IMG/VR virus record: IMGVR_UViG_3300038428_000573 | Coordinates: 1 to 43,314 of that record | Source: a virus | Reading direction: 5' to 3' (one strand) | DNA: 43,314 bases | Part shown: piece by piece, positions 1 through 43,314 of the stretch | How positions within the stretch are numbered: the stretch's first letter is position 1 | Layout of the letters: each line of letters begins with the position of its first letter | Notes under the pieces: generated by a model | Database searches by the model: none | Told to the model about the DNA's origin: nothing | What the model saw: only the letters and a program-made list of their open reading frames with translations | Program-made: the position numbers and the translations under genes

Positions 1-615
1 TAGTGTGTCGATCTTGTCCTTGTTGGCTTTTATTGCGGCTTCCAGTTTGCCCAGCGACTTCTCTTCTATCGGCAGGTTGCCTTCGATCCCGCGCTCAACC
101 ATTTCGGCGCGCTGCGCAAGCGAAGGTTTCGTACCGGGGCGTAGTTCGGCTTCGTACACGGATCGGGCCGCGGCGGGCAGGGTTTTGCGCGCAATCTTAC
201 CCAGCCCGCGGCCGACAACTTCATCCACTGCGTAAGGCGCCGCTATGCCCAGCAGATGTCCGGCACCCTCAGCGGGAGCGCCATGCGCGATCTCCCGAAA
301 AGGCTGTTCCGTGCTGCCCGCCAAACCTTCGTAAACCTGTTCTTTTCGTTTTACATTCTCTTCGCTGAACGCCGCCGGATCGCCGGAAAAAGCGATAGCC
401 ATATCGCTCAGTCCGCGCAGCACATTAGCGGGACTGAATGCAGCGGACAGGTTCTCCCAGAATGCGCCACCGAACTTCGCCGCAGGACTTTTCTGCTCCG
501 ATTTGGGTTTGAGTTTCGGTTTGGGCGGCCCCGCAGCGACACGGTACCGGTCGAATTCGTCGCCCGATGCGCTGCCGGCCGACCGCGCTTTGTACTGGTC
601 GAATTCGTCCGGCAT
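1..615 (-). CDS. Virion-associated protein, N-terminal part (cut by window edge)
   Basis: The frame is open from the ATG at 615 to base 1, giving 205 codons and no stop, so the gene continues beyond the left edge. The N terminus carries a short internal repeat (DEFDQYKA, then DEFDRYRV about 17 residues later), then a Lys/Pro-rich linker and an Ala/Gly-rich segment. Repeated DEFD-type N termini are familiar in large phage structural or internal proteins, but no enzymatic domain is visible in this part. The start overlaps the stop of the preceding gene as TAATG, which implies translational coupling. As the last gene of the late block, after fibres and internal-type proteins, it is likely a virion or DNA-ejection protein; that is inference. 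Confidence 0.6.
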   Translation of the reverse strand, partial: MPDEFDQYKARSAGSASGDEFDRYRVAAGPPKPKLKPKSEQKSPAAKFGGAFWENLSAAFSPANVLRGLSDMAIAFSGDPAAFSEENVKRKEQVYEGLAGSTEQPFREIAHGAPAEGAGHLLGIAAPYAVDEVVGRGLGKIARKTLPAAARSVYEAELRPGTKPSLAQRAEMVERGIEGNLPIEEKSLGKLEAAIKANKDKIDTL

Positions 616-2417
616 TACTGTGCCCTTGCGTTGGGATGTTTGCGTTTGAACGCGTCAACCTTGTCCGCCGGGATGTCCCAGGCATCACTGCCTTCCGTGA
701 AATGCGTGGTACCACCACGCCCGCCAACGTCGCTCAGGATCTTCTGCACGATATGCTGCTGCGTGGTGGCAAAACCCTGTTGCTCCATCCTGCCAAACTG
801 TTTGACTTCCTGTACTTGCGCGATGGCTTCCTGCAGGGTCGCGTTTGGGTCGAGGATCGCTTCCACCTTTTCGGCAGCGCCTTCAGGCAGCATCGCCTTG
901 CTGAGCGCCCCGCCGGCGGTCAGCGTGGTGTACTGCCGGGTCATCTCGTTCATATCGATCAGGAACGCTTCAAGCGCCGGGTCGCCTGTAGCGCCGCGTT
1001 CGATCTTCCGCCACGGACGGGTAAGCCACGGACTGCCCGTATTTACCACCCGCTGCGCGTTCTGGATGGTGCGGTCGCCCACCAGCGCCAGCACGTTGTT
1101 GACGCGCTCGATAGCCACCTTGCGCTCAACCGTGTCGAACATCGCTTTCACTTCGGCCTTGTCGCCAGCCATCACCGCGCTGAACGTCACCGGGTCCAGT
1201 CCCAGCCGCTTACGCAGCGCATCGCGTCCCTTGATCACACCGATGTTGGCGGCGCCGCCACCGGGTGGACGGTTGCCGAAGACCGAGTCGATATACATGG
1301 ACACGAACCGGTCGGTCATAACGTCGGATTTTACGGCTGCAGGTGTCGGGGTGGCGGTTGCAGTGCGCGGAGTAAGCCGGGGTTTCGCGGGCGGCGTGGC
1401 GGTAGGTGTGGCGGCGGTTGCGGCAGGTGCTGCAGACGGCGTAGCGGTTGCGGCAGGCGGTGCCGGTGGTCCCCCACTGCGATCCGGCGGTATCCCCTGC
1501 CCGGCGCCGATCCCGGATTCGTACCCGGCGATGCCCATCCGTTGCTGTTGCGCGGCAATCGACGTGCCGATATCCGCCGCGGCGATCTGCCCAAACCGCT
1601 GATTGTACTCCGGGGTGCCTCGCTTGTATCCTTCCCCTTCCACGATCTTGGCGATTTCAAGCGACCGCCCGAACAACCGGTCGGTGGGCGCGGGCGGCCC
1701 GGTCAGCTCCACCTGTTCTTTGGTGTAAGTGCGCCCGTTGACGTCGATATAGCCGTTCGGGTCGCGCGGGTTGAACGACAACGGTTGCACGCCTTCGGCT
1801 TCCTGCCCTTTGATCTTGCCGTAAACTACACGCGGCGCGCCCCCGGTGGCACCGGTGCCGGTCGGAAACTTCCCGGTGAGCAGGTATTCGGTGCGGTCGC
1901 GCCCGGTAACCCCGGTGGCATCGGCGCGTTTCACCCGGTCTTCGTACGCTTCCTGATCGGCGATCCGCTGCTGCTTGCGCTGTTCAGCGGCTTCGACCGC
2001 CTGCATGCGCAAGGCGATCTCCTGCCGGGCTTCCGGCGTTCGCAACTTCAACAGCGGGTTGCTGCGGGCCACGTCGGTTTCGGCGGTCTGCATTCGCTCG
2101 CGTCGCGACAGCTCCTGCTTGCGCACGCCCGCGATACCCAACGATGCGATGTTGGCGAACAGATCGCCGAGGCCCTTACCGCCCGCGCCCCCGCCTTTAC
2201 CCTTGCCACCTTTTCCGCCTGCGCCACCGGACTGCCCACTTTCGGCGTTGCCGATTTCCTGAATGTTCTTCAACGCCTGTTCCAGCACCGTCGGGTCCAC
2301 GCTCGACGGGTCTTTCTCGAAACTCTTCAGGATGAACTGCGACGGCGCGAGCGAATCCACCACGCCCTGCGCTTCCTGCTGGCGTTTCATCTGGATCAAC
2401 TGTGTTAGTGCGCCCAT
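615..2417 (-). CDS. Putative internal virion / structural protein (600 aa)
   Basis: Function is not recognised. The protein opens with a helical, Gln-rich segment, followed by a Gly/Lys-rich linker near residues 62-84. A long charged helical part (about 100-170) comes next, then a Pro/Ala/Thr-rich spacer near 318-365, then a mainly helical C-terminal domain. This helix-linker-helix layout fits an internal or ejection protein of a short-tailed phage, and the position after the fibres agrees. The leader between 2418 and 2459 holds a TGTAGAGTCTACA palindrome. No good Shine-Dalgarno sits directly before the ATG: the purine run AAAGGA lies about 20 bases upstream, right next to the palindrome. Its stop overlaps the next start as TAATG. 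Confidence 0.65.
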   Translation of the reverse strand: MGALTQLIQMKRQQEAQGVVDSLAPSQFILKSFEKDPSSVDPTVLEQALKNIQEIGNAESGQSGGAGGKGGKGKGGGAGGKGLGDLFANIASLGIAGVRKQELSRRERMQTAETDVARSNPLLKLRTPEARQEIALRMQAVEAAEQRKQQRIADQEAYEDRVKRADATGVTGRDRTEYLLTGKFPTGTGATGGAPRVVYGKIKGQEAEGVQPLSFNPRDPNGYIDVNGRTYTKEQVELTGPPAPTDRLFGRSLEIAKIVEGEGYKRGTPEYNQRFGQIAAADIGTSIAAQQQRMGIAGYESGIGAGQGIPPDRSGGPPAPPAATATPSAAPAATAATPTATPPAKPRLTPRTATATPTPAAVKSDVMTDRFVSMYIDSVFGNRPPGGGAANIGVIKGRDALRKRLGLDPVTFSAVMAGDKAEVKAMFDTVERKVAIERVNNVLALVGDRTIQNAQRVVNTGSPWLTRPWRKIERGATGDPALEAFLIDMNEMTRQYTTLTAGGALSKAMLPEGAAEKVEAILDPNATLQEAIAQVQEVKQFGRMEQQGFATTQQHIVQKILSDVGGRGGTTHFTEGSDAWDIPADKVDAFKRKHPNARAQ

Positions 2418-2443
2418 GAAGGAGGTCCTGTGTGCGGTTCCTT

Positions 2444-2456
2444 TGTAGAGTCTACA
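2444..2456. promoter_or_regulatory. Palindromic operator-like site, copy 1
   Basis: TGTAGAGTCTACA is a perfect 6-1-6 palindrome. It lies in the 42-base gap between the stop at 2460 and the start at 2417. It shares 19 contiguous bases (TCCTTTGTAGAGTCTACAT) with copy 2 at 21661-21673. On the transcribed strand it is followed directly by AAAGGA. Recurrence at late-gene boundaries suggests a binding site for a dimeric repressor. A short RNA hairpin that gates translation is the alternative. Confidence 0.6.
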
Positions 2457-2459
2457 TAA

Positions 2460-3062
2460 CTAGATCAACTGCGATATCTGCGCTCCGGTTTCGGCCGCGC
2501 CGGTCGCCCACGACAATCCCTGCAGTACCTGCGTCAGCGCCGATGGCTGGCTGTAATCCTGCCCTTCCTTGGTGAGTGCGGTGGTAGCCGAAAGCGATTC
2601 CAGCCCTTCGCCCAGACCGGCGGTGCCCAAACCGAGATTAGCCAGTTGTACAGACAGGTTGCCAAGCTGCCCGGCTGCCTGTGTGCGCATTGCGCCTTCG
2701 GTGCGCTGAATATCGCCGGCCTTCTGAAACGGCGCTTCCGCCAGCGCGGTAGTCTTGCCGCCGCCGCGCGGTTGCAGCGATATCATGTTACGGATCGCAT
2801 CGAACTGCTGGGTGATCTGGTCGATCTGCGGCTGCGCGGCCTGCGTTACATCAGCCTGGTCGCCTTTCACAAGATTGGTCAGGAAACTGAGTGCCGGACC
2901 GGCGGCGTTGATGCCGGACTGTTCCTCCTGCAATCCCTGCCCGAGGATGTTCTGTCCCTGCGTCCCGGTGAGCCCTTCGATGGATCTGATGAACTGCGTC
3001 AGGCTGTTGCCGCTGATCGGCTCCAGCGCCAAACCGCTGCCGGGACTGGGTGACCCGCTCAT
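2460..3062 (-). CDS. Putative structural protein (200 aa)
   Basis: No known domain is recognised. The protein is rich in Gln, Ala, Gly and Leu, with amphipathic stretches (for example the segment around QIDQITQQFDAIRNMI near residues 79-94), no signal peptide and no Cys. It sits 9 bases after the previous gene's stop and ahead of the 600-aa internal-type protein, so a virion or tail-tip role is likely. The start ATG at 3062 is the first in the frame, and the stop is TAG. The purine-poor leader gives no strong ribosome binding site, so translation is probably coupled to the gene upstream. Confidence 0.65.
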   Translation of the reverse strand: MSGSPSPGSGLALEPISGNSLTQFIRSIEGLTGTQGQNILGQGLQEEQSGINAAGPALSFLTNLVKGDQADVTQAAQPQIDQITQQFDAIRNMISLQPRGGGKTTALAEAPFQKAGDIQRTEGAMRTQAAGQLGNLSVQLANLGLGTAGLGEGLESLSATTALTKEGQDYSQPSALTQVLQGLSWATGAAETGAQISQLI

Positions 3063-3071
3063 GGAATGGCT

Positions 3072-3440
3072 TTAAACCAGTACCTCGACGTGAAATGTCC
3101 CGGCGGCCATGAAAATCTGCATGTTGCCGATGGGAACCTGCGATCCGGGGAAATCGCTCCCCCATGTTTTTATCGGGAAAGTGCTGGTCAGCTCCCAGCC
3201 GTAATTGCTCGTGCTGAGAGCGGTGGAAGTACCGCCCTGCGACTGGCAGCCGCCGTACAGCACGGTGTTGTCGATCTGCACGCTCATTGCCCGGCATACG
3301 CCGGGACAATTGGCGTCCAGCTGCGCCTGAATCAGCGCCAGCAGCTGCTGCGGCGTGTTCGCCTGCGCCGCGCTGATGGTGATCGTACCTGCGATATAAG
3401 CAGGTGGCTGCAGCGGGTATCCGGTAGCTGGTGCGCCCAT
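3072..3440 (-). CDS. Small structural protein (122 aa)
   Basis: Function is unknown. The protein is compact and predicted mostly beta, with three Cys (residues about 44, 48 and 64) and a conserved-looking core (MSVQIDNTVLYGG, then GNMQIFMAAGTFHVEVLV at the end). It has no signal peptide. It follows the giant hydrolase/fibre gene after an 87-base gap, the largest gap in this part of the late block. That gap shows no convincing promoter or terminator. The product may be a small fibre accessory or tail protein; this rests on position only. Confidence 0.6.
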   Translation of the reverse strand: MGAPATGYPLQPPAYIAGTITISAAQANTPQQLLALIQAQLDANCPGVCRAMSVQIDNTVLYGGCQSQGGTSTALSTSNYGWELTSTFPIKTWGSDFPGSQVPIGNMQIFMAAGTFHVEVLV

Positions 3441-3527
3441 GGGTGAAGTTTACATCAGGGAGCATGTGTAAGGCAATGAACGGTAGTGCGCCGATTCTGC
3501 CTGCCCCAATGGACGTATGTGCGATGC

Positions 3528-6500
3528 TTAGTGAAACACCGTGTTACCGCTCAACTTTACCGCGCCGCTTACGGTCACACTCGGACCAGCGGCAGAAACC
3601 AGCGTTGTGAAGCTCAGAATGCTCCCGCAGCCCTGCCCCGCCGAGTTGGTCGCACAAGCCTGATAATAATAGCCCGTGTTCGGACTCAACGCCGTACATC
3701 CGCCGCTTCCCAGCGTAACCGTAAACGGTGAACTCGTTCCCCCGGCGGCGCACAGCGTGCCGGGAGGCGAAGACAACCCGTAGTAGACTCCCTCGCTCGT
3801 CACCGATGCCCCGCCATTGCTCGTTACGGTACCCCCGGTAGTTCCGCCTGACGAGGTGACACCTGAGACCGTCGTGGTCGTCACCGTGGGCACTACGACG
3901 CCGCCAACCTGCGAGACGGCTACCGCCCCGCCGGTGCTCTCAAAGTAGATCGTGTTGTCACCGGAATTGACCGTGAACGGAGATCCCGTTACCGCGCTGC
4001 CGCCCACCGTGACGTTGTACGAGGCCGGCGCGAACCCCGCGAGAAGATACTGCGCCGTACCGCTGTGCGTGCTCGTGAAGCTCGCGCCGGTCAATAAAAC
4101 GCCCTGGCGCGCAAACATCGCCACCCGCGGATAGCCGCTGTCTGCAATCTGCTGTGCCGCACAGTTTCCTCCGGTCCCTGAACATGTCAGCGCGGTGAGC
4201 GTCGGCATGGTTCCGGTGCCGTTGACCGGCTGGTGAACCACGATCTCCTCGAAGCTGGTTGCGGAAGTATTGCAGGTCCCGCTCGAACCCTGGCAGGAGT
4301 AGAGACGGTTGGTGAGGCCGGTGGGGATGTTGTGCCCGGTGTACGTGTTGCCCTGATTGATCAGCGTTCCTGCCGCGCCCGGATAGATGAAAGTCGAATT
4401 CAGTTGGGAACTTGCCTGCGTGTCGCTGACTGTATTTCCCGAAAAGTTGATTACCGAGGCCGGCGTCCCGCATGTTCCGAGGGAACTGGAACCCTGACCG
4501 GGAACCCAGGCGCACAGCCCGTACTGCCACAGCGCTGCAATGGTCGTTGCCGCTCCCGTCGCTACGTCGTCATAAACCACAAAGTAATCCTGATAGGAAG
4601 GCTTCTTGAAGTGCATGATGTGCCGCTGCACCCGGACCGGAGCGCTCGTGATGTTATTTGGATTGTAGACATTCTTCATGTCCGTCATCACGTACATGTA
4701 CCGGTTCGAACTGTCTCCGGTCGGATCGGTCGAAGCCCAGCGCAGGATCGGTGCGTTGCAACCGCCGTATGTGCCGCCGTAAGAGCGAGACCCGCCGCCC
4801 CCGCTTCCGTTGCTGCAATACACATCATAAGATGGGGTGGGCCAGTTTTCATATGTGGTTCCCTGGGCCCAGTTCGCTCCCGCGCCCAGTTCGATCATGT
4901 TCATCTGTTCGGGGCTGTTCGTATGATCCGTTTGCGCTCCGGTGTCGTCGGCCAGCAGAAACGCACTGTTACGGTAGATACGAAAATCCCCCCAGTTGCC
5001 CATGCCGTCAGATGTATCGCCGGAACTGTGGTCTGACCCGTTGGTCCATCCCGCCTCCAGCATCGCCACGTCGTCCGTTGATGACCATCCCGAACGGGTC
5101 AGGACTTGTGACCATGTCTGGTTCGGGTAGCAGGTTAGTCCGAGACTGACGCAGGTTGAGTATTCTGTGTCATTGAAAAGGTATTGCGTAGAAAAACCGG
5201 TAATGTTCGTCTGCGTAGCCGCCGGGTCCATAAAGATATAAGCGTAGACGGTCGGTTCGGACCAGCTTGTGCTCGATCCCATACTCGAAGCAACATAGTC
5301 GCCGCGCCTTGTCATCAGATAGTAGTTGAGATATGGAGTGCTGGGGTCTGTGCTTTGAATCCCGGCAATCGTATACAGTGTCTCAATTCCGCCCGATCCG
5401 GTTCCCCACTTGTTTGCGTCGGCCTGTTGGAACGGGATCACATCGTAAGTGCTGCCCTGCACCGAATCCGGTAACATCCCCATGAACTCGAAAGGAATTT
5501 CCCGCGTCAAATACTGGCCACCGAGGTTCGGTCCGCTGATAACGGACTTCTGGATCATCTCATACACCTGATGCTTGAACCGATGCGTGCGTGCGTTGGA
5601 GTAGGCGTTACCGGACGAACTAAACCCAGTGTCCGCCGAGAGATAAAATCCGTACTGATTCGCGTAGTACCAGTTGTATGCCTGCTCAAACAGCGTGACG
5701 GCACGGGGGTCGTCGTCGGCCAAAGCGTCACCAATGGCTAACTCGCCAATAATACCGGTCAGGTTCAGGTTCAAATCAGGAGCAAGATCCCCGCCGCCGC
5801 TGTTATAATTTCCCACATAGTTTGGCGCAATCGGCGGGCTGGCCGAGTGATGCTTCATGAACCAGACGATGCCGCAGTTTCCGGTCGTCCATGGCGGCGA
5901 ATAGATAAGCGGAAACGAGAGTCCTGACGGGATGTTGACGGAATTGCTGACCGTAAATGTCGTCGAGTTGGTGATCCCGGTTACGACAGTGGCAGGGGAC
6001 CACTGACTTTGAAAGCCTGGACCCACGGTGCTGGTAGTGTTGAAGATTACGTATCCGACTCCGATCTGAGATGTCGTCCCGCCGGTAATGGTCACCGTCT
6101 GGCTGGAGCCGCTTGTCGAAAGAGTTCCCGTTCCCTGGGTGACTGACTGGGGTGTACAGGCTGTCGTGTCTATTCCACCCTGCGAAGCCGTCCAGTCGTT
6201 CAGCATATAGTTGGCAAATGTTTGCCGTTGCCCGGTCGTCAGTTGACTGCGAATGATGGAATACGCCTGGGCATAGGCTATGATGTACTGCCGAACATAG
6301 TCAGTATCGTTGGTGCGCTCGCCGGCGGAGACCGGGCCGCAGTAGTTGCTGCCGGTCGGACATGCCGCGCTGTTCCCCACGATGCGGATGGCATTTTCGA
6401 TGCCGTACTCGGCGCAGGCCAGGTAGCCATTCGGATCGATGGGCGACTGGCTCGGGCCGCCCTGTGCCCACCACATAAGGGCGCACATGAGAGTGTTGTT

Positions 6501-8885
6501 GCCGGGATAGGCGTTGTAGCTGCTGCTGCCAGTGTCCGACCACAGAGCGTAGTCGGTCATGGGGTTCTGATAGCCCTGCGAAACGTAGTTGTTAGTCTGG
6601 GTCTGCAGGGCCGCGTAAGCGATGTTGCTGACGTTCGCCCTGGTGGCGGTGTTCTGCAGGGCTGTCGAAAGAGCACCGCTCGGACCATCGAGCATCACGC
6701 GCGGATGCTGCTGAAGGTTGTAATTCACTCCGTTCAGCGTGACTGTTGCGGTGGGGGCGTCCAACTGGAGCCACAAGTCCACATTGAATGTCCCGGTGTA
6801 AGTGAAGCTCTGGGAACCAGCCGTAGCGGAAGTTGTAAACGTGGCGAGCGTGGCCCCGGTCGAAGGCAACACCCAGGCCCCCGTCATGGACGCCTGGGGG
6901 ACCGTGAGGGTTACCGTAGGATTAGTCACCGCGTTGGGCACGCCGGTTGTGGCGTTTCCGGTCGAACTGAGAATACCAAAGCGCATGTGGTTAGTCGAAC
7001 CAAGACCGGTAGTATTACAGGCAGCCCCCGCACAGCCGCCGCCCAGAGTAACCGAGATCGGAACGGCAGCCGGATCCAGACCGACCATGAAGTTCCCGAT
7101 GTTGTACTTGCCCAGGGTGAAGTCCAGCCATGTCTCGGCGATGAACGGAGTGCTTGAATTGACCGGGAAGAAATCGCTCAGAAAATTGAAAGCCGTAGCC
7201 GTGGATTTTCCGCACAGCGAAAAGAATTCATCAACGATCCGCGCGCCGTTTACTTCATCGTTCGGAACAGCGGGACTCTGGGTTGCGGGATAGGTTCCGA
7301 GCACGCCGCTTCCTCCGGGGAGAGGAGCTGCACTTGGTCCCGAAGGACCCTCGCTTTGATTGCTCGGCAGTAAAGGACTCTGGTTTCCGCAGTAATAGGT
7401 CCCCGGCGACCCGAACCCACTGCTGGCGTACGAGTAGATCGCCGTCCCGTTCATCGAGTCCACGTTGTCCATGGAAATCTGATTCATGTAGGCGTCGGGC
7501 GTCGATGTGCCGGGACCGTACTGGAGCGAGCCTGTCTGATACGGAGGCCAGTCGGACACCGTGATGAAGTGACCGTATGGATCCGCGGGATTTCCTCCGG
7601 CAATGCCGCTTACTCCGGTGGCCAGGGCAGCACCGATATGATCAACCCAGGTCTGCGTCGGATGCATCTCGGCAGCTATTTCATAGAAGTCCGAAAATGC
7701 TCCCCACCTGGCAGAAACGTAAGCAATGTAATGCTGGAGGTTCGATTGCTCGGCGGATGTGCAGACGTAGCTTGGACAGATACTACTGGCACCGCTGAAC
7801 CCTGTTATTGGACCCATATTCAAATGGATTCCTGCCGCGTGCATTGCAGCCAGCACTGAATCGATATGCGGAGCGCCCCAGTTAGTGTTCCCGCTCATAT
7901 TGAAGTTGTAAGTGTTGTAGCCTGTTCCGAGGAACGTCCCGCCAATGCCTTCCGGCTGATTATTGAGGTCCGACAAGCGAGTGAGGTTAACACCCCACTG
8001 CTTCATGAATTGTGCTGCCTGCGTAAAGGTGGACTGATAATCTATGGCGCGGCCTCCTCCTGAACCGAAATCACGAACAAAGCCAAGGTATGCAGGAACC
8101 GGAGTGGAATAGGTGCCGCCGCTTGATGGGAGGGTCAGGGAAGTAGCGTTGTTGACTACTACGCCGGGACCGCCATAGTAGACGCAGCTTGACGGACCGG
8201 TCGGGCAAATGTAAATCTGGTTGTAGACCCCCGCCGAAAGAGTTTGGGTGGAGAACTGTGCACCGCTCGACCACGTAACGGCAGTTCCGCTCACGGTCAC
8301 CATCGCGCTGGCAGGAGTGCCTGCGTAATTAGGCGAAACGGAATATGAAGGGCTGCTGTTCCAAGGCGCAACCCATTGACCCCCCAGACCCCAGAATGCC
8401 TGATTATTGCCATCGGTGACGAGATTGGTCGTTCCGGGGTATTGGCGCAGGAAGCCATTCGCAGCATTCCATGTTGAGGCGACCGTATACGATCCGGTTG
8501 CTGTGCAGGTGTTGCTTAGTTCGTCCGAGAAATTCAGTTGCCATGTCCACACCCCGGCCATCCACGAACCTGGCGCCACGTATCCCGCCGCAATACGTGC
8601 GGCGAATGTATTCGTGCCGCCGTTTGAATGCTGGTTCAGCAGGAACAATCCTGTCGTTACAGTGTGCCCGCCGCTCGGCGAAGTGACAACAAGAGTACCG
8701 TTGGCAACCGCGTCATCGTCTACGTAGGCGTATCCGGTGTTGGTCCCCTGTATCTGATACACGTCGCCCTGGTTTGGTGACCCGCTTACCGAGCCGTCGG
8801 ACTGGATGGTTCCGGTGGTCGTGATGTTGCAGGTCGTCGCGCCGAGAGCGACCGCGAAGAGAAGGAAAACGATGACAGGTTTCAT
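3528..8885 (-). CDS. Secreted glycoside hydrolase plus heparinase II/III-like fusion, tail-fibre region
   Basis: This is a 1785-residue multidomain protein. Residues 1-16 look like a Sec signal peptide (a Lys near the start, then a hydrophobic run ending ALG-A). Residues 20-135 look like an Ig-type sandwich. About 140-700 resembles a TIM-barrel glycoside hydrolase: YEIAAEMHPTQTWVDHI around E406 and DPYGHFITVS fit the acid/base region, and PFIAETW (E584) fits the nucleophile region. From HPRVML (727) to about 1620 it follows the heparinase II/III plan: an alpha/alpha toroid, then a sandwich with TRSGWSSTDD (1263-1272), DH near 1285 and DHTNS near 1320. An FN3-like module lies near 1668-1763. 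Many Cys pairs fit an oxidising location. Family calls are by pattern recall; the polysaccharide substrate is unknown. The start follows TAAC of the upstream gene. Confidence 0.75.
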   Translation of the reverse strand: MKPVIVFLLFAVALGATTCNITTTGTIQSDGSVSGSPNQGDVYQIQGTNTGYAYVDDDAVANGTLVVTSPSGGHTVTTGLFLLNQHSNGGTNTFAARIAAGYVAPGSWMAGVWTWQLNFSDELSNTCTATGSYTVASTWNAANGFLRQYPGTTNLVTDGNNQAFWGLGGQWVAPWNSSPSYSVSPNYAGTPASAMVTVSGTAVTWSSGAQFSTQTLSAGVYNQIYICPTGPSSCVYYGGPGVVVNNATSLTLPSSGGTYSTPVPAYLGFVRDFGSGGGRAIDYQSTFTQAAQFMKQWGVNLTRLSDLNNQPEGIGGTFLGTGYNTYNFNMSGNTNWGAPHIDSVLAAMHAAGIHLNMGPITGFSGASSICPSYVCTSAEQSNLQHYIAYVSARWGAFSDFYEIAAEMHPTQTWVDHIGAALATGVSGIAGGNPADPYGHFITVSDWPPYQTGSLQYGPGTSTPDAYMNQISMDNVDSMNGTAIYSYASSGFGSPGTYYCGNQSPLLPSNQSEGPSGPSAAPLPGGSGVLGTYPATQSPAVPNDEVNGARIVDEFFSLCGKSTATAFNFLSDFFPVNSSTPFIAETWLDFTLGKYNIGNFMVGLDPAAVPISVTLGGGCAGAACNTTGLGSTNHMRFGILSSTGNATTGVPNAVTNPTVTLTVPQASMTGAWVLPSTGATLATFTTSATAGSQSFTYTGTFNVDLWLQLDAPTATVTLNGVNYNLQQHPRVMLDGPSGALSTALQNTATRANVSNIAYAALQTQTNNYVSQGYQNPMTDYALWSDTGSSSYNAYPGNNTLMCALMWWAQGGPSQSPIDPNGYLACAEYGIENAIRIVGNSAACPTGSNYCGPVSAGERTNDTDYVRQYIIAYAQAYSIIRSQLTTGQRQTFANYMLNDWTASQGGIDTTACTPQSVTQGTGTLSTSGSSQTVTITGGTTSQIGVGYVIFNTTSTVGPGFQSQWSPATVVTGITNSTTFTVSNSVNIPSGLSFPLIYSPPWTTGNCGIVWFMKHHSASPPIAPNYVGNYNSGGGDLAPDLNLNLTGIIGELAIGDALADDDPRAVTLFEQAYNWYYANQYGFYLSADTGFSSSGNAYSNARTHRFKHQVYEMIQKSVISGPNLGGQYLTREIPFEFMGMLPDSVQGSTYDVIPFQQADANKWGTGSGGIETLYTIAGIQSTDPSTPYLNYYLMTRRGDYVASSMGSSTSWSEPTVYAYIFMDPAATQTNITGFSTQYLFNDTEYSTCVSLGLTCYPNQTWSQVLTRSGWSSTDDVAMLEAGWTNGSDHSSGDTSDGMGNWGDFRIYRNSAFLLADDTGAQTDHTNSPEQMNMIELGAGANWAQGTTYENWPTPSYDVYCSNGSGGGGSRSYGGTYGGCNAPILRWASTDPTGDSSNRYMYVMTDMKNVYNPNNITSAPVRVQRHIMHFKKPSYQDYFVVYDDVATGAATTIAALWQYGLCAWVPGQGSSSLGTCGTPASVINFSGNTVSDTQASSQLNSTFIYPGAAGTLINQGNTYTGHNIPTGLTNRLYSCQGSSGTCNTSATSFEEIVVHQPVNGTGTMPTLTALTCSGTGGNCAAQQIADSGYPRVAMFARQGVLLTGASFTSTHSGTAQYLLAGFAPASYNVTVGGSAVTGSPFTVNSGDNTIYFESTGGAVAVSQVGGVVVPTVTTTTVSGVTSSGGTTGGTVTSNGGASVTSEGVYYGLSSPPGTLCAAGGTSSPFTVTLGSGGCTALSPNTGYYYQACATNSAGQGCGSILSFTTLVSAAGPSVTVSGAVKLSGNTVFH

Positions 8886-8886
8886 G

Positions 8887-9600
8887 TTATTGGTAGGCTA
8901 TTACTGCCGCGCAATTCTGAGCAGTCGTGCTCGGCCACGTAACATTCCCCGTGCCCACTAACGTGTTGTAGACAAACCAACTATAACGGCTCGCCGGGTT
9001 AGAACCTGCCACGCCAGCGTATCCGCCTGTCACGCTTGTGTACGAACCAGTCGTGGCGACGCCACACACCTGAAGGATTGCGGAATTTGTGGATATCGAG
9101 GGATTTACCAGCGCCCACGGACTTGAATTTGTTGTATTGGCTGAAACAAAAGACAACGTGGGTGTGGTCCCCATCCACGTCAGGTCCATATAGGAAATGC
9201 CTCGGGCAGCTCCGGTTGGCACCGATGCGGTCACGATGTCATTCGTTCCGCCGAGAGAGTTTGCTACCCCAGCGACGCATACTGCATAACCGGTAGCCCC
9301 ATCGTATGTCCCGCCATTATTAGTCCAGATGTCTCCGTTCGTGCTGGTCACATCAGTTGTGCCAGCCGTAGGACAGCCGTTCCCGAGTATCCAGAATCCG
9401 ACGAGACGTGTTACGTGTATCGGCACGGTTGGCTGTGATCCCGTGGCGCAGGTTCCCCCCGATGTTCCGCCGCAGTTTGAAGTGTAGTTTGTCAGGGGGT
9501 TCTGCGGAGTGAAACTGTTGGATGAAGCCGGAGTGAACGAGAAAGGCACATACTGCCCAGCAAACAGCCAGCAGAGAATGGCGATCAGTGAATGAGGCAT
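8887..9600 (-). CDS. Exported tail-region protein (237 aa)
   Basis: The N terminus (MPHSLIAILCWLFAGQ) is a short hydrophobic segment ending Ala-Gly-Gln, compatible with a Sec signal peptide. The rest is Thr/Ser/Asn/Gly-rich and probably all beta, with several Cys, including a CGGTSGGTC cluster near residue 43. It resembles a lectin-like or receptor-binding domain in composition, but no family is recognised. The gene is packed between two other signal-peptide-bearing fibre genes, with TAACATG junctions on both sides, so the three are surely co-translated. A role in surface binding is inference from context. Confidence 0.65.
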   Translation of the reverse strand: MPHSLIAILCWLFAGQYVPFSFTPASSNSFTPQNPLTNYTSNCGGTSGGTCATGSQPTVPIHVTRLVGFWILGNGCPTAGTTDVTSTNGDIWTNNGGTYDGATGYAVCVAGVANSLGGTNDIVTASVPTGAARGISYMDLTWMGTTPTLSFVSANTTNSSPWALVNPSISTNSAILQVCGVATTGSYTSVTGGYAGVAGSNPASRYSWFVYNTLVGTGNVTWPSTTAQNCAAVIAYQ

Positions 9601-9601
9601 G

Positions 9602-11815
9602 TTAATTAGCCTGTACAGCTAGCAGTCTCGGGAAGGTCACATCGGCATAGTAGAACCCGGTCACCCCCGTTGCTGTATCCGTGGCCCTGCCTATCGAGAC
9701 GATCATGAACCCACCTGCCACGCATCCGCTCATGCGCGTCGAATCAAGCTGAATTGAGGTCGTGTAGAACCCGTGCGCAACGGCGCTCCCGCCGAGAGTG
9801 ACCGTGGTAAGCGCGAGATATCCGGTCAGTGCGTGGTCATCAGAAACCGTGCCGTTCACTGCGCCTGGACAGGAGATCGCCACTTCAGGAATGACGGTGT
9901 GCCCGCTGGTAGTGTCACTGGCAACCTCGAATCCAACACCGACATATGGCAATGTGCTCGTGTCCCAATCTGCCGGGATACTCACCATGAACTGCGCGAA
10001 CGTTCCCGCCGTGTCTGAGATTGATACGAACCCGCCGAGATTATTGGTGCCCGCGCGACAGGTCACCGTGCCGCCCGATCCGATAGACCACCCTGCTCCA
10101 GCCGTTGCGTTGTTGCAGTTCGCCGCCGGGATCATGTAGCGTTCAGGGAAGTCGATGAATGTCGGTGCTCCCGTGCCGCCCGATAGTGCAAGTTGCTTCG
10201 CTGTTCCCGCCGCGCCAACCTGAGGGGCAGCCGCACTGCCGCCGCCCGCAACCAAACCACCCTGCGTGCCGTTGATGATGCTGGCAAGCGGAACTCCTGT
10301 GAAATTGGCCCCGCCAAGTGCGGGGGTATTAGTGAGCGTAGGTGCCTGCGCGGCTGAACCGGTTCCATGGCTCACAAGGACCTCATCGGTAGCCGCCGTA
10401 TTGCCGGAAACAAACAGTGTAGTTGCTGCTGCGCTTTGATAGGGAAGCGAACCCACCGCACCGCCGGCCACATTAGTTGCGGTCGTGGCCGAGGCGACCG
10501 TCGTGACAAACTGCAGCAGGTGGCAGACTGTCGGAGACCCCGCCGGAAGCGTCGGGCAGGTTGTCGCGCCGGTGTCGATAAGAGCCTGATTGGCCAGCCC
10601 GTTCGTACTCGGAAGAACGTAGAGGATTGACGCTCCCGCCGCGTCCGCAGCTCCGATACCGACTGCGCCGCTCGATATCCCGTTGAAAACCGCGCTGCCG
10701 CTGTCGGTCGGCGAAGCACCGCCGGTGTGCAGGCTGTTGACAGTCTGGTTCCCGCTGGAGTCCACGGTGCAATTCGCGCTTGGTGTCTGGATTGTGGTTG
10801 TCCCGCCGCCCGTGACGCATTCCGTGTTTGTGAGCGACCCGGAGCCTACTACGGTGACGGTGCCCCCGCCGCTTTGCGCGATGCGATGTTGAACGCCGCT
10901 GGTATCGATGTAGTTAACAACTTCCGTATCGCTCGGGTTGGCGATTCCCTGTATTGGATTCGAGTTTGCGTCCGGGAGCGTGAAGGTTCGCGCGGCTGTA
11001 GGGGTCCCAAGAAACTGATAGGCATTCGAGCCGAACGAGCCCCCGCCGTATAGGTAGAGATAGCGGAATGGAGTGGAGGAACCGCCAAGGTCAACCGCAG
11101 AAGCAGCAGCAGCCTGGAATGCCGAGGTATTAGACTGACACGCGGTGCCCGCGTTACTTAGGTCACCGCAGGCCGGTTGAGATTGATGCGGAACGCCGGA
11201 AGTATCGATATACGAAATCCAGTTATGGGTGGCTTCCGTAATTGATTCGATACCGCCGATAGTACTGGCTGTAGGCAATGGAAGGTCCGCGCCAACGAGC
11301 GCCCTGAATCCAGGAGCACCGGCAGAGCCGTTCGGGGCGGCAAACACCTGATTAGCGTTCTGAGACGTGAGCGTGATCGCGTCCACATAGGGCGCTCCTG
11401 ACGTTCCCGAGCCGGTCTGCGTGGTCGTGAACATCGCCGGGTAAGTGGTTTGCAGGTACAGCCCCGTCCCGGTAAGCGCCGCCTGCGTTCCGAACTGGTA
11501 GGAGGCGAAAATGCTCCCCGAACCGGATATCCCCGTCCACACGCCGTACCCGCTGAGCACGTGCTGGCACGAAGTCATTGCGCCGGTGTTCAGGTTTACA
11601 TAGAAAGGCGAGGGAATGATGCAGGTGGCCCCGATTGACGGCTGCCCCTCCTGTACGGGATTGGCTGCCGACACTACCGGGATTGCATTCTGAGCACAGA
11701 GAGATGCGCTAACAATCGCTGCTGACAACCACAATCGCAGACAATGCAGTTTGTCAGGGCGCGTGAAATTTCCGGGAAGAAGGTAAAGCTGCATGATCGT
11801 AATTCGAGCTCTCAT
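9602..11815 (-). CDS. Tail fibre / receptor-binding-type protein with signal-like N terminus
   Basis: This is a 737-residue Gly/Ser/Thr/Ala-rich fibre-like protein. A hydrophobic segment near residues 28-42 (LWLSAAIVSASLCAQ) looks like a signal peptide with an Ala-Gln junction. The preceding 20 or so residues may be a mis-chosen start, since an in-frame ATG at 11794 would shorten it. Short degenerate repeats occur in the shaft (ISYIDTSGVPHQSQ and NYIDTSGVQHRIAQ). The last 150 or so residues form a distinct, less repetitive C-terminal domain containing ERYMIPAANCNN and SMSGC-like Cys positions, as expected for a receptor-binding tip. It starts directly after the TAG stop of the spike gene. Function is inferred from composition and neighbourhood. 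Confidence 0.65.
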   Translation of the reverse strand: MRARITIMQLYLLPGNFTRPDKLHCLRLWLSAAIVSASLCAQNAIPVVSAANPVQEGQPSIGATCIIPSPFYVNLNTGAMTSCQHVLSGYGVWTGISGSGSIFASYQFGTQAALTGTGLYLQTTYPAMFTTTQTGSGTSGAPYVDAITLTSQNANQVFAAPNGSAGAPGFRALVGADLPLPTASTIGGIESITEATHNWISYIDTSGVPHQSQPACGDLSNAGTACQSNTSAFQAAAASAVDLGGSSTPFRYLYLYGGGSFGSNAYQFLGTPTAARTFTLPDANSNPIQGIANPSDTEVVNYIDTSGVQHRIAQSGGGTVTVVGSGSLTNTECVTGGGTTTIQTPSANCTVDSSGNQTVNSLHTGGASPTDSGSAVFNGISSGAVGIGAADAAGASILYVLPSTNGLANQALIDTGATTCPTLPAGSPTVCHLLQFVTTVASATTATNVAGGAVGSLPYQSAAATTLFVSGNTAATDEVLVSHGTGSAAQAPTLTNTPALGGANFTGVPLASIINGTQGGLVAGGGSAAAPQVGAAGTAKQLALSGGTGAPTFIDFPERYMIPAANCNNATAGAGWSIGSGGTVTCRAGTNNLGGFVSISDTAGTFAQFMVSIPADWDTSTLPYVGVGFEVASDTTSGHTVIPEVAISCPGAVNGTVSDDHALTGYLALTTVTLGGSAVAHGFYTTSIQLDSTRMSGCVAGGFMIVSIGRATDTATGVTGFYYADVTFPRLLAVQAN

Positions 11816-14068
11816 CTAATTCGGGTATCCAAAGCAATGGAAATCAATCTTATCTCCGCTTGCTCCACCGGTCCCGATTGTGAACGTAACCGCCGTCGTG
11901 CTCACCGCAACCTGAACGGGAGCCGGATTGTTCTCATCGCTTGCCGTACATGCCGGAGCATTCGACGTATAGGGCGTATTGAAAGTATAGGTGCAGGTGG
12001 TCCCGCTGATGCCGCACTTCCCTGATGCGTCGGCGTTTGCCCCATCCTCCTGAATATGAGAACCAACCGCTCCAAATTGAAGGTTTGTTCCGATAGTCGT
12101 CAGACCAGTCGATTGCAGGGAAGAGGCAACCATATTCGGAGCCGAACACCACACCTGCGTGAGGGTTCTGGGATTGCTTCCGGCGGTTGCCGTATACCAG
12201 CAAAGCGAACCCAGACCCATGGAAAGAATACCGCCGCCCTGCGTTGGATCAATGAGGTTCGCCTGGGTGCTTGAAATGCGCTTAAGATTATTTCCGATTT
12301 CCCAAATATTCCCGGTCCAGTGGTAGCCGATCTCGGTCGGAGTGGTGTAACCCAGATTTTGCATTTTCAGCCGCTGAAGACTTCCGTTGAACAGGATCGT
12401 TTCTTCGTCAACTCCCGCATGATCGCTGGCATCCCATGATTTACCAAAACCGTCCGTATCGCTGCACGCTGCCGCATAGGTCCCCAGTGAGTTATTTCCA
12501 AAGGAACTGCCAAATCCTGCGTACAACTCACCGTTTGAGCCGTTGCAGTTGATCCCGTATCCGGTTGCAGAGCCCTCGTTGTCCACGCCATGGAACGAAA
12601 TCTGGTCGCTGCCTGACAACTGCACATTGTCACTGTTGCTGTAGGACAGGCCTCCTCCGAAGAAGCTGGTCCAGCGAACCTGCACGCTGGTGGTAGCCTG
12701 CGTTTTCAGCGCCACGTTGTTCCAAGTCGAGTATGTGTTGAAGAAATTGGTTTGGGTGACTCCCCATGCGGCGTTTTCATTGTGCAGAAAAATCCCCGTT
12801 CCGAAGCCCATAGGAACGCCTCCGGGATTATCTCCGGCTCGCAGGTTCGTGAAATTGTTCAGATAAGCTCCGACGCCGTTTCCTGACGGGTCCTGATCCT
12901 CCAGCACTACGGCATTGCCTGTGCCCAGTCCTCCTGAAGCCCCGGAGTGTGTGATGTACAGATCGTTATAATGTCCGTACCAGGATTGTGCTTCAAGACC
13001 ATTGCAGCTTCCCGCGCTTCCCGTTACGTCAATGTGCAGATTGGAGACCTCGGGATGCCAGACTGCGTTATTCGGTATACTGCTTGAAATGAACACGACT
13101 CGCCCGGTTGTGCACGAAGAACTTATTTCAGCGCTTCCCCCAGGTGCTCCGACCAGTGCGGAATAGTTTCCGCCCAACTGAACCACCGGATTTATCGTGC
13201 TGGATAGTTGGGCGCTCTGAACATTCAGCGTGATGCCAGCAGGAATAACAACGGTTGAGCCAATGGTACATGTCTGCGAACTTCCCGTAAACGATATCAC
13301 TCCACCTCTGCCACTGCCTGATTGAATGTAAGTGATCGCGGCATTGATTGCCGGAGCCACATCACCACCTGTAGCGGGACATGATATCGTTACCGAATTT
13401 CCTCCGCTGCTTCCTCCTCCGCCAGCGATTATGTCTCCCAGAGTGAAGGGTACGGGAACCCCGGTTCCTGAAATCTGAACATCTACATGCGCCCCGCACA
13501 GCGCGTAGAAGAATGAGTAGCCGTTGCCACTGGCTGTGCTTCCGGCAGTCAGAGTGAACGGGTTCGTTTGTGGGTTTCCAAGACTGTCCGAATAGATCGT
13601 TGCCAGCGTGCCGGTCATCACACTCTTCAAAACAATGGTTCCCGAAGCAGTTGCGGTCCCGTTGCTCAAAACACCGCTGACCGATGGGTTGAGGAACCCG
13701 CTGCCCGATGCATTGATGGCGATCGGCGTACCCGGAGCTACCGTGTTGGTTCCCGTCAGTGTCAGGGTTCCGATGGCTCCGCTGCCCGCGGATAACGGAA
13801 CACCCAGGAACGCGACCGTGGCTGTGGAACCCTGGGCACCGGTGAATGACCCTCCGCTCACGTATGTCGCTGAAGCGATGCTCTGTGATCCGCTGGTGAA
13901 AACCGTAATCGTGGCGTTGGGGTAGGACGCCTGGACCGGCGTTGTCGGAGAGGACTGATACCCGAGAACCGCAATGGTCTGGTTACCCTGCTCAGCCCAG
14001 TTCCACACCCGGCAGTAGGACTGAGCATAAGCGGCCGCTGCTATAAGAAAACCAATTAACAATCTCAT
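11816..14068 (-). CDS. Tailspike-like beta-helix protein with signal peptide
   Basis: With the ATG at 14068 the product has 750 residues and opens MRLLIGFLIAAAAYAQ, a textbook short Sec signal peptide. Residues about 25-225 hold Ig-like, Thr/Ser/Gly-rich modules. From about 235 to 560 the sequence has the look of a pectate-lyase-type right-handed beta-helix (GDVAPAINAAITYIQSG, then many short N/G-rich strands). A C-terminal domain with paired Cys (GKCGISGTTC) ends it. Phage tailspikes with this fold cut host polysaccharide. The stop TGA of the previous gene overlaps this ATG as TGATG, and GAGGG lies four bases upstream. An ATG one codon earlier (14071) is the alternative start. The gene ends in TAG. 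Confidence 0.7.
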   Translation of the reverse strand: MRLLIGFLIAAAAYAQSYCRVWNWAEQGNQTIAVLGYQSSPTTPVQASYPNATITVFTSGSQSIASATYVSGGSFTGAQGSTATVAFLGVPLSAGSGAIGTLTLTGTNTVAPGTPIAINASGSGFLNPSVSGVLSNGTATASGTIVLKSVMTGTLATIYSDSLGNPQTNPFTLTAGSTASGNGYSFFYALCGAHVDVQISGTGVPVPFTLGDIIAGGGGSSGGNSVTISCPATGGDVAPAINAAITYIQSGSGRGGVISFTGSSQTCTIGSTVVIPAGITLNVQSAQLSSTINPVVQLGGNYSALVGAPGGSAEISSSCTTGRVVFISSSIPNNAVWHPEVSNLHIDVTGSAGSCNGLEAQSWYGHYNDLYITHSGASGGLGTGNAVVLEDQDPSGNGVGAYLNNFTNLRAGDNPGGVPMGFGTGIFLHNENAAWGVTQTNFFNTYSTWNNVALKTQATTSVQVRWTSFFGGGLSYSNSDNVQLSGSDQISFHGVDNEGSATGYGINCNGSNGELYAGFGSSFGNNSLGTYAAACSDTDGFGKSWDASDHAGVDEETILFNGSLQRLKMQNLGYTTPTEIGYHWTGNIWEIGNNLKRISSTQANLIDPTQGGGILSMGLGSLCWYTATAGSNPRTLTQVWCSAPNMVASSLQSTGLTTIGTNLQFGAVGSHIQEDGANADASGKCGISGTTCTYTFNTPYTSNAPACTASDENNPAPVQVAVSTTAVTFTIGTGGASGDKIDFHCFGYPN

Positions 14069-15387
14069 CATGCCCTCATAAACCAACTCGTTCCATAATA
14101 CTGTGCAAGACCGCCGTTCGCCACGCCCGGCGGGTTGATCTTCGCGTTTGCATTGCTTAGCGCGTGATGGTGCGCGCTCCCGGGGCCTGTCGTTCCGTTC
14201 ACGCTGGTTACCACCGTCGTGGCCCCGGCGACGGTGGTGATATTTGCGGTTGTATCTCCCACACTGTGCGCATGCGAGCTTTCATCGTCCGTAACCGCCG
14301 CGGCGTCCCATTTCGGTGCTGTCGCTGGAGATAGCGCCGCCGTTCCGCCAGTCATCAGCAGGGCTGGCTCGGGTGGGGTTCCAACCGGATTGTTCAGGTT
14401 TTGAGTAGGTATACTCGCGGTGCCAATGGGTGACGTTACGCACGTATAAGTTCCCCCATCGCACGGATACCAGACGCCGCCTTGGGGGGCGGATCCTCCC
14501 GTCATGACCCGTTGCTGGGAACTCTCGCCGTTCAGAATGAACGTTGAGCCGTTCCATATCCAGTTGTGTTCGTAGGTGGAATCAAAGGCCGGCGGCCCTG
14601 CTCCTACGCCGGAAAGTGCTGCCGCAAATGAAACGACTGCCGAAAATGTGCCTATGTAGATGCCGGAGTCGTAAGACCACACGGTCCCAAGCCAACGGAG
14701 GGTAAGTGACTGCCCGGTTATTCTGAACAGGAAACCAGTATCGAGCGTACCCAAATCCGTTGGAATGTTGCCGATTACATCACGGTAGAGTCCGGTAACG
14801 AAAACCCACTTATTTACGCCGCTGATCTGCTGGACAACATAGAGACTTTGACGGTCAGTCAGGGTTGAGTTTGTCTCCCAGAAAAACGTCGTTCCAAAGT
14901 GCGGTCCGGCCGGGTAGTTGGCGGCGGCATACTGAGGCAGAGATACGCGGTTGGCATGGGTGTCTTCAATCACCGTGACTGCGGACACCGGCGTCCACGC
15001 CGGAGGTGCTGAAGGATTCCCTATCGGACGTGCATACACGTACAGCACGCCATTCACCACCACAGCGGTGTTGACCTGATTGTAAACCCCGGCGATGGGA
15101 AGCGCCGTCAGCGTAGGCAGACCCGCGATCTGCGGCTGCGCCGCCTGCCCCAGAAGCCCGGTGATACTGAAAGGGACCTCGCCGCCAGGTTGAAACTCCG
15201 CACGCACGGCCGTGGCGATCTCCAGCAGGTCTTCTTTGCCAAACTTTGTTGCTGCTGTCGCCTGGGCTGCTTCTGCCCTGCTCTGCGCATCAAAAGCGAA
15301 ATCGGCAACTTTGCGGAGATCACGCTGTATCGGAAGAGGAATATTCGGGTTAATTCCTACCGGAGGAGGACCGGCTCTGCGTGCCAT
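14068..15387 (-). CDS. Tail fibre protein with collar-type domain (439 aa)
   Basis: The start is placed at the ATG at 15387, which overlaps the stop of the 1517-aa gene as TGATG; the frame extends further upstream, but only inside that gene. The N terminus (MARRAGPPPVGINPNIPLP) is followed by a helical segment (RDLRKVADFAFDAQSRAEAAQ) typical of fibre attachment regions. Near residues 330-439 there is a tail-collar-like module: GGVWYPCDGG, a His-containing loop SSHAHSV and SAHHHALSN, ending in a Pro/Gly-rich tip. His pairs of this kind bind metal in some phage fibres. It has no signal peptide, unlike the four fibre genes after it. It is probably the fibre that joins the tail to the spikes; that is inference. 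Confidence 0.7.
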   Translation of the reverse strand: MARRAGPPPVGINPNIPLPIQRDLRKVADFAFDAQSRAEAAQATAATKFGKEDLLEIATAVRAEFQPGGEVPFSITGLLGQAAQPQIAGLPTLTALPIAGVYNQVNTAVVVNGVLYVYARPIGNPSAPPAWTPVSAVTVIEDTHANRVSLPQYAAANYPAGPHFGTTFFWETNSTLTDRQSLYVVQQISGVNKWVFVTGLYRDVIGNIPTDLGTLDTGFLFRITGQSLTLRWLGTVWSYDSGIYIGTFSAVVSFAAALSGVGAGPPAFDSTYEHNWIWNGSTFILNGESSQQRVMTGGSAPQGGVWYPCDGGTYTCVTSPIGTASIPTQNLNNPVGTPPEPALLMTGGTAALSPATAPKWDAAAVTDDESSHAHSVGDTTANITTVAGATTVVTSVNGTTGPGSAHHHALSNANAKINPPGVANGGLAQYYGTSWFMRA

Positions 15388-18300
15388 CAGATTTTCGCTC
15401 CCGATACTCCGGCACCACCGGATACGTCGCCGAATGGCTTTACCCTCTGATAGGGACCGGTCGAAGCCCACGGCTTCACCAGAAACTCGATATCCTTTTC
15501 GTAGAACTGCAATCCTGTGCCCGATCCGGTGAGCTGCCAGTACAGCCCTTTCAGCGGCGGCAGAGGGAAGTATTTCTTCACCGGTGATGCCGCGGTAGGA
15601 AGAGTGGCTAAAACCGTCAGATTTCCGTCGACTATCACGCTGACCACACCCCCGGCAGTGGCGCCGGCGAACGCCAGCCACATCTCTCGTGTATGCAGAT
15701 AGCCCTGCTGTCCCATCGCCGTAGGTTGGGTGATCCAGTAATTCGCCGGCTCTGGTTCGATCTCATAGACCCATTCTGTATTGGGCCAGTAACGCCAGGG
15801 GACGTTATCCAGCGGCTTGATATACATCAGATGAGCTTTGAACGGAGGCGTCCACGAATACGGAAGCGTCTCTTCACCGTTATGGTTGATCGTCAGGACG
15901 GGTCCTGCAATCCCGCCTTCGTAGAGGATCTGAATCTGCTTGTTCTGGCCGAACGTATCCGCATGTAAACGGAAGCCCTGCACGAACTTGTAATGTGGGG
16001 TTCCTCCATCCACCCAGTTCACGGCCAGTGCCCCACCGTACTCCGGCTCCATGTTGAACATCCAGGCGGTATCCGGCCAATAGCGCCAAACCACTGCGTC
16101 CTGAGGGACAATTCTCATCTCGTGGGCGTAAACGGGAGTGAAGTAGTACGGTAAAGCCTCCTCGCCGTTGTGCTGAATGGTGATGTTTACCGTCGGGCCG
16201 GCATTGCCATCAAACTGAACCTGAATGACCTTGGCGTTGTTGTAGGTGTCGGCATGCAGAAGAATCCCGTTGATCCACTTATACCCTTCCTGACCTCCGT
16301 TCACCCAGTTGACCGCCAGAGCTCCCCCGTATTCCGGCTCGGGGTTGAAAATCCACGCCTCATCATGCCAGTCCCGGCAAACCACATCGTCCTGCGGGAC
16401 GAGCCGGACTTCATGGGCGTAGATCGGAGCGAAGTAATACGGCAGTCTTTGCTCACCGTTATGCTGAACGGTGATTGCCGCAGTAGATACCTGATTGTCG
16501 TACTCGATTGTGAAGCTCTTGGCGATGTTGCCGGTGTCCATATGGATCACCACACCATTGATCCACTTATAACCGGGCTGTCCTCCGATTTGCCAGTCCC
16601 CCACGCGTGCGGTGGTGTTTTCGGGCAACGGAAGGTACGACGGTTGCCATTCGTAAAGCCAGATCGGACCCGTTCCGGAGATCAGCGTAGTGATGTTGCG
16701 ATGAATAATCAGGGTATCACTGGTTTGCGGGGGAGTTATCAGATCGAGAACCTTCTGTGTTCTCGACGAGGACAAAGCAACCGCCGGAGTCGGTCCCGAA
16801 ACCAGAAGGTCGTCCCAGAAAACCGCCAGCGTCGGAGCATTGGCATTGGCAGCGGTGCTGTAGTCCAGCAGCAGATCCCCCCATTGCTTGTTGGCGCGGC
16901 TGTCGCCGGCGTCTTGCGCAGGCGGTAGAACCGCCCAGGCGATAGCTCCTCCGGCGTCTGCGGTCGCTGTGGATGAAACCTGATACAGATTACCGTCGCT
17001 TCCGCCCGCCAGAAGCAGCGGATTAGGAACTCCTCTCTCCAGCAGAAAATTGGTCACATTCGGGCTGTAAGCGTCTTTTCTCCACCCTTTGGAGTCCAGC
17101 GAAAAAACCAGCGTTTCGTTGTAGTTGGAAAGCAAGGCATTGTTCAGATAAGAGCAATACACAAACGACTCGCTGTAGGCCACCCGAAGCGAAGTAGTCT
17201 CGGCATAATCGGGCGGATAAATTGTCTGGCCACCGATGCTTACCGGAACTCCGGGAATACCCTGCTGCCCGGACTGGCCGGAATGGGGGAATAACGGATA
17301 CAAATCCGGTGCAGTAATGTTCACCGCCTGCGCACCGAAATTGTACATGTAGATCCCGTCGGGACCCCACCAGAACAACATGAAGCGCTGCGCATCGAAG
17401 GCCCACGGGCCGGCGAGCCCGTCGATCCCTGCAAGTCGATAACTGGTGTATGGGTTAGCCTGTCCCGGAGTGGACTCGACCCGGTACAGCGAAGAAGACG
17501 TAAACACGTAGTTGCTGCCTTCGGCGTAGAATCCGTTTAGCAACGGCTCTGACGGCGTGGTGACCTCGATATAACCACTGTCGGAGGCCCCGTCGGGGTT
17601 GTCGTTGTTGCTGAAATACATCAGGCCGGGATTCAGAGGGTCCCCCACGGCACAGATGCGGTTGTTGGCCTCATCAAGCCATCCCGCATACAACGACTGA
17701 CCTTCGATTGTCGCTTCCGGGACCGAGAAGGAAATCGTTCCCGGAGTCCCCGGAACGGACTGCGCCAGCGTCAGCGTCGTGTCGCTTGTTGGCGGCTGGA
17801 ACAGACTGTATGTATTACCGCCAATGATGATTTCGGTGCCTCTCAGCCAGCGCGGATTGAACTCATCTCCCGATTCATAAACCACCGAAGTTCCGACCAC
17901 CAGAGCCATCCCGGAATGCGGGACATCGGTTACCGGCCATGGCTGATAAGATGTAACCTCCAGCGGATCGCCGATTTGTGCTGCTGCTTCGGTTACGGTG
18001 TCGGTGAATGTGTAGCCTAGGGCCACAGGCTGCGAGCCAACGTAATGCCAGTCCGGGTTTGAACCTCCTCTGCGCTCCCAGTCCACATAATCAACCTGTG
18101 CATCACTGCTGGCCGCAGCGGTCAAATTAATTCCCTGCCGGCGAAGTATTTCACCATTGCGCGTTTCGGGACTGACCGTCGAGTGAGCTCCGGTGGATGA
18201 GTTTCGATAACGATAGCGCCACTGAATCTCGGGATCCTGATTGCCGTAGATATTGAAATTACAGTCAGGCCCGTAACCTCCCCCAACCCAGCACCCCCCC

Positions 18301-19940
18301 ACGCTGGCGTTAACCGTTCCCCCGCTCACATAGATCAGTATTCCGACGACATTGACGTAGCTCAGTCCGAGAGACGGATCAGTCCCTACCCGGGTAAGGT
18401 CGTTGATCTTTATCAGGACGTCGGTCCAGTTGCTTTGGCCAATATTGAACTCTGCGGGGTCCGGTGAAGCTGTGGACGGATTCTCCGGGATCGGATAAGC
18501 AGGCTGGGGAGCGATCGGCACAACTTCCTCGCTGGTTAGTTGTGAAGCAATCCCGTACTCAACGGCGGAAAGTTGTGCGCTGACGGTCGGAAGGGTGCCC
18601 GGTGTAGCCCCCCCCAGAGCAGATTGCGCAAAATCGGACTGACGAAGAACGTAGTAATAGTAATTGTGCTGAAAATCCGCATCGGCGGCGTCAACGTTCA
18701 GCATCAGATGAACCTCGGTCACCCACTGCGGATTGTCAAACCAGAGACTCACATGCAGATAGTCTTCGTTCTGGATCGGCCTGCCGCCGACATTGGTGAG
18801 ATCCAGCGAAGAAGTAACCGGACCGGTCGCCCCTGCCATGACCGCAGACATCGAACCATTTGCGACGGTGGGAGTCAGCGTAGCGGTAACGCAGTCTCCG
18901 GTAAGACCGACCCCGCCGACATGGTTGCTGGTGGTCCAGGCACGGAAGTTTGGCGGTGAGGTTATCGCAGCCCCGGCAGATATGGTAGTTCCCCCGGTAT
19001 TGCAACGGAAACTGTACGATCCGTCAGGAGCCGCGGTGACACTGAGCACTCTTACCGGAGTCGGTCCTATTCCCAGCAGCAGCAGTTGATTACGCGCGAC
19101 GCCCGGAAGCGGCGTTGCCGGAACAATTGTGCATAACCCGGATGAACCACTGTCGTACTGAATCGCGGCTACCGTAGTGCCGGTTGAAACTATCGCCGGA
19201 AAAACCTGTTCGATTACTACGTTTTCCCCGCCGACAATCACCATGGATGAAGCAGTCATCCAGCCATAATTTGAAGCTGAAGCCGCAATGCAGGCCATTC
19301 CGGTAGTCCCGGAGTCGTACAGGATCACCGGAGCCGTGGCGCCCGCCGGAATACGCGCGACCGCGCTCAGGACCGAGCCAATGGTTCCGCCGGTTCCGTA
19401 GAGACCGGACCAGGCATTTTCCCCGGCTTCCGTGTTGCTGAAAATCTTGTAGAGCGGCTCGATCCTAGCCGAAGATGGCTCCGAAATCGGGGCGGCTATG
19501 CCGATATTCTGTTTGCTGGAGTTGTCGGTCTTGTAGCGCTGCTGCTTTGCCGAATCGAATACATACAGCCATGGTTCGGGGGACTGTGGGGGGCGATACG
19601 GAACCATTGCCAGAGGATTCCCGCTGAAACCGGTGTCGAGAGAAGAAAGAGAGCCTCCGGCGCCCGAGTAGAGCACTGTCCCGGCCCCCACGAAGCGGCT
19701 GAATGGGTTGGATGAAGCCTCAGGGGTGCTGTCGTTCATCCGGCAGATGGAGTGAATCGGAACGTCCGCAGCGGTCGTGGCAAGCGATGCAATTGCCGGG
19801 CGGGTGGTCAGTGCTCCGGTCTGCGTGTCGGGCTGAAGATTGAACAAAAGCGAGCATCTTCCGTCAGGAAGCAGATCGGGCGGATGGTGGATGTCCATCC
19901 CGGTATAGGCGAACTTTCCGGGAATTCTCCTGAAGTCCAT
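15387..19940 (-). CDS. Large tail nozzle / hub-like protein with tandem C-terminal repeats
   Basis: The product has 1517 residues. The N terminus (DFRRIPGKFAYTG, then LLFNLQPDTQTGALTTRPAI and a SICRMND segment) resembles the beta-propeller-type nozzle or DNA-stabilisation proteins of short-tailed phages, which close the tail tube. The central part is beta-rich with many Trp and Pro. Residues about 1116-1406 are three tandem repeats of 96-98 residues, and a divergent tail follows. The start ATG overlaps the stop of the connector-like gene (TGATG), and its own stop overlaps the next gene in the same way, so the tail genes are tightly coupled. The nozzle assignment rests on order and N-terminal look, not on a clear family motif. 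Confidence 0.65.
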   Translation of the reverse strand: MDFRRIPGKFAYTGMDIHHPPDLLPDGRCSLLFNLQPDTQTGALTTRPAIASLATTAADVPIHSICRMNDSTPEASSNPFSRFVGAGTVLYSGAGGSLSSLDTGFSGNPLAMVPYRPPQSPEPWLYVFDSAKQQRYKTDNSSKQNIGIAAPISEPSSARIEPLYKIFSNTEAGENAWSGLYGTGGTIGSVLSAVARIPAGATAPVILYDSGTTGMACIAASASNYGWMTASSMVIVGGENVVIEQVFPAIVSTGTTVAAIQYDSGSSGLCTIVPATPLPGVARNQLLLLGIGPTPVRVLSVTAAPDGSYSFRCNTGGTTISAGAAITSPPNFRAWTTSNHVGGVGLTGDCVTATLTPTVANGSMSAVMAGATGPVTSSLDLTNVGGRPIQNEDYLHVSLWFDNPQWVTEVHLMLNVDAADADFQHNYYYYVLRQSDFAQSALGGATPGTLPTVSAQLSAVEYGIASQLTSEEVVPIAPQPAYPIPENPSTASPDPAEFNIGQSNWTDVLIKINDLTRVGTDPSLGLSYVNVVGILIYVSGGTVNASVGGCWVGGGYGPDCNFNIYGNQDPEIQWRYRYRNSSTGAHSTVSPETRNGEILRRQGINLTAAASSDAQVDYVDWERRGGSNPDWHYVGSQPVALGYTFTDTVTEAAAQIGDPLEVTSYQPWPVTDVPHSGMALVVGTSVVYESGDEFNPRWLRGTEIIIGGNTYSLFQPPTSDTTLTLAQSVPGTPGTISFSVPEATIEGQSLYAGWLDEANNRICAVGDPLNPGLMYFSNNDNPDGASDSGYIEVTTPSEPLLNGFYAEGSNYVFTSSSLYRVESTPGQANPYTSYRLAGIDGLAGPWAFDAQRFMLFWWGPDGIYMYNFGAQAVNITAPDLYPLFPHSGQSGQQGIPGVPVSIGGQTIYPPDYAETTSLRVAYSESFVYCSYLNNALLSNYNETLVFSLDSKGWRKDAYSPNVTNFLLERGVPNPLLLAGGSDGNLYQVSSTATADAGGAIAWAVLPPAQDAGDSRANKQWGDLLLDYSTAANANAPTLAVFWDDLLVSGPTPAVALSSSRTQKVLDLITPPQTSDTLIIHRNITTLISGTGPIWLYEWQPSYLPLPENTTARVGDWQIGGQPGYKWINGVVIHMDTGNIAKSFTIEYDNQVSTAAITVQHNGEQRLPYYFAPIYAHEVRLVPQDDVVCRDWHDEAWIFNPEPEYGGALAVNWVNGGQEGYKWINGILLHADTYNNAKVIQVQFDGNAGPTVNITIQHNGEEALPYYFTPVYAHEMRIVPQDAVVWRYWPDTAWMFNMEPEYGGALAVNWVDGGTPHYKFVQGFRLHADTFGQNKQIQILYEGGIAGPVLTINHNGEETLPYSWTPPFKAHLMYIKPLDNVPWRYWPNTEWVYEIEPEPANYWITQPTAMGQQGYLHTREMWLAFAGATAGGVVSVIVDGNLTVLATLPTAASPVKKYFPLPPLKGLYWQLTGSGTGLQFYEKDIEFLVKPWASTGPYQRVKPFGDVSGGAGVSGAKI
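15723..16595 (-). repeat. Three tandem about 97-residue protein repeats in the nozzle-like gene
   Basis: Residues 1116-1211, 1212-1308 and 1309-1406 each begin with W-x-x-GG-x-x-x-YK and contain an H-x-DT motif. Each then has HNGE-x-x-LPY, a variant of Y-AHE-x-R-x-VPQD, an R-x-W-x-x-x-x-W box and an EPEYGGALAVNW-type end. Copies 1 and 2 are the closest pair; copy 3 has drifted (HYKFVQG, EPEPANYW). The repeats look like carbohydrate- or surface-binding beta modules, which is inference. Confidence 0.8.
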
Positions 19941-21253
19941 CAGGCAATCATCCTCGCCATTTCCATGTCGCCTTTGGTCGCAGGAAGTTCAGCCTGACAC
20001 TTGTAGAACGCAATGGCCTCCAGCCGTCCGTTCTGTGCTTTGGCGCTGGTGATCAGATTCTGATACAGACGATCAGTTCCGTCAAACTCCGCTCCGCCCA
20101 TTTTGAAAGAAGCGATGTGCTGGGCATAGTCGAGAACAGGATCGATCTGGTCCCGGCCGATCTGCATGTAGCCGCTGACGGGGGCGTTTGCGCAGGTCCA
20201 CAGGCTAATGCCGTAAACTCCGTCGGGGGTCTGCCCCACACAGGCAAGATGACGCCCGGCTATCCCCACGAATGTGGGAGGACCCGAAGTCTGCTGCCAG
20301 TCCGGCTGATAGAAGTCCAGATCAAACACGGACCCGATCCCGCAGGTGACGTTGTTGATGGATCCGGTCAGCACCGAAGCATAGATACGGGCGACCTCGA
20401 CGAATTCCCGATACCGCTGTTCACAATACGCGGCCCGAGCGTAATCGCGGGAAGGACCGTCCGACCCCAGCAGATCCGCCAGCGCTCCCCATTTAACAGC
20501 AGGGGTCAGGTCGTCGCTGATACCGATAACTACCGGGCTCGCCGGATTCAGGTTAAGAGTCACACCGGACTGAACGATCAGCAGATCGATTTCTCCGTTG
20601 GACAATGGAGGAGGAATGCACCGAAGCGTCTGCGGAGGCACTCCGTACACGCTGTAAGCTATCGGCTGGGTGGGTTGCTGGGTGGCCGCGGGGATGTAGG
20701 TCTGTTCCGCCCACTCGTCCATTCTTCCCAGCGGATAAATCTGCACTCCGGGAAGAGGCATCCAGGCGGCCCTGCGAACGTCCAGAACCCCGTCAGGAAG
20801 AGAAACCAGATCAATCGGAGGGGAAGGACCGCCAATGTTCTGCTGCGTAACCTGCCGCCCCGTATCGCCGATAAAGCGGTTCAGACGCGCCTGCATGGCC
20901 GCCTGTAACTGAGCAAAGGTAAATTGTCCGGTCCCGGTCCATCCCGTGGTCAGCGGCGGCTCAAGCAATGCCGCGAGGATGTTGTTGGCGACCTCAACAT
21001 CAGTGACGAAGTTCTGAAGAGGGGTGTTGGGGACTACCGAAGGATCGCTAAGACTGTAGTAGTTCTTCCTCGCAGCAGTGTTGAAGTTCAGCTTTTGCTT
21101 GTAAGATCCCGTGAGCGCCTGATTAAAGCGAACAGCCTCGTACAGGCACTCCAGAAGCTCATTCGGCTGGTTCCAGTAGACGAGGTTCGGGTCCTGCAGC
21201 CGACCGGCAAGCTGCTGGGCGGCGGTAGTGAAGGTGATGTACTGGAACGCCAC
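19940..21253 (-). CDS. Putative head-tail connector / tail adaptor protein (437 aa)
   Basis: The start codon is GTG at 21253, with GGAGG about 11 bases upstream; no ATG fits. The N terminus (FTTAAQQLAGRLQDPNLVYW, then ELLECLYEAVRFNQALTG) is helical and resembles the start of connector or adaptor proteins that sit under the portal in short-tailed phages. The middle contains a beta-rich stretch (PPIDLVSLPDGVLDVRRAAW), as in structural proteins of this class. The C-terminal part is helical. It lies between small linker genes and the nozzle-like gene, matching the usual order adaptor then nozzle. Its TGA overlaps the next ATG. The assignment is by position and general look. Confidence 0.6.
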   Translation of the reverse strand: MAFQYITFTTAAQQLAGRLQDPNLVYWNQPNELLECLYEAVRFNQALTGSYKQKLNFNTAARKNYYSLSDPSVVPNTPLQNFVTDVEVANNILAALLEPPLTTGWTGTGQFTFAQLQAAMQARLNRFIGDTGRQVTQQNIGGPSPPIDLVSLPDGVLDVRRAAWMPLPGVQIYPLGRMDEWAEQTYIPAATQQPTQPIAYSVYGVPPQTLRCIPPPLSNGEIDLLIVQSGVTLNLNPASPVVIGISDDLTPAVKWGALADLLGSDGPSRDYARAAYCEQRYREFVEVARIYASVLTGSINNVTCGIGSVFDLDFYQPDWQQTSGPPTFVGIAGRHLACVGQTPDGVYGISLWTCANAPVSGYMQIGRDQIDPVLDYAQHIASFKMGGAEFDGTDRLYQNLITSAKAQNGRLEAIAFYKCQAELPATKGDMEMARMIA

Positions 21254-21268
21254 CGCCGGGCCAGCCTC

Positions 21269-21463
21269 CTAGAACGGCTTGACTACTTTGCCCGCTGTCT
21301 GCGCCGAACGCACACGCGCCCCGGCCACCGGGATCTCCGGGCGCATCGTGTTATCGGCAACCTTCGGGCGCAGGCTTCCCTTTTTTATCAGCCCGTTGCT
21401 GTCCTTCGCCATTGGCGAGCGCAGCGGCCCAAGATGTGCACTGCCGCCTTTGCTGGTTTTCAT
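21269..21463 (-). CDS. Small basic protein, paralogue of its upstream neighbour (64 aa)
   Basis: This is a short Gly/Lys/Arg-rich protein of unknown function. Its opening (MKTSKGGSAHLGPLRSPMA) matches that of the neighbouring gene (MRKTTHGGSGMIGGVRSPMA) in the pattern K-T-x-x-GGS, then G-x-x-RSPMA. The pair therefore looks like an old tandem duplication. The ATG overlaps the neighbour's TGA as ATGA, and GAGGG lies eight bases upstream. Small basic proteins between head and connector genes may bind DNA or cement the connector; nothing in the sequence decides between these. Confidence 0.6.
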   Translation of the reverse strand: MKTSKGGSAHLGPLRSPMAKDSNGLIKKGSLRPKVADNTMRPEIPVAGARVRSAQTAGKVVKPF

Positions 21464-21648
21464 ACGTTGTCCCTCGCTTTCTGCGGCGAACTGACCGGCG
21501 GAGTGCGCCCGGTGCCGCTGCGCCGCGAAATGTCGCAGCCGGGTGGGTGCATTTTCGGTTTATCGACGACAATACCGTGTCCTCTGGCGGCCATGGGCGA
21601 GCGGACCCCGCCGATCATGCCCGATCCGCCATGCGTTGTTTTGCGCAT
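21460..21648 (-). CDS. Small Gly/Pro-rich protein, first of a tandem paralogue pair (62 aa)
   Basis: Function is unknown. The GGS...G-x-x-RSPMA block is shared with the next gene, while the C-terminal halves differ (this one has KPKMHPPGCD and a Ser/Arg/Pro-rich tail). A good ribosome binding site (AAAGGAGA, about five bases before the ATG) supports it as a real gene despite its length. An operator-like palindrome, TGTAGAGTCTACA, sits directly upstream of that ribosome binding site. A regulator bound there could block transcription into the connector and tail genes, or a hairpin could mask translation. Confidence 0.6.
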   Translation of the reverse strand: MRKTTHGGSGMIGGVRSPMAARGHGIVVDKPKMHPPGCDISRRSGTGRTPPVSSPQKARDNV

Positions 21649-21660
21649 TCAGATCTCCTT

Positions 21661-21673
21661 TGTAGAGTCTACA
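21661..21673. promoter_or_regulatory. Palindromic operator-like site, copy 2
   Basis: An exact TGTAGAGTCTACA palindrome occupies the 25-base gap between the stop at 21674 and the start at 21648. On the transcribed strand it runs straight into AAAGGAGA, the ribosome binding site of the 62-aa gene. This is the same arrangement as at 2444-2456, and the two share 19 identical bases. Confidence 0.6.
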
Positions 21674-22750
21674 TTATACCGGAGGCAGAATACTGCTGAT
21701 ATCGTGCGACTGCAGGAATTCACCGCCCAGCGGGAAGCTGAACCCGCCGTTGAACACGAACGGCTTCGGCGACGGCATGATCTCGTCATCCTCCCTGCAA
21801 CAGCTCAGCAATGTTACCTTTCGTTCCCGTTCCATCTCCGCGCAGTACTGCACCCAGTTGGTGCCCTGCAGATCCTTAAATCGGGTAACGTTCGCCATCG
21901 CCCACTGGCCCGCGAACACTTTGGCCTGAAACGTCACCGCGTCGTCGAGAGCGTAGCTGACCTGCGGCAGCTGCGCGGTCATTGTCAGCAGCGGCCCTTT
22001 GCTTACGTAGTTTGCCTGGTAGGTGTTTGCGGTATTCACCGGGTTCGGATACATTTCATACACCGGTTGTCCCCGCGAGTTATGTTGCAGGTACGCCAGG
22101 ATGTACGCATCGCCCTGCCCGCCGCGCTGCGGGTCGATCCGGTTCAGCTCCTCCTGCGAAAAATACAACTGGCGGCCGGTGATCGCATAACCGTCCAGCA
22201 GGTTGGTAATCGACAGATACCGGGCAAACTGACCGTCCGTACCGGTGGAAGTAACCGGCAGAAACGGCGCGGCGTAGAAGGCTTTGAGCACCTGGTATTG
22301 CAGGCCGGTGCCGGACGCCTGGCCGTAAGGAGCGTCGATGGTCATATTGCCGTTGCCGTCCCAGCCGGTGATAGTGTAATTCGGTCCGACAGGCGACTGC
22401 AGAGCGGTTGCGCTGCTGCCCAGCCTGATCTGATAACCTACACCGAGGATCGGCGACGCCAGCGGCGGATTGCCGAAAGCCACCGTGTTTAGAGCCGCCG
22501 TTGCCGACGGAGACATAACCACCATTGTGCTGTTAAAAACAACACTACATGTGCCGACCGAGATTACAGCGGGCACAAATAACTGCGCATTGGCTATTAC
22601 CTGCCACGACCACATCCGCCAGTCGTTGATGCGCTTCCATGCGCGGTTGATAATGCGCGCCGCCATCGGATCGGGCAGCGGCGATATCTCCCCGGTCAGC
22701 TCCTTGTAGAGCTGCTGGAAGGTCAGCAGCGGATATGGATTGGTGGGCAT
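21674..22750 (-). CDS. Head completion / connector-like structural protein (358 aa)
   Basis: No motif gives a firm name. The N-terminal 60 or so residues are helical and charged (LTFQQLYKELTGE, then AARIINRAWKRINDWRMWSW), like the opening of phage head-completion or adaptor proteins. The middle is beta-rich and the C-terminal part (FKDLQGTNWVQYCAEMERE, then CCREDDE) is helical again. It follows the capsid, two small head proteins and precedes the tail adaptor, which is where a portal-to-tail connector belongs. The ATG at 22750 lies 22 bases after the previous stop. Confidence 0.6.
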   Translation of the reverse strand: MPTNPYPLLTFQQLYKELTGEISPLPDPMAARIINRAWKRINDWRMWSWQVIANAQLFVPAVISVGTCSVVFNSTMVVMSPSATAALNTVAFGNPPLASPILGVGYQIRLGSSATALQSPVGPNYTITGWDGNGNMTIDAPYGQASGTGLQYQVLKAFYAAPFLPVTSTGTDGQFARYLSITNLLDGYAITGRQLYFSQEELNRIDPQRGGQGDAYILAYLQHNSRGQPVYEMYPNPVNTANTYQANYVSKGPLLTMTAQLPQVSYALDDAVTFQAKVFAGQWAMANVTRFKDLQGTNWVQYCAEMERERKVTLLSCCREDDEIMPSPKPFVFNGGFSFPLGGEFLQSHDISSILPPV

Positions 22751-22772
22751 GGATACCCGCTGCGCTCCTGCG

Positions 22773-23159
22773 CTACTGCAAACCGAACGCTACCAGACGC
22801 ACGATCTCGGCGGACAGATTGACGCCCGCGCCGACTTCGGCCCCGGTGGCCGCTACGATCCACCGCAGCAGCCAAGTATTATTGCCCTGCCCCTGATTGT
22901 AAGCGGCGTACTGAAAAGCCTGCACGGTGTAAGTGCCAGAAATGCTGCTTCCAACAACGAAGATACCTTCGATATTTGGCGTAGCCAAACCGAAGTTAGC
23001 CGCGTTAATTGCCTGCCCGCCGGTTGGCGGTGCGAGCGGATTTGCTGAATTGTTGACAACCGGCACGTAGCTGGCCGGTCCGGTCCAGTCAAGAGGCGCA
23101 TAGGGACGATCTCCCCATGCGCCGTTGCGGGGCGAGTCCGCGAAAGGAGTGATAATCAT
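22773..23159 (-). CDS. Small head / structural protein (128 aa)
   Basis: The function is not recognised. The protein is predicted mainly beta, with GIFVVGSSISGTYTVQAFQYAAY near the centre and a hydrophobic C terminus (EIVRLVAFGLQ). No Cys or signal peptide is present. AAGGGAGGA lies about 12 bases before the ATG. Its place just after the capsid and the 228-aa protein suggests a decoration or head-stabilising protein. This is context only. Confidence 0.6.
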   Translation of the reverse strand: MIITPFADSPRNGAWGDRPYAPLDWTGPASYVPVVNNSANPLAPPTGGQAINAANFGLATPNIEGIFVVGSSISGTYTVQAFQYAAYNQGQGNNTWLLRWIVAATGAEVGAGVNLSAEIVRLVAFGLQ

Positions 23160-23177
23160 GGTATCGATGATCCTCCC

Positions 23178-23864
23178 TTACGACGGCATGTACGTCGGAC
23201 CGGCAACGCCGAGAAATACCGGCGAAATCTGACCGGCAACCGGGACGCGGTACCAGGCGCGCCCGATCAGACCTTTGAGGATCGCCGGGGTCAGGGTGGC
23301 GTTGGCGCCGATCACGTCCGCATTCGCGCTGGGCGTGTTGAAGTCGATTGAGACGTAGTCCTCGACCATCGGCGAGAATACGTTCAGCGGCGACGCCTTG
23401 AACTTCACTTCGGCGATACCGGCGACCTGAATAAACCAGTAGTTGCCTTTACCGGTGTTGCACAGAGCGATACCGGCGATCTGCTGCGGGTCGCCGCCGC
23501 CCAGCAATGCGATATCCGGGGTAACGATAAAATTACCCTGCTGGAAGTTGCCGGTAGGCTGCGACAGCCAGAAAACGATCTGCCCCTGCGCGGCGGTGCC
23601 GCTGGACGCAGCGTAGAACTGCACGTACTGGTAGTCTCCGCCGAACAGCAGCGGACCGTTAACCGGATCGCTCAGGTTCGCCGCCTGAGCGGTGGAGAGC
23701 GTCAGTATACCGCCGATAAACCCCGCGTAAGGCTGCACGATGCTGCCCGATACCTGCGCTGTGGAAATAACCGCTCCGGGCGTCGGATCGCCCGCGTAGC
23801 TGGCGGTGTTCAGATACTTCTGCGTGATCTGGATGGACTGATTAGCACTGCGATTTGCCGGCAT
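23178..23864 (-). CDS. Putative capsid decoration / head protein (228 aa)
   Basis: The ATG at 23864 follows GGAGG by nine bases, 15 bases after the capsid stop, so it is co-expressed with the capsid protein. The sequence is beta-rich with many Gly, Ala and Gln residues (YVQFYAASSGTAAQGQIVFW, then GIALCNTGKGNYWFIQVAG) and lacks charged helices. Genes of this size directly after the capsid gene often encode head decoration or cement proteins. No specific family is recognised here. Confidence 0.6.
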   Translation of the reverse strand: MPANRSANQSIQITQKYLNTASYAGDPTPGAVISTAQVSGSIVQPYAGFIGGILTLSTAQAANLSDPVNGPLLFGGDYQYVQFYAASSGTAAQGQIVFWLSQPTGNFQQGNFIVTPDIALLGGGDPQQIAGIALCNTGKGNYWFIQVAGIAEVKFKASPLNVFSPMVEDYVSIDFNTPSANADVIGANATLTPAILKGLIGRAWYRVPVAGQISPVFLGVAGPTYMPS

Positions 23865-23879
23865 CTCTCATGTCCTCCT

Positions 23880-25007
23880 TTAGCTGACCCAGCCGTAACC
23901 CTGTACGGCGGACCACGGCGCAACGTCTTCGAGGTTGACCGCGGCCTTTAACTGCGAGGCAACGCGGGTGTTGTCGGGAGCCCGGATGAAATCGGTCGGC
24001 ATAAAGCCGAATTCGCTGGATGCCGACAGACGGAAAGCGATCCGTCCGAGGTTATGGAAGCAACCGACCTCGCCGACGGTGCAGGCGGTGCTCACCGGGA
24101 AGTTGCTGAGCGTCGCCGGACCGGTAGTTACAGTACCGGTCAGATTGCTGCCGCCGGGGTTATTGGTCTTCCCGAACGAGTTGAAGCTCGACGGAAAGTA
24201 ATCGTCGATCATCACGATGGCGTTTTTGAAACGGAAGCCCATCGCGCCGAAGAACGGGTCGCGCACACCCGCGCCGTCCATGCCGAACCGCTGCTGCTGC
24301 TGAATACGGTTCTCGACGAAGTTGTTCAGCGGCTTGTTGCAGGTGAACAGATCCGGCTGATCCTGCCCGCGCACCGCCAGAATGTACATCGCGTTGAACT
24401 GCGCGTACTGGATGGTTCCGGCGGCACCGGATGCCTGCCCGCCCCAGTAGGTATTGCCGTTCAGCGCCGCACCGATGTTACCGTTGCGCTGCGCGGTGCC
24501 GTAGGTACCGTAGACCCCGCCTTCGTAAGACGGGTCCACACCGTTGTTGTAGGCTTCAACCCAGCCGTTAATATTGATTGTGCGGGGCGCGATCTGTCCG
24601 TTCTGCTGGATGTCCAAAGCCATGATCGTGGACATTGTCAGGTATGCGTTCGCCATATCGGTTTCAAGCAGCGAGAAGACCGCGAGATCGCCGGTGTTCA
24701 GGACCGAAATGTCTTCGAGGTATTCGATAATCATCACCACGTAATAACGCGGGTCGAACACATTGCTGCTGATAGTGAGCGGTTTGGTCAGGTTGAAACC
24801 GCCCATGCCTTTGGGGTAGGCACCACCGAGAAGCGGCGCGTACAATTGCAGGTTGCGCATGAACGCGCCGCCTTCGAAGGGTATGAGACACTTGCTGCGA
24901 AGGTGAGCCTGAAATACCGAGGACAGGAAAAACTCATCCTCGATAGCGTCCTGGTTAACTTCGGGAAGCGTGGTCTCGTTGATAGGATCTAACAACGGGT
25001 CTGCCAA
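23880..25007 (-). CDS. Major capsid protein, HK97-fold type (375 aa)
   Basis: The order scaffold, then this gene, then small head proteins, the size, and the sequence pattern support the capsid call. The N-terminal arm (MADPLLDPINETTLPEVNQ) leads to a helix-rich region (VFSLLETDMANAYLTMSTIMA). A long Gly/Asn-rich section follows, then a C-terminal core with FKNAIVMIDDYFP and FGFMPTDFIRAPDN. The start codon is TTG at 25007, with a strong GGAGG eight bases upstream and no ATG or GTG that would fit. TTG is unusual for the most abundant virion protein. The first 30 or so residues may be removed or may act as a built-in delta-like arm; there is no visible protease motif next door. Confidence 0.8.
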   Translation of the reverse strand: MADPLLDPINETTLPEVNQDAIEDEFFLSSVFQAHLRSKCLIPFEGGAFMRNLQLYAPLLGGAYPKGMGGFNLTKPLTISSNVFDPRYYVVMIIEYLEDISVLNTGDLAVFSLLETDMANAYLTMSTIMALDIQQNGQIAPRTININGWVEAYNNGVDPSYEGGVYGTYGTAQRNGNIGAALNGNTYWGGQASGAAGTIQYAQFNAMYILAVRGQDQPDLFTCNKPLNNFVENRIQQQQRFGMDGAGVRDPFFGAMGFRFKNAIVMIDDYFPSSFNSFGKTNNPGGSNLTGTVTTGPATLSNFPVSTACTVGEVGCFHNLGRIAFRLSASSEFGFMPTDFIRAPDNTRVASQLKAAVNLEDVAPWSAVQGYGWVS

Positions 25008-25042
25008 AGCAGTTACCTCCTAAAATGATCTGTTGTCCTGCG

Positions 25043-26086
25043 TCAGGACGCCTTCCTGCCGTAACCGGCAGAGCCTCCGCGCTCCAGAAACTTCTGCGCA
25101 GCCCGCTGCGCCGCCGGCATGCGGCCCGCGCCGCCCTGCCGCACATGCTGCCCCGGCGCGACCTGCAATACAGGAATGCCATCTCCCGCCGGTCCGGCAG
25201 CCTTTACGGGATCGGTCTCAAATGTACGGAACCTGGTTTTGAACGCGCCGCTGATCCCCGCCCCGCCGTCGGTGAAGTCGTTCGGCCTGGGGCCGGTAAC
25301 CACTTCCAATGCCGCTTTGCTGCGGGCGTCCGCATCGGCCCTGTCGCGTTCCTCGGCCCAGCGTACCTTTTCACTTTCAAGGCGTTTCTGCATGCGCAGT
25401 CCGCTGTCTCCGGCAATGTTGAACTTCTGCTCCCATACGTCGCGCAGGCCGCCGTGCGTGCCCTCACGGGCAACCTTCAGGATTTCCTGCTGTTCGGCGA
25501 AGGTGAGCGGCTTGCCGGTAAGTTCCTGATGTTCGCGGTTGATTTCCGACCAGATGATCGGCAGCGACGCCATCGCGCCCAGTTCGGGAATCATCTGACC
25601 GGCGAACTTCGCTTCCGCTTCCTTCAGGATGTCCGCTTTGAAAACGGCCAGCCGGGTGTCCAGATCCGGGGTGTTATCCACCACAGCGCCCTGTTTGCGT
25701 GTTTCGATCAGTTCCGACATGCCGGGAAGGTCCTCGTCGGTCAACTGATACTTGTCGCGCAAAATCTCCATCAGCGCCTTCGCCTTGGCCGTGCTGATCC
25801 TGCCAACCGCCACTTCTTTCATAATCGCGGCTTTTTCCGCGTCGGCGGCGACCAGCGCGGCGCGCGCGGCCTTCAGTTGTCCGTCCACATCGCCAAGCTG
25901 CCTGCGCTGCTCGGCTAATTCCTGCGACTTCTTCGTGTAATCGGCGGTACGCGTGTACCCGCCGACGAATTTTACCGCCAGTGCGTCGTTCTTCGTGTAC
26001 CGGTCCAGCAGGAACGCCGCCATTTCGGCGTCGCCTCCGGCGGCTTCGGCAATACACGATTCGAGCAGTGCTTTATCGACCGGCAT
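25043..26086 (-). CDS. Capsid scaffolding protein (347 aa)
   Basis: This is a highly charged, almost all-helical protein directly before the capsid gene, the classic place for a scaffold. A long coiled-coil region at about 50-95 (KKSQELAEQRRQLGDVDGQL and onwards) is followed by acidic helices and a middle region with EELTGKPLTF-like turns. The C-terminal tail is basic and Gly/Arg-rich (GQHVRQGGAGRMPAAQR), as expected for the part that binds the inner capsid surface. The ATG at 26086 has AAGGA about eight bases upstream. It carries no protease motif, so head maturation may lack a dedicated protease or use one elsewhere. Confidence 0.75.
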   Translation of the reverse strand: MPVDKALLESCIAEAAGGDAEMAAFLLDRYTKNDALAVKFVGGYTRTADYTKKSQELAEQRRQLGDVDGQLKAARAALVAADAEKAAIMKEVAVGRISTAKAKALMEILRDKYQLTDEDLPGMSELIETRKQGAVVDNTPDLDTRLAVFKADILKEAEAKFAGQMIPELGAMASLPIIWSEINREHQELTGKPLTFAEQQEILKVAREGTHGGLRDVWEQKFNIAGDSGLRMQKRLESEKVRWAEERDRADADARSKAALEVVTGPRPNDFTDGGAGISGAFKTRFRTFETDPVKAAGPAGDGIPVLQVAPGQHVRQGGAGRMPAAQRAAQKFLERGGSAGYGRKAS

Positions 26087-26153
26087 TCACTATCCTTCCG
26101 CCGCCATGGGACGGTTGCGGCTTATCCCGGATGCCTTATCAGCGCCCCGCCTG

Positions 26154-26501
26154 TCACGCGGTGGTATTGGGCACCGGGGGCTCGGCCGTACCCGGCGAAC
26201 TGACAATCTGCCTTTGTGCCGCGCGGATCGCTTCCGAAGCGGTGCGGAGAGCCTTGGTAGCCGCCGGATAGCTCGATGCCATCTCCATCAGCTGCGCTTC
26301 CGCCGCCCGCAGTATCTGAATGTCCTTGTTCAGCTTCGCGTCCGCCGAACTGTTTTGCTGCGATTGCGCCCCGGAGGGACCGGGCTGCCCCGCGCCGGGA
26401 ATACGCCCGGACATATCGTCGCCGCCGGTGTCCGGCGGGGGCGGGTTCATACCGGCCATCATGGACGGGGACGCTGACGCGGGTGAGTGAACATCAGGCA
26501 T
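26154..26501 (-). CDS. Pro-rich protein with helical C-terminal half (115 aa)
   Basis: Function is unknown. Residues 1-50 are Pro/Ser/Gly-rich and disordered. Residues about 52-100 form a helix or coiled coil (ADAKLNKDIQILRAAEAQLM, then ATKALRTASEAIRAAQ). It lies just before the scaffold and could be a minor scaffold partner or head protein. No Shine-Dalgarno is visible before the ATG at 26501, and in-frame ATGs about 14 codons further in have none either, so the start is uncertain. Confidence 0.5.
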   Translation of the reverse strand: MPDVHSPASASPSMMAGMNPPPPDTGGDDMSGRIPGAGQPGPSGAQSQQNSSADAKLNKDIQILRAAEAQLMEMASSYPAATKALRTASEAIRAAQRQIVSSPGTAEPPVPNTTA

Positions 26502-26557
26502 CGAAACGTGATACGAACGGTTTTACAAAGGGTTAAATGTTAACGGTTAAAGGAACA

Positions 26558-26592
26558 CCGCCGGATCGGGTAGTCGATTACCTGTCCGGCGG
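26558..26592 (-). terminator. Stem-loop in late leader, weak terminator candidate
   Basis: CCGCCGGA and TCCGGCGG form a perfect 8-bp stem around a 19-base loop, upstream of the 115-aa gene. On the minus strand it is followed only by TTCCTTTAACC, so as an intrinsic terminator it is weak. It may serve as an RNA-processing or leader element instead. Confidence 0.3.
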
Positions 26593-26614
26593 CGATACCT
26601 CACAACATCGGCGC

Positions 26615-26683
26615 TTAACGCTTTTTGCTGCGGTGCTTGCCCCGTCGGCGGTTTGCAGTCTCCTGCACGCCAAAAAGTTCCAT
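26615..26683 (-). CDS. Basic microprotein (22 aa)
   Basis: A short frame starts at ATG 26683, five bases after a strong AAAGGAGT ribosome binding site. It encodes an acidic/hydrophobic start (MELFGVQE) and then a strongly basic tail (NRRRGKHRSKKR) before TAA. The ribosome binding site and the charged, non-random tail argue for a translated product. It is the only gene-like unit in the 460-base gap between 26502 and 26961. It may bind nucleic acid or be a leader peptide that controls the scaffold and capsid genes downstream. Confidence 0.45.
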   Translation of the reverse strand: MELFGVQETANRRRGKHRSKKR

Positions 26684-26772
26684 GGCATACTCCTTTCCAC
26701 GACCGCCGGTATATCCGGCTATCGTTACTCACGGAGGAGAGCGGTACGCCACGGCAGTAAGAAAGGCACCCC

Positions 26773-26830
26773 AAAAAACGCCGAAGGCAGCCCGGTACGG
26801 TGGATGACAACACCGTATCGGTCTGCCTTC
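26773..26830 (-). terminator. Strong intrinsic terminator or attenuator
   Basis: On the minus strand GAAGGCAG and CTGCCTTC close an 8-bp stem. Inside it an 11-bp stem (CCGATACGGTG with CACCGTACCGG, one wobble pair) surrounds an 8-base loop. A single mismatch separates the two stems. GGCG and then six T residues follow. This is the best intrinsic terminator in the window. It lies about 130 bases after the stop of the HExxH gene and about 110 bases after a promoter-like element. Confidence 0.7.
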
Positions 26831-26936
26831 AGCTGTCAACCGGGAGAAAGGAACCGAACCGTACTGCGTTACTGCCTCTGCCCTGCTGTGCTTCCGGGAG
26901 CGCCGGTCGTGCCGCGACGAACGCCCTTCAGCAATG

Positions 26937-26965
26937 ACTGTAAGCTGTATTACAACGGATGTCAA
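26937..26965 (-). promoter_or_regulatory. Sigma70-type promoter overlapped by an operator-like site
   Basis: On the minus strand TTGACA (26960-26965) is separated by 17 bases from TACAGT (26937-26942). The spacer and -10 box hold the imperfect palindrome TGTAA-N6-TTACA (26939-26954). A protein bound there would cover the promoter. The same 16 bases recur at 40602-40617. Transcription would start near 26930 and meet the terminator at 26773-26830 unless it is read through. Confidence 0.55.
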
Positions 26966-27381
26966 GTGTAACGATAATAATTCATGACGCGCAGGCGACG
27001 CTGGATCTGGCCGAAAATGTACTCGGCAACACGCGCAATAAACTCCTCACGATCATCTCCGTCAACAGGCCATCTCTTTCGATACGCCGAAAGACCAAAC
27101 GCGGCATGCACCGACTCGTGCATTGCAATAAGTTCCAAATTACGTCCACGCACCAGTCGCATAGTACCAATACGACCACGATTGATACGTACATCCTTGG
27201 GAAATACAGGACGCCATAATCCCATTGTGTTACGCGCATTTATACCCAGGTGGTAAGACCCACGCGCCATGTAACCCGGTCTACTGAAGACAATGACTTC
27301 CAACCAGAGATACTTACGTTTCAGCTCAATCCGATTCACGCGAAATCGATCCAGCTCACCTTTACTCCTTTTGTTCTTCAT
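26962..27381 (-). CDS. Putative small metallopeptidase-like protein, HExxH (139 aa)
   Basis: Residues 88-92 read HESVH in the context IAMHESVHAAFGL, a zincin-type HExxH helix. A Glu about 20 residues later (in DDREEFIARVAEYIF) could be the third zinc ligand. The N-terminal 80 residues are basic and beta-rich. Small phage proteins with this motif are common and mostly uncharacterised, and activity is unproven. The ATG at 27381 has no Shine-Dalgarno; a palindrome-like operator, TGTAAACTCTACA, ends five bases upstream, so repression at this start is plausible. It sits between the portal and scaffold genes, so a head-maturation role is conceivable but unsupported. Confidence 0.6.
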   Translation of the reverse strand: MKNKRSKGELDRFRVNRIELKRKYLWLEVIVFSRPGYMARGSYHLGINARNTMGLWRPVFPKDVRINRGRIGTMRLVRGRNLELIAMHESVHAAFGLSAYRKRWPVDGDDREEFIARVAEYIFGQIQRRLRVMNYYRYT

Positions 27382-27385
27382 TGTT

Positions 27386-27398
27386 TGTAAACTCTACA
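27386..27398. promoter_or_regulatory. Palindromic operator-like site, copy 3 (one mismatch)
   Basis: TGTAAACTCTACA differs from the exact site by one base in one arm and is flanked symmetrically (TTTGTA ... TACAAA). It fills the 20-base gap between the stop at 27402 and the HExxH gene start at 27381. Confidence 0.5.
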
Positions 27399-27401
27399 AA
27401 C

Positions 27402-27677
27402 CTACAGGTCGCCATGCGGTTTCGCCTCGCGCGTGATCGACCACACCATGTCCACGGCTTTGCCGTGCGCGAAGTTGATCGACAACTTTCCCGCGTGCCC
27501 GAGCTGGTGGATGGTTTCGAGCACATCGGCCATACGGGCGGCGGGCAGGCGGACTTCCTGCACGAGCTTCGCGGAAGGTACCGCGCCGGCCAGACGGGAC
27601 AGGGAGTGTCCGTTCAGCAGGCTGCCGGTGCTGCCGGTGCTATCTGCTTTTGGACCGCGACCGTTTCCGTTTTCCAT
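27402..27677 (-). CDS. Small protein of unknown function (91 aa)
   Basis: No family is recognised. Residues 1-25 are Gly/Ser/Asn-rich. The remainder is an alpha/beta domain (LVQEVRLPAARMADVLETIH, then KLSINFAHGKAVDMVWSITR). That pattern could be a small nucleic-acid- or protein-binding fold. AGGGCGG lies about ten bases before the ATG at 27677. Its first 38 bases overlap the extended tail of the amber-interrupted upstream frame, so the start may rather be coupled to read-through of that gene. Confidence 0.55.
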   Translation of the reverse strand: MENGNGRGPKADSTGSTGSLLNGHSLSRLAGAVPSAKLVQEVRLPAARMADVLETIHQLGHAGKLSINFAHGKAVDMVWSITREAKPHGDL

Positions 27678-27825
27678 GGTAACTGCCGCCCTGCGACTTC
27701 TCCTTACGCTTTTCCGACAGCATGATCGCGACGGCCTACTTACGGTTCTTAACCTTCGGCCCGTGTTTGCTGCCGGAATGCAGCCGCCCGGCCTTGTATT
27801 CGTGCATTACCTGTGATGACGGCAT
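27640..27825 (-). pseudogene. DUF6496-like small protein interrupted by an in-frame amber codon
   Basis: From ATG 27825 (GGGGG five bases upstream) the frame reads HEYKAGRLHSGSKHGP, then KVKNRK and TAG at 27736-27738. After the TAG the same frame continues AVAIMLSEKRKEKSQ and a basic KRKRSRSKSR tail to a second stop at 27640. In DUF6496-type phage proteins, as I recall them, this block is K-x-x-K-Q-A-[IV]-A-I-x-LSEAR, so the TAG stands where Gln (CAG) is usual. The product is either 29 aa, a 61-aa amber read-through form, or a broken gene. Several window genes end in TAG, so genome-wide recoding is unlikely. The function of the family is unknown; it often lies near head genes. Confidence 0.65.
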
Positions 27826-27849
27826 ATCAGCCCCCGTGTTTCCTGTCAT

Positions 27850-30066
27850 CTATTGCCGCGAAGTCCTGGTCGTGCTGTCCCCGCCGCCCTTCTGCTCTAT
27901 TTTAGGGCTTGCCTGAAACGTCTGCGGATGCCCGCGTCCGCGCCCGCCCTGCCCGCCTTTACCTCCGCCGGTTGCCTGCGCAACCCGTGCCATAATCTCC
28001 AGCTGCGCGGTGTAACGCTCCACCTCTGTACGCGCCTCCCGCATCCCGCCTGCGCCGTCGGGCACCAGACATGGCCCAAAGTCTTTGATATCCAGTATCT
28101 CCCGCGCCTGCGTCCACCAGGACAACGGGAAACCGAGTTTTAACGCCTGCATCAGCATCAGCTTACGGGTTGTACTGTTGAAATCGTGCAGGCTGTACGG
28201 GGTGACGCTGAAAGTGAAATTACGCGCGTGCCACCGGGCGCGCTCAAACTGCGCCACAGCCATGGAAGGCATGCGAACGCCGGTACCATCCGATCCGGCG
28301 TTTGGCTGATAGTTCCAGGTGCCCCCCGGCCCCTGCGTCATTTCCAGCCATTTGCCTTTTGCCTGCGGATCTTCCGTTAACGGCACCAGCGTGCCGGGTT
28401 CGTAGTCGAAATCCTCTTCGGTAACGCCGTCCGCCCCCAGCATCTGCATACGCCGTTTGGCCGTGGCGAACTGGAACCAGTCCGATTTCCACAATTCGCC
28501 CAGCATACGAATGCCTTCTTCCATGTTGCGGGACTGATCTTTCGGCAATGCGCCCATAGATTCGAGCAGGCGCTGCGCGGTGTCGCCGGAAGGGACCTGC
28601 CTGGCGCGCGCCATCGCCTGTGTGTCGGCAAGACCCATCTGCTCTTTAAGAATTTCGGGAAGGATCTTCGCCGCAGTCTCTATAATCGCCGGGTTGGTAT
28701 CGTACCAGTCGCGCGGCATCATGGGAGTCCACTGGCCGGCAGCGGGGTTGAGGTTCATATCGAGCCCCGTGCGCAGACCGGGAATACGAGGGTTGGCTGT
28801 TTGCAGCAGGCTCATCGCGGTGCTGTTGCGGTCGAAGAACGCGGGCGGATTCAGACGGCAATTCATCTGGTCGCCGACGCCGCGCCAAAGCTCGATCATC
28901 AGTTTTTCGATTGACTGCCCATACCGGGTTACCGGGAAGCCCAGAAAATTCCATGCCCAGTCGTCGGCGCGGAACTGCACAATGGGCACACGGCCGTCCC
29001 AGCGGTAGGACGACTGGTGCTCCGGCGCCGGGTTCACCACGCAGGTGTCGGTGCAAATGATCAGGCGGCGGTTCGGGTAGATCAGACAATCTTCCCGGCG
29101 CGCCTGCCGACGCTCCGGCACGCCACCCTGCAACATACGTCCGGTCGGGATGTCCTGCCCGACAAACGGAACCGTGTAGCTCCACGACGTGCCCCACTGG
29201 CCGTCGGGGCCGCAGATATTCAGCGGATGCCCGGTTTCGTTAACGCTGTCGTCATCTACATAGATGTAATAAACGTCTACGTCATCCCAGGTGTTGGTCT
29301 GTTCCGGCTGACGGGCGCCCTGCGAAAATCGTTTCAGTACCGCCGTCGCATACTTTACCGACTGCGCGATCACCATGCCGCGTCCGGCGGTGTTGACACG
29401 GGCGGCTTTGATATTGTCGCGCTGCAACGGGAACATCCGCCACACCTGGTGTACCGGCATCCGTTTACGCAGCCCGACCGCGTAGGCGCCCTGAACGGAC
29501 AGTGACGGCGGAAGCCCCAGAGGGATTACATCCAGAGGTCCGTAAGCGTCCCAGACGATGTCTCCCTCGCCGCGGTAGTAGTAGTTCGGATCGTAACGCG
29601 GGCCTATATAGCCGGTGCCGCCGACGCAGGCCCACTGCCAGGCGCGGCGCAGCGCACGGTCGGCAAAAGTAAGGTTTTGCCAGCACAGAAAGCTGTTATT
29701 AAGGATCTGATTTTGTTCACGGTACTGTTCGGCTTCCGATTTGAACGACGGGATCATGCGCAGGTTGGTCTGCGCGGCAACGATTTCGCGGGTATTACGC
29801 GCCGTAGCCTCTGTCCGTACATTAGACAGCGACTGCACATCGGTGACGAGGAATTCGCCGTTGATAATGTCCATACCGTCGCTGATGTAATTGTAAGCGC
29901 TTTGTAATCTTAGATACGATCGACCGTCAGCAAGCATCTGCTGTGTCCAGGCAAACAGGTCCGACGGGTCGCATGCCCGCCATTCCTGCCGCGAACGGTC
30001 GTGTTCAAAGGGCTGCGGGCACAGGTAGGCGGTGTCTACAGGACTGTAACCGGGGTGACGGTTCAC
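27850..30066 (-). CDS. Portal protein (738 aa)
   Basis: Large portal proteins of short-tailed phages are about 700 residues, and this one has the usual layout. An N-terminal helical part (SYLRLQSAYNYISDGMDII) precedes an Asn/Gln-rich wing, a Trp/Pro-rich middle (RADDWAWNFLGFPVTRYGQS) and long C-terminal crown helices (RRMQMLGADGVTEEDF). A disordered Gly/Gln tail ends it. It follows the terminase and small proteins and precedes scaffold and capsid. The start codon is GTG at 30066. A degenerate copy of the palindromic operator (30069-30080) lies directly before it, and the ribosome binding site is only a GGGG stretch about 13 bases upstream. The stop is TAG. Confidence 0.8.
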   Translation of the reverse strand: MNRHPGYSPVDTAYLCPQPFEHDRSRQEWRACDPSDLFAWTQQMLADGRSYLRLQSAYNYISDGMDIINGEFLVTDVQSLSNVRTEATARNTREIVAAQTNLRMIPSFKSEAEQYREQNQILNNSFLCWQNLTFADRALRRAWQWACVGGTGYIGPRYDPNYYYRGEGDIVWDAYGPLDVIPLGLPPSLSVQGAYAVGLRKRMPVHQVWRMFPLQRDNIKAARVNTAGRGMVIAQSVKYATAVLKRFSQGARQPEQTNTWDDVDVYYIYVDDDSVNETGHPLNICGPDGQWGTSWSYTVPFVGQDIPTGRMLQGGVPERRQARREDCLIYPNRRLIICTDTCVVNPAPEHQSSYRWDGRVPIVQFRADDWAWNFLGFPVTRYGQSIEKLMIELWRGVGDQMNCRLNPPAFFDRNSTAMSLLQTANPRIPGLRTGLDMNLNPAAGQWTPMMPRDWYDTNPAIIETAAKILPEILKEQMGLADTQAMARARQVPSGDTAQRLLESMGALPKDQSRNMEEGIRMLGELWKSDWFQFATAKRRMQMLGADGVTEEDFDYEPGTLVPLTEDPQAKGKWLEMTQGPGGTWNYQPNAGSDGTGVRMPSMAVAQFERARWHARNFTFSVTPYSLHDFNSTTRKLMLMQALKLGFPLSWWTQAREILDIKDFGPCLVPDGAGGMREARTEVERYTAQLEIMARVAQATGGGKGGQGGRGRGHPQTFQASPKIEQKGGGDSTTRTSRQ

Positions 30067-30068
30067 AG

Positions 30069-30080
30069 TGTAAGTCTACC
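30069..30080. promoter_or_regulatory. Degenerate operator-like site before the portal gene
   Basis: TGTAAGTCTACC matches the palindrome TGTAGAGTCTACA with one base deleted and the last base changed. It spans the gap between the previous stop (30076) and the GTG start of the portal at 30066. Taken alone it would not be called; it is listed because it occupies the same kind of position as copies 1 to 3. Confidence 0.25.
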
Positions 30081-30465
30081 CCTTGCCGTAGTTCGGGAAC
30101 AACCCGCGCATAGCGGTGCCGCCCTCGCGTTCGTAGTGAAAACCGATCACGTCGCGCTGCTGCGGGGGCGTGAGCGCATTCCATACGAACTTCGGCACAG
30201 CGATGTAAGTCCAGCGTTCGCCGCCCGAGCGCGTGTAGTAACCGATGGCGTCGATCACCCGAATGGACGTTTGCACCGGGTCGCCGAGCAGCTTTGCGGT
30301 GAAATACGGTGACGGCGATCCGTCCGGCAGAGGCGGAAACTGCGTTCCGACTGCGTAATCGACGCCGATTGCAAGGCCCGCTTCATGCGCGATATCGGTT
30401 GTAAACGCGCAGGGGTTGTAATTTTCATCCGTCCTGAAACTCATCGCGCTCTTGTCGCTTTCCAT
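30076..30465 (-). CDS. Conserved-looking phage protein of unknown function (129 aa)
   Basis: The sequence opens with RTDENYNPCAFTTDIAHEAGL, a pattern that recurs in small phage proteins near portal genes. It then has a globular alpha/beta middle (AVPKFVWNALTPPQQRD) and ends NYGKG before TAG. No enzymatic motif is seen. The ATG at 30465 is preceded by AAGGA at seven bases. An internal ATG at 30444 overlaps the previous stop as ATGA and is the alternative start. Confidence 0.6.
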   Translation of the reverse strand: MESDKSAMSFRTDENYNPCAFTTDIAHEAGLAIGVDYAVGTQFPPLPDGSPSPYFTAKLLGDPVQTSIRVIDAIGYYTRSGGERWTYIAVPKFVWNALTPPQQRDVIGFHYEREGGTAMRGLFPNYGKG

Positions 30466-31166
30466 CCGGTGTCCTTATCGCAGTAATCCTGCATGTTGCC
30501 CTGGGTGAATTCCAACAGCTGCGCGTGAAAATGCGCGTCGAGCGGTTTGCCGTAACGCTTCAGCGTTTTGGCGTCGCTGCGGGCGCGCACCAGCCGCGCA
30601 ATCGACTGCAGCACCGAATTGTGCCGGATGCGCGCGTTCACATGGTCGCGCATGGCGGTGCGCCGCGCATTCCAGTAGTACTCATGCATGCTGCGGTGGT
30701 CCTTCATCCGGTCGGTTTCGTAAGTGTTGGCAGCCTTCACCCACCGGTTGTACTCGGCCATCGAAGTAAGTTCGATGCGGCGGTAGCCGGGCTCAGTCGG
30801 CTCGTAGTTGCGGCCGGGGATGTAGTATTTGCTGCGTCCTGGCGGTAGGCTTTCCGGGTTCGCCGCTTCAAAGACAACTAGGGGTTCGAAACCGCGAGCA
30901 GGTCGATTCCACAACTCGCCGGGAAAAGACTCTCGTTTACGCGCAGTACCGCCACACACTTCCATAACCGGGGCGAGGCAGACCTCTTCATATTCGATCA
31001 GCTCCGTTCCGTCCGGCTGTGGAACACGGCGTTCGATACGCTCCGTTTGCGCCTCGGCGATCCGCACACCGCGACAGGGCATGGTGTCAGGTGCGTCGGC
31101 GGCAACATGCTTAAAGCATTCGTCGTCCGATCCGCAGTCCGGGCAGCGGTAGGAAATCATGGGCAT
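30441..31166 (-). CDS. Protein with N-terminal zinc-ribbon motif (241 aa)
   Basis: The N terminus has CPDCGS (C8, C11) with further Cys at about 17 and 31, typical of a small zinc ribbon. The rest is helical and charged. A segment with YYIPGRNYEPTEPGYRRIEL sits near residues 118-137. A long helical part with R/H-rich stretches (AMRDHVNARIRHNSVLQSIA) follows. It lies between the KTSC protein and the protein before the portal. No activity can be assigned; head assembly or DNA packaging assistance is possible. No Shine-Dalgarno is visible at the ATG at 31166, and the ATG two codons in is an alternative. Confidence 0.6.
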   Translation of the reverse strand: MPMISYRCPDCGSDDECFKHVAADAPDTMPCRGVRIAEAQTERIERRVPQPDGTELIEYEEVCLAPVMEVCGGTARKRESFPGELWNRPARGFEPLVVFEAANPESLPPGRSKYYIPGRNYEPTEPGYRRIELTSMAEYNRWVKAANTYETDRMKDHRSMHEYYWNARRTAMRDHVNARIRHNSVLQSIARLVRARSDAKTLKRYGKPLDAHFHAQLLEFTQGNMQDYCDKDTGWKATRAR

Positions 31167-31180
31167 AACGCGATAATACT

Positions 31181-31435
31181 TTAATACTTTCGTGTGCTGC
31201 GGCGTCCGGTGCGTGTGCTCCCTTCGCCGATCTTCACTTCAGTGTACTGCCCCCGGATGTGGTCGTGAAAGTACCCGCCCGGAGAAGAAGACTGGAAAAG
31301 CGTATCCGCTTTGTGCTGCGGTACTCCGGTATACCGGTACACCGCGCCGTTAACGAACTGGAGCATCAGCGTCTGCGTATCCGGGTCGTAATCTCCGCCG
31401 TTCAGATGGGTTGACTGCAAAGCGCGCCAGGCCAT
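31181..31435 (-). CDS. KTSC-domain protein (84 aa)
   Basis: The whole protein fits the KTSC domain pattern: ALQSTHLNGGDYDPDTQTL at the start, VNGAVYRYTGVP in the middle and GGYFHDHIRGQYTEVKI at the end. The domain is widespread in phage and bacterial proteins and is thought to bind nucleic acid or to be an accessory module; its role in phages is not settled. The ATG at 31435 has AAGGA ten bases upstream. The frame continues upstream to a GTG with no ribosome binding site, so the shorter start is chosen. Confidence 0.75.
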   Translation of the reverse strand: MAWRALQSTHLNGGDYDPDTQTLMLQFVNGAVYRYTGVPQHKADTLFQSSSPGGYFHDHIRGQYTEVKIGEGSTRTGRRSTRKY

Positions 31436-31528
31436 TACGTGGAGATCCTTCTTACCGTATCCCGGCCGGCGCACGGTGTTGCGGTGGGAGGAGCTGTGCG
31501 CCGGACGGAACGGACCCGTTATGGGTAT

Positions 31529-31789
31529 CTAACCGGACACAGTGGCCGTGGCTTTGGACGCGGTATGCTGTTTTACCGCGCTTACAGTTGCCACCGCCTG
31601 CGTGACCGGGCTCAGGTTGGTGTTCGCCGGGTTGGCCCCGATGCCTTCCAGTTCGACGATGATTTCGGCGATATCGGTAAGGATCGGACCGGCAGCCGGA
31701 ACGAAGATGCCGATAATCGGAGCGGCCACCGTAATGCCTGCTTCGATATCTTCTCCAATATGCTTCAAAGCGGAAAGAAACGACAACAT
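31529..31789 (-). CDS. Small hydrophobic protein (86 aa), possible membrane or virion protein
   Basis: Residues 1-15 form a helical start (MLSFLSALKHIGEDIEAG), followed by a hydrophobic stretch (ITVAAPIIGIFVPAAGPIL) that could be a single transmembrane or amphipathic helix. A Thr/Ala-rich tail ends it. This is similar in shape to small holin-like proteins and also to small virion proteins; neither is established. The ATG at 31789 is seven bases after GAGG. No lysis gene is seen beside it, which weakens the holin reading. Confidence 0.55.
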   Translation of the reverse strand: MLSFLSALKHIGEDIEAGITVAAPIIGIFVPAAGPILTDIAEIIVELEGIGANPANTNLSPVTQAVATVSAVKQHTASKATATVSG

Positions 31790-31836
31790 GTGCACCTCAC
31801 TCCATTGAAAATTGTATCCGCACCACGCAGCGCCAG

Positions 31837-32325
31837 TTAGCTTGAAGGTTTGGCCTGCGTCTGCGAAGGGGTCGAAGCACCGCCGACAGCGGTGACCACA
31901 ACCGGCAGCAGCGCCGCGAGAGTCTGCGCGGTAACGATACCGCCCGCCGCTGTAATGATCGGCACCAGCGCGCTGGCCAGGTTGCCCAGTGAAGTGGCGA
32001 CCGCCTGTGCGGAAACGGACACACCGGCATTAGCTGTGTCCTCGGCTCCGGCAGCGGTGTACTGCGGCCCGGCGGCAGCCTGATTCTCGGTTGCGCCGGT
32101 CTGTCCGAGCTGCAACAGCCCGGTGGTAGCGAGGTATTTCAGCACCTGCGCGTCCTCGCGACCGGCTACGGTTATGGCGTCGATAGCCTTGTCGAACGTC
32201 GCGGCGTTGTTGTTGCGGCGCCTGCGGTCGTCAAGCGCTTCCTCGATCATCAGTTTCATATTGAGCGCTATCTCGCCCGAGTTAGGATTTAGCACTGCGG
32301 GCGGAGCGGTAAGATCGATAGGCAT
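31837..32325 (-). CDS. Ala-rich protein with hydrophobic C-terminal half (162 aa)
   Basis: The N terminus (IALNMKLMIEEALDDRRRRN) is helical and charged. Residues about 110-150 are Ala/Val/Leu/Ile-rich (LGNLASALVPIITAAGG, then TLAALLPVVVTAVGG), suggesting one or two membrane-interacting helices. GGAGG lies about 12 bases before the ATG, in a leader that carries the TATAAT promoter at 32373-32402. As the first gene of that transcript it may be strongly expressed. No family is recognised; structural or holin-like roles are possible. Confidence 0.55.
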   Translation of the reverse strand: MPIDLTAPPAVLNPNSGEIALNMKLMIEEALDDRRRRNNNAATFDKAIDAITVAGREDAQVLKYLATTGLLQLGQTGATENQAAAGPQYTAAGAEDTANAGVSVSAQAVATSLGNLASALVPIITAAGGIVTAQTLAALLPVVVTAVGGASTPSQTQAKPSS

Positions 32326-32372
32326 AACGGGTTAAAGCCTCCTTTGGCTTCACTGACTGAATTTCGTGGACG

Positions 32373-32402
32373 ATTATATACCGGTCAGATCGGGAATAGC
32401 AA
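32373..32402 (-). promoter_or_regulatory. Sigma70-type promoter after the terminase gene
   Basis: On the minus strand TTGCTA (32397-32402) is followed after 18 bases by a perfect TATAAT (32373-32378). It lies in the 114-base gap between the terminase stop and the Ala-rich gene, and would drive the portal-to-tail part of the late block. Two direct repeats sit just upstream of its -35 box. Confidence 0.6.
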
Positions 32403-32405
32403 GCA

Positions 32406-32435
32406 TTGCGAAAGCGCAGGCGTTGCGAAAGCGCA
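32406..32435 (-). repeat. Two 13-bp direct repeats upstream of the promoter
   Basis: TTGCGAAAGCGCA occurs at 32406-32418 and again at 32423-32435, a spacing of 17 bases. Each copy is itself an interrupted inverted repeat (TGCG-AAAG-CGCA). Their place, immediately upstream of the -35 box, suits binding sites for a transcription activator. Confidence 0.55.
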
Positions 32436-32439
32436 CCCG

Positions 32440-34752
32440 CTACAGCCCCGACGTATCGCACTGCGCCCCGTAAACCCAGGACGCGTACTGCCGCTGTCCG
32501 CCGCGCTGAACCTGCAATGCGCTTCCCTCGGTTCCGGGCAGCAGTCCGGTCGTACCGTATGCGGCCATCGCCGGGTTGCGCCCCGAGTAAGCCATTACCT
32601 TGGTCGCCCGCCAGTATTCCGCGTCGAACTTGCTGAACGACGTTAAGGCAAACCCCAGCGCCATAATCCGGTCGTCGTGTCCGCCGTGACCGGCGCGCAG
32701 CTGCTGTTCGTATTCGTCGCCTTCGAGCGACCGCATTTCCTTCACGAAGAACGGCGAATGGATTTCTATTTCGCCGTTGCGCAGCGAAGTGACGATGTGA
32801 TCGATCATGGCCGCGCGAAAGTAGAAATTAGTGAACACCCCCAACTTCTGCGCGCGCGACAGGTCCAGTTGTTTGTGATCGATCCGGTTGTCGTTCCACA
32901 AATGGAAATTATGCCAGTTCATCAGGCGCAGCACGTGCTGCGGCATATCACCCTTGCCGCGGCATTCGATAGCCATACAGGGCTGACGGCGGTTGCCGCG
33001 GCGGTCGGGAACGCTGTACCATGTACCGAGCGCCAGCAGCAGCGGCCACACATCGAGGGCGCCCATGTGCCCGCTGGCGAATTCGAGCACCTGCGCGGTG
33101 GGACCTTCCAGCGAGTATTTGCGCAAGCCTTCGATAACCGTCCGGTCCTTGTCGATGCCGTCGCCGGTGTCTACCCCGAAGTAGTATTCGAAACCGTCCA
33201 TGGGCGGTTGGAATACGTAAATCTTGTCCACCGAACCCTTTTTGCTGTCGCCTTCGTAATCCCATCCGCGAAACTGCAGCGGCACCAGCTGAAACGGTAT
33301 TTTCACCCCGCCGCCGGCATCGGCCAGAATATCGATGGGCGGCTTTGTAGAGTCTACAAGGATGTCATGCGGCTGGATGCGCGGAGGGACGAATTCGGAC
33401 GGTCCGCGAATGCCGAACACACCCCATACGGGCTGCGTGCGCACATTGGCGGTGTAAAAGTTGATTGTGTCAACGTCAAAGACAGTCACATTCGTACTGT
33501 TGAATGCTTCATCGTCGGTCGCGGGCATTTCGGACAGGAACTTGTTCAGCGTGTTCTTACGGATCGCGTCGGCGCGTTCGCATTCGTAGTACCAGATCTG
33601 CTCCAGCGGCATGAACCAGTTGGAGCCGAGGGCTTTGGACAGGTAGTCGGACTGCCGTACGGACTCTTCGGCCATACGCGCATGGGTCAGCGCCCATGGG
33701 GCCATGGATGTGGAGTAATCGGCGGGCACCGGACGTGACAGCAGGTCTACGGGTTTGGGGTAGAGCCCGCCTACGAACCAGGGGAGGAACAACGGGCGGA
33801 GGCGGCCGCGGCGCTGCGGCCACTGCTCCTTGGCGGCTTCCCAGTGGTCATGCCAGGAGTTGTGAATACCGGCAGCGGTGCCTTCGAGAGCCAGAAAACT
33901 TCGTGGCGAAGGGTGCATGCCGCGCAGCAGTGCTGAATCCACGAGTGAGTCCATATCATCGAATTCGGCGAGTTCGCTGAGGTGAGCAACGTTAGGACTA
34001 TCGCCTCTGGCCATGCCGGTGGTCTGCTGACCGTGTTCCATCGTGATAGCTGAGCCATTGAAAAACTCCAATAGTTTACCGGCCTGGTCTACCTTGCCTA
34101 GTTTGCCCGGCTGCGAACTTCCGGGCTGCATCCAGAACGGCATTCTGACAAGCACGAAGGAAATCAGCTTGAACAGCTTCAGCGTTTTTTTGTCCGTCGA
34201 ACTGGCCAAATAGGCGTTGATATTCGAGTCGAAAACGACCCTGTGTAAGAGGATCAACGTGATAATCCGTGAGATCCCGAGCTGCCTTGCCTTCAGGATA
34301 ATCAGGAAGATCGCGATCTCCTGATCCTCCATGTCCGCGACGATCTCCAGAAAGATCTCCTGCGACCGCCACAGGGTCATCCGCACCGTTTCGTTGTCTG
34401 TGTCTTTGATCCATACTGCACGCTCCACCCAGTACCAGAAGTCCAGCGCGCACAGGATACGCTGATATTTGAGCCATTGCGCTTCCTCCGGTGTCAGCGT
34501 GTCCTGCCATTGCAGCAGCACCCGGCCCTGCGAGTCGAACACCTGCCTGCCGTCCGGGGTGACGTTGCGCACCGGGATCAGCCGTCCGGTGTCGTTGTCG
34601 CGTTCGACCAGCGTGTCGAAGTGAGCGACGGCGCGGGCGAATTCGATACGGCTGACCGGGGCGAGGTGCTTTTGCGCCGTCGGGAGCGCATCCGGTTTCA
34701 GGGAAGCAAGGTACCGGTCCAGATTGCGCGCGACGATACGACGGCTGTACAC
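32440..34752 (-). CDS. terL: Terminase large subunit (DNA packaging ATPase and nuclease)
   Basis: All expected motifs are visible, numbered from the GTG start. KARQLGISR at about 154-162 is a Walker A variant of the TerL type. HLSELAEF at 257-264 is the Walker B/catalytic Glu region. FGVDTGDG (D528), CMAIECRGKG (E596) and GHDDRIMALG (D691/D692) are the three acidic motifs of the RNase-H-like nuclease. The length of 770 residues is at the upper end. The start is uncertain: GTG at 34752, 26 bases after the previous stop, is chosen because the upstream frame to an ATG at 34848 looks random and overlaps another gene. A TGTAGAGTCTACA palindrome lies inside the gene at 33346. The stop is TAG. Confidence 0.88.
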   Translation of the reverse strand: MYSRRIVARNLDRYLASLKPDALPTAQKHLAPVSRIEFARAVAHFDTLVERDNDTGRLIPVRNVTPDGRQVFDSQGRVLLQWQDTLTPEEAQWLKYQRILCALDFWYWVERAVWIKDTDNETVRMTLWRSQEIFLEIVADMEDQEIAIFLIILKARQLGISRIITLILLHRVVFDSNINAYLASSTDKKTLKLFKLISFVLVRMPFWMQPGSSQPGKLGKVDQAGKLLEFFNGSAITMEHGQQTTGMARGDSPNVAHLSELAEFDDMDSLVDSALLRGMHPSPRSFLALEGTAAGIHNSWHDHWEAAKEQWPQRRGRLRPLFLPWFVGGLYPKPVDLLSRPVPADYSTSMAPWALTHARMAEESVRQSDYLSKALGSNWFMPLEQIWYYECERADAIRKNTLNKFLSEMPATDDEAFNSTNVTVFDVDTINFYTANVRTQPVWGVFGIRGPSEFVPPRIQPHDILVDSTKPPIDILADAGGGVKIPFQLVPLQFRGWDYEGDSKKGSVDKIYVFQPPMDGFEYYFGVDTGDGIDKDRTVIEGLRKYSLEGPTAQVLEFASGHMGALDVWPLLLALGTWYSVPDRRGNRRQPCMAIECRGKGDMPQHVLRLMNWHNFHLWNDNRIDHKQLDLSRAQKLGVFTNFYFRAAMIDHIVTSLRNGEIEIHSPFFVKEMRSLEGDEYEQQLRAGHGGHDDRIMALGFALTSFSKFDAEYWRATKVMAYSGRNPAMAAYGTTGLLPGTEGSALQVQRGGQRQYASWVYGAQCDTSGL
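33346..33358. promoter_or_regulatory. Palindromic operator-like site, copy 4, inside terL
   Basis: An exact TGTAGAGTCTACA, extended to a 15-bp palindrome TTGTAGAGTCTACAA, lies within the terminase coding region and encodes LVDST. A site that must also encode protein and still matches exactly suggests selection for the DNA sequence. Alternatively it is coincidence in one of the four copies. Confidence 0.5.
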
Positions 34753-34777
34753 AACAACAGCATACCGTTGTTCCGCT

Positions 34778-34981
34778 TTACATCGTCGATTTGGAAGCAA
34801 GAAAATACAACACACGCACCGCTTCGCCGTCCTCTTTATCCGCGTCACGCCGGTTTAACTTCTCCTGACCGCGCAGCCGCCAGTTCGTCATATACATTCG
34901 ATGTCTGCATTTAAGGCAGGAACCGCACCAGCAGGTTTGTTTTCGTCCGGGAGGACATCCGGTTTTTACATAAGCGCACAT
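34778..34981 (-). CDS. Small Cys-rich, probably zinc-binding protein (67 aa)
   Basis: The N-terminal half carries six Cys (MCAYVKTGCPPG, then TCWCGSCLKCRHR), arranged as C-x-C-x-x-C-x-x-C, typical of a small zinc-binding knuckle. The C-terminal half is charged and helical. The ATG at 34981 is chosen because a longer frame upstream overlaps the preceding gene. The ribosome binding site is weak (GGGG about 14 bases upstream). It lies between the terminase subunits, so a packaging accessory is plausible. No family is named with confidence. Confidence 0.55.
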   Translation of the reverse strand: MCAYVKTGCPPGRKQTCWCGSCLKCRHRMYMTNWRLRGQEKLNRRDADKEDGEAVRVLYFLASKSTM

Positions 34982-34991
34982 GGTTGTACAT

Positions 34992-35216
34992 TTACCCCGG
35001 CATGAACGGATGCGGTGAACGTTGCGTCTCCGGCACAGCCATCCATGCATCCCGCACCGCCGGCTGCAGGTCCGCCGCGGTATGGATCATGGCCACCTGC
35101 GTGTCCGTGTAGCGCTCCGGGTAGTCCGCTGCGGCGTCGCGCACCAGCGACCAGTATATGTCCAGCAAGTCGCGGTGCTCGCGGACCGGGTCAGGTGTCT
35201 TCTTCGTAGTCGTCAT
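34992..35216 (-). CDS. Small protein of unknown function (74 aa)
   Basis: This is a helical, Asp/Arg-rich small protein (VREHRDLLDIYWSLVRDAAAD, then TQVAMIHTAADLQPAVRDAWM). The ATG at 35216 is eight bases after GAGGA and overlaps the end of the small-terminase-like gene by 26 bases. A longer frame upstream exists but has no ribosome binding site. Its place between the terminase subunits suggests a packaging role. No motif supports anything more specific. Confidence 0.55.
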   Translation of the reverse strand: MTTTKKTPDPVREHRDLLDIYWSLVRDAAADYPERYTDTQVAMIHTAADLQPAVRDAWMAVPETQRSPHPFMPG

Positions 35217-36057
35217 CGGTTTTGTCCTCGTCCTCATCGTCGTCCGGTTCCGCCGGTTCGCGTTCTGCCCGGCACGCGGTGCCGCCCTGCTGCATCACAC
35301 GGGACAGTTCCACGATCTCGCTGTCCATATCGCGCAGTCCGCTTGCATGCACCGGGCCGGATTCGCTCCTGACCCCCGCGACCGCGTTGCTGGTAGCCAT
35401 CGGCGCGTTGAAGATGGTCACCGGTACACTACCGCCGCCGCCGCGGGACGCAACCGGCATCAGCCCGGCGGTCTTCGCGAACAGCTCCCGATCTTTGTAG
35501 TTGGCTGCGTCGGCGGCGGCGTACTCGGCGACCTTCTGCAACACCCGCGACCGGTTGACGCTCATACACATCGCCGCCTGCGCGTTGCCTTCCGCGAACA
35601 TCTGCCGGGATACCCAGCCGACCACGTCCCAGGAATGCACGGAAGCAAGCTCGCACAGCTGCTCGGGCATGTGCAGGCGCTGTTCCTCGGGGGTAAGCGA
35701 CTGCCAGCAATGAAGGTAACGGGCGGCATCTGCGTTGCCCTCGCGGGATTCCATATCCACATACATGATGTAGTTGCGCCATACCGGTTCCACAAACCGG
35801 AAGGCCGCCGACATGGGGGTCGGAGGCAAAGGCAGTGAAAGCGGCTCATGCGGCGTTACACGGTGATCGGTGGTCAGCGGCGCGGGCAGCACCGGACGCG
35901 CCGGGGGCGGGTTCTGCGTTACGGGAGCGATTTCGATCGCTTCCGCTTTGCTACCGCGTGTTGTACGCGCTTTTAGCGATCCCGACCGCTTCCCGGAGGC
36001 ACGCTTCCGCTTCGCTTTCGGTGCGCTCGGGGGTTTCGACCCATTCGCCTTCTTCAT
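35191..36057 (-). CDS. Terminase small subunit-like protein (288 aa)
   Basis: The N-terminal 45 or so residues are very basic (KAKRKRASGKRSGSLKART). The middle is a helical domain with a helix-turn-helix look (HSWDVVGWVSRQMFAEGNAQ, then NRSRVLQKVAEYAAADAANY). The segment DRELFAKTAGLMPVASRGGG resembles the end of known small-terminase helical domains. The C terminus is strongly acidic (DDDEDEDKTDDDYEED). The order before TerL fits. The ATG at 36057 has GAGG eight bases upstream. The first 107 bases overlap the previous gene in another frame, an unusually long overlap. Confidence 0.55.
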   Translation of the reverse strand: MKKANGSKPPSAPKAKRKRASGKRSGSLKARTTRGSKAEAIEIAPVTQNPPPARPVLPAPLTTDHRVTPHEPLSLPLPPTPMSAAFRFVEPVWRNYIMYVDMESREGNADAARYLHCWQSLTPEEQRLHMPEQLCELASVHSWDVVGWVSRQMFAEGNAQAAMCMSVNRSRVLQKVAEYAAADAANYKDRELFAKTAGLMPVASRGGGGSVPVTIFNAPMATSNAVAGVRSESGPVHASGLRDMDSEIVELSRVMQQGGTACRAEREPAEPDDDEDEDKTDDDYEEDT

Positions 36058-36382
36058 TTCGGTACCTCGACGGCTGCATAAGGCGCTCGCGCTCCTCCCA
36101 CAACAGCTTCTGAAAGTCCGGGGACCAGCCGGCGAAACCGAGCGATTGCGCAAGCGCTGCTTCGCGCGACGTGCGCGATTCGTATTCGAGCGGCGATTCG
36201 GCGAACGAGTGAGCGGGGGGCGGGGCATCGGGGTCTGCGGGAGGGTGGCCGGGCAGGTCGCGGGAGGGCAACGGCGGGCTCACTCGTTCCAGAGCTTCGG
36301 CGATACGGCGCAGCAGTACGTTGGACTCGCGGATCTCGCCGGTAAGACCAGTTACATCGGCGATAATGGACAAAAGCGGCAT
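35951..36382 (-). CDS. Small protein of unknown function overlapping the next gene (143 aa)
   Basis: The N-terminal half is a helical segment (DVTGLTGEIRESNVLLRRIA) followed by a Pro-rich linker. The C-terminal half is charged and helical (FQKLLWEERERLMQPSRY, then TESEAEACLREAVGIAK). No family is recognised. The ATG at 36382 lacks a Shine-Dalgarno. The gene follows the 174-aa gene by 18 bases. The C-terminal 35 residues share DNA with the basic N terminus of the terminase-like gene in a different frame. Confidence 0.55.
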   Translation of the reverse strand: MPLLSIIADVTGLTGEIRESNVLLRRIAEALERVSPPLPSRDLPGHPPADPDAPPPAHSFAESPLEYESRTSREAALAQSLGFAGWSPDFQKLLWEERERLMQPSRYRNEEGEWVETPERTESEAEACLREAVGIAKSAYNTR

Positions 36383-36400
36383 AGCGGCATTGCAACAGAG

Positions 36401-36925
36401 CTACTTCGGTTTAGCCGGTTGCACCGTTATCGGCTGCACCGGTTGCACCGCAGGTTTTCCCTGCAAATCCTGCACCAGCCGTTTCAGCGAAATAAAATCC
36501 AGATGCAGTTCTTCGAGCGTCTGCTGCATGGAAGCGAACACATCCGGACTGAACAGCACTCTGCCTATGTTGCTCCGCGTTTCAACCATTCCGCCGGTCG
36601 GACGGCCGTTCTGCATATCGGCAGCCAGTTCGCGGGTATGGTAACCATTGGCGAAATGCGTACCGGCGCTCGAATCCCACACCAGCGCGTCGATGCTGCC
36701 CCAGTCGTCATCGTACTGAGCGAGCACCACGGCGGGGGAGAAGTATTCGGACATACCCGGCGAACGCACGTGCGCGGCCATGCGCACGGTTACGATACTG
36801 CCGGGTTCCAATGCGATGGGCGGGGCAAGCGAGCGAACAATGCGCGATCCCTGTTCGTCAACGCCGGTCTGCTGCATACCGCCGCTGCCGGTTACAACCC
36901 CGTGCGGGTCCGCTGTTGTATTCAT
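36401..36925 (-). CDS. Protein of unknown function with coiled-coil C terminus (174 aa)
   Basis: A beta-rich N-terminal region (IALEPGSIVTVRMAAHVRSP, then AVVLAQYDDDWGSIDALVW) is followed by a helix (SMQQTLEELHLDFISLKRL) and a Pro/Gln/Val tail. The ATG at 36925 has a strong AAAGGAGA ribosome binding site about seven bases upstream. It may be a structural or assembly protein at the head of the late block. No family is recognised. Confidence 0.6.
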   Translation of the reverse strand: MNTTADPHGVVTGSGGMQQTGVDEQGSRIVRSLAPPIALEPGSIVTVRMAAHVRSPGMSEYFSPAVVLAQYDDDWGSIDALVWDSSAGTHFANGYHTRELAADMQNGRPTGGMVETRSNIGRVLFSPDVFASMQQTLEELHLDFISLKRLVQDLQGKPAVQPVQPITVQPAKPK

Positions 36926-36940
36926 CGTCGATCTCCTTTG

Positions 36941-37723
36941 CTACCCTTTGTTGTTATTGCCGAACGACAACCGCGACCGCCCGTCGCTGTACAGCCCGCC
37001 GCCTCCGCGTCCGCTCATCAGCCCGGCCGGCCCTGCGTCGTATACGCCATTAACGCTGCCGTAGGCGGCGCCGCGCTCGTCGCCGAAGGTCTTCACCGAT
37101 GCGATGTGCTTGCCGGCGGTAACCTGCATGCCGCTTTCATGCCGCAATGGTTCGCCGTCGGCGCGCAGCGTGATCGCGCCGCGTTCCACCGGGATCTCCT
37201 GACCGGTAACATTCACCGGAGGCGGCACGGGTTCGGCGGCAAATGTATAGCCTTCCGCAGGCGTTCCGCGGCGCTCGGTTTCAACCATGACATCATGCAG
37301 GAACAAATGGCTGCCGGTGTCGCGGGGGCCGTAACCGGGCACGGGGATCGGCAAACCGTGCGCTTCACGGATCATATCCGGGGGCGACCCGCCGGGCTGC
37401 GGGGCGGCGCTGACCACGGCATGCAGGTCGGTTTCGCTGTGCTCCAATGCGCCGGTTGCGCCGGTTGCGCCAACCACATTTTCCACCGTGACCGCCCCGG
37501 CGATATCCAGACGCTCGGGCGGACTGGCTACAGGCACCGTACCGCCGGGCCACATGTCGATAGCGACATGGCAGTCCAGCGTCATTTTAGCGTTAGGAAG
37601 CGTGATGTGCGGCTGCGCCCAGGGCTGCTGCTGCAACAGGCGGCGAAACCAGTCCACGGCGACTTCCGTCCACTCCGCGCCGGTCATATCGTTGTAGGTC
37701 AGGTTCGAAGGTAAACGAGCCAT
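36941..37723 (-). CDS. First gene of the late block, unknown function (260 aa)
   Basis: The ATG at 37723 is chosen because GGAGG lies 12 bases upstream; ATGs further upstream at 37750 and 37771 lack one. The N-terminal helix (AEWTEVAVDWFRRLLQQQPW) is followed by a beta-rich middle and a C-terminal Gly-rich tail (GRGGGGLYSDGRSRLSFGNN). No known domain is recognised. It lies opposite the plus-strand promoter at 37779-37807. No clear minus-strand promoter is visible in the shared 100-base gap, so late transcription may depend on a phage factor or on readthrough. Confidence 0.6.
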   Translation of the reverse strand: MARLPSNLTYNDMTGAEWTEVAVDWFRRLLQQQPWAQPHITLPNAKMTLDCHVAIDMWPGGTVPVASPPERLDIAGAVTVENVVGATGATGALEHSETDLHAVVSAAPQPGGSPPDMIREAHGLPIPVPGYGPRDTGSHLFLHDVMVETERRGTPAEGYTFAAEPVPPPVNVTGQEIPVERGAITLRADGEPLRHESGMQVTAGKHIASVKTFGDERGAAYGSVNGVYDAGPAGLMSGRGGGGLYSDGRSRLSFGNNNKG

Positions 37724-37762
37724 GGCGACAGTGTACCTCCGTTGCGTCATTAAGCCACATTG

Positions 37763-37784
37763 CTGTTGCATACGCCTGTTGCAT
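37763..37784 (+). repeat. Paired CTGTTGCAT direct repeats at the divergent control region
   Basis: CTGTTGCAT occurs at 37763-37771 and 37776-37784. The second copy covers the -35 box of the plus-strand promoter, so a protein bound there would affect early transcription. The region lies between the two divergent gene blocks. Confidence 0.45.
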
Positions 37785-37807
37785 TGCCATCATGCCACGG
37801 GTATACT
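37779..37807 (+). promoter_or_regulatory. Sigma70-type promoter of the plus-strand block
   Basis: TTGCAT (37779-37784), a 17-base spacer and TATACT (37802-37807) form a near-consensus promoter. Transcription would start near 37814, about a dozen bases before the ATG at 37826. It drives the operon of overlapping genes that begins there. Confidence 0.7.
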
Positions 37808-37825
37808 AGACTTCGCAAGTGGAAA

Positions 37826-38104
37826 ATGAAAAATCCAAATAAAGCACCAGTGAGCCGTAAGACAGCCAACACAACCGCCATGCACGTAGTGCCTCCAGCC
37901 GTGCCGGTAAACTGGTTTCACTGGGAAGTCGGGCCGTTCATGCACTACCTGAACCTGTCCGCTGTCGTGCAGTGGCTTTACTGCGCAGGCCCCGGCGAGC
38001 ACACTCATGTGTGGCTGGCCTCACAGGAAGACTGCCTGCGCTTCACGGGTGAAGACGCGCGGTACATCGACATGGCTTTACGACAATACACGGGCATTTT
38101 GTGA
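37826..38104 (+). CDS. First early protein, unknown function (92 aa)
   Basis: The ATG at 37826 is the first after the promoter and has GGAAA just upstream. The N-terminal 25 or so residues are basic and disordered. The remainder is a compact Trp/His/Tyr-rich domain (VNWFHWEVGPFMHYLNLSAV, then EHTHVWLASQEDCLRFTG). Its stop overlaps the GTG start of the next gene (GTGA). Small first-early proteins of phages often act on host machinery; nothing here proves that. A longer upstream frame would start before the promoter and is rejected. Confidence 0.6.
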   Translation: MKNPNKAPVSRKTANTTAMHVVPPAVPVNWFHWEVGPFMHYLNLSAVVQWLYCAGPGEHTHVWLASQEDCLRFTGEDARYIDMALRQYTGIL

Positions 38105-39174
38105 ACCCTTTCCCGCAGCGTATCGCCGACCTGCACGCGCATCTGTCCGCCCGGTGGGGCGTGACCGACACGCAGGCGGTGGATGTGTTATTGTCCGCGT
38201 GCCTGCCTGCCGGCTGCACCGGTATGAAGCGGCCGTGGGTGATACTCGAAACCGACTATCCCAACCGGGATACCGCGGGCGCGTGGTTCAGCCTGGGTGG
38301 CGGCTGCGAAGGGCTTACGGTGCGTTCGCTGGCGGTTCCCAGAGTGTCGCGGTCGCAGGCCGCGGAGACAATGCTGCAGGCCTGGATCGGCATGCGGCGC
38401 ACCGATGCGCCGGGCGTCTGGGTAGATGCCGAATGGCGCAGGCTGCCGGCCAGCGGCCGGGGCGCCGGTCTGCTGATGGCCACACACAGCTACGCAATCC
38501 TGCTGGCGATGTGCGTACGGTTGCGCATGACGCATCCGAAAAGCAGTCAGGCATGCCTGCTGAACCGGGACGCGGACGCAACGGAGCTTGCGCGTTTGAC
38601 CCGGCGCGTATTAGACATCGATCTGCGGCGGTCGGCATTCTCCGCTGCCACAGCAGCGGCGCTCGCACCCCTGCATTGCCACGGCGAACAGCAGGGTAAT
38701 GTCACGCTTGTGCATGGCATCGCGGCACCACTGCATCCGCCGTCGTTTCTTTACTGGTGCGAACTACTGCAGAAGCTCTGCCCGATACAGACCGACTGGG
38801 AAGCGCTCACCGGTAACCTCGCGGCGATTGCGCGGGGGATTGCAATGTTGTACGGCGACGGCAGACCGCCGGACTGGCGGGCGGCTGAACGCGTCATGCG
38901 CGACACGGTGCCGTATATGACCGGATGGTTGCTGGAGCAGTGCGCGCTGCTGCGCAGCGGCGGCAAATCCCGGCACAAAGAGTTCATCGCGGCGGGCGCG
39001 CAGATAGACACCTATGTAAAAAGAGAGCTGAAACGCCTGCGCGCGCACGGGATTGTGACCGAACGGATTAACTACTCCATGCCGACCGGGTATGCATGGC
39101 ACCCGTGGAGGTTCAGAATTGCCAATGCGGATTACAGAACGCTGGCGGACCGGACACAAAGGATACTGACATGA
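38101..39174 (+). CDS. Early protein of unknown function (357 aa)
   Basis: The start codon is GTG at 38101, overlapping the previous stop. The protein is Ala/Leu/Arg-rich and mostly helical. A hydrophobic helix (LLMATHSYAILLAMCVRL) sits near residues 121-138. The C-terminal 70 residues (FIAAGAQIDTYVKRELKRLRAH, with GIVTERINYSMPTG after it) look like a winged-helix DNA-binding end. A replication or regulatory role is possible, but no family is recognised and no Walker, polymerase or primase motif was found. It overlaps the next gene as ATGA. Confidence 0.55.
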   Translation: MNPFPQRIADLHAHLSARWGVTDTQAVDVLLSACLPAGCTGMKRPWVILETDYPNRDTAGAWFSLGGGCEGLTVRSLAVPRVSRSQAAETMLQAWIGMRRTDAPGVWVDAEWRRLPASGRGAGLLMATHSYAILLAMCVRLRMTHPKSSQACLLNRDADATELARLTRRVLDIDLRRSAFSAATAAALAPLHCHGEQQGNVTLVHGIAAPLHPPSFLYWCELLQKLCPIQTDWEALTGNLAAIARGIAMLYGDGRPPDWRAAERVMRDTVPYMTGWLLEQCALLRSGGKSRHKEFIAAGAQIDTYVKRELKRLRAHGIVTERINYSMPTGYAWHPWRFRIANADYRTLADRTQRILT

Positions 39175-39620
39175 CCAGAAGCGAGATACGATTTCAGAAG
39201 AGCATTGAAGACCGCATGCGCACCTGCGTGCACTTCAACGGGGTGTTTGTCAACGAATCCTGCAAAGCGGGTGTTGTATACAGCGATCTGTTCGGCACCG
39301 GGCCGGGATGCTACGCACATTTGCTGTGCACAGGCGACCCGGAGGCAACGACCACATGCGACAAACGAGAGACGCCGACGCGCGAACAGGCAGAAGCGGA
39401 GGAGCGTAGTCATCACGAACGCGCCAAACTCACCGTGCGGTGCATTAACGCCGCGCACGAACACGCGAAGGCTGCCGGGCTGGGTCGCGGTCACGGCGGT
39501 ACCGGGCAGATGGACTGTCCGGCCGGATGCGGCGGCACACTAGGCTACAGCGTCGCGGGATACAACGGCCACATGCATGCAAAATGCATTACGGCAGGCT
39601 GCGTCAACTGGATGGAGTGA
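39171..39620 (+). CDS. Zinc-ribbon protein (149 aa)
   Basis: The C terminus carries a zinc-ribbon motif: C116-x3-C120 ... C139-x4-C144, in the context DCPAGCGGTLGYSVAGYNGH and then AKCITAGCVNWME. Small phage and plasmid proteins end in this way. The N-terminal half has five more Cys (C19, C31, C47, C53, C63) and may be a second metal site. The ATG at 39171 overlaps the previous TGA, and AAGGA lies nine bases upstream. A shorter role as a nucleic-acid-binding adaptor is plausible; the exact function is unknown. Confidence 0.65.
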   Translation: MTRSEIRFQKSIEDRMRTCVHFNGVFVNESCKAGVVYSDLFGTGPGCYAHLLCTGDPEATTTCDKRETPTREQAEAEERSHHERAKLTVRCINAAHEHAKAAGLGRGHGGTGQMDCPAGCGGTLGYSVAGYNGHMHAKCITAGCVNWME

Positions 39621-39694
39621 ACGTAACACTGCCATAGCGATCCACGCCCGGCTCGGAAGCCGTACGGGATCGCGTTGCGCATGCGCAGGCGTAT

Positions 39695-40351
39695 ATGATA
39701 GTCACACCGGACACGCACCCCGTTGACCGCCCTGTCGCGCTCGACCTGTTCTGCGGGGCAGGCGGAGCGACCAAAGGCCTGCAGCGCGCGGGTTTCTTCG
39801 TTGTCGGCGTGGATATTAAGTCGCAACCGCGCTACTGCGGGGAAGTGTTTATACAGGACGACGCGATGACCTTCACGATTGACAGTGTTGCTCCCGATTT
39901 TGTGTGGGCGAGCCCGCCGTGCCAGAGTTACAGCATCGCCATGCGGCATCTGGCAACGCCAAAGCCGAGGCTGATCGATCCGGTGCGCGAACGGCTGGAA
40001 GCCAGCGGCGCAATATGGGTGATCGAGAACGTACCCGGAGCCCCACTGCGCAACCCGCTGGTGCTGTGCGGCACCGCGTTCGGCATGCGGGTGCACCGCC
40101 ACAGGCTGTTCGAAAGCGCGGTGCCGCTGCTGCCGCCGGATGGCATACAGTGCAATCGCAGTGTGCGTGTGCTCAACCCGCACCGGGCGGAAAGCCGCGA
40201 GCGCATCTACCGCGAGTTCGGCAGACAGGACCCGGAGAAACTATGGCGCGATGAAATGGGCGTGCCGTGGATGGGCAGGCATGAGACCCGCGAAGCTATC
40301 CCGCCCGCTTACAGCGAGTACATCGGCAAACAAATCATCGCGTTGCTGTAA
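39695..40351 (+). CDS. Minimal C5-cytosine DNA methyltransferase (218 aa)
   Basis: Motif I is DLFCGAGGATKGL (residues 17-29). The catalytic motif IV is ASPPCQSYS with C76. Motif VI is ENV (111-113), motif VIII is HRHRLF (134-139) and motif X is IPPAYSEYIGKQI (202-214). Only about 60 residues lie between motifs VIII and X, so the target-recognition region is very short, as in small phage orphan methylases. The product would methylate cytosine in phage DNA, probably against host restriction. No restriction enzyme gene lies next to it. The ATG at 39695 has only a weak ribosome binding site (AGGCG). Confidence 0.85.
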   Translation: MIVTPDTHPVDRPVALDLFCGAGGATKGLQRAGFFVVGVDIKSQPRYCGEVFIQDDAMTFTIDSVAPDFVWASPPCQSYSIAMRHLATPKPRLIDPVRERLEASGAIWVIENVPGAPLRNPLVLCGTAFGMRVHRHRLFESAVPLLPPDGIQCNRSVRVLNPHRAESRERIYREFGRQDPEKLWRDEMGVPWMGRHETREAIPPAYSEYIGKQIIALL

Positions 40352-40421
40352 CGTGTACTATTGCGCTCGATCCCGCTTTCGCGGTCTCAGCGCGCGTTGC
40401 TGCGGCGCCGTTGCCGCCATG

Positions 40422-40466
40422 AAGCGATTGAAAAATAACCTACCTAAAAAATCGCTTATTATTTTG
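40422..40466 (+). terminator. Terminator-like hairpin after the methyltransferase gene
   Basis: AAGCGATT (40422-40429) and AATCGCTT (40450-40457) form an 8-bp stem around a 20-base A-rich loop. TTATTATTTT follows on the plus strand. The loop is long, so it is a moderate terminator at best. The AT-richness of 40430-40490 stands out against the GC-rich surroundings. Confidence 0.4.
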
Positions 40467-40601
40467 AAAATCATTGCAGGAATGCGGGGACGGAGTCAAG
40501 CCGCAATCTGCACGCCACACCCCCTTCACTATTAACCGCACACCTGCCGGGCGCCACACCCGTGCTGCTGCCGATAACGTACATTAGCGTGAGTACAATT
40601 G

Positions 40602-40617
40602 TGTAAGCTGTATTACA
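40602..40617. promoter_or_regulatory. Operator-like 16-mer, second copy
   Basis: TGTAAGCTGTATTACA is identical to 26939-26954, where it overlaps a promoter. It is an interrupted palindrome (TGTAA-N6-TTACA). Here no clear -35/-10 pair is attached. It lies 20 bases from the parS-like palindrome, inside the non-coding region. Confidence 0.5.
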
Positions 40618-40636
40618 GTTGCACAGGCATTCGTGC

Positions 40637-40656
40637 TACGTTCCACGTGGAACGTA
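40637..40656. promoter_or_regulatory. parS-like 20-bp perfect palindrome
   Basis: TACGTTCCACGTGGAACGTA is a perfect 20-bp palindrome. Its core GTTCCACGTGGAAC is a form of the chromosomal parS site that host ParB/Spo0J recognises (universal pattern TGTTTCACGTGAAACA, with GTTCCACGTGGAAC known in Pseudomonas). It occurs once, in the non-coding region. No ParA or ParB gene is visible in the window. Confidence 0.65.
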
Positions 40657-41110
40657 TGCGTGTATGTGTGCGCACGGCTTGCGTCCCTGCCGGCTGCCGC
40701 GCATACCCTTTCCCACCTGATGTGCGCAAATAAGTGCCCTTTATTGCCGCCTGCGCCGCTGCCTTACCGTCGATACGCAACGGGTCAACAGGCTCACTGC
40801 CGTAGCACGAACCTGTTAATTCGTAGCACGATGCGCATACGGGTTGCAAGCGATGTTGCATGTTGCAAGGTCTGCTGTCGCCTGCGGCCTGCGGTGCGCT
40901 TACACGGTTGCTGCTATAGGTCGCAGTCTGTGCAGCTTACGCCGGGCTTCGCCCGTCGTTTCGCTGAACATCCTGCTCCCGTTGTGCTTGGCTGCAATGT
41001 GCCTGGCTGCCTGTTGTGCCAGCTGTCGGTTTACCTGCCTTACCGTTTCGCCGCTTGTACAAATACTTTCGCTATTGACATCATTATATACTTGACTTGC
41101 CTGTTAGGTT

Positions 41111-41302
41111 ATGGCAGCATGGGTACGGCAGCTCGAAGCAATCTTAAGCTCACCGGGCAGCGATCTTGTAACCGCACGCGATACGCTGTGGGGCGCCGTT
41201 AACGGCGTAAGCTACTGGACCGATCACCAGCGGGGGCGCGGTCAGGATACAAGGCTGTCCAGTGCATGGTTCGGCGACAGGAAAGGAACCGATGCTGAAT
41301 AA
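41111..41302 (+). CDS. Stand-alone DUF932 C-terminal fragment (63 aa)
   Basis: The last two thirds (TARDTLWGAVNGVSYWTDH, then RGRGQDTRLSSAWFGDRKG) match the C-terminal end typical of DUF932/TIGR03299 phage-plasmid proteins, which are usually about 300 residues or more. Here only the C-terminal 50 or so residues exist, preceded by a short unrelated helix. The upstream DNA shows no trace of the missing part in any frame. It is either a decayed remnant or a small functional relic. The ATG at 41111 has only TAGG upstream. Its end overlaps the next gene by 11 bases, so translation continuity is kept. Confidence 0.6.
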   Translation: MAAWVRQLEAILSSPGSDLVTARDTLWGAVNGVSYWTDHQRGRGQDTRLSSAWFGDRKGTDAE

Positions 41303-41996
41303 ACACAACCTCGCGGTAGCCGCGTTCTGCTCAACGGAGCAAAACAGCTTTAGGCTTTCCAACATACTGATCGCCCCGGAGTACACCGCGGCGACCGATG
41401 GTATAAAGCTCGCGCGGATTGCAGCCGTGCCCGAGCTGAAAGCCGAATCGTTCCCGGTGCCCGGTAACGGCGAAGCAACCGCGACCGACATATTTCCGCA
41501 CCTGCTGCTGCCCGCCGGCGACGCAAAAATGCTGGCCGGGGCGATACCCGCCAAAAACACTATCCCCGTGCTTGCGTGCGCCGCCGTTACGCAGTCGCCG
41601 GACGGGTTCGCGCTTGCCGTAAGCGATGGTACTAACAGCACTGTTGTCAAATGCGCGGAAGCGAACGAAACCGGCAACCGCTTCCCGGACATCGATCGCG
41701 TAATATCCGACCCGCGCAATGCCGCGTTCGCCTGCAGCTTCGCGGTCGAACAATTGTACGAGGTATGCGCACTGCTCAAAAAGGTGACCGATGCCGGTAC
41801 GAACAAACCCGTACGCGAGGTGACCGTGTACTTTGAAACGCCGAAACGCGCAGGCAGCGACAGCATTGCGTACAGACCGGCCATGTTCAAAGCCGAAACG
41901 GAAGACGGACAGGATGTAACCGTAGCGCTCATGGGTTGCAGTACAGACGTATGCAACGGTTTCTGGAAGGCGCGGTTACCGCAGAAAAGCCAATGA
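41292..41996 (+). CDS. Sliding-clamp-like protein (234 aa)
   Basis: The pattern fits a DNA polymerase beta-clamp (DnaN-like) domain. AATDGIKLARIAAVPE matches the ATDGHRLA region. FPDIDRVISD matches the FPDYERVIP region. DVTVALMGC stands where clamps have a VTALVMPM-type end. At 234 residues it is shorter than bacterial DnaN (about 366) and would carry two of the three clamp domains, as in some phage clamps. No polymerase or clamp loader is in the window; it may use the host's. The ATG at 41292 has AAAGGA at six bases. Confidence 0.55.
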   Translation: MLNKHNLAVAAFCSTEQNSFRLSNILIAPEYTAATDGIKLARIAAVPELKAESFPVPGNGEATATDIFPHLLLPAGDAKMLAGAIPAKNTIPVLACAAVTQSPDGFALAVSDGTNSTVVKCAEANETGNRFPDIDRVISDPRNAAFACSFAVEQLYEVCALLKKVTDAGTNKPVREVTVYFETPKRAGSDSIAYRPAMFKAETEDGQDVTVALMGCSTDVCNGFWKARLPQKSQ

Positions 41997-42628
41997 CAAC
42001 CGCGACTGCGAATGCCGTGACAACCGTGACCGCCACGCCTGCGGCCACCGATCTTCCGGCCCGCTGTATCGCCGCAGCGCTGACCGGCCTGTCGCCGTCC
42101 ACGCAGCGCAGTTACAAGGCACAGATCGCCGGTTACATGCGCGCCGGCAATGCAACGCTCGACCGCGAAACCGTGCAACGGCATTTACGGTCGCTCGCCG
42201 CGCAGGGTAAAGGCGCTGCAACGCTGAACCAGGCGCTGGCGGCGCTCAAACGGCTGGCAGGCGAAGCCGCCGACCTCGGGTGGATCGCACAAACAACCGC
42301 AGCACAAATAGAGCGTATCCGCGCCAGGCCCGTGCGCGGCACAAAAACGGGTTGCTGGCTCAATGCGGAGCAGGCTTACGCGCTGCTGACGGCGCCGGAT
42401 GGCAGCACTTTACAGGGCAAACGCGACCGCGCGGTGCTGGCGTTGCTGGTGGGTTGCGGCCTGCGCAGGAGCGAGGCTTGCGCGCTTACCACCGATCACA
42501 TTGTCACCCGCAGCGGCCGTATGCTGATAGCCAATCTGACCGGCAAGGGCGGCCGCACGCGCACAATCGCAGTGCCCGTCTGGACGGCGGAAATACTAAC
42601 CGAATGGATGAAGGAGCTTGAAAGATGA
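41993..42628 (+). CDS. Truncated tyrosine recombinase (211 aa)
   Basis: Residues about 21-110 form an N-terminal SAM-like core-binding domain (LSPSTQRSYKAQIAGYMRAG, then TLNQALAALKRLAGEAADLG). The catalytic domain begins normally: GCGLRRSEACAL carries the first catalytic Arg (R158) and LTGKGGRTRTIAVP the beta-hairpin Lys (K185). It then stops after TEWMKELER. The H-x-x-R box, the second His/Trp and the Tyr nucleophile are missing, so it cannot act alone as an integrase. The last 62 bases before the end belong to a direct repeat. The ATG at 41993 overlaps the clamp-like stop (ATGA). Confidence 0.7.
   Translation: MTTATANAVTTVTATPAATDLPARCIAAALTGLSPSTQRSYKAQIAGYMRAGNATLDRETVQRHLRSLAAQGKGAATLNQALAALKRLAGEAADLGWIAQTTAAQIERIRARPVRGTKTGCWLNAEQAYALLTAPDGSTLQGKRDRAVLALLVGCGLRRSEACALTTDHIVTRSGRMLIANLTGKGGRTRTIAVPVWTAEILTEWMKELER
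42551..42612 (+). repeat. 62-bp direct repeat, copy A (recombinase 3' end)
   Basis: These 62 bases are identical to 43222-43283. Here they encode GRTRTIAVPVWTAEILTEWM near the end of the truncated recombinase. The two copies diverge abruptly at both borders. They are 671 bases apart. Confidence 0.95.
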
Positions 42629-43059
42629 CAAAGAAAGCCGATAAGCCTGTGGTGTTCCGCGATGCGGCACAATATCAGGACCAAAAGTACGGATGGGACT
42701 ACCGTATACCCATTCCGCAGTTGAAGCACGAACGCTGGGGACGTATGGAGGTAATGCTCGAACCTAATGTAAAACGCGGTGCGATCCGCAGTTTGTATTT
42801 ATGGTTCAGGCACCACGAGATACCGGAACTGGCAGAACCGTTCGAGATCGCTACGCCACACGCGGACAAGCACACCGGTGTCACATCGCATGATATTAAA
42901 GGCACTGCATCGTTTTTTGCAGGTACCTGGTGTGTTTCGGTGTGCGGAGAGCACAAAGGCAACATGATCCTGTCATCCTATCCGCCGGATGGCACAACCG
43001 CACTGGTGCTGTGTCTGCTAACTACGTCGATCAGCATACATTACGAAATCAACGGATAA
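42625..43059 (+). CDS. Early protein of unknown function (144 aa)
   Basis: The ATG overlaps the recombinase stop (ATGA), and AAGGAG lies nine bases upstream. The sequence has a central RIPIPQLKHERWGRMEVMLE, then YLWFRHHEIPELAEPFEIA, and a C-terminal hydrophobic part (TALVLCLLTTSISIHYEI). Three Cys occur. No family is recognised. It could be a small DNA-metabolism or host-takeover protein. Confidence 0.55.
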   Translation: MTKKADKPVVFRDAAQYQDQKYGWDYRIPIPQLKHERWGRMEVMLEPNVKRGAIRSLYLWFRHHEIPELAEPFEIATPHADKHTGVTSHDIKGTASFFAGTWCVSVCGEHKGNMILSSYPPDGTTALVLCLLTTSISIHYEING

Positions 43060-43072
43060 AGGAGACAGCGCG

Positions 43073-43270
43073 ATGTTGACGCGACGCGATGTTGTTTTAC
43101 TTGTGGAATTGTTCGAACGCATTCTGCAGGTTCGCGAAACGGCGATCCGGTCCGGCCCGTCATACGATTACGCGCAGGCGCGTGAAGACGCTATCGGCGA
43201 GGTGCTGCACGGCGCGGCCCGGGCCGCACGCGCACAATCGCAGTGCCCGTCTGGACGGCGGAAATACTAA
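43073..43270 (+). CDS. Small protein whose end is supplied by the direct repeat (65 aa)
   Basis: AAAGGAGA lies about eight bases before the ATG at 43073. Residues 1-50 look like a normal helical protein (MLTRRDVVLLVELFERILQV, then DYAQAREDAIGEVLHGA). The final 15 (ARAQSQCPSGRRKY) are encoded by copy B of the 62-bp repeat, in a frame different from the recombinase. The original C terminus was therefore probably replaced when the repeat arrived. Function is unknown. Confidence 0.5.
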   Translation: MLTRRDVVLLVELFERILQVRETAIRSGPSYDYAQAREDAIGEVLHGAARAARAQSQCPSGRRKY

Positions 43271-43283
43271 CCGAATGGATGAA
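43222..43283 (+). repeat. 62-bp direct repeat, copy B
   Basis: This is the second copy of the repeat at 42551-42612. Read in the recombinase frame, it continues past the repeat as NEIKDINQ and a stop at 43308, overlapping the ATG at 43305. Copy A likewise ends with a stop overlapping the next ATG. Copy B thus looks like the tail of a second recombinase version. Confidence 0.95.
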
Positions 43284-43304
43284 TGAAATTAAGGACATAA
43301 ACCA

Positions 43305-43314
43305 ATGACAATCG
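43305..43314 (+). CDS. Start of a gene cut by the right edge
   Basis: AAGGA about nine bases upstream and an ATG whose next bases are ACAATCG suggest the first codons (M-T-I) of another gene. It overlaps the stop of the recombinase-frame tail of copy B. Only ten bases are visible. Confidence 0.35.

Follow-up and report, generated by a model that had tools for sequence, protein, structure and literature searches.

Four consecutive genes of the virus genome analysed here encode proteins that begin with a Sec-type signal peptide, and one of them combines this signal with the docking module of phage tailspikes. Judging by their sequences, export of these proteins is highly probable; their docking on virions once exported, the least certain step, is slightly favoured. 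We consider it an evenly balanced proposition that the four genes encode exported tailspike- and fibre-type proteins, with the module-bearing ones docking on virions at lysis.

A Tunturi-like virus with four consecutive signal-peptide genes

The window, a stretch of 43,314 nucleotides (positions 1 to 43,314 of IMG/VR record IMGVR_UViG_3300038428_000573), is, by its genes, part of a Tunturi-like podovirus of soil, with Acidobacteriota-type bacteria as the predicted hosts. The isolates Tunturi_1 and Tunturi_2 (PP887698, PP885685) infect Acidobacteriota of the genus Tunturiibacter (PMC11924767), and the virus carries both genes by which we recognise their lineage, a homologous terminase large subunit (TerL) and the large virion protein. 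Its TerL (32440..34848, minus strand; PHROG 2; start probably further in) is 30% identical to those of Tunturi_1/2 over 61% of the query, and the 1517-aa virion protein (15387..19940, minus strand) is 31% identical to Tunturi_1 ORF31, annotated as 'virion structural protein' (E = 5e-77). The major head protein is encoded at 23880..25007 on the minus strand (PHROG 9953, E = 1e-7) and has 30 related loci. A signal-less fibre or adaptor gene (14068..15387, minus strand, ATG at 15387) lies directly upstream of the signal-peptide block; genes with a similar N-terminus (RPPVGINPN) are present in relatives, and the C-terminus of its product reads, by inspection, like a tail-collar or fibre tip.

The four genes, named below by their first coordinate, lie end to end on the minus strand at 3528-8885, 8887-9600, 9602-11815 and 11816-14068. 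Their junctions are stop/start-coupled (TAACATG, TAACATG, TAGATG and ATGATGA, in the last of which the start overlaps the stop codon upstream). This coupling supports the starts as annotated. We scanned for signal peptides with a von Heijne-type method calibrated on known secreted and cytoplasmic proteins of E. coli, its weight matrix being checked on controls only. Exactly these four genes passed among the 21 window ORFs of at least 200 aa, confirming the original prediction of four Sec-type N-termini; the same rule gave 3 scattered hits among 113 ORFs of T7, Serratia phage MTx and Tunturi_3-5. The signals of 3528 and 11816 are strong, with clear Sec/signal peptidase I (SPase I) features (charged n-region, h-region, small-X-small site), that of 9602 is plausible, with a long n-region, and that of 8887 is the weakest. 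Two Ala-Gln junctions had also been claimed, and both are real, in 11816 and 9602. None of the four N-termini has a canonical lipobox, L-[AS]-[GA]-C (3528 has only ATT-C), and the lipoprotein (SPase II) reading was rejected on this ground.

Cysteine makes up 1.65-2.9% of the four proteins, while the remaining structural genes have a median of less than 1% (P = 0.006; the same test gave P = 0.002 in Tunturi_1). The mature part contains 14 cysteines in 11816, 14 in 9602, 6 in 8887 and 30 in 3528. The description of the set as Cys-rich is therefore fair, the enrichment being a moderate one. The signal-peptide proteins are also low in Lys and Arg. No domain was assigned to any of the four when the tail genes of the window were searched against Pfam and PHROG.

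A docking module behind the signal peptide

The tailspike-type product of 11816 (750 aa; 11816..14068, minus strand) consists of a signal peptide, a split docking module and a beta-helix-like body. The signal peptide located by the scan (14024..14068, minus strand; MRLLIGFLIAAAAYA^QSYC) has its predicted cleavage site at AYA^Q, and an ATG start at 14068/14071 is preferred over TTG at 14086. The N-terminal module, delimited by BLAST and hhalign (13445..14014, minus strand), comprises two conserved halves with an insert between them and is homologous by BLAST to signal-peptide proteins of at least 10 related phages. About 110 aa are conserved behind the signal peptide and are followed by unrelated bodies, which is the usual tailspike layout. 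One relative with the same N-module, G006, has hits to PHROG tail spike families and to Pfam Beta_helix. In 11816 the beta-helix body is inferred from its sequence; a PDB sequence search with 11816 returned only spurious nanobody matches. Among the four proteins, 11816 alone joins the module family, no docking module being recognised in 3528, 8887 or 9602.

The module family amounts to 397 matches in hundreds of viral contigs and occurs in a short and a long form, which are homologous (hhalign 99.5%, E = 1.7e-22). An AF2 model of the G006 module (pLDDT 83) placed the Pan3 tail complex, the XM1 neck, the Pam1 tail machine and the Ur-lambda tail tip at the top ranks of a Foldseek search of the PDB, with E-values of 0.008-0.06, individually weak, and a probability of about 1. 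The virion-bound docking domains of Pan3 (9vyg), Pam1 (7eeq) and the XM1 neck (7kjk) are thus the closest solved folds, and their PDB entries give no sign of an export signal.

Presence of a signal peptide follows the form of the module. The long, Cys-containing form is preceded by one in 15 of 15 distinct phage loci, whereas the short form passed the rule in 2 of 24, both false positives on beta-strands (Fisher P = 5e-9, the loci not being independent); a looser rule had flagged beta-strands inside short-form modules and was tightened. In all 29 short-form tailspikes inspected for it, the protein begins at module residue 1. In the phage G018, a signal-less tandem paralogue (G018b) beside the signal-peptide copy (G018a) lacks both module cysteines; 11816 keeps its signal peptide though it has lost the module Cys pair. 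The N-module, variable body and tail-operon location of the 11816 family are shared with the CarboxypepD_reg-like tailspikes and EPS depolymerases (PF13620; near PF08400), such as those of Pantoea phage Vid5, Serratia phage MTx and Escherichia phage ep3. These known tailspikes, however, begin at the module, without a signal peptide, and have almost no module cysteine (0.1 per module), whereas the 11816 family carries a signal peptide and an extra Cys-bearing half-module ahead.

The other three proteins

The 9602 product (737 aa; 9602..11815, minus strand) is of fibre type, with a probable Sec signal peptide of 41 residues (11693..11815, minus strand) that starts MRARITIMQLYLLPGNFTRPDKLHCLRLWLSAAIVSASLCA^QNAI and would be cut at LCA^Q (context ...LRLWLSAAIVSASLCA^QNAI). 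Its C-terminal domain (9605..10207, minus strand) occurs in five further phage contigs; all six proteins, from six contigs, have a signal peptide, and four cysteines are invariant among the six homologues. An AF2 model of the domain gave matches to carbohydrate-binding modules and ephrin-receptor-like folds; at a pLDDT of 65 these are a hint only, so that a carbohydrate-binding-like jelly roll is a low-confidence assignment.

The small 8887 protein (237 aa, 2.9% Cys; 8887..9600, minus strand) begins MPHSLIAILCWLFAGQYV, with no Lys or Arg in its n-region and an ambiguous cleavage site. Two other phages (G023, also L142, and L145) encode a signal-peptide protein of 237 or 249 aa at the same place; BLAST gave no homology between these and 8887, so that what speaks for a conserved three-gene cassette is gene order and the signal peptide. 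The largest protein, 3528 (1785 aa; 3528..8885, minus strand), begins MKPVIVFLLFAVALGATTC, with the cleavage context MKPVIVFLLFAVALG^ATTC, and may be an enzyme or adhesin. We found no homologue of it in phages, genomes, the PDB or Pfam beyond the same virus, and a PDB sequence search with 9602 likewise returned nothing.

Recurrence in other phages

The trait recurs in about 20 phages, including several unrelated soil phages. In Tunturi_1/2, six consecutive genes (ORF12-17, annotated as tail spike, pectin lyase, tail fiber and virion structural) all pass the scan, ORF15 being the weakest. As in the window, the signal-peptide genes are consecutive; their bodies, however, are unrelated to those of the window, the module excepted, and their block is situated upstream, flanked by a tail gene and the endolysin. 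Neither 'signal peptide' nor 'tail spike' is used in the main text of the paper describing the Tunturi phages (PMC11924767). Eight related phages (G002, G004-G007, G009, G018 and G019) have one to three large signal-peptide proteins in the tail region, and in L087-L090 a signal-peptide spike gene lies within the tail operon, flanked by tail genes. The number of such genes varies from 0 to 6 per phage, as does their operon position, and none was seen in the part of the tail region read in the close relative G008, indicating that they are not strictly essential parts. A host-wide need, by which all acidobacterial phages would have signal-peptide fibres, was rejected because the sampled tail genes of Tunturi_3-5 lack signal peptides, save one 118-aa membrane-type protein.

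Export, docking and the alternatives

Phage tail assembly is taught as a purely cytoplasmic process. Phage-encoded proteins such as Lom, spanins and SAR endolysins rely on the Sec system of the host. Lom is listed among phage-encoded exported proteins (PMC12309495); all of these, however, belong to the membrane or to lysis, none being a tailspike that carries a domain for virion docking, and we found no published precedent for signal-peptide-bearing spikes or for docking after export. In the mechanism that we propose, the proteins would be made late, from the tail operon. The Sec machinery of the host would export them through the inner membrane, signal peptidase I would remove the signal, and folding and disulfide formation would follow in the periplasm. 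Once the envelope breaks open at lysis, the module proteins (11816 and its relatives) would bind to the new virions, so that tail assembly would be completed outside the cytoplasm. Export, cleavage and oxidation are predicted here from sequence features; since disulfides are present in virions of phage Milano (PMC10811340), the cysteines by themselves are no proof of folding in the periplasm. That such a route, from Sec export through periplasmic oxidation to virion loading once lysis joins the compartments, forms an extracytoplasmic branch of tailed-phage assembly is a tentative proposal, somewhat short of even. Docking after export is mechanistically odd.

The proteins may instead be effectors that are secreted and never become part of the virion, leaving through Sec and possibly then type II secretion, an alternative with a substantial minority share of our confidence. 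Spike-derived depolymerases and adhesins could help virions escape and spread by clearing the extracellular polysaccharide of the host, or could cover receptors and so block superinfection and re-adsorption to debris. This agrees with the signal peptides, cysteines and low Lys/Arg composition, with the variable gene number and position and their absence from the G008 tail stretch, with the large bodies without docking module in 3528, 8887 and 9602, with the beta-helix spike type of G006, with the retention in G018 of an exported copy next to a signal-less one, and with the production of extracellular polysaccharide by the isolates' host genus (PMC11924767). Yet the most conserved part behind the signal peptide is a virion-docking domain, for which a purely secreted enzyme would be expected to have no use, and the genes are strictly placed in the tail operon. 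The earlier view of the set as exported enzymes and adhesins, or as fibres attached outside the cytoplasm, is strengthened by recurrence of the trait in relatives, two isolates and unrelated phages and by the tailspike type of 11816.

That the hydrophobic N-termini are plug or trimerisation segments anchoring the spike in the tail, signal-like by convergence, would fit their position directly ahead of the docking domain; it is unlikely, given that segments of differing sequence repeatedly show a positively charged n-region, a hydrophobic core and a small-X-small site, that homologous spikes dock without such a segment, and that it is also found on unrelated bodies lacking the module (Tunturi ORF13-17, the 9602 family). 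Capture of ordinary bacterial secreted proteins from a host secretome had also been suggested, and 3528 and 8887, which lack phage homologues, and the carbohydrate-binding-like model of the 9602 domain, low in confidence, would suit it. For 11816 it is not supported: the module belongs to the docking domains of phage tailspikes, and a pattern scan of one genome for each of 84,980 bacterial and archaeal species found no relative of it. The module and the 9602 domain recur in viral contigs, and the scan of GTDB-representative contigs was empty for 3528 as well, which leaves capture without support there; both scans reach mainly close relatives. We regard capture as very improbable overall, while the signal peptides themselves could be of host origin. 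Misassigned start codons, or hydrophobic stretches arising by chance, might account for the weak signal of 8887 and the long n-region of 9602; against the coupled junctions, the recurrence and the low control rate, an artefact is extremely unlikely, and for 11816 and 3528 it is already refuted as far as sequence can do so.

Either outcome for the exported proteins would be new and has implications for the exit of virions from soil cells rich in polysaccharide. Should the proteins end up on virions, a periplasmic step would have to be added to the assembly model; if they stay off virions, receptor-binding proteins have been turned into secreted weapons or decoys. Extracytoplasmic assembly, if true, would keep host-binding and depolymerising activities from the cytoplasm and make disulfide-stabilised adhesins possible. 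The recurring set of phages, including the two Tunturiibacter isolates, gives signal-peptide spike- and fibre-type genes roughly a fifth of the genome, and automatic annotation labels them merely 'tail spike' or 'virion structural protein'.

Results

The original prediction held that four consecutive minus-strand genes (3528-8885, 8887-9600, 9602-11815 and 11816-14068) each begin with a Sec-type signal peptide and encode Cys-rich proteins, and both statements were borne out. Each of the four N-termini is genuine and sits at a coupled junction between genes, and a home-made scan combining a von Heijne-type score with h-region and charge tests, calibrated on E. coli controls, accepted exactly these four among the 21 ORFs in the window that are 200 aa or longer. 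By comparison, 3 of 113 ORFs pooled over phage T7, Serratia phage MTx and Tunturi_3-5 were positive, none adjacent to another. The signals of 11816 and 3528 are textbook examples, that of 9602 has a long n-region, and that of 8887 is weak. The Cys enrichment is moderate yet significant, for Tunturi_1 as well as for the window.

The 43 kb window derives from a podovirus-like phage, of which it is a fragment, and the same genes occur at 100% on a 63,318-base IMG/VR contig (G001). On the minus strand, terminase, portal, scaffold, major head protein and tail genes are followed by a 1517-aa virion protein (15387-19940), a signal-less fibre/adaptor gene (14068-15387) and then the four-gene set. Its closest relatives in culture are Tunturi_1 and Tunturi_2, which were isolated on Tunturiibacter (Acidobacteriota) (PMC11924767), and from this kinship we infer an Acidobacteriota-type host. 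The TerL ORF (32440-34848) has a basic, Cys-rich N-terminal stretch resembling an over-extended start, and the real start probably lies further in. Against its relatives, the 1517-aa protein gave overlapping, repeated alignments of C-terminal segments, from which it seems to carry a tandem domain of copy number varying among phages.

The signal-peptide trait is inherited and recurrent among phages. In Tunturi_1 and Tunturi_2, six consecutive genes (ORF12-17) each have an N-terminal signal (e.g., MKKFIQLALLFILPAAASAQ, MKWLSRLGLILLWPVAGFAQ, MRYLYALLIMMSCPLANAQ and MKKLILILPLLATSLAGAQ), ORF15 being the weakest pass; the last signal in Tunturi_2 is MKKLILILPLIAASFAGAQ, with substitutions that preserve the hydrophobic core. 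Among related phages, with genes called greedily, one to three large signal-bearing proteins lie in the tail region of G002, G004-G007, G009, G018 and G019, and others elsewhere in the structural operon of G009, G010, G017 and G019; some relatives, such as G008, have none within the stretches read. The G009 pair upstream of the major head protein (1003 and 914 aa; L019:1408-4419 and 5193-7937) occupies an insertion site other than the tail region. Contig L070 (6027-10838) encodes a 1603-aa signal-bearing fibre that has collagen-like repeats (Pfam PF01391) and is similar to PHROG tail fiber entries.

Directly after the signal, the first signal-bearing protein of each phage shares a segment of ~110 aa (WCExGNQ...SYPxCTVTV...LATxYSDNxGTxLANPFTA...FFYA..G.YD), beyond which the bodies are unrelated by BLAST. 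When viral contigs were scanned with an alignment of this module, matches fell into two groups, one containing the full segment and the other only its second half. All 15 distinct full-segment loci have a signal peptide; because these loci are mutually related, P values overstate the association. Genome scans for 3528 and the module, which pick up chiefly close relatives, gave no match. Second-half-only loci begin at that half, typically with MQKYxDxV...GALATIYSDNGVTP, and have no signal. This short form gave 397 viral matches in a second scan, and the start codon lies exactly at the module in 29/29 distinct sequences within the best 80 matches; cultured phages have it at the N-terminus of proteins annotated as tailspikes and EPS depolymerases. 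Judged by sequence, the two forms are homologous. For an AlphaFold model of the G006 long form (pLDDT 83), the five closest solved structures are phage tail, neck or tail-tip complexes, and among predicted viral structures, tailspike and pectate-lyase-type proteins come closest. On the simplest reading, a normal virion-docking tailspike N-terminus gained an export signal together with a further half-module that bears a cysteine pair.

G018, in which module paralogues stand in tandem, serves as a natural control (L059 reverse strand, oriented positions 8945-10540 and 10540-12618). The first copy has the signal and both module cysteines; the second, whose start overlaps the upstream stop, lacks the signal and both cysteines (FAQQGN..., FPGATVTV). 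This hints that signal and cysteines go together, but not strictly, since the window 11816 protein keeps its signal, has lost the pair and has another Cys close by.

The 9602-type proteins are a second, independent line for the trait. Over its last 200 residues, 9602 shares 55-71% identity with the ends of signal-bearing proteins in five further contigs (the 120-kb G023, G024/L143, L144, L145 and L146), and all six proteins have a signal and four invariant Cys. In the unrelated phages G023 (L142:5025-12496) and L145 (2766-13041), a 9602-type fibre is followed by a ~240-aa protein and a large Cys-rich protein, all with signals, as in the window. In L146, the short module stands alone as a signal-less protein of 197 aa (3439-4032) and immediately precedes the 1521-aa signal-bearing fibre (4032-8597), as if adaptor and exported fibre were divided between two genes.

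Discussion

Given their N-terminal anatomy, these proteins would be carried across by Sec and cut by signal peptidase I; disulfides would likely form in the periplasm. The exported proteins may then be loaded onto virions when lysis mixes the compartments. Such loading is favored by the presence of a docking module and by the place of the genes in the tail operon, whereas the variable gene number, the absence of the genes from some relatives and the bodies without any docking module point to secreted enzymes or receptor-blocking adhesins. Both fates may occur, each in different members of the set. It is unlikely that the signal is retained only as a hydrophobic anchor, since homologous spikes dock in its absence and it is also present on unrelated bodies.

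Searches of open-access papers yielded no precedent for a tail fibre, tailspike or virion protein bearing a signal peptide, and neither "signal peptide" nor "tail spike" appears in the main text of the paper describing the Tunturi phages (PMC11924767). Tunturi_4 ORF57 (L076:45645-46250), annotated as "regulator of chromosome condensation", has a clear N-terminal signal peptide, MKFAALAILICPALALA.

Follow-up and report, generated by a model that had tools for sequence, protein, structure and literature searches.

Does a TAG codon that falls exactly on a conserved glutamine position of a short phage gene reflect a changed genetic code, readthrough, suppression by the host, or simply a gene that has been broken? 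This question is raised by a locus in an uncultivated virus (IMG/VR record IMGVR_UViG_3300038428_000573), from which we analyzed a stretch of 43,314 nucleotides, referred to here as the window. The frame in question lies on the minus strand (27825..27640) and reads MPSSQVMHEYKAGRLHSGSKHGPKVKNRK-TAG-AVAIMLSEKRKEKSQGGSYHGKRKRSRSKSR-TAG, with 60 sense codons, an inner TAG, and a terminal TAG. A sequence-only reading of the window had put an amber codon at 27738, and this placement is correct, as the inner TAG occupies 27738..27736. It is preceded by 29 codons (27739..27825), starting from the ATG at 27825, and followed by another 31 (27643..27735) that cover a second conserved helix and a basic tail. 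Directly upstream of the ATG is the sequence GGGGGCT, which is plausibly the ribosome-binding site. When read through, the first 47 codons match the Pfam family DUF6496 (PF20106) with 44 bits (E 2.9e-11; cut-off 24), and a family search of the genome found DUF6496 at the same place with 37.8 bits and one TAG inside the match. The profile cut-off is thus passed by the read-through frame, and an uninterrupted core frame is absent, with the TAG standing at codon 30. Our literature search found no paper naming DUF6496.

To place this gene among its relatives, we used the major capsid protein, which identified 30 loci, two being the same virus and the rest sharing 65-88% identity in the capsid protein. 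A DUF6496 gene is found in the portal-capsid region of 14 diverged relatives, and the CAG form that the sequence-only reading had proposed to look for is present, together with an open frame, in all of them (14/14). The motif it had given for relatives (NRK-Q-AVAI-x-LSE) also proved right, as the glutamine is invariant across the 12 aligned relative copies and encoded by CAA or CAG in 134 of 135 scored copies. Moreover, the segment following the TAG (AVAIMLSEKRKE) gave a gap-free alignment to 12 relatives, and its KRKRSRSKSR tail is alignable to those of L003 and L005. By these alignments, the segment after the stop is homologous to that of the relatives rather than a product of chance, which bears out the earlier impression of a coding-like basic tail; the gene-bearing relatives do have this downstream extension, the lack of which would have spoken against that impression. 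We then have the wider family, where the motif in its CAA/CAG form occurs in at least 120 viral contigs and the glutamine codon in 137 distinct collected domains is CAA in 70, CAG in 64, and TAG in one, though the CAA/CAG set was selected by that codon and its counts show rarity only jointly with the separate TAG scan. This latter scan, run over 2.9 million viral contigs, returned the present virus twice and one chance match outside the DUF6496 family. A stop inside the core was seen in just one of the 137 distinct domains, with the other stops lying at normal C-terminal ends. Within the virus-wide scan, the TAG form is limited to this virus, for which no near DNA match of the window was found among named phages.

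One wrong base would be enough to create such a codon, and so an artefact of sequencing or assembly has to be weighed. We consider this highly improbable, since an identical TAG is carried by two contigs from other metagenome assemblies, which means that the codon is not the product of a single faulty assembly. In fact, IMG/VR 3300037993_001113 (63,318 nt) is 100% identical to the window over 14,685 nt and IMG/VR 3300018013_000334 (6,533 nt) over 6,533 nt, the TAG being included in both. Over the whole 43.3 kb, the window and the 63.3-kb record have 2 base differences. The three TAG records may stem from one local population, and they do not show how far the TAG has spread. Here, we also noticed that the ends of the 63.3-kb record share a 132-nt repeat with one mismatch, because of which the genome in this record is probably complete, whether circular or permuted, and we treated it as near complete.

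A code with TAG as glutamine is used by some crAss-like and other gut phages, and a TAG sitting exactly at a glutamine position is what this code would produce. Yet genes commonly end in TAG in this virus and in its relatives, and the type of stop found at a given gene end changes from one genome to another. Among 55 crude gene calls, the ends are TGA in 21, TAA in 19, and TAG in 15, with terminase and portal belonging to the TAG group, while portal, in this virus and its relatives taken together, ends in TAG in 14 cases, TAA in 6, and TGA in 5, and the stops of other genes vary as well. In this group, TAG therefore serves as a regular stop. Were it reassigned, TAG would be avoided as a gene end and would interrupt further conserved genes; here, it is not avoided, and no convincing second case of a stop-interrupted conserved gene was found in the ~21 kb with relatives, by a strict filter that also misses the DUF6496 TAG near its gene end. 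Moreover, ARAGORN and Rfam both returned no tRNA for the window and none for the 63.3-kb record, and specifically no suppressor tRNA with a CUA anticodon for the latter. The Rfam tRNA model likewise gave no match in 24 related records, and Pfam recognized no translation factor among 9 other proteins of the 63.3-kb record. The phage-borne suppressor that the sequence-only reading had entertained thus fails to appear, and we regard a phage code with TAG as glutamine as extremely improbable.

Counting against a recent breakage is that the in-frame open stretches behind TAG-ended genes in this genome are longer than those behind TAA- or TGA-ended ones (p about 0.003, post hoc), and that the gene next to a TAG-ended one is often in the same frame (63.3-kb record, L154-L157). 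By the same measure, no such trend is present in the relatives (p 0.79), and because the gene calls are crude, we regard these long open stretches as chance.

Programmed readthrough, one form of the amber readthrough put forward from the sequence, would call for a stop that is conserved in relatives, whereas the site is CAG in 14 of 14 and its TAG form is unique among viral contigs. From the TAG onward, the RNA is not more stably folded than its shuffled versions (z -0.44, for pseudoknot-free folding), and so the region downstream has no unusual structure either. Recoding, phage-borne suppression, and programmed readthrough are not supported. Alternatively, the host could naturally encode a tRNA that suppresses amber codons, or the stop could have a leaky context, in which case some full-length DUF6496 protein would be made and the TAG would be nearly neutral. 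In keeping with this, the distal codons are conserved, with 0 nonsynonymous changes relative to L004 and L026, and the TAG is kept in all three records. However, the phage has no tRNA, the fold past the stop is unremarkable, and a young mutation accounts equally well for the lack of decay. Moreover, efficient UAG reading would extend essential proteins, because TAG ends the terminase, portal, and other genes. We consider such host suppression possible but improbable, and none of the observations speaks for it alone. Less probable again, and indeed quite doubtful, is a naturally UAG-suppressing host bacterium in which the phage makes both truncated and full-length DUF6496 protein; when we looked for a host by searching genome contigs with the capsid protein, no related protein turned up.

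The age of the stop can be gauged from the codons beyond it. When compared with L004, the distal 12 codons have 7 synonymous and 0 nonsynonymous differences, and the divergence from L004 at synonymous sites amounts to 60-86%. In simulations of unconstrained change, the probability that all 12 codons keep residues seen in relatives is 0.05 at 0.12 substitutions per site. No decay is seen after the stop as yet, and neutral decay is bounded at about 0.12 substitutions per site. Because neutral drift beyond about this value is improbable, the stop appears to be young relative to the synonymous divergence from L004, or else the distal part is still translated. This lack of decay counts to some extent against a recent breakage, as readthrough would explain it too.

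The interrupted gene sits between portal and the next head-region gene. Portal (27850..30066, minus strand) has its own TAG stop at 27852..27850 and shares its frame with the DUF6496 gene, and the following gene (27402..27677, minus strand), which is conserved in relatives, starts inside the DUF6496 frame, at its distal end. In L027, there is no DUF6496 gene at this site, and the next gene follows 13 nt after portal, while in L008 a different small gene is found at its place. No detectable DUF6496 copy was found in five near-full-length relatives (G011, G016, G018, G020, and G021, each > 54 kb). This absence, replacement, and non-detection suggest that phages of this group can do without the gene. 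We also observed that, in L006, L008, and L027, the interval from portal to the homologue of the 27677..27402 gene holds differing small genes or none, and since the content of the site differs between relatives, the interval is a candidate hotspot for small accessory genes. A separate observation is that the gene at 30465..30076, portal, and the DUF6496 gene share one reading frame (27640-30465), with TAG codons and short gaps between them. A readthrough fusion of portal and DUF6496 was considered and dropped, as the frames differ in most relatives and stop types vary.

Elsewhere in this virus, we noticed a split tyrosine integrase, with an N-terminal part that ends early (window 41936-42628). 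Two copies of a 65-nt stretch of this part, 98.5% identical (42551-42615 and 43222-43286, ~671 nt apart), flank a 144-codon ORF. The C-terminal catalytic part is located further on (L156:5658-5942), and between the integrase parts is a low-complexity array (L156 about 5965-6265, outside the window) whose frames read GLLGLLALL or CSDCSGCSDCS. Another protein (L155:5649-7076) has a uracil-DNA-glycosylase domain joined to a 3'-5' exonuclease domain of the DNA polymerase A type.

As for the protein, an AlphaFold model of an intact relative (mean pLDDT 76) has predicted helices at residues 4-12 and 28-43, the second of which would be taken away by a stop at codon 30. The 29-residue fragment is thus predicted to keep the first short helix and to miss nearly all of the second (about 28-43) along with the basic tail, because of which the gene product would be lost or greatly impaired. 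It could be argued instead that the gene has been re-cut and not broken, with the 29-residue product, or one restarted at the ATG of AVAIM, being the functional form. The first helix region is indeed complete before the stop, and this ATG is only a few codons past it, but such a split occurs in none of the relatives, and several residues of the second helix past the glutamine are invariant; we judge this to be very unlikely.

In all likelihood, then, we are looking at a recent amber nonsense mutation in a dispensable accessory DUF6496 gene. A single CAG to TAG transition would have occurred in this small gene between portal and the next head-region gene, with translation most likely starting at 27825 and stopping at 27738 to give a 29-residue fragment, and with the function of the gene product presumably lost or much reduced in a host that would not read UAG efficiently. 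A recent nonsense mutation explains all of the observations with the fewest assumptions, and among the options of readthrough, suppressor, and recent breakage that had been left side by side by the sequence-only reading, recent breakage finds support, while the phage-borne suppressor and programmed readthrough do not. The locus thus offers a clear case of gene loss observed at an early stage, in a phage known only from uncultivated material. It also advises caution, in that a single in-frame TAG at a glutamine is not evidence of recoding where TAG regularly closes genes and a suppressor tRNA is absent.

Several known systems invite comparison. Intact DUF6496 genes of related phages, for example those of L004, L007, and L028, resemble the one described here in coming directly after portal and in having an MPSS or MPSE start, the core, and the basic tail, though they differ in that their codon 30 is CAG and their frame is open. 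The A1 protein of Q-beta is a programmed readthrough extension of an RNA phage, and as in that type the frame here is open past the stop; unlike it, the stop is not conserved, the relatives all having a sense codon, and there is no special RNA structure. TAG-recoded phages with suppressor tRNAs include phAss-1, which is reported to have TAG in 41 ORFs (PMC10607447), and the zeta crAss-like phages (PMC12386605). Like these, the present virus has a gene with an internal TAG, which in this case falls on a glutamine position, but unlike them it shows this in one gene only, carries no tRNA, and uses TAG as an ordinary gene end. Overall, ordinary recent breakage fits the evidence better than a changed genetic code.
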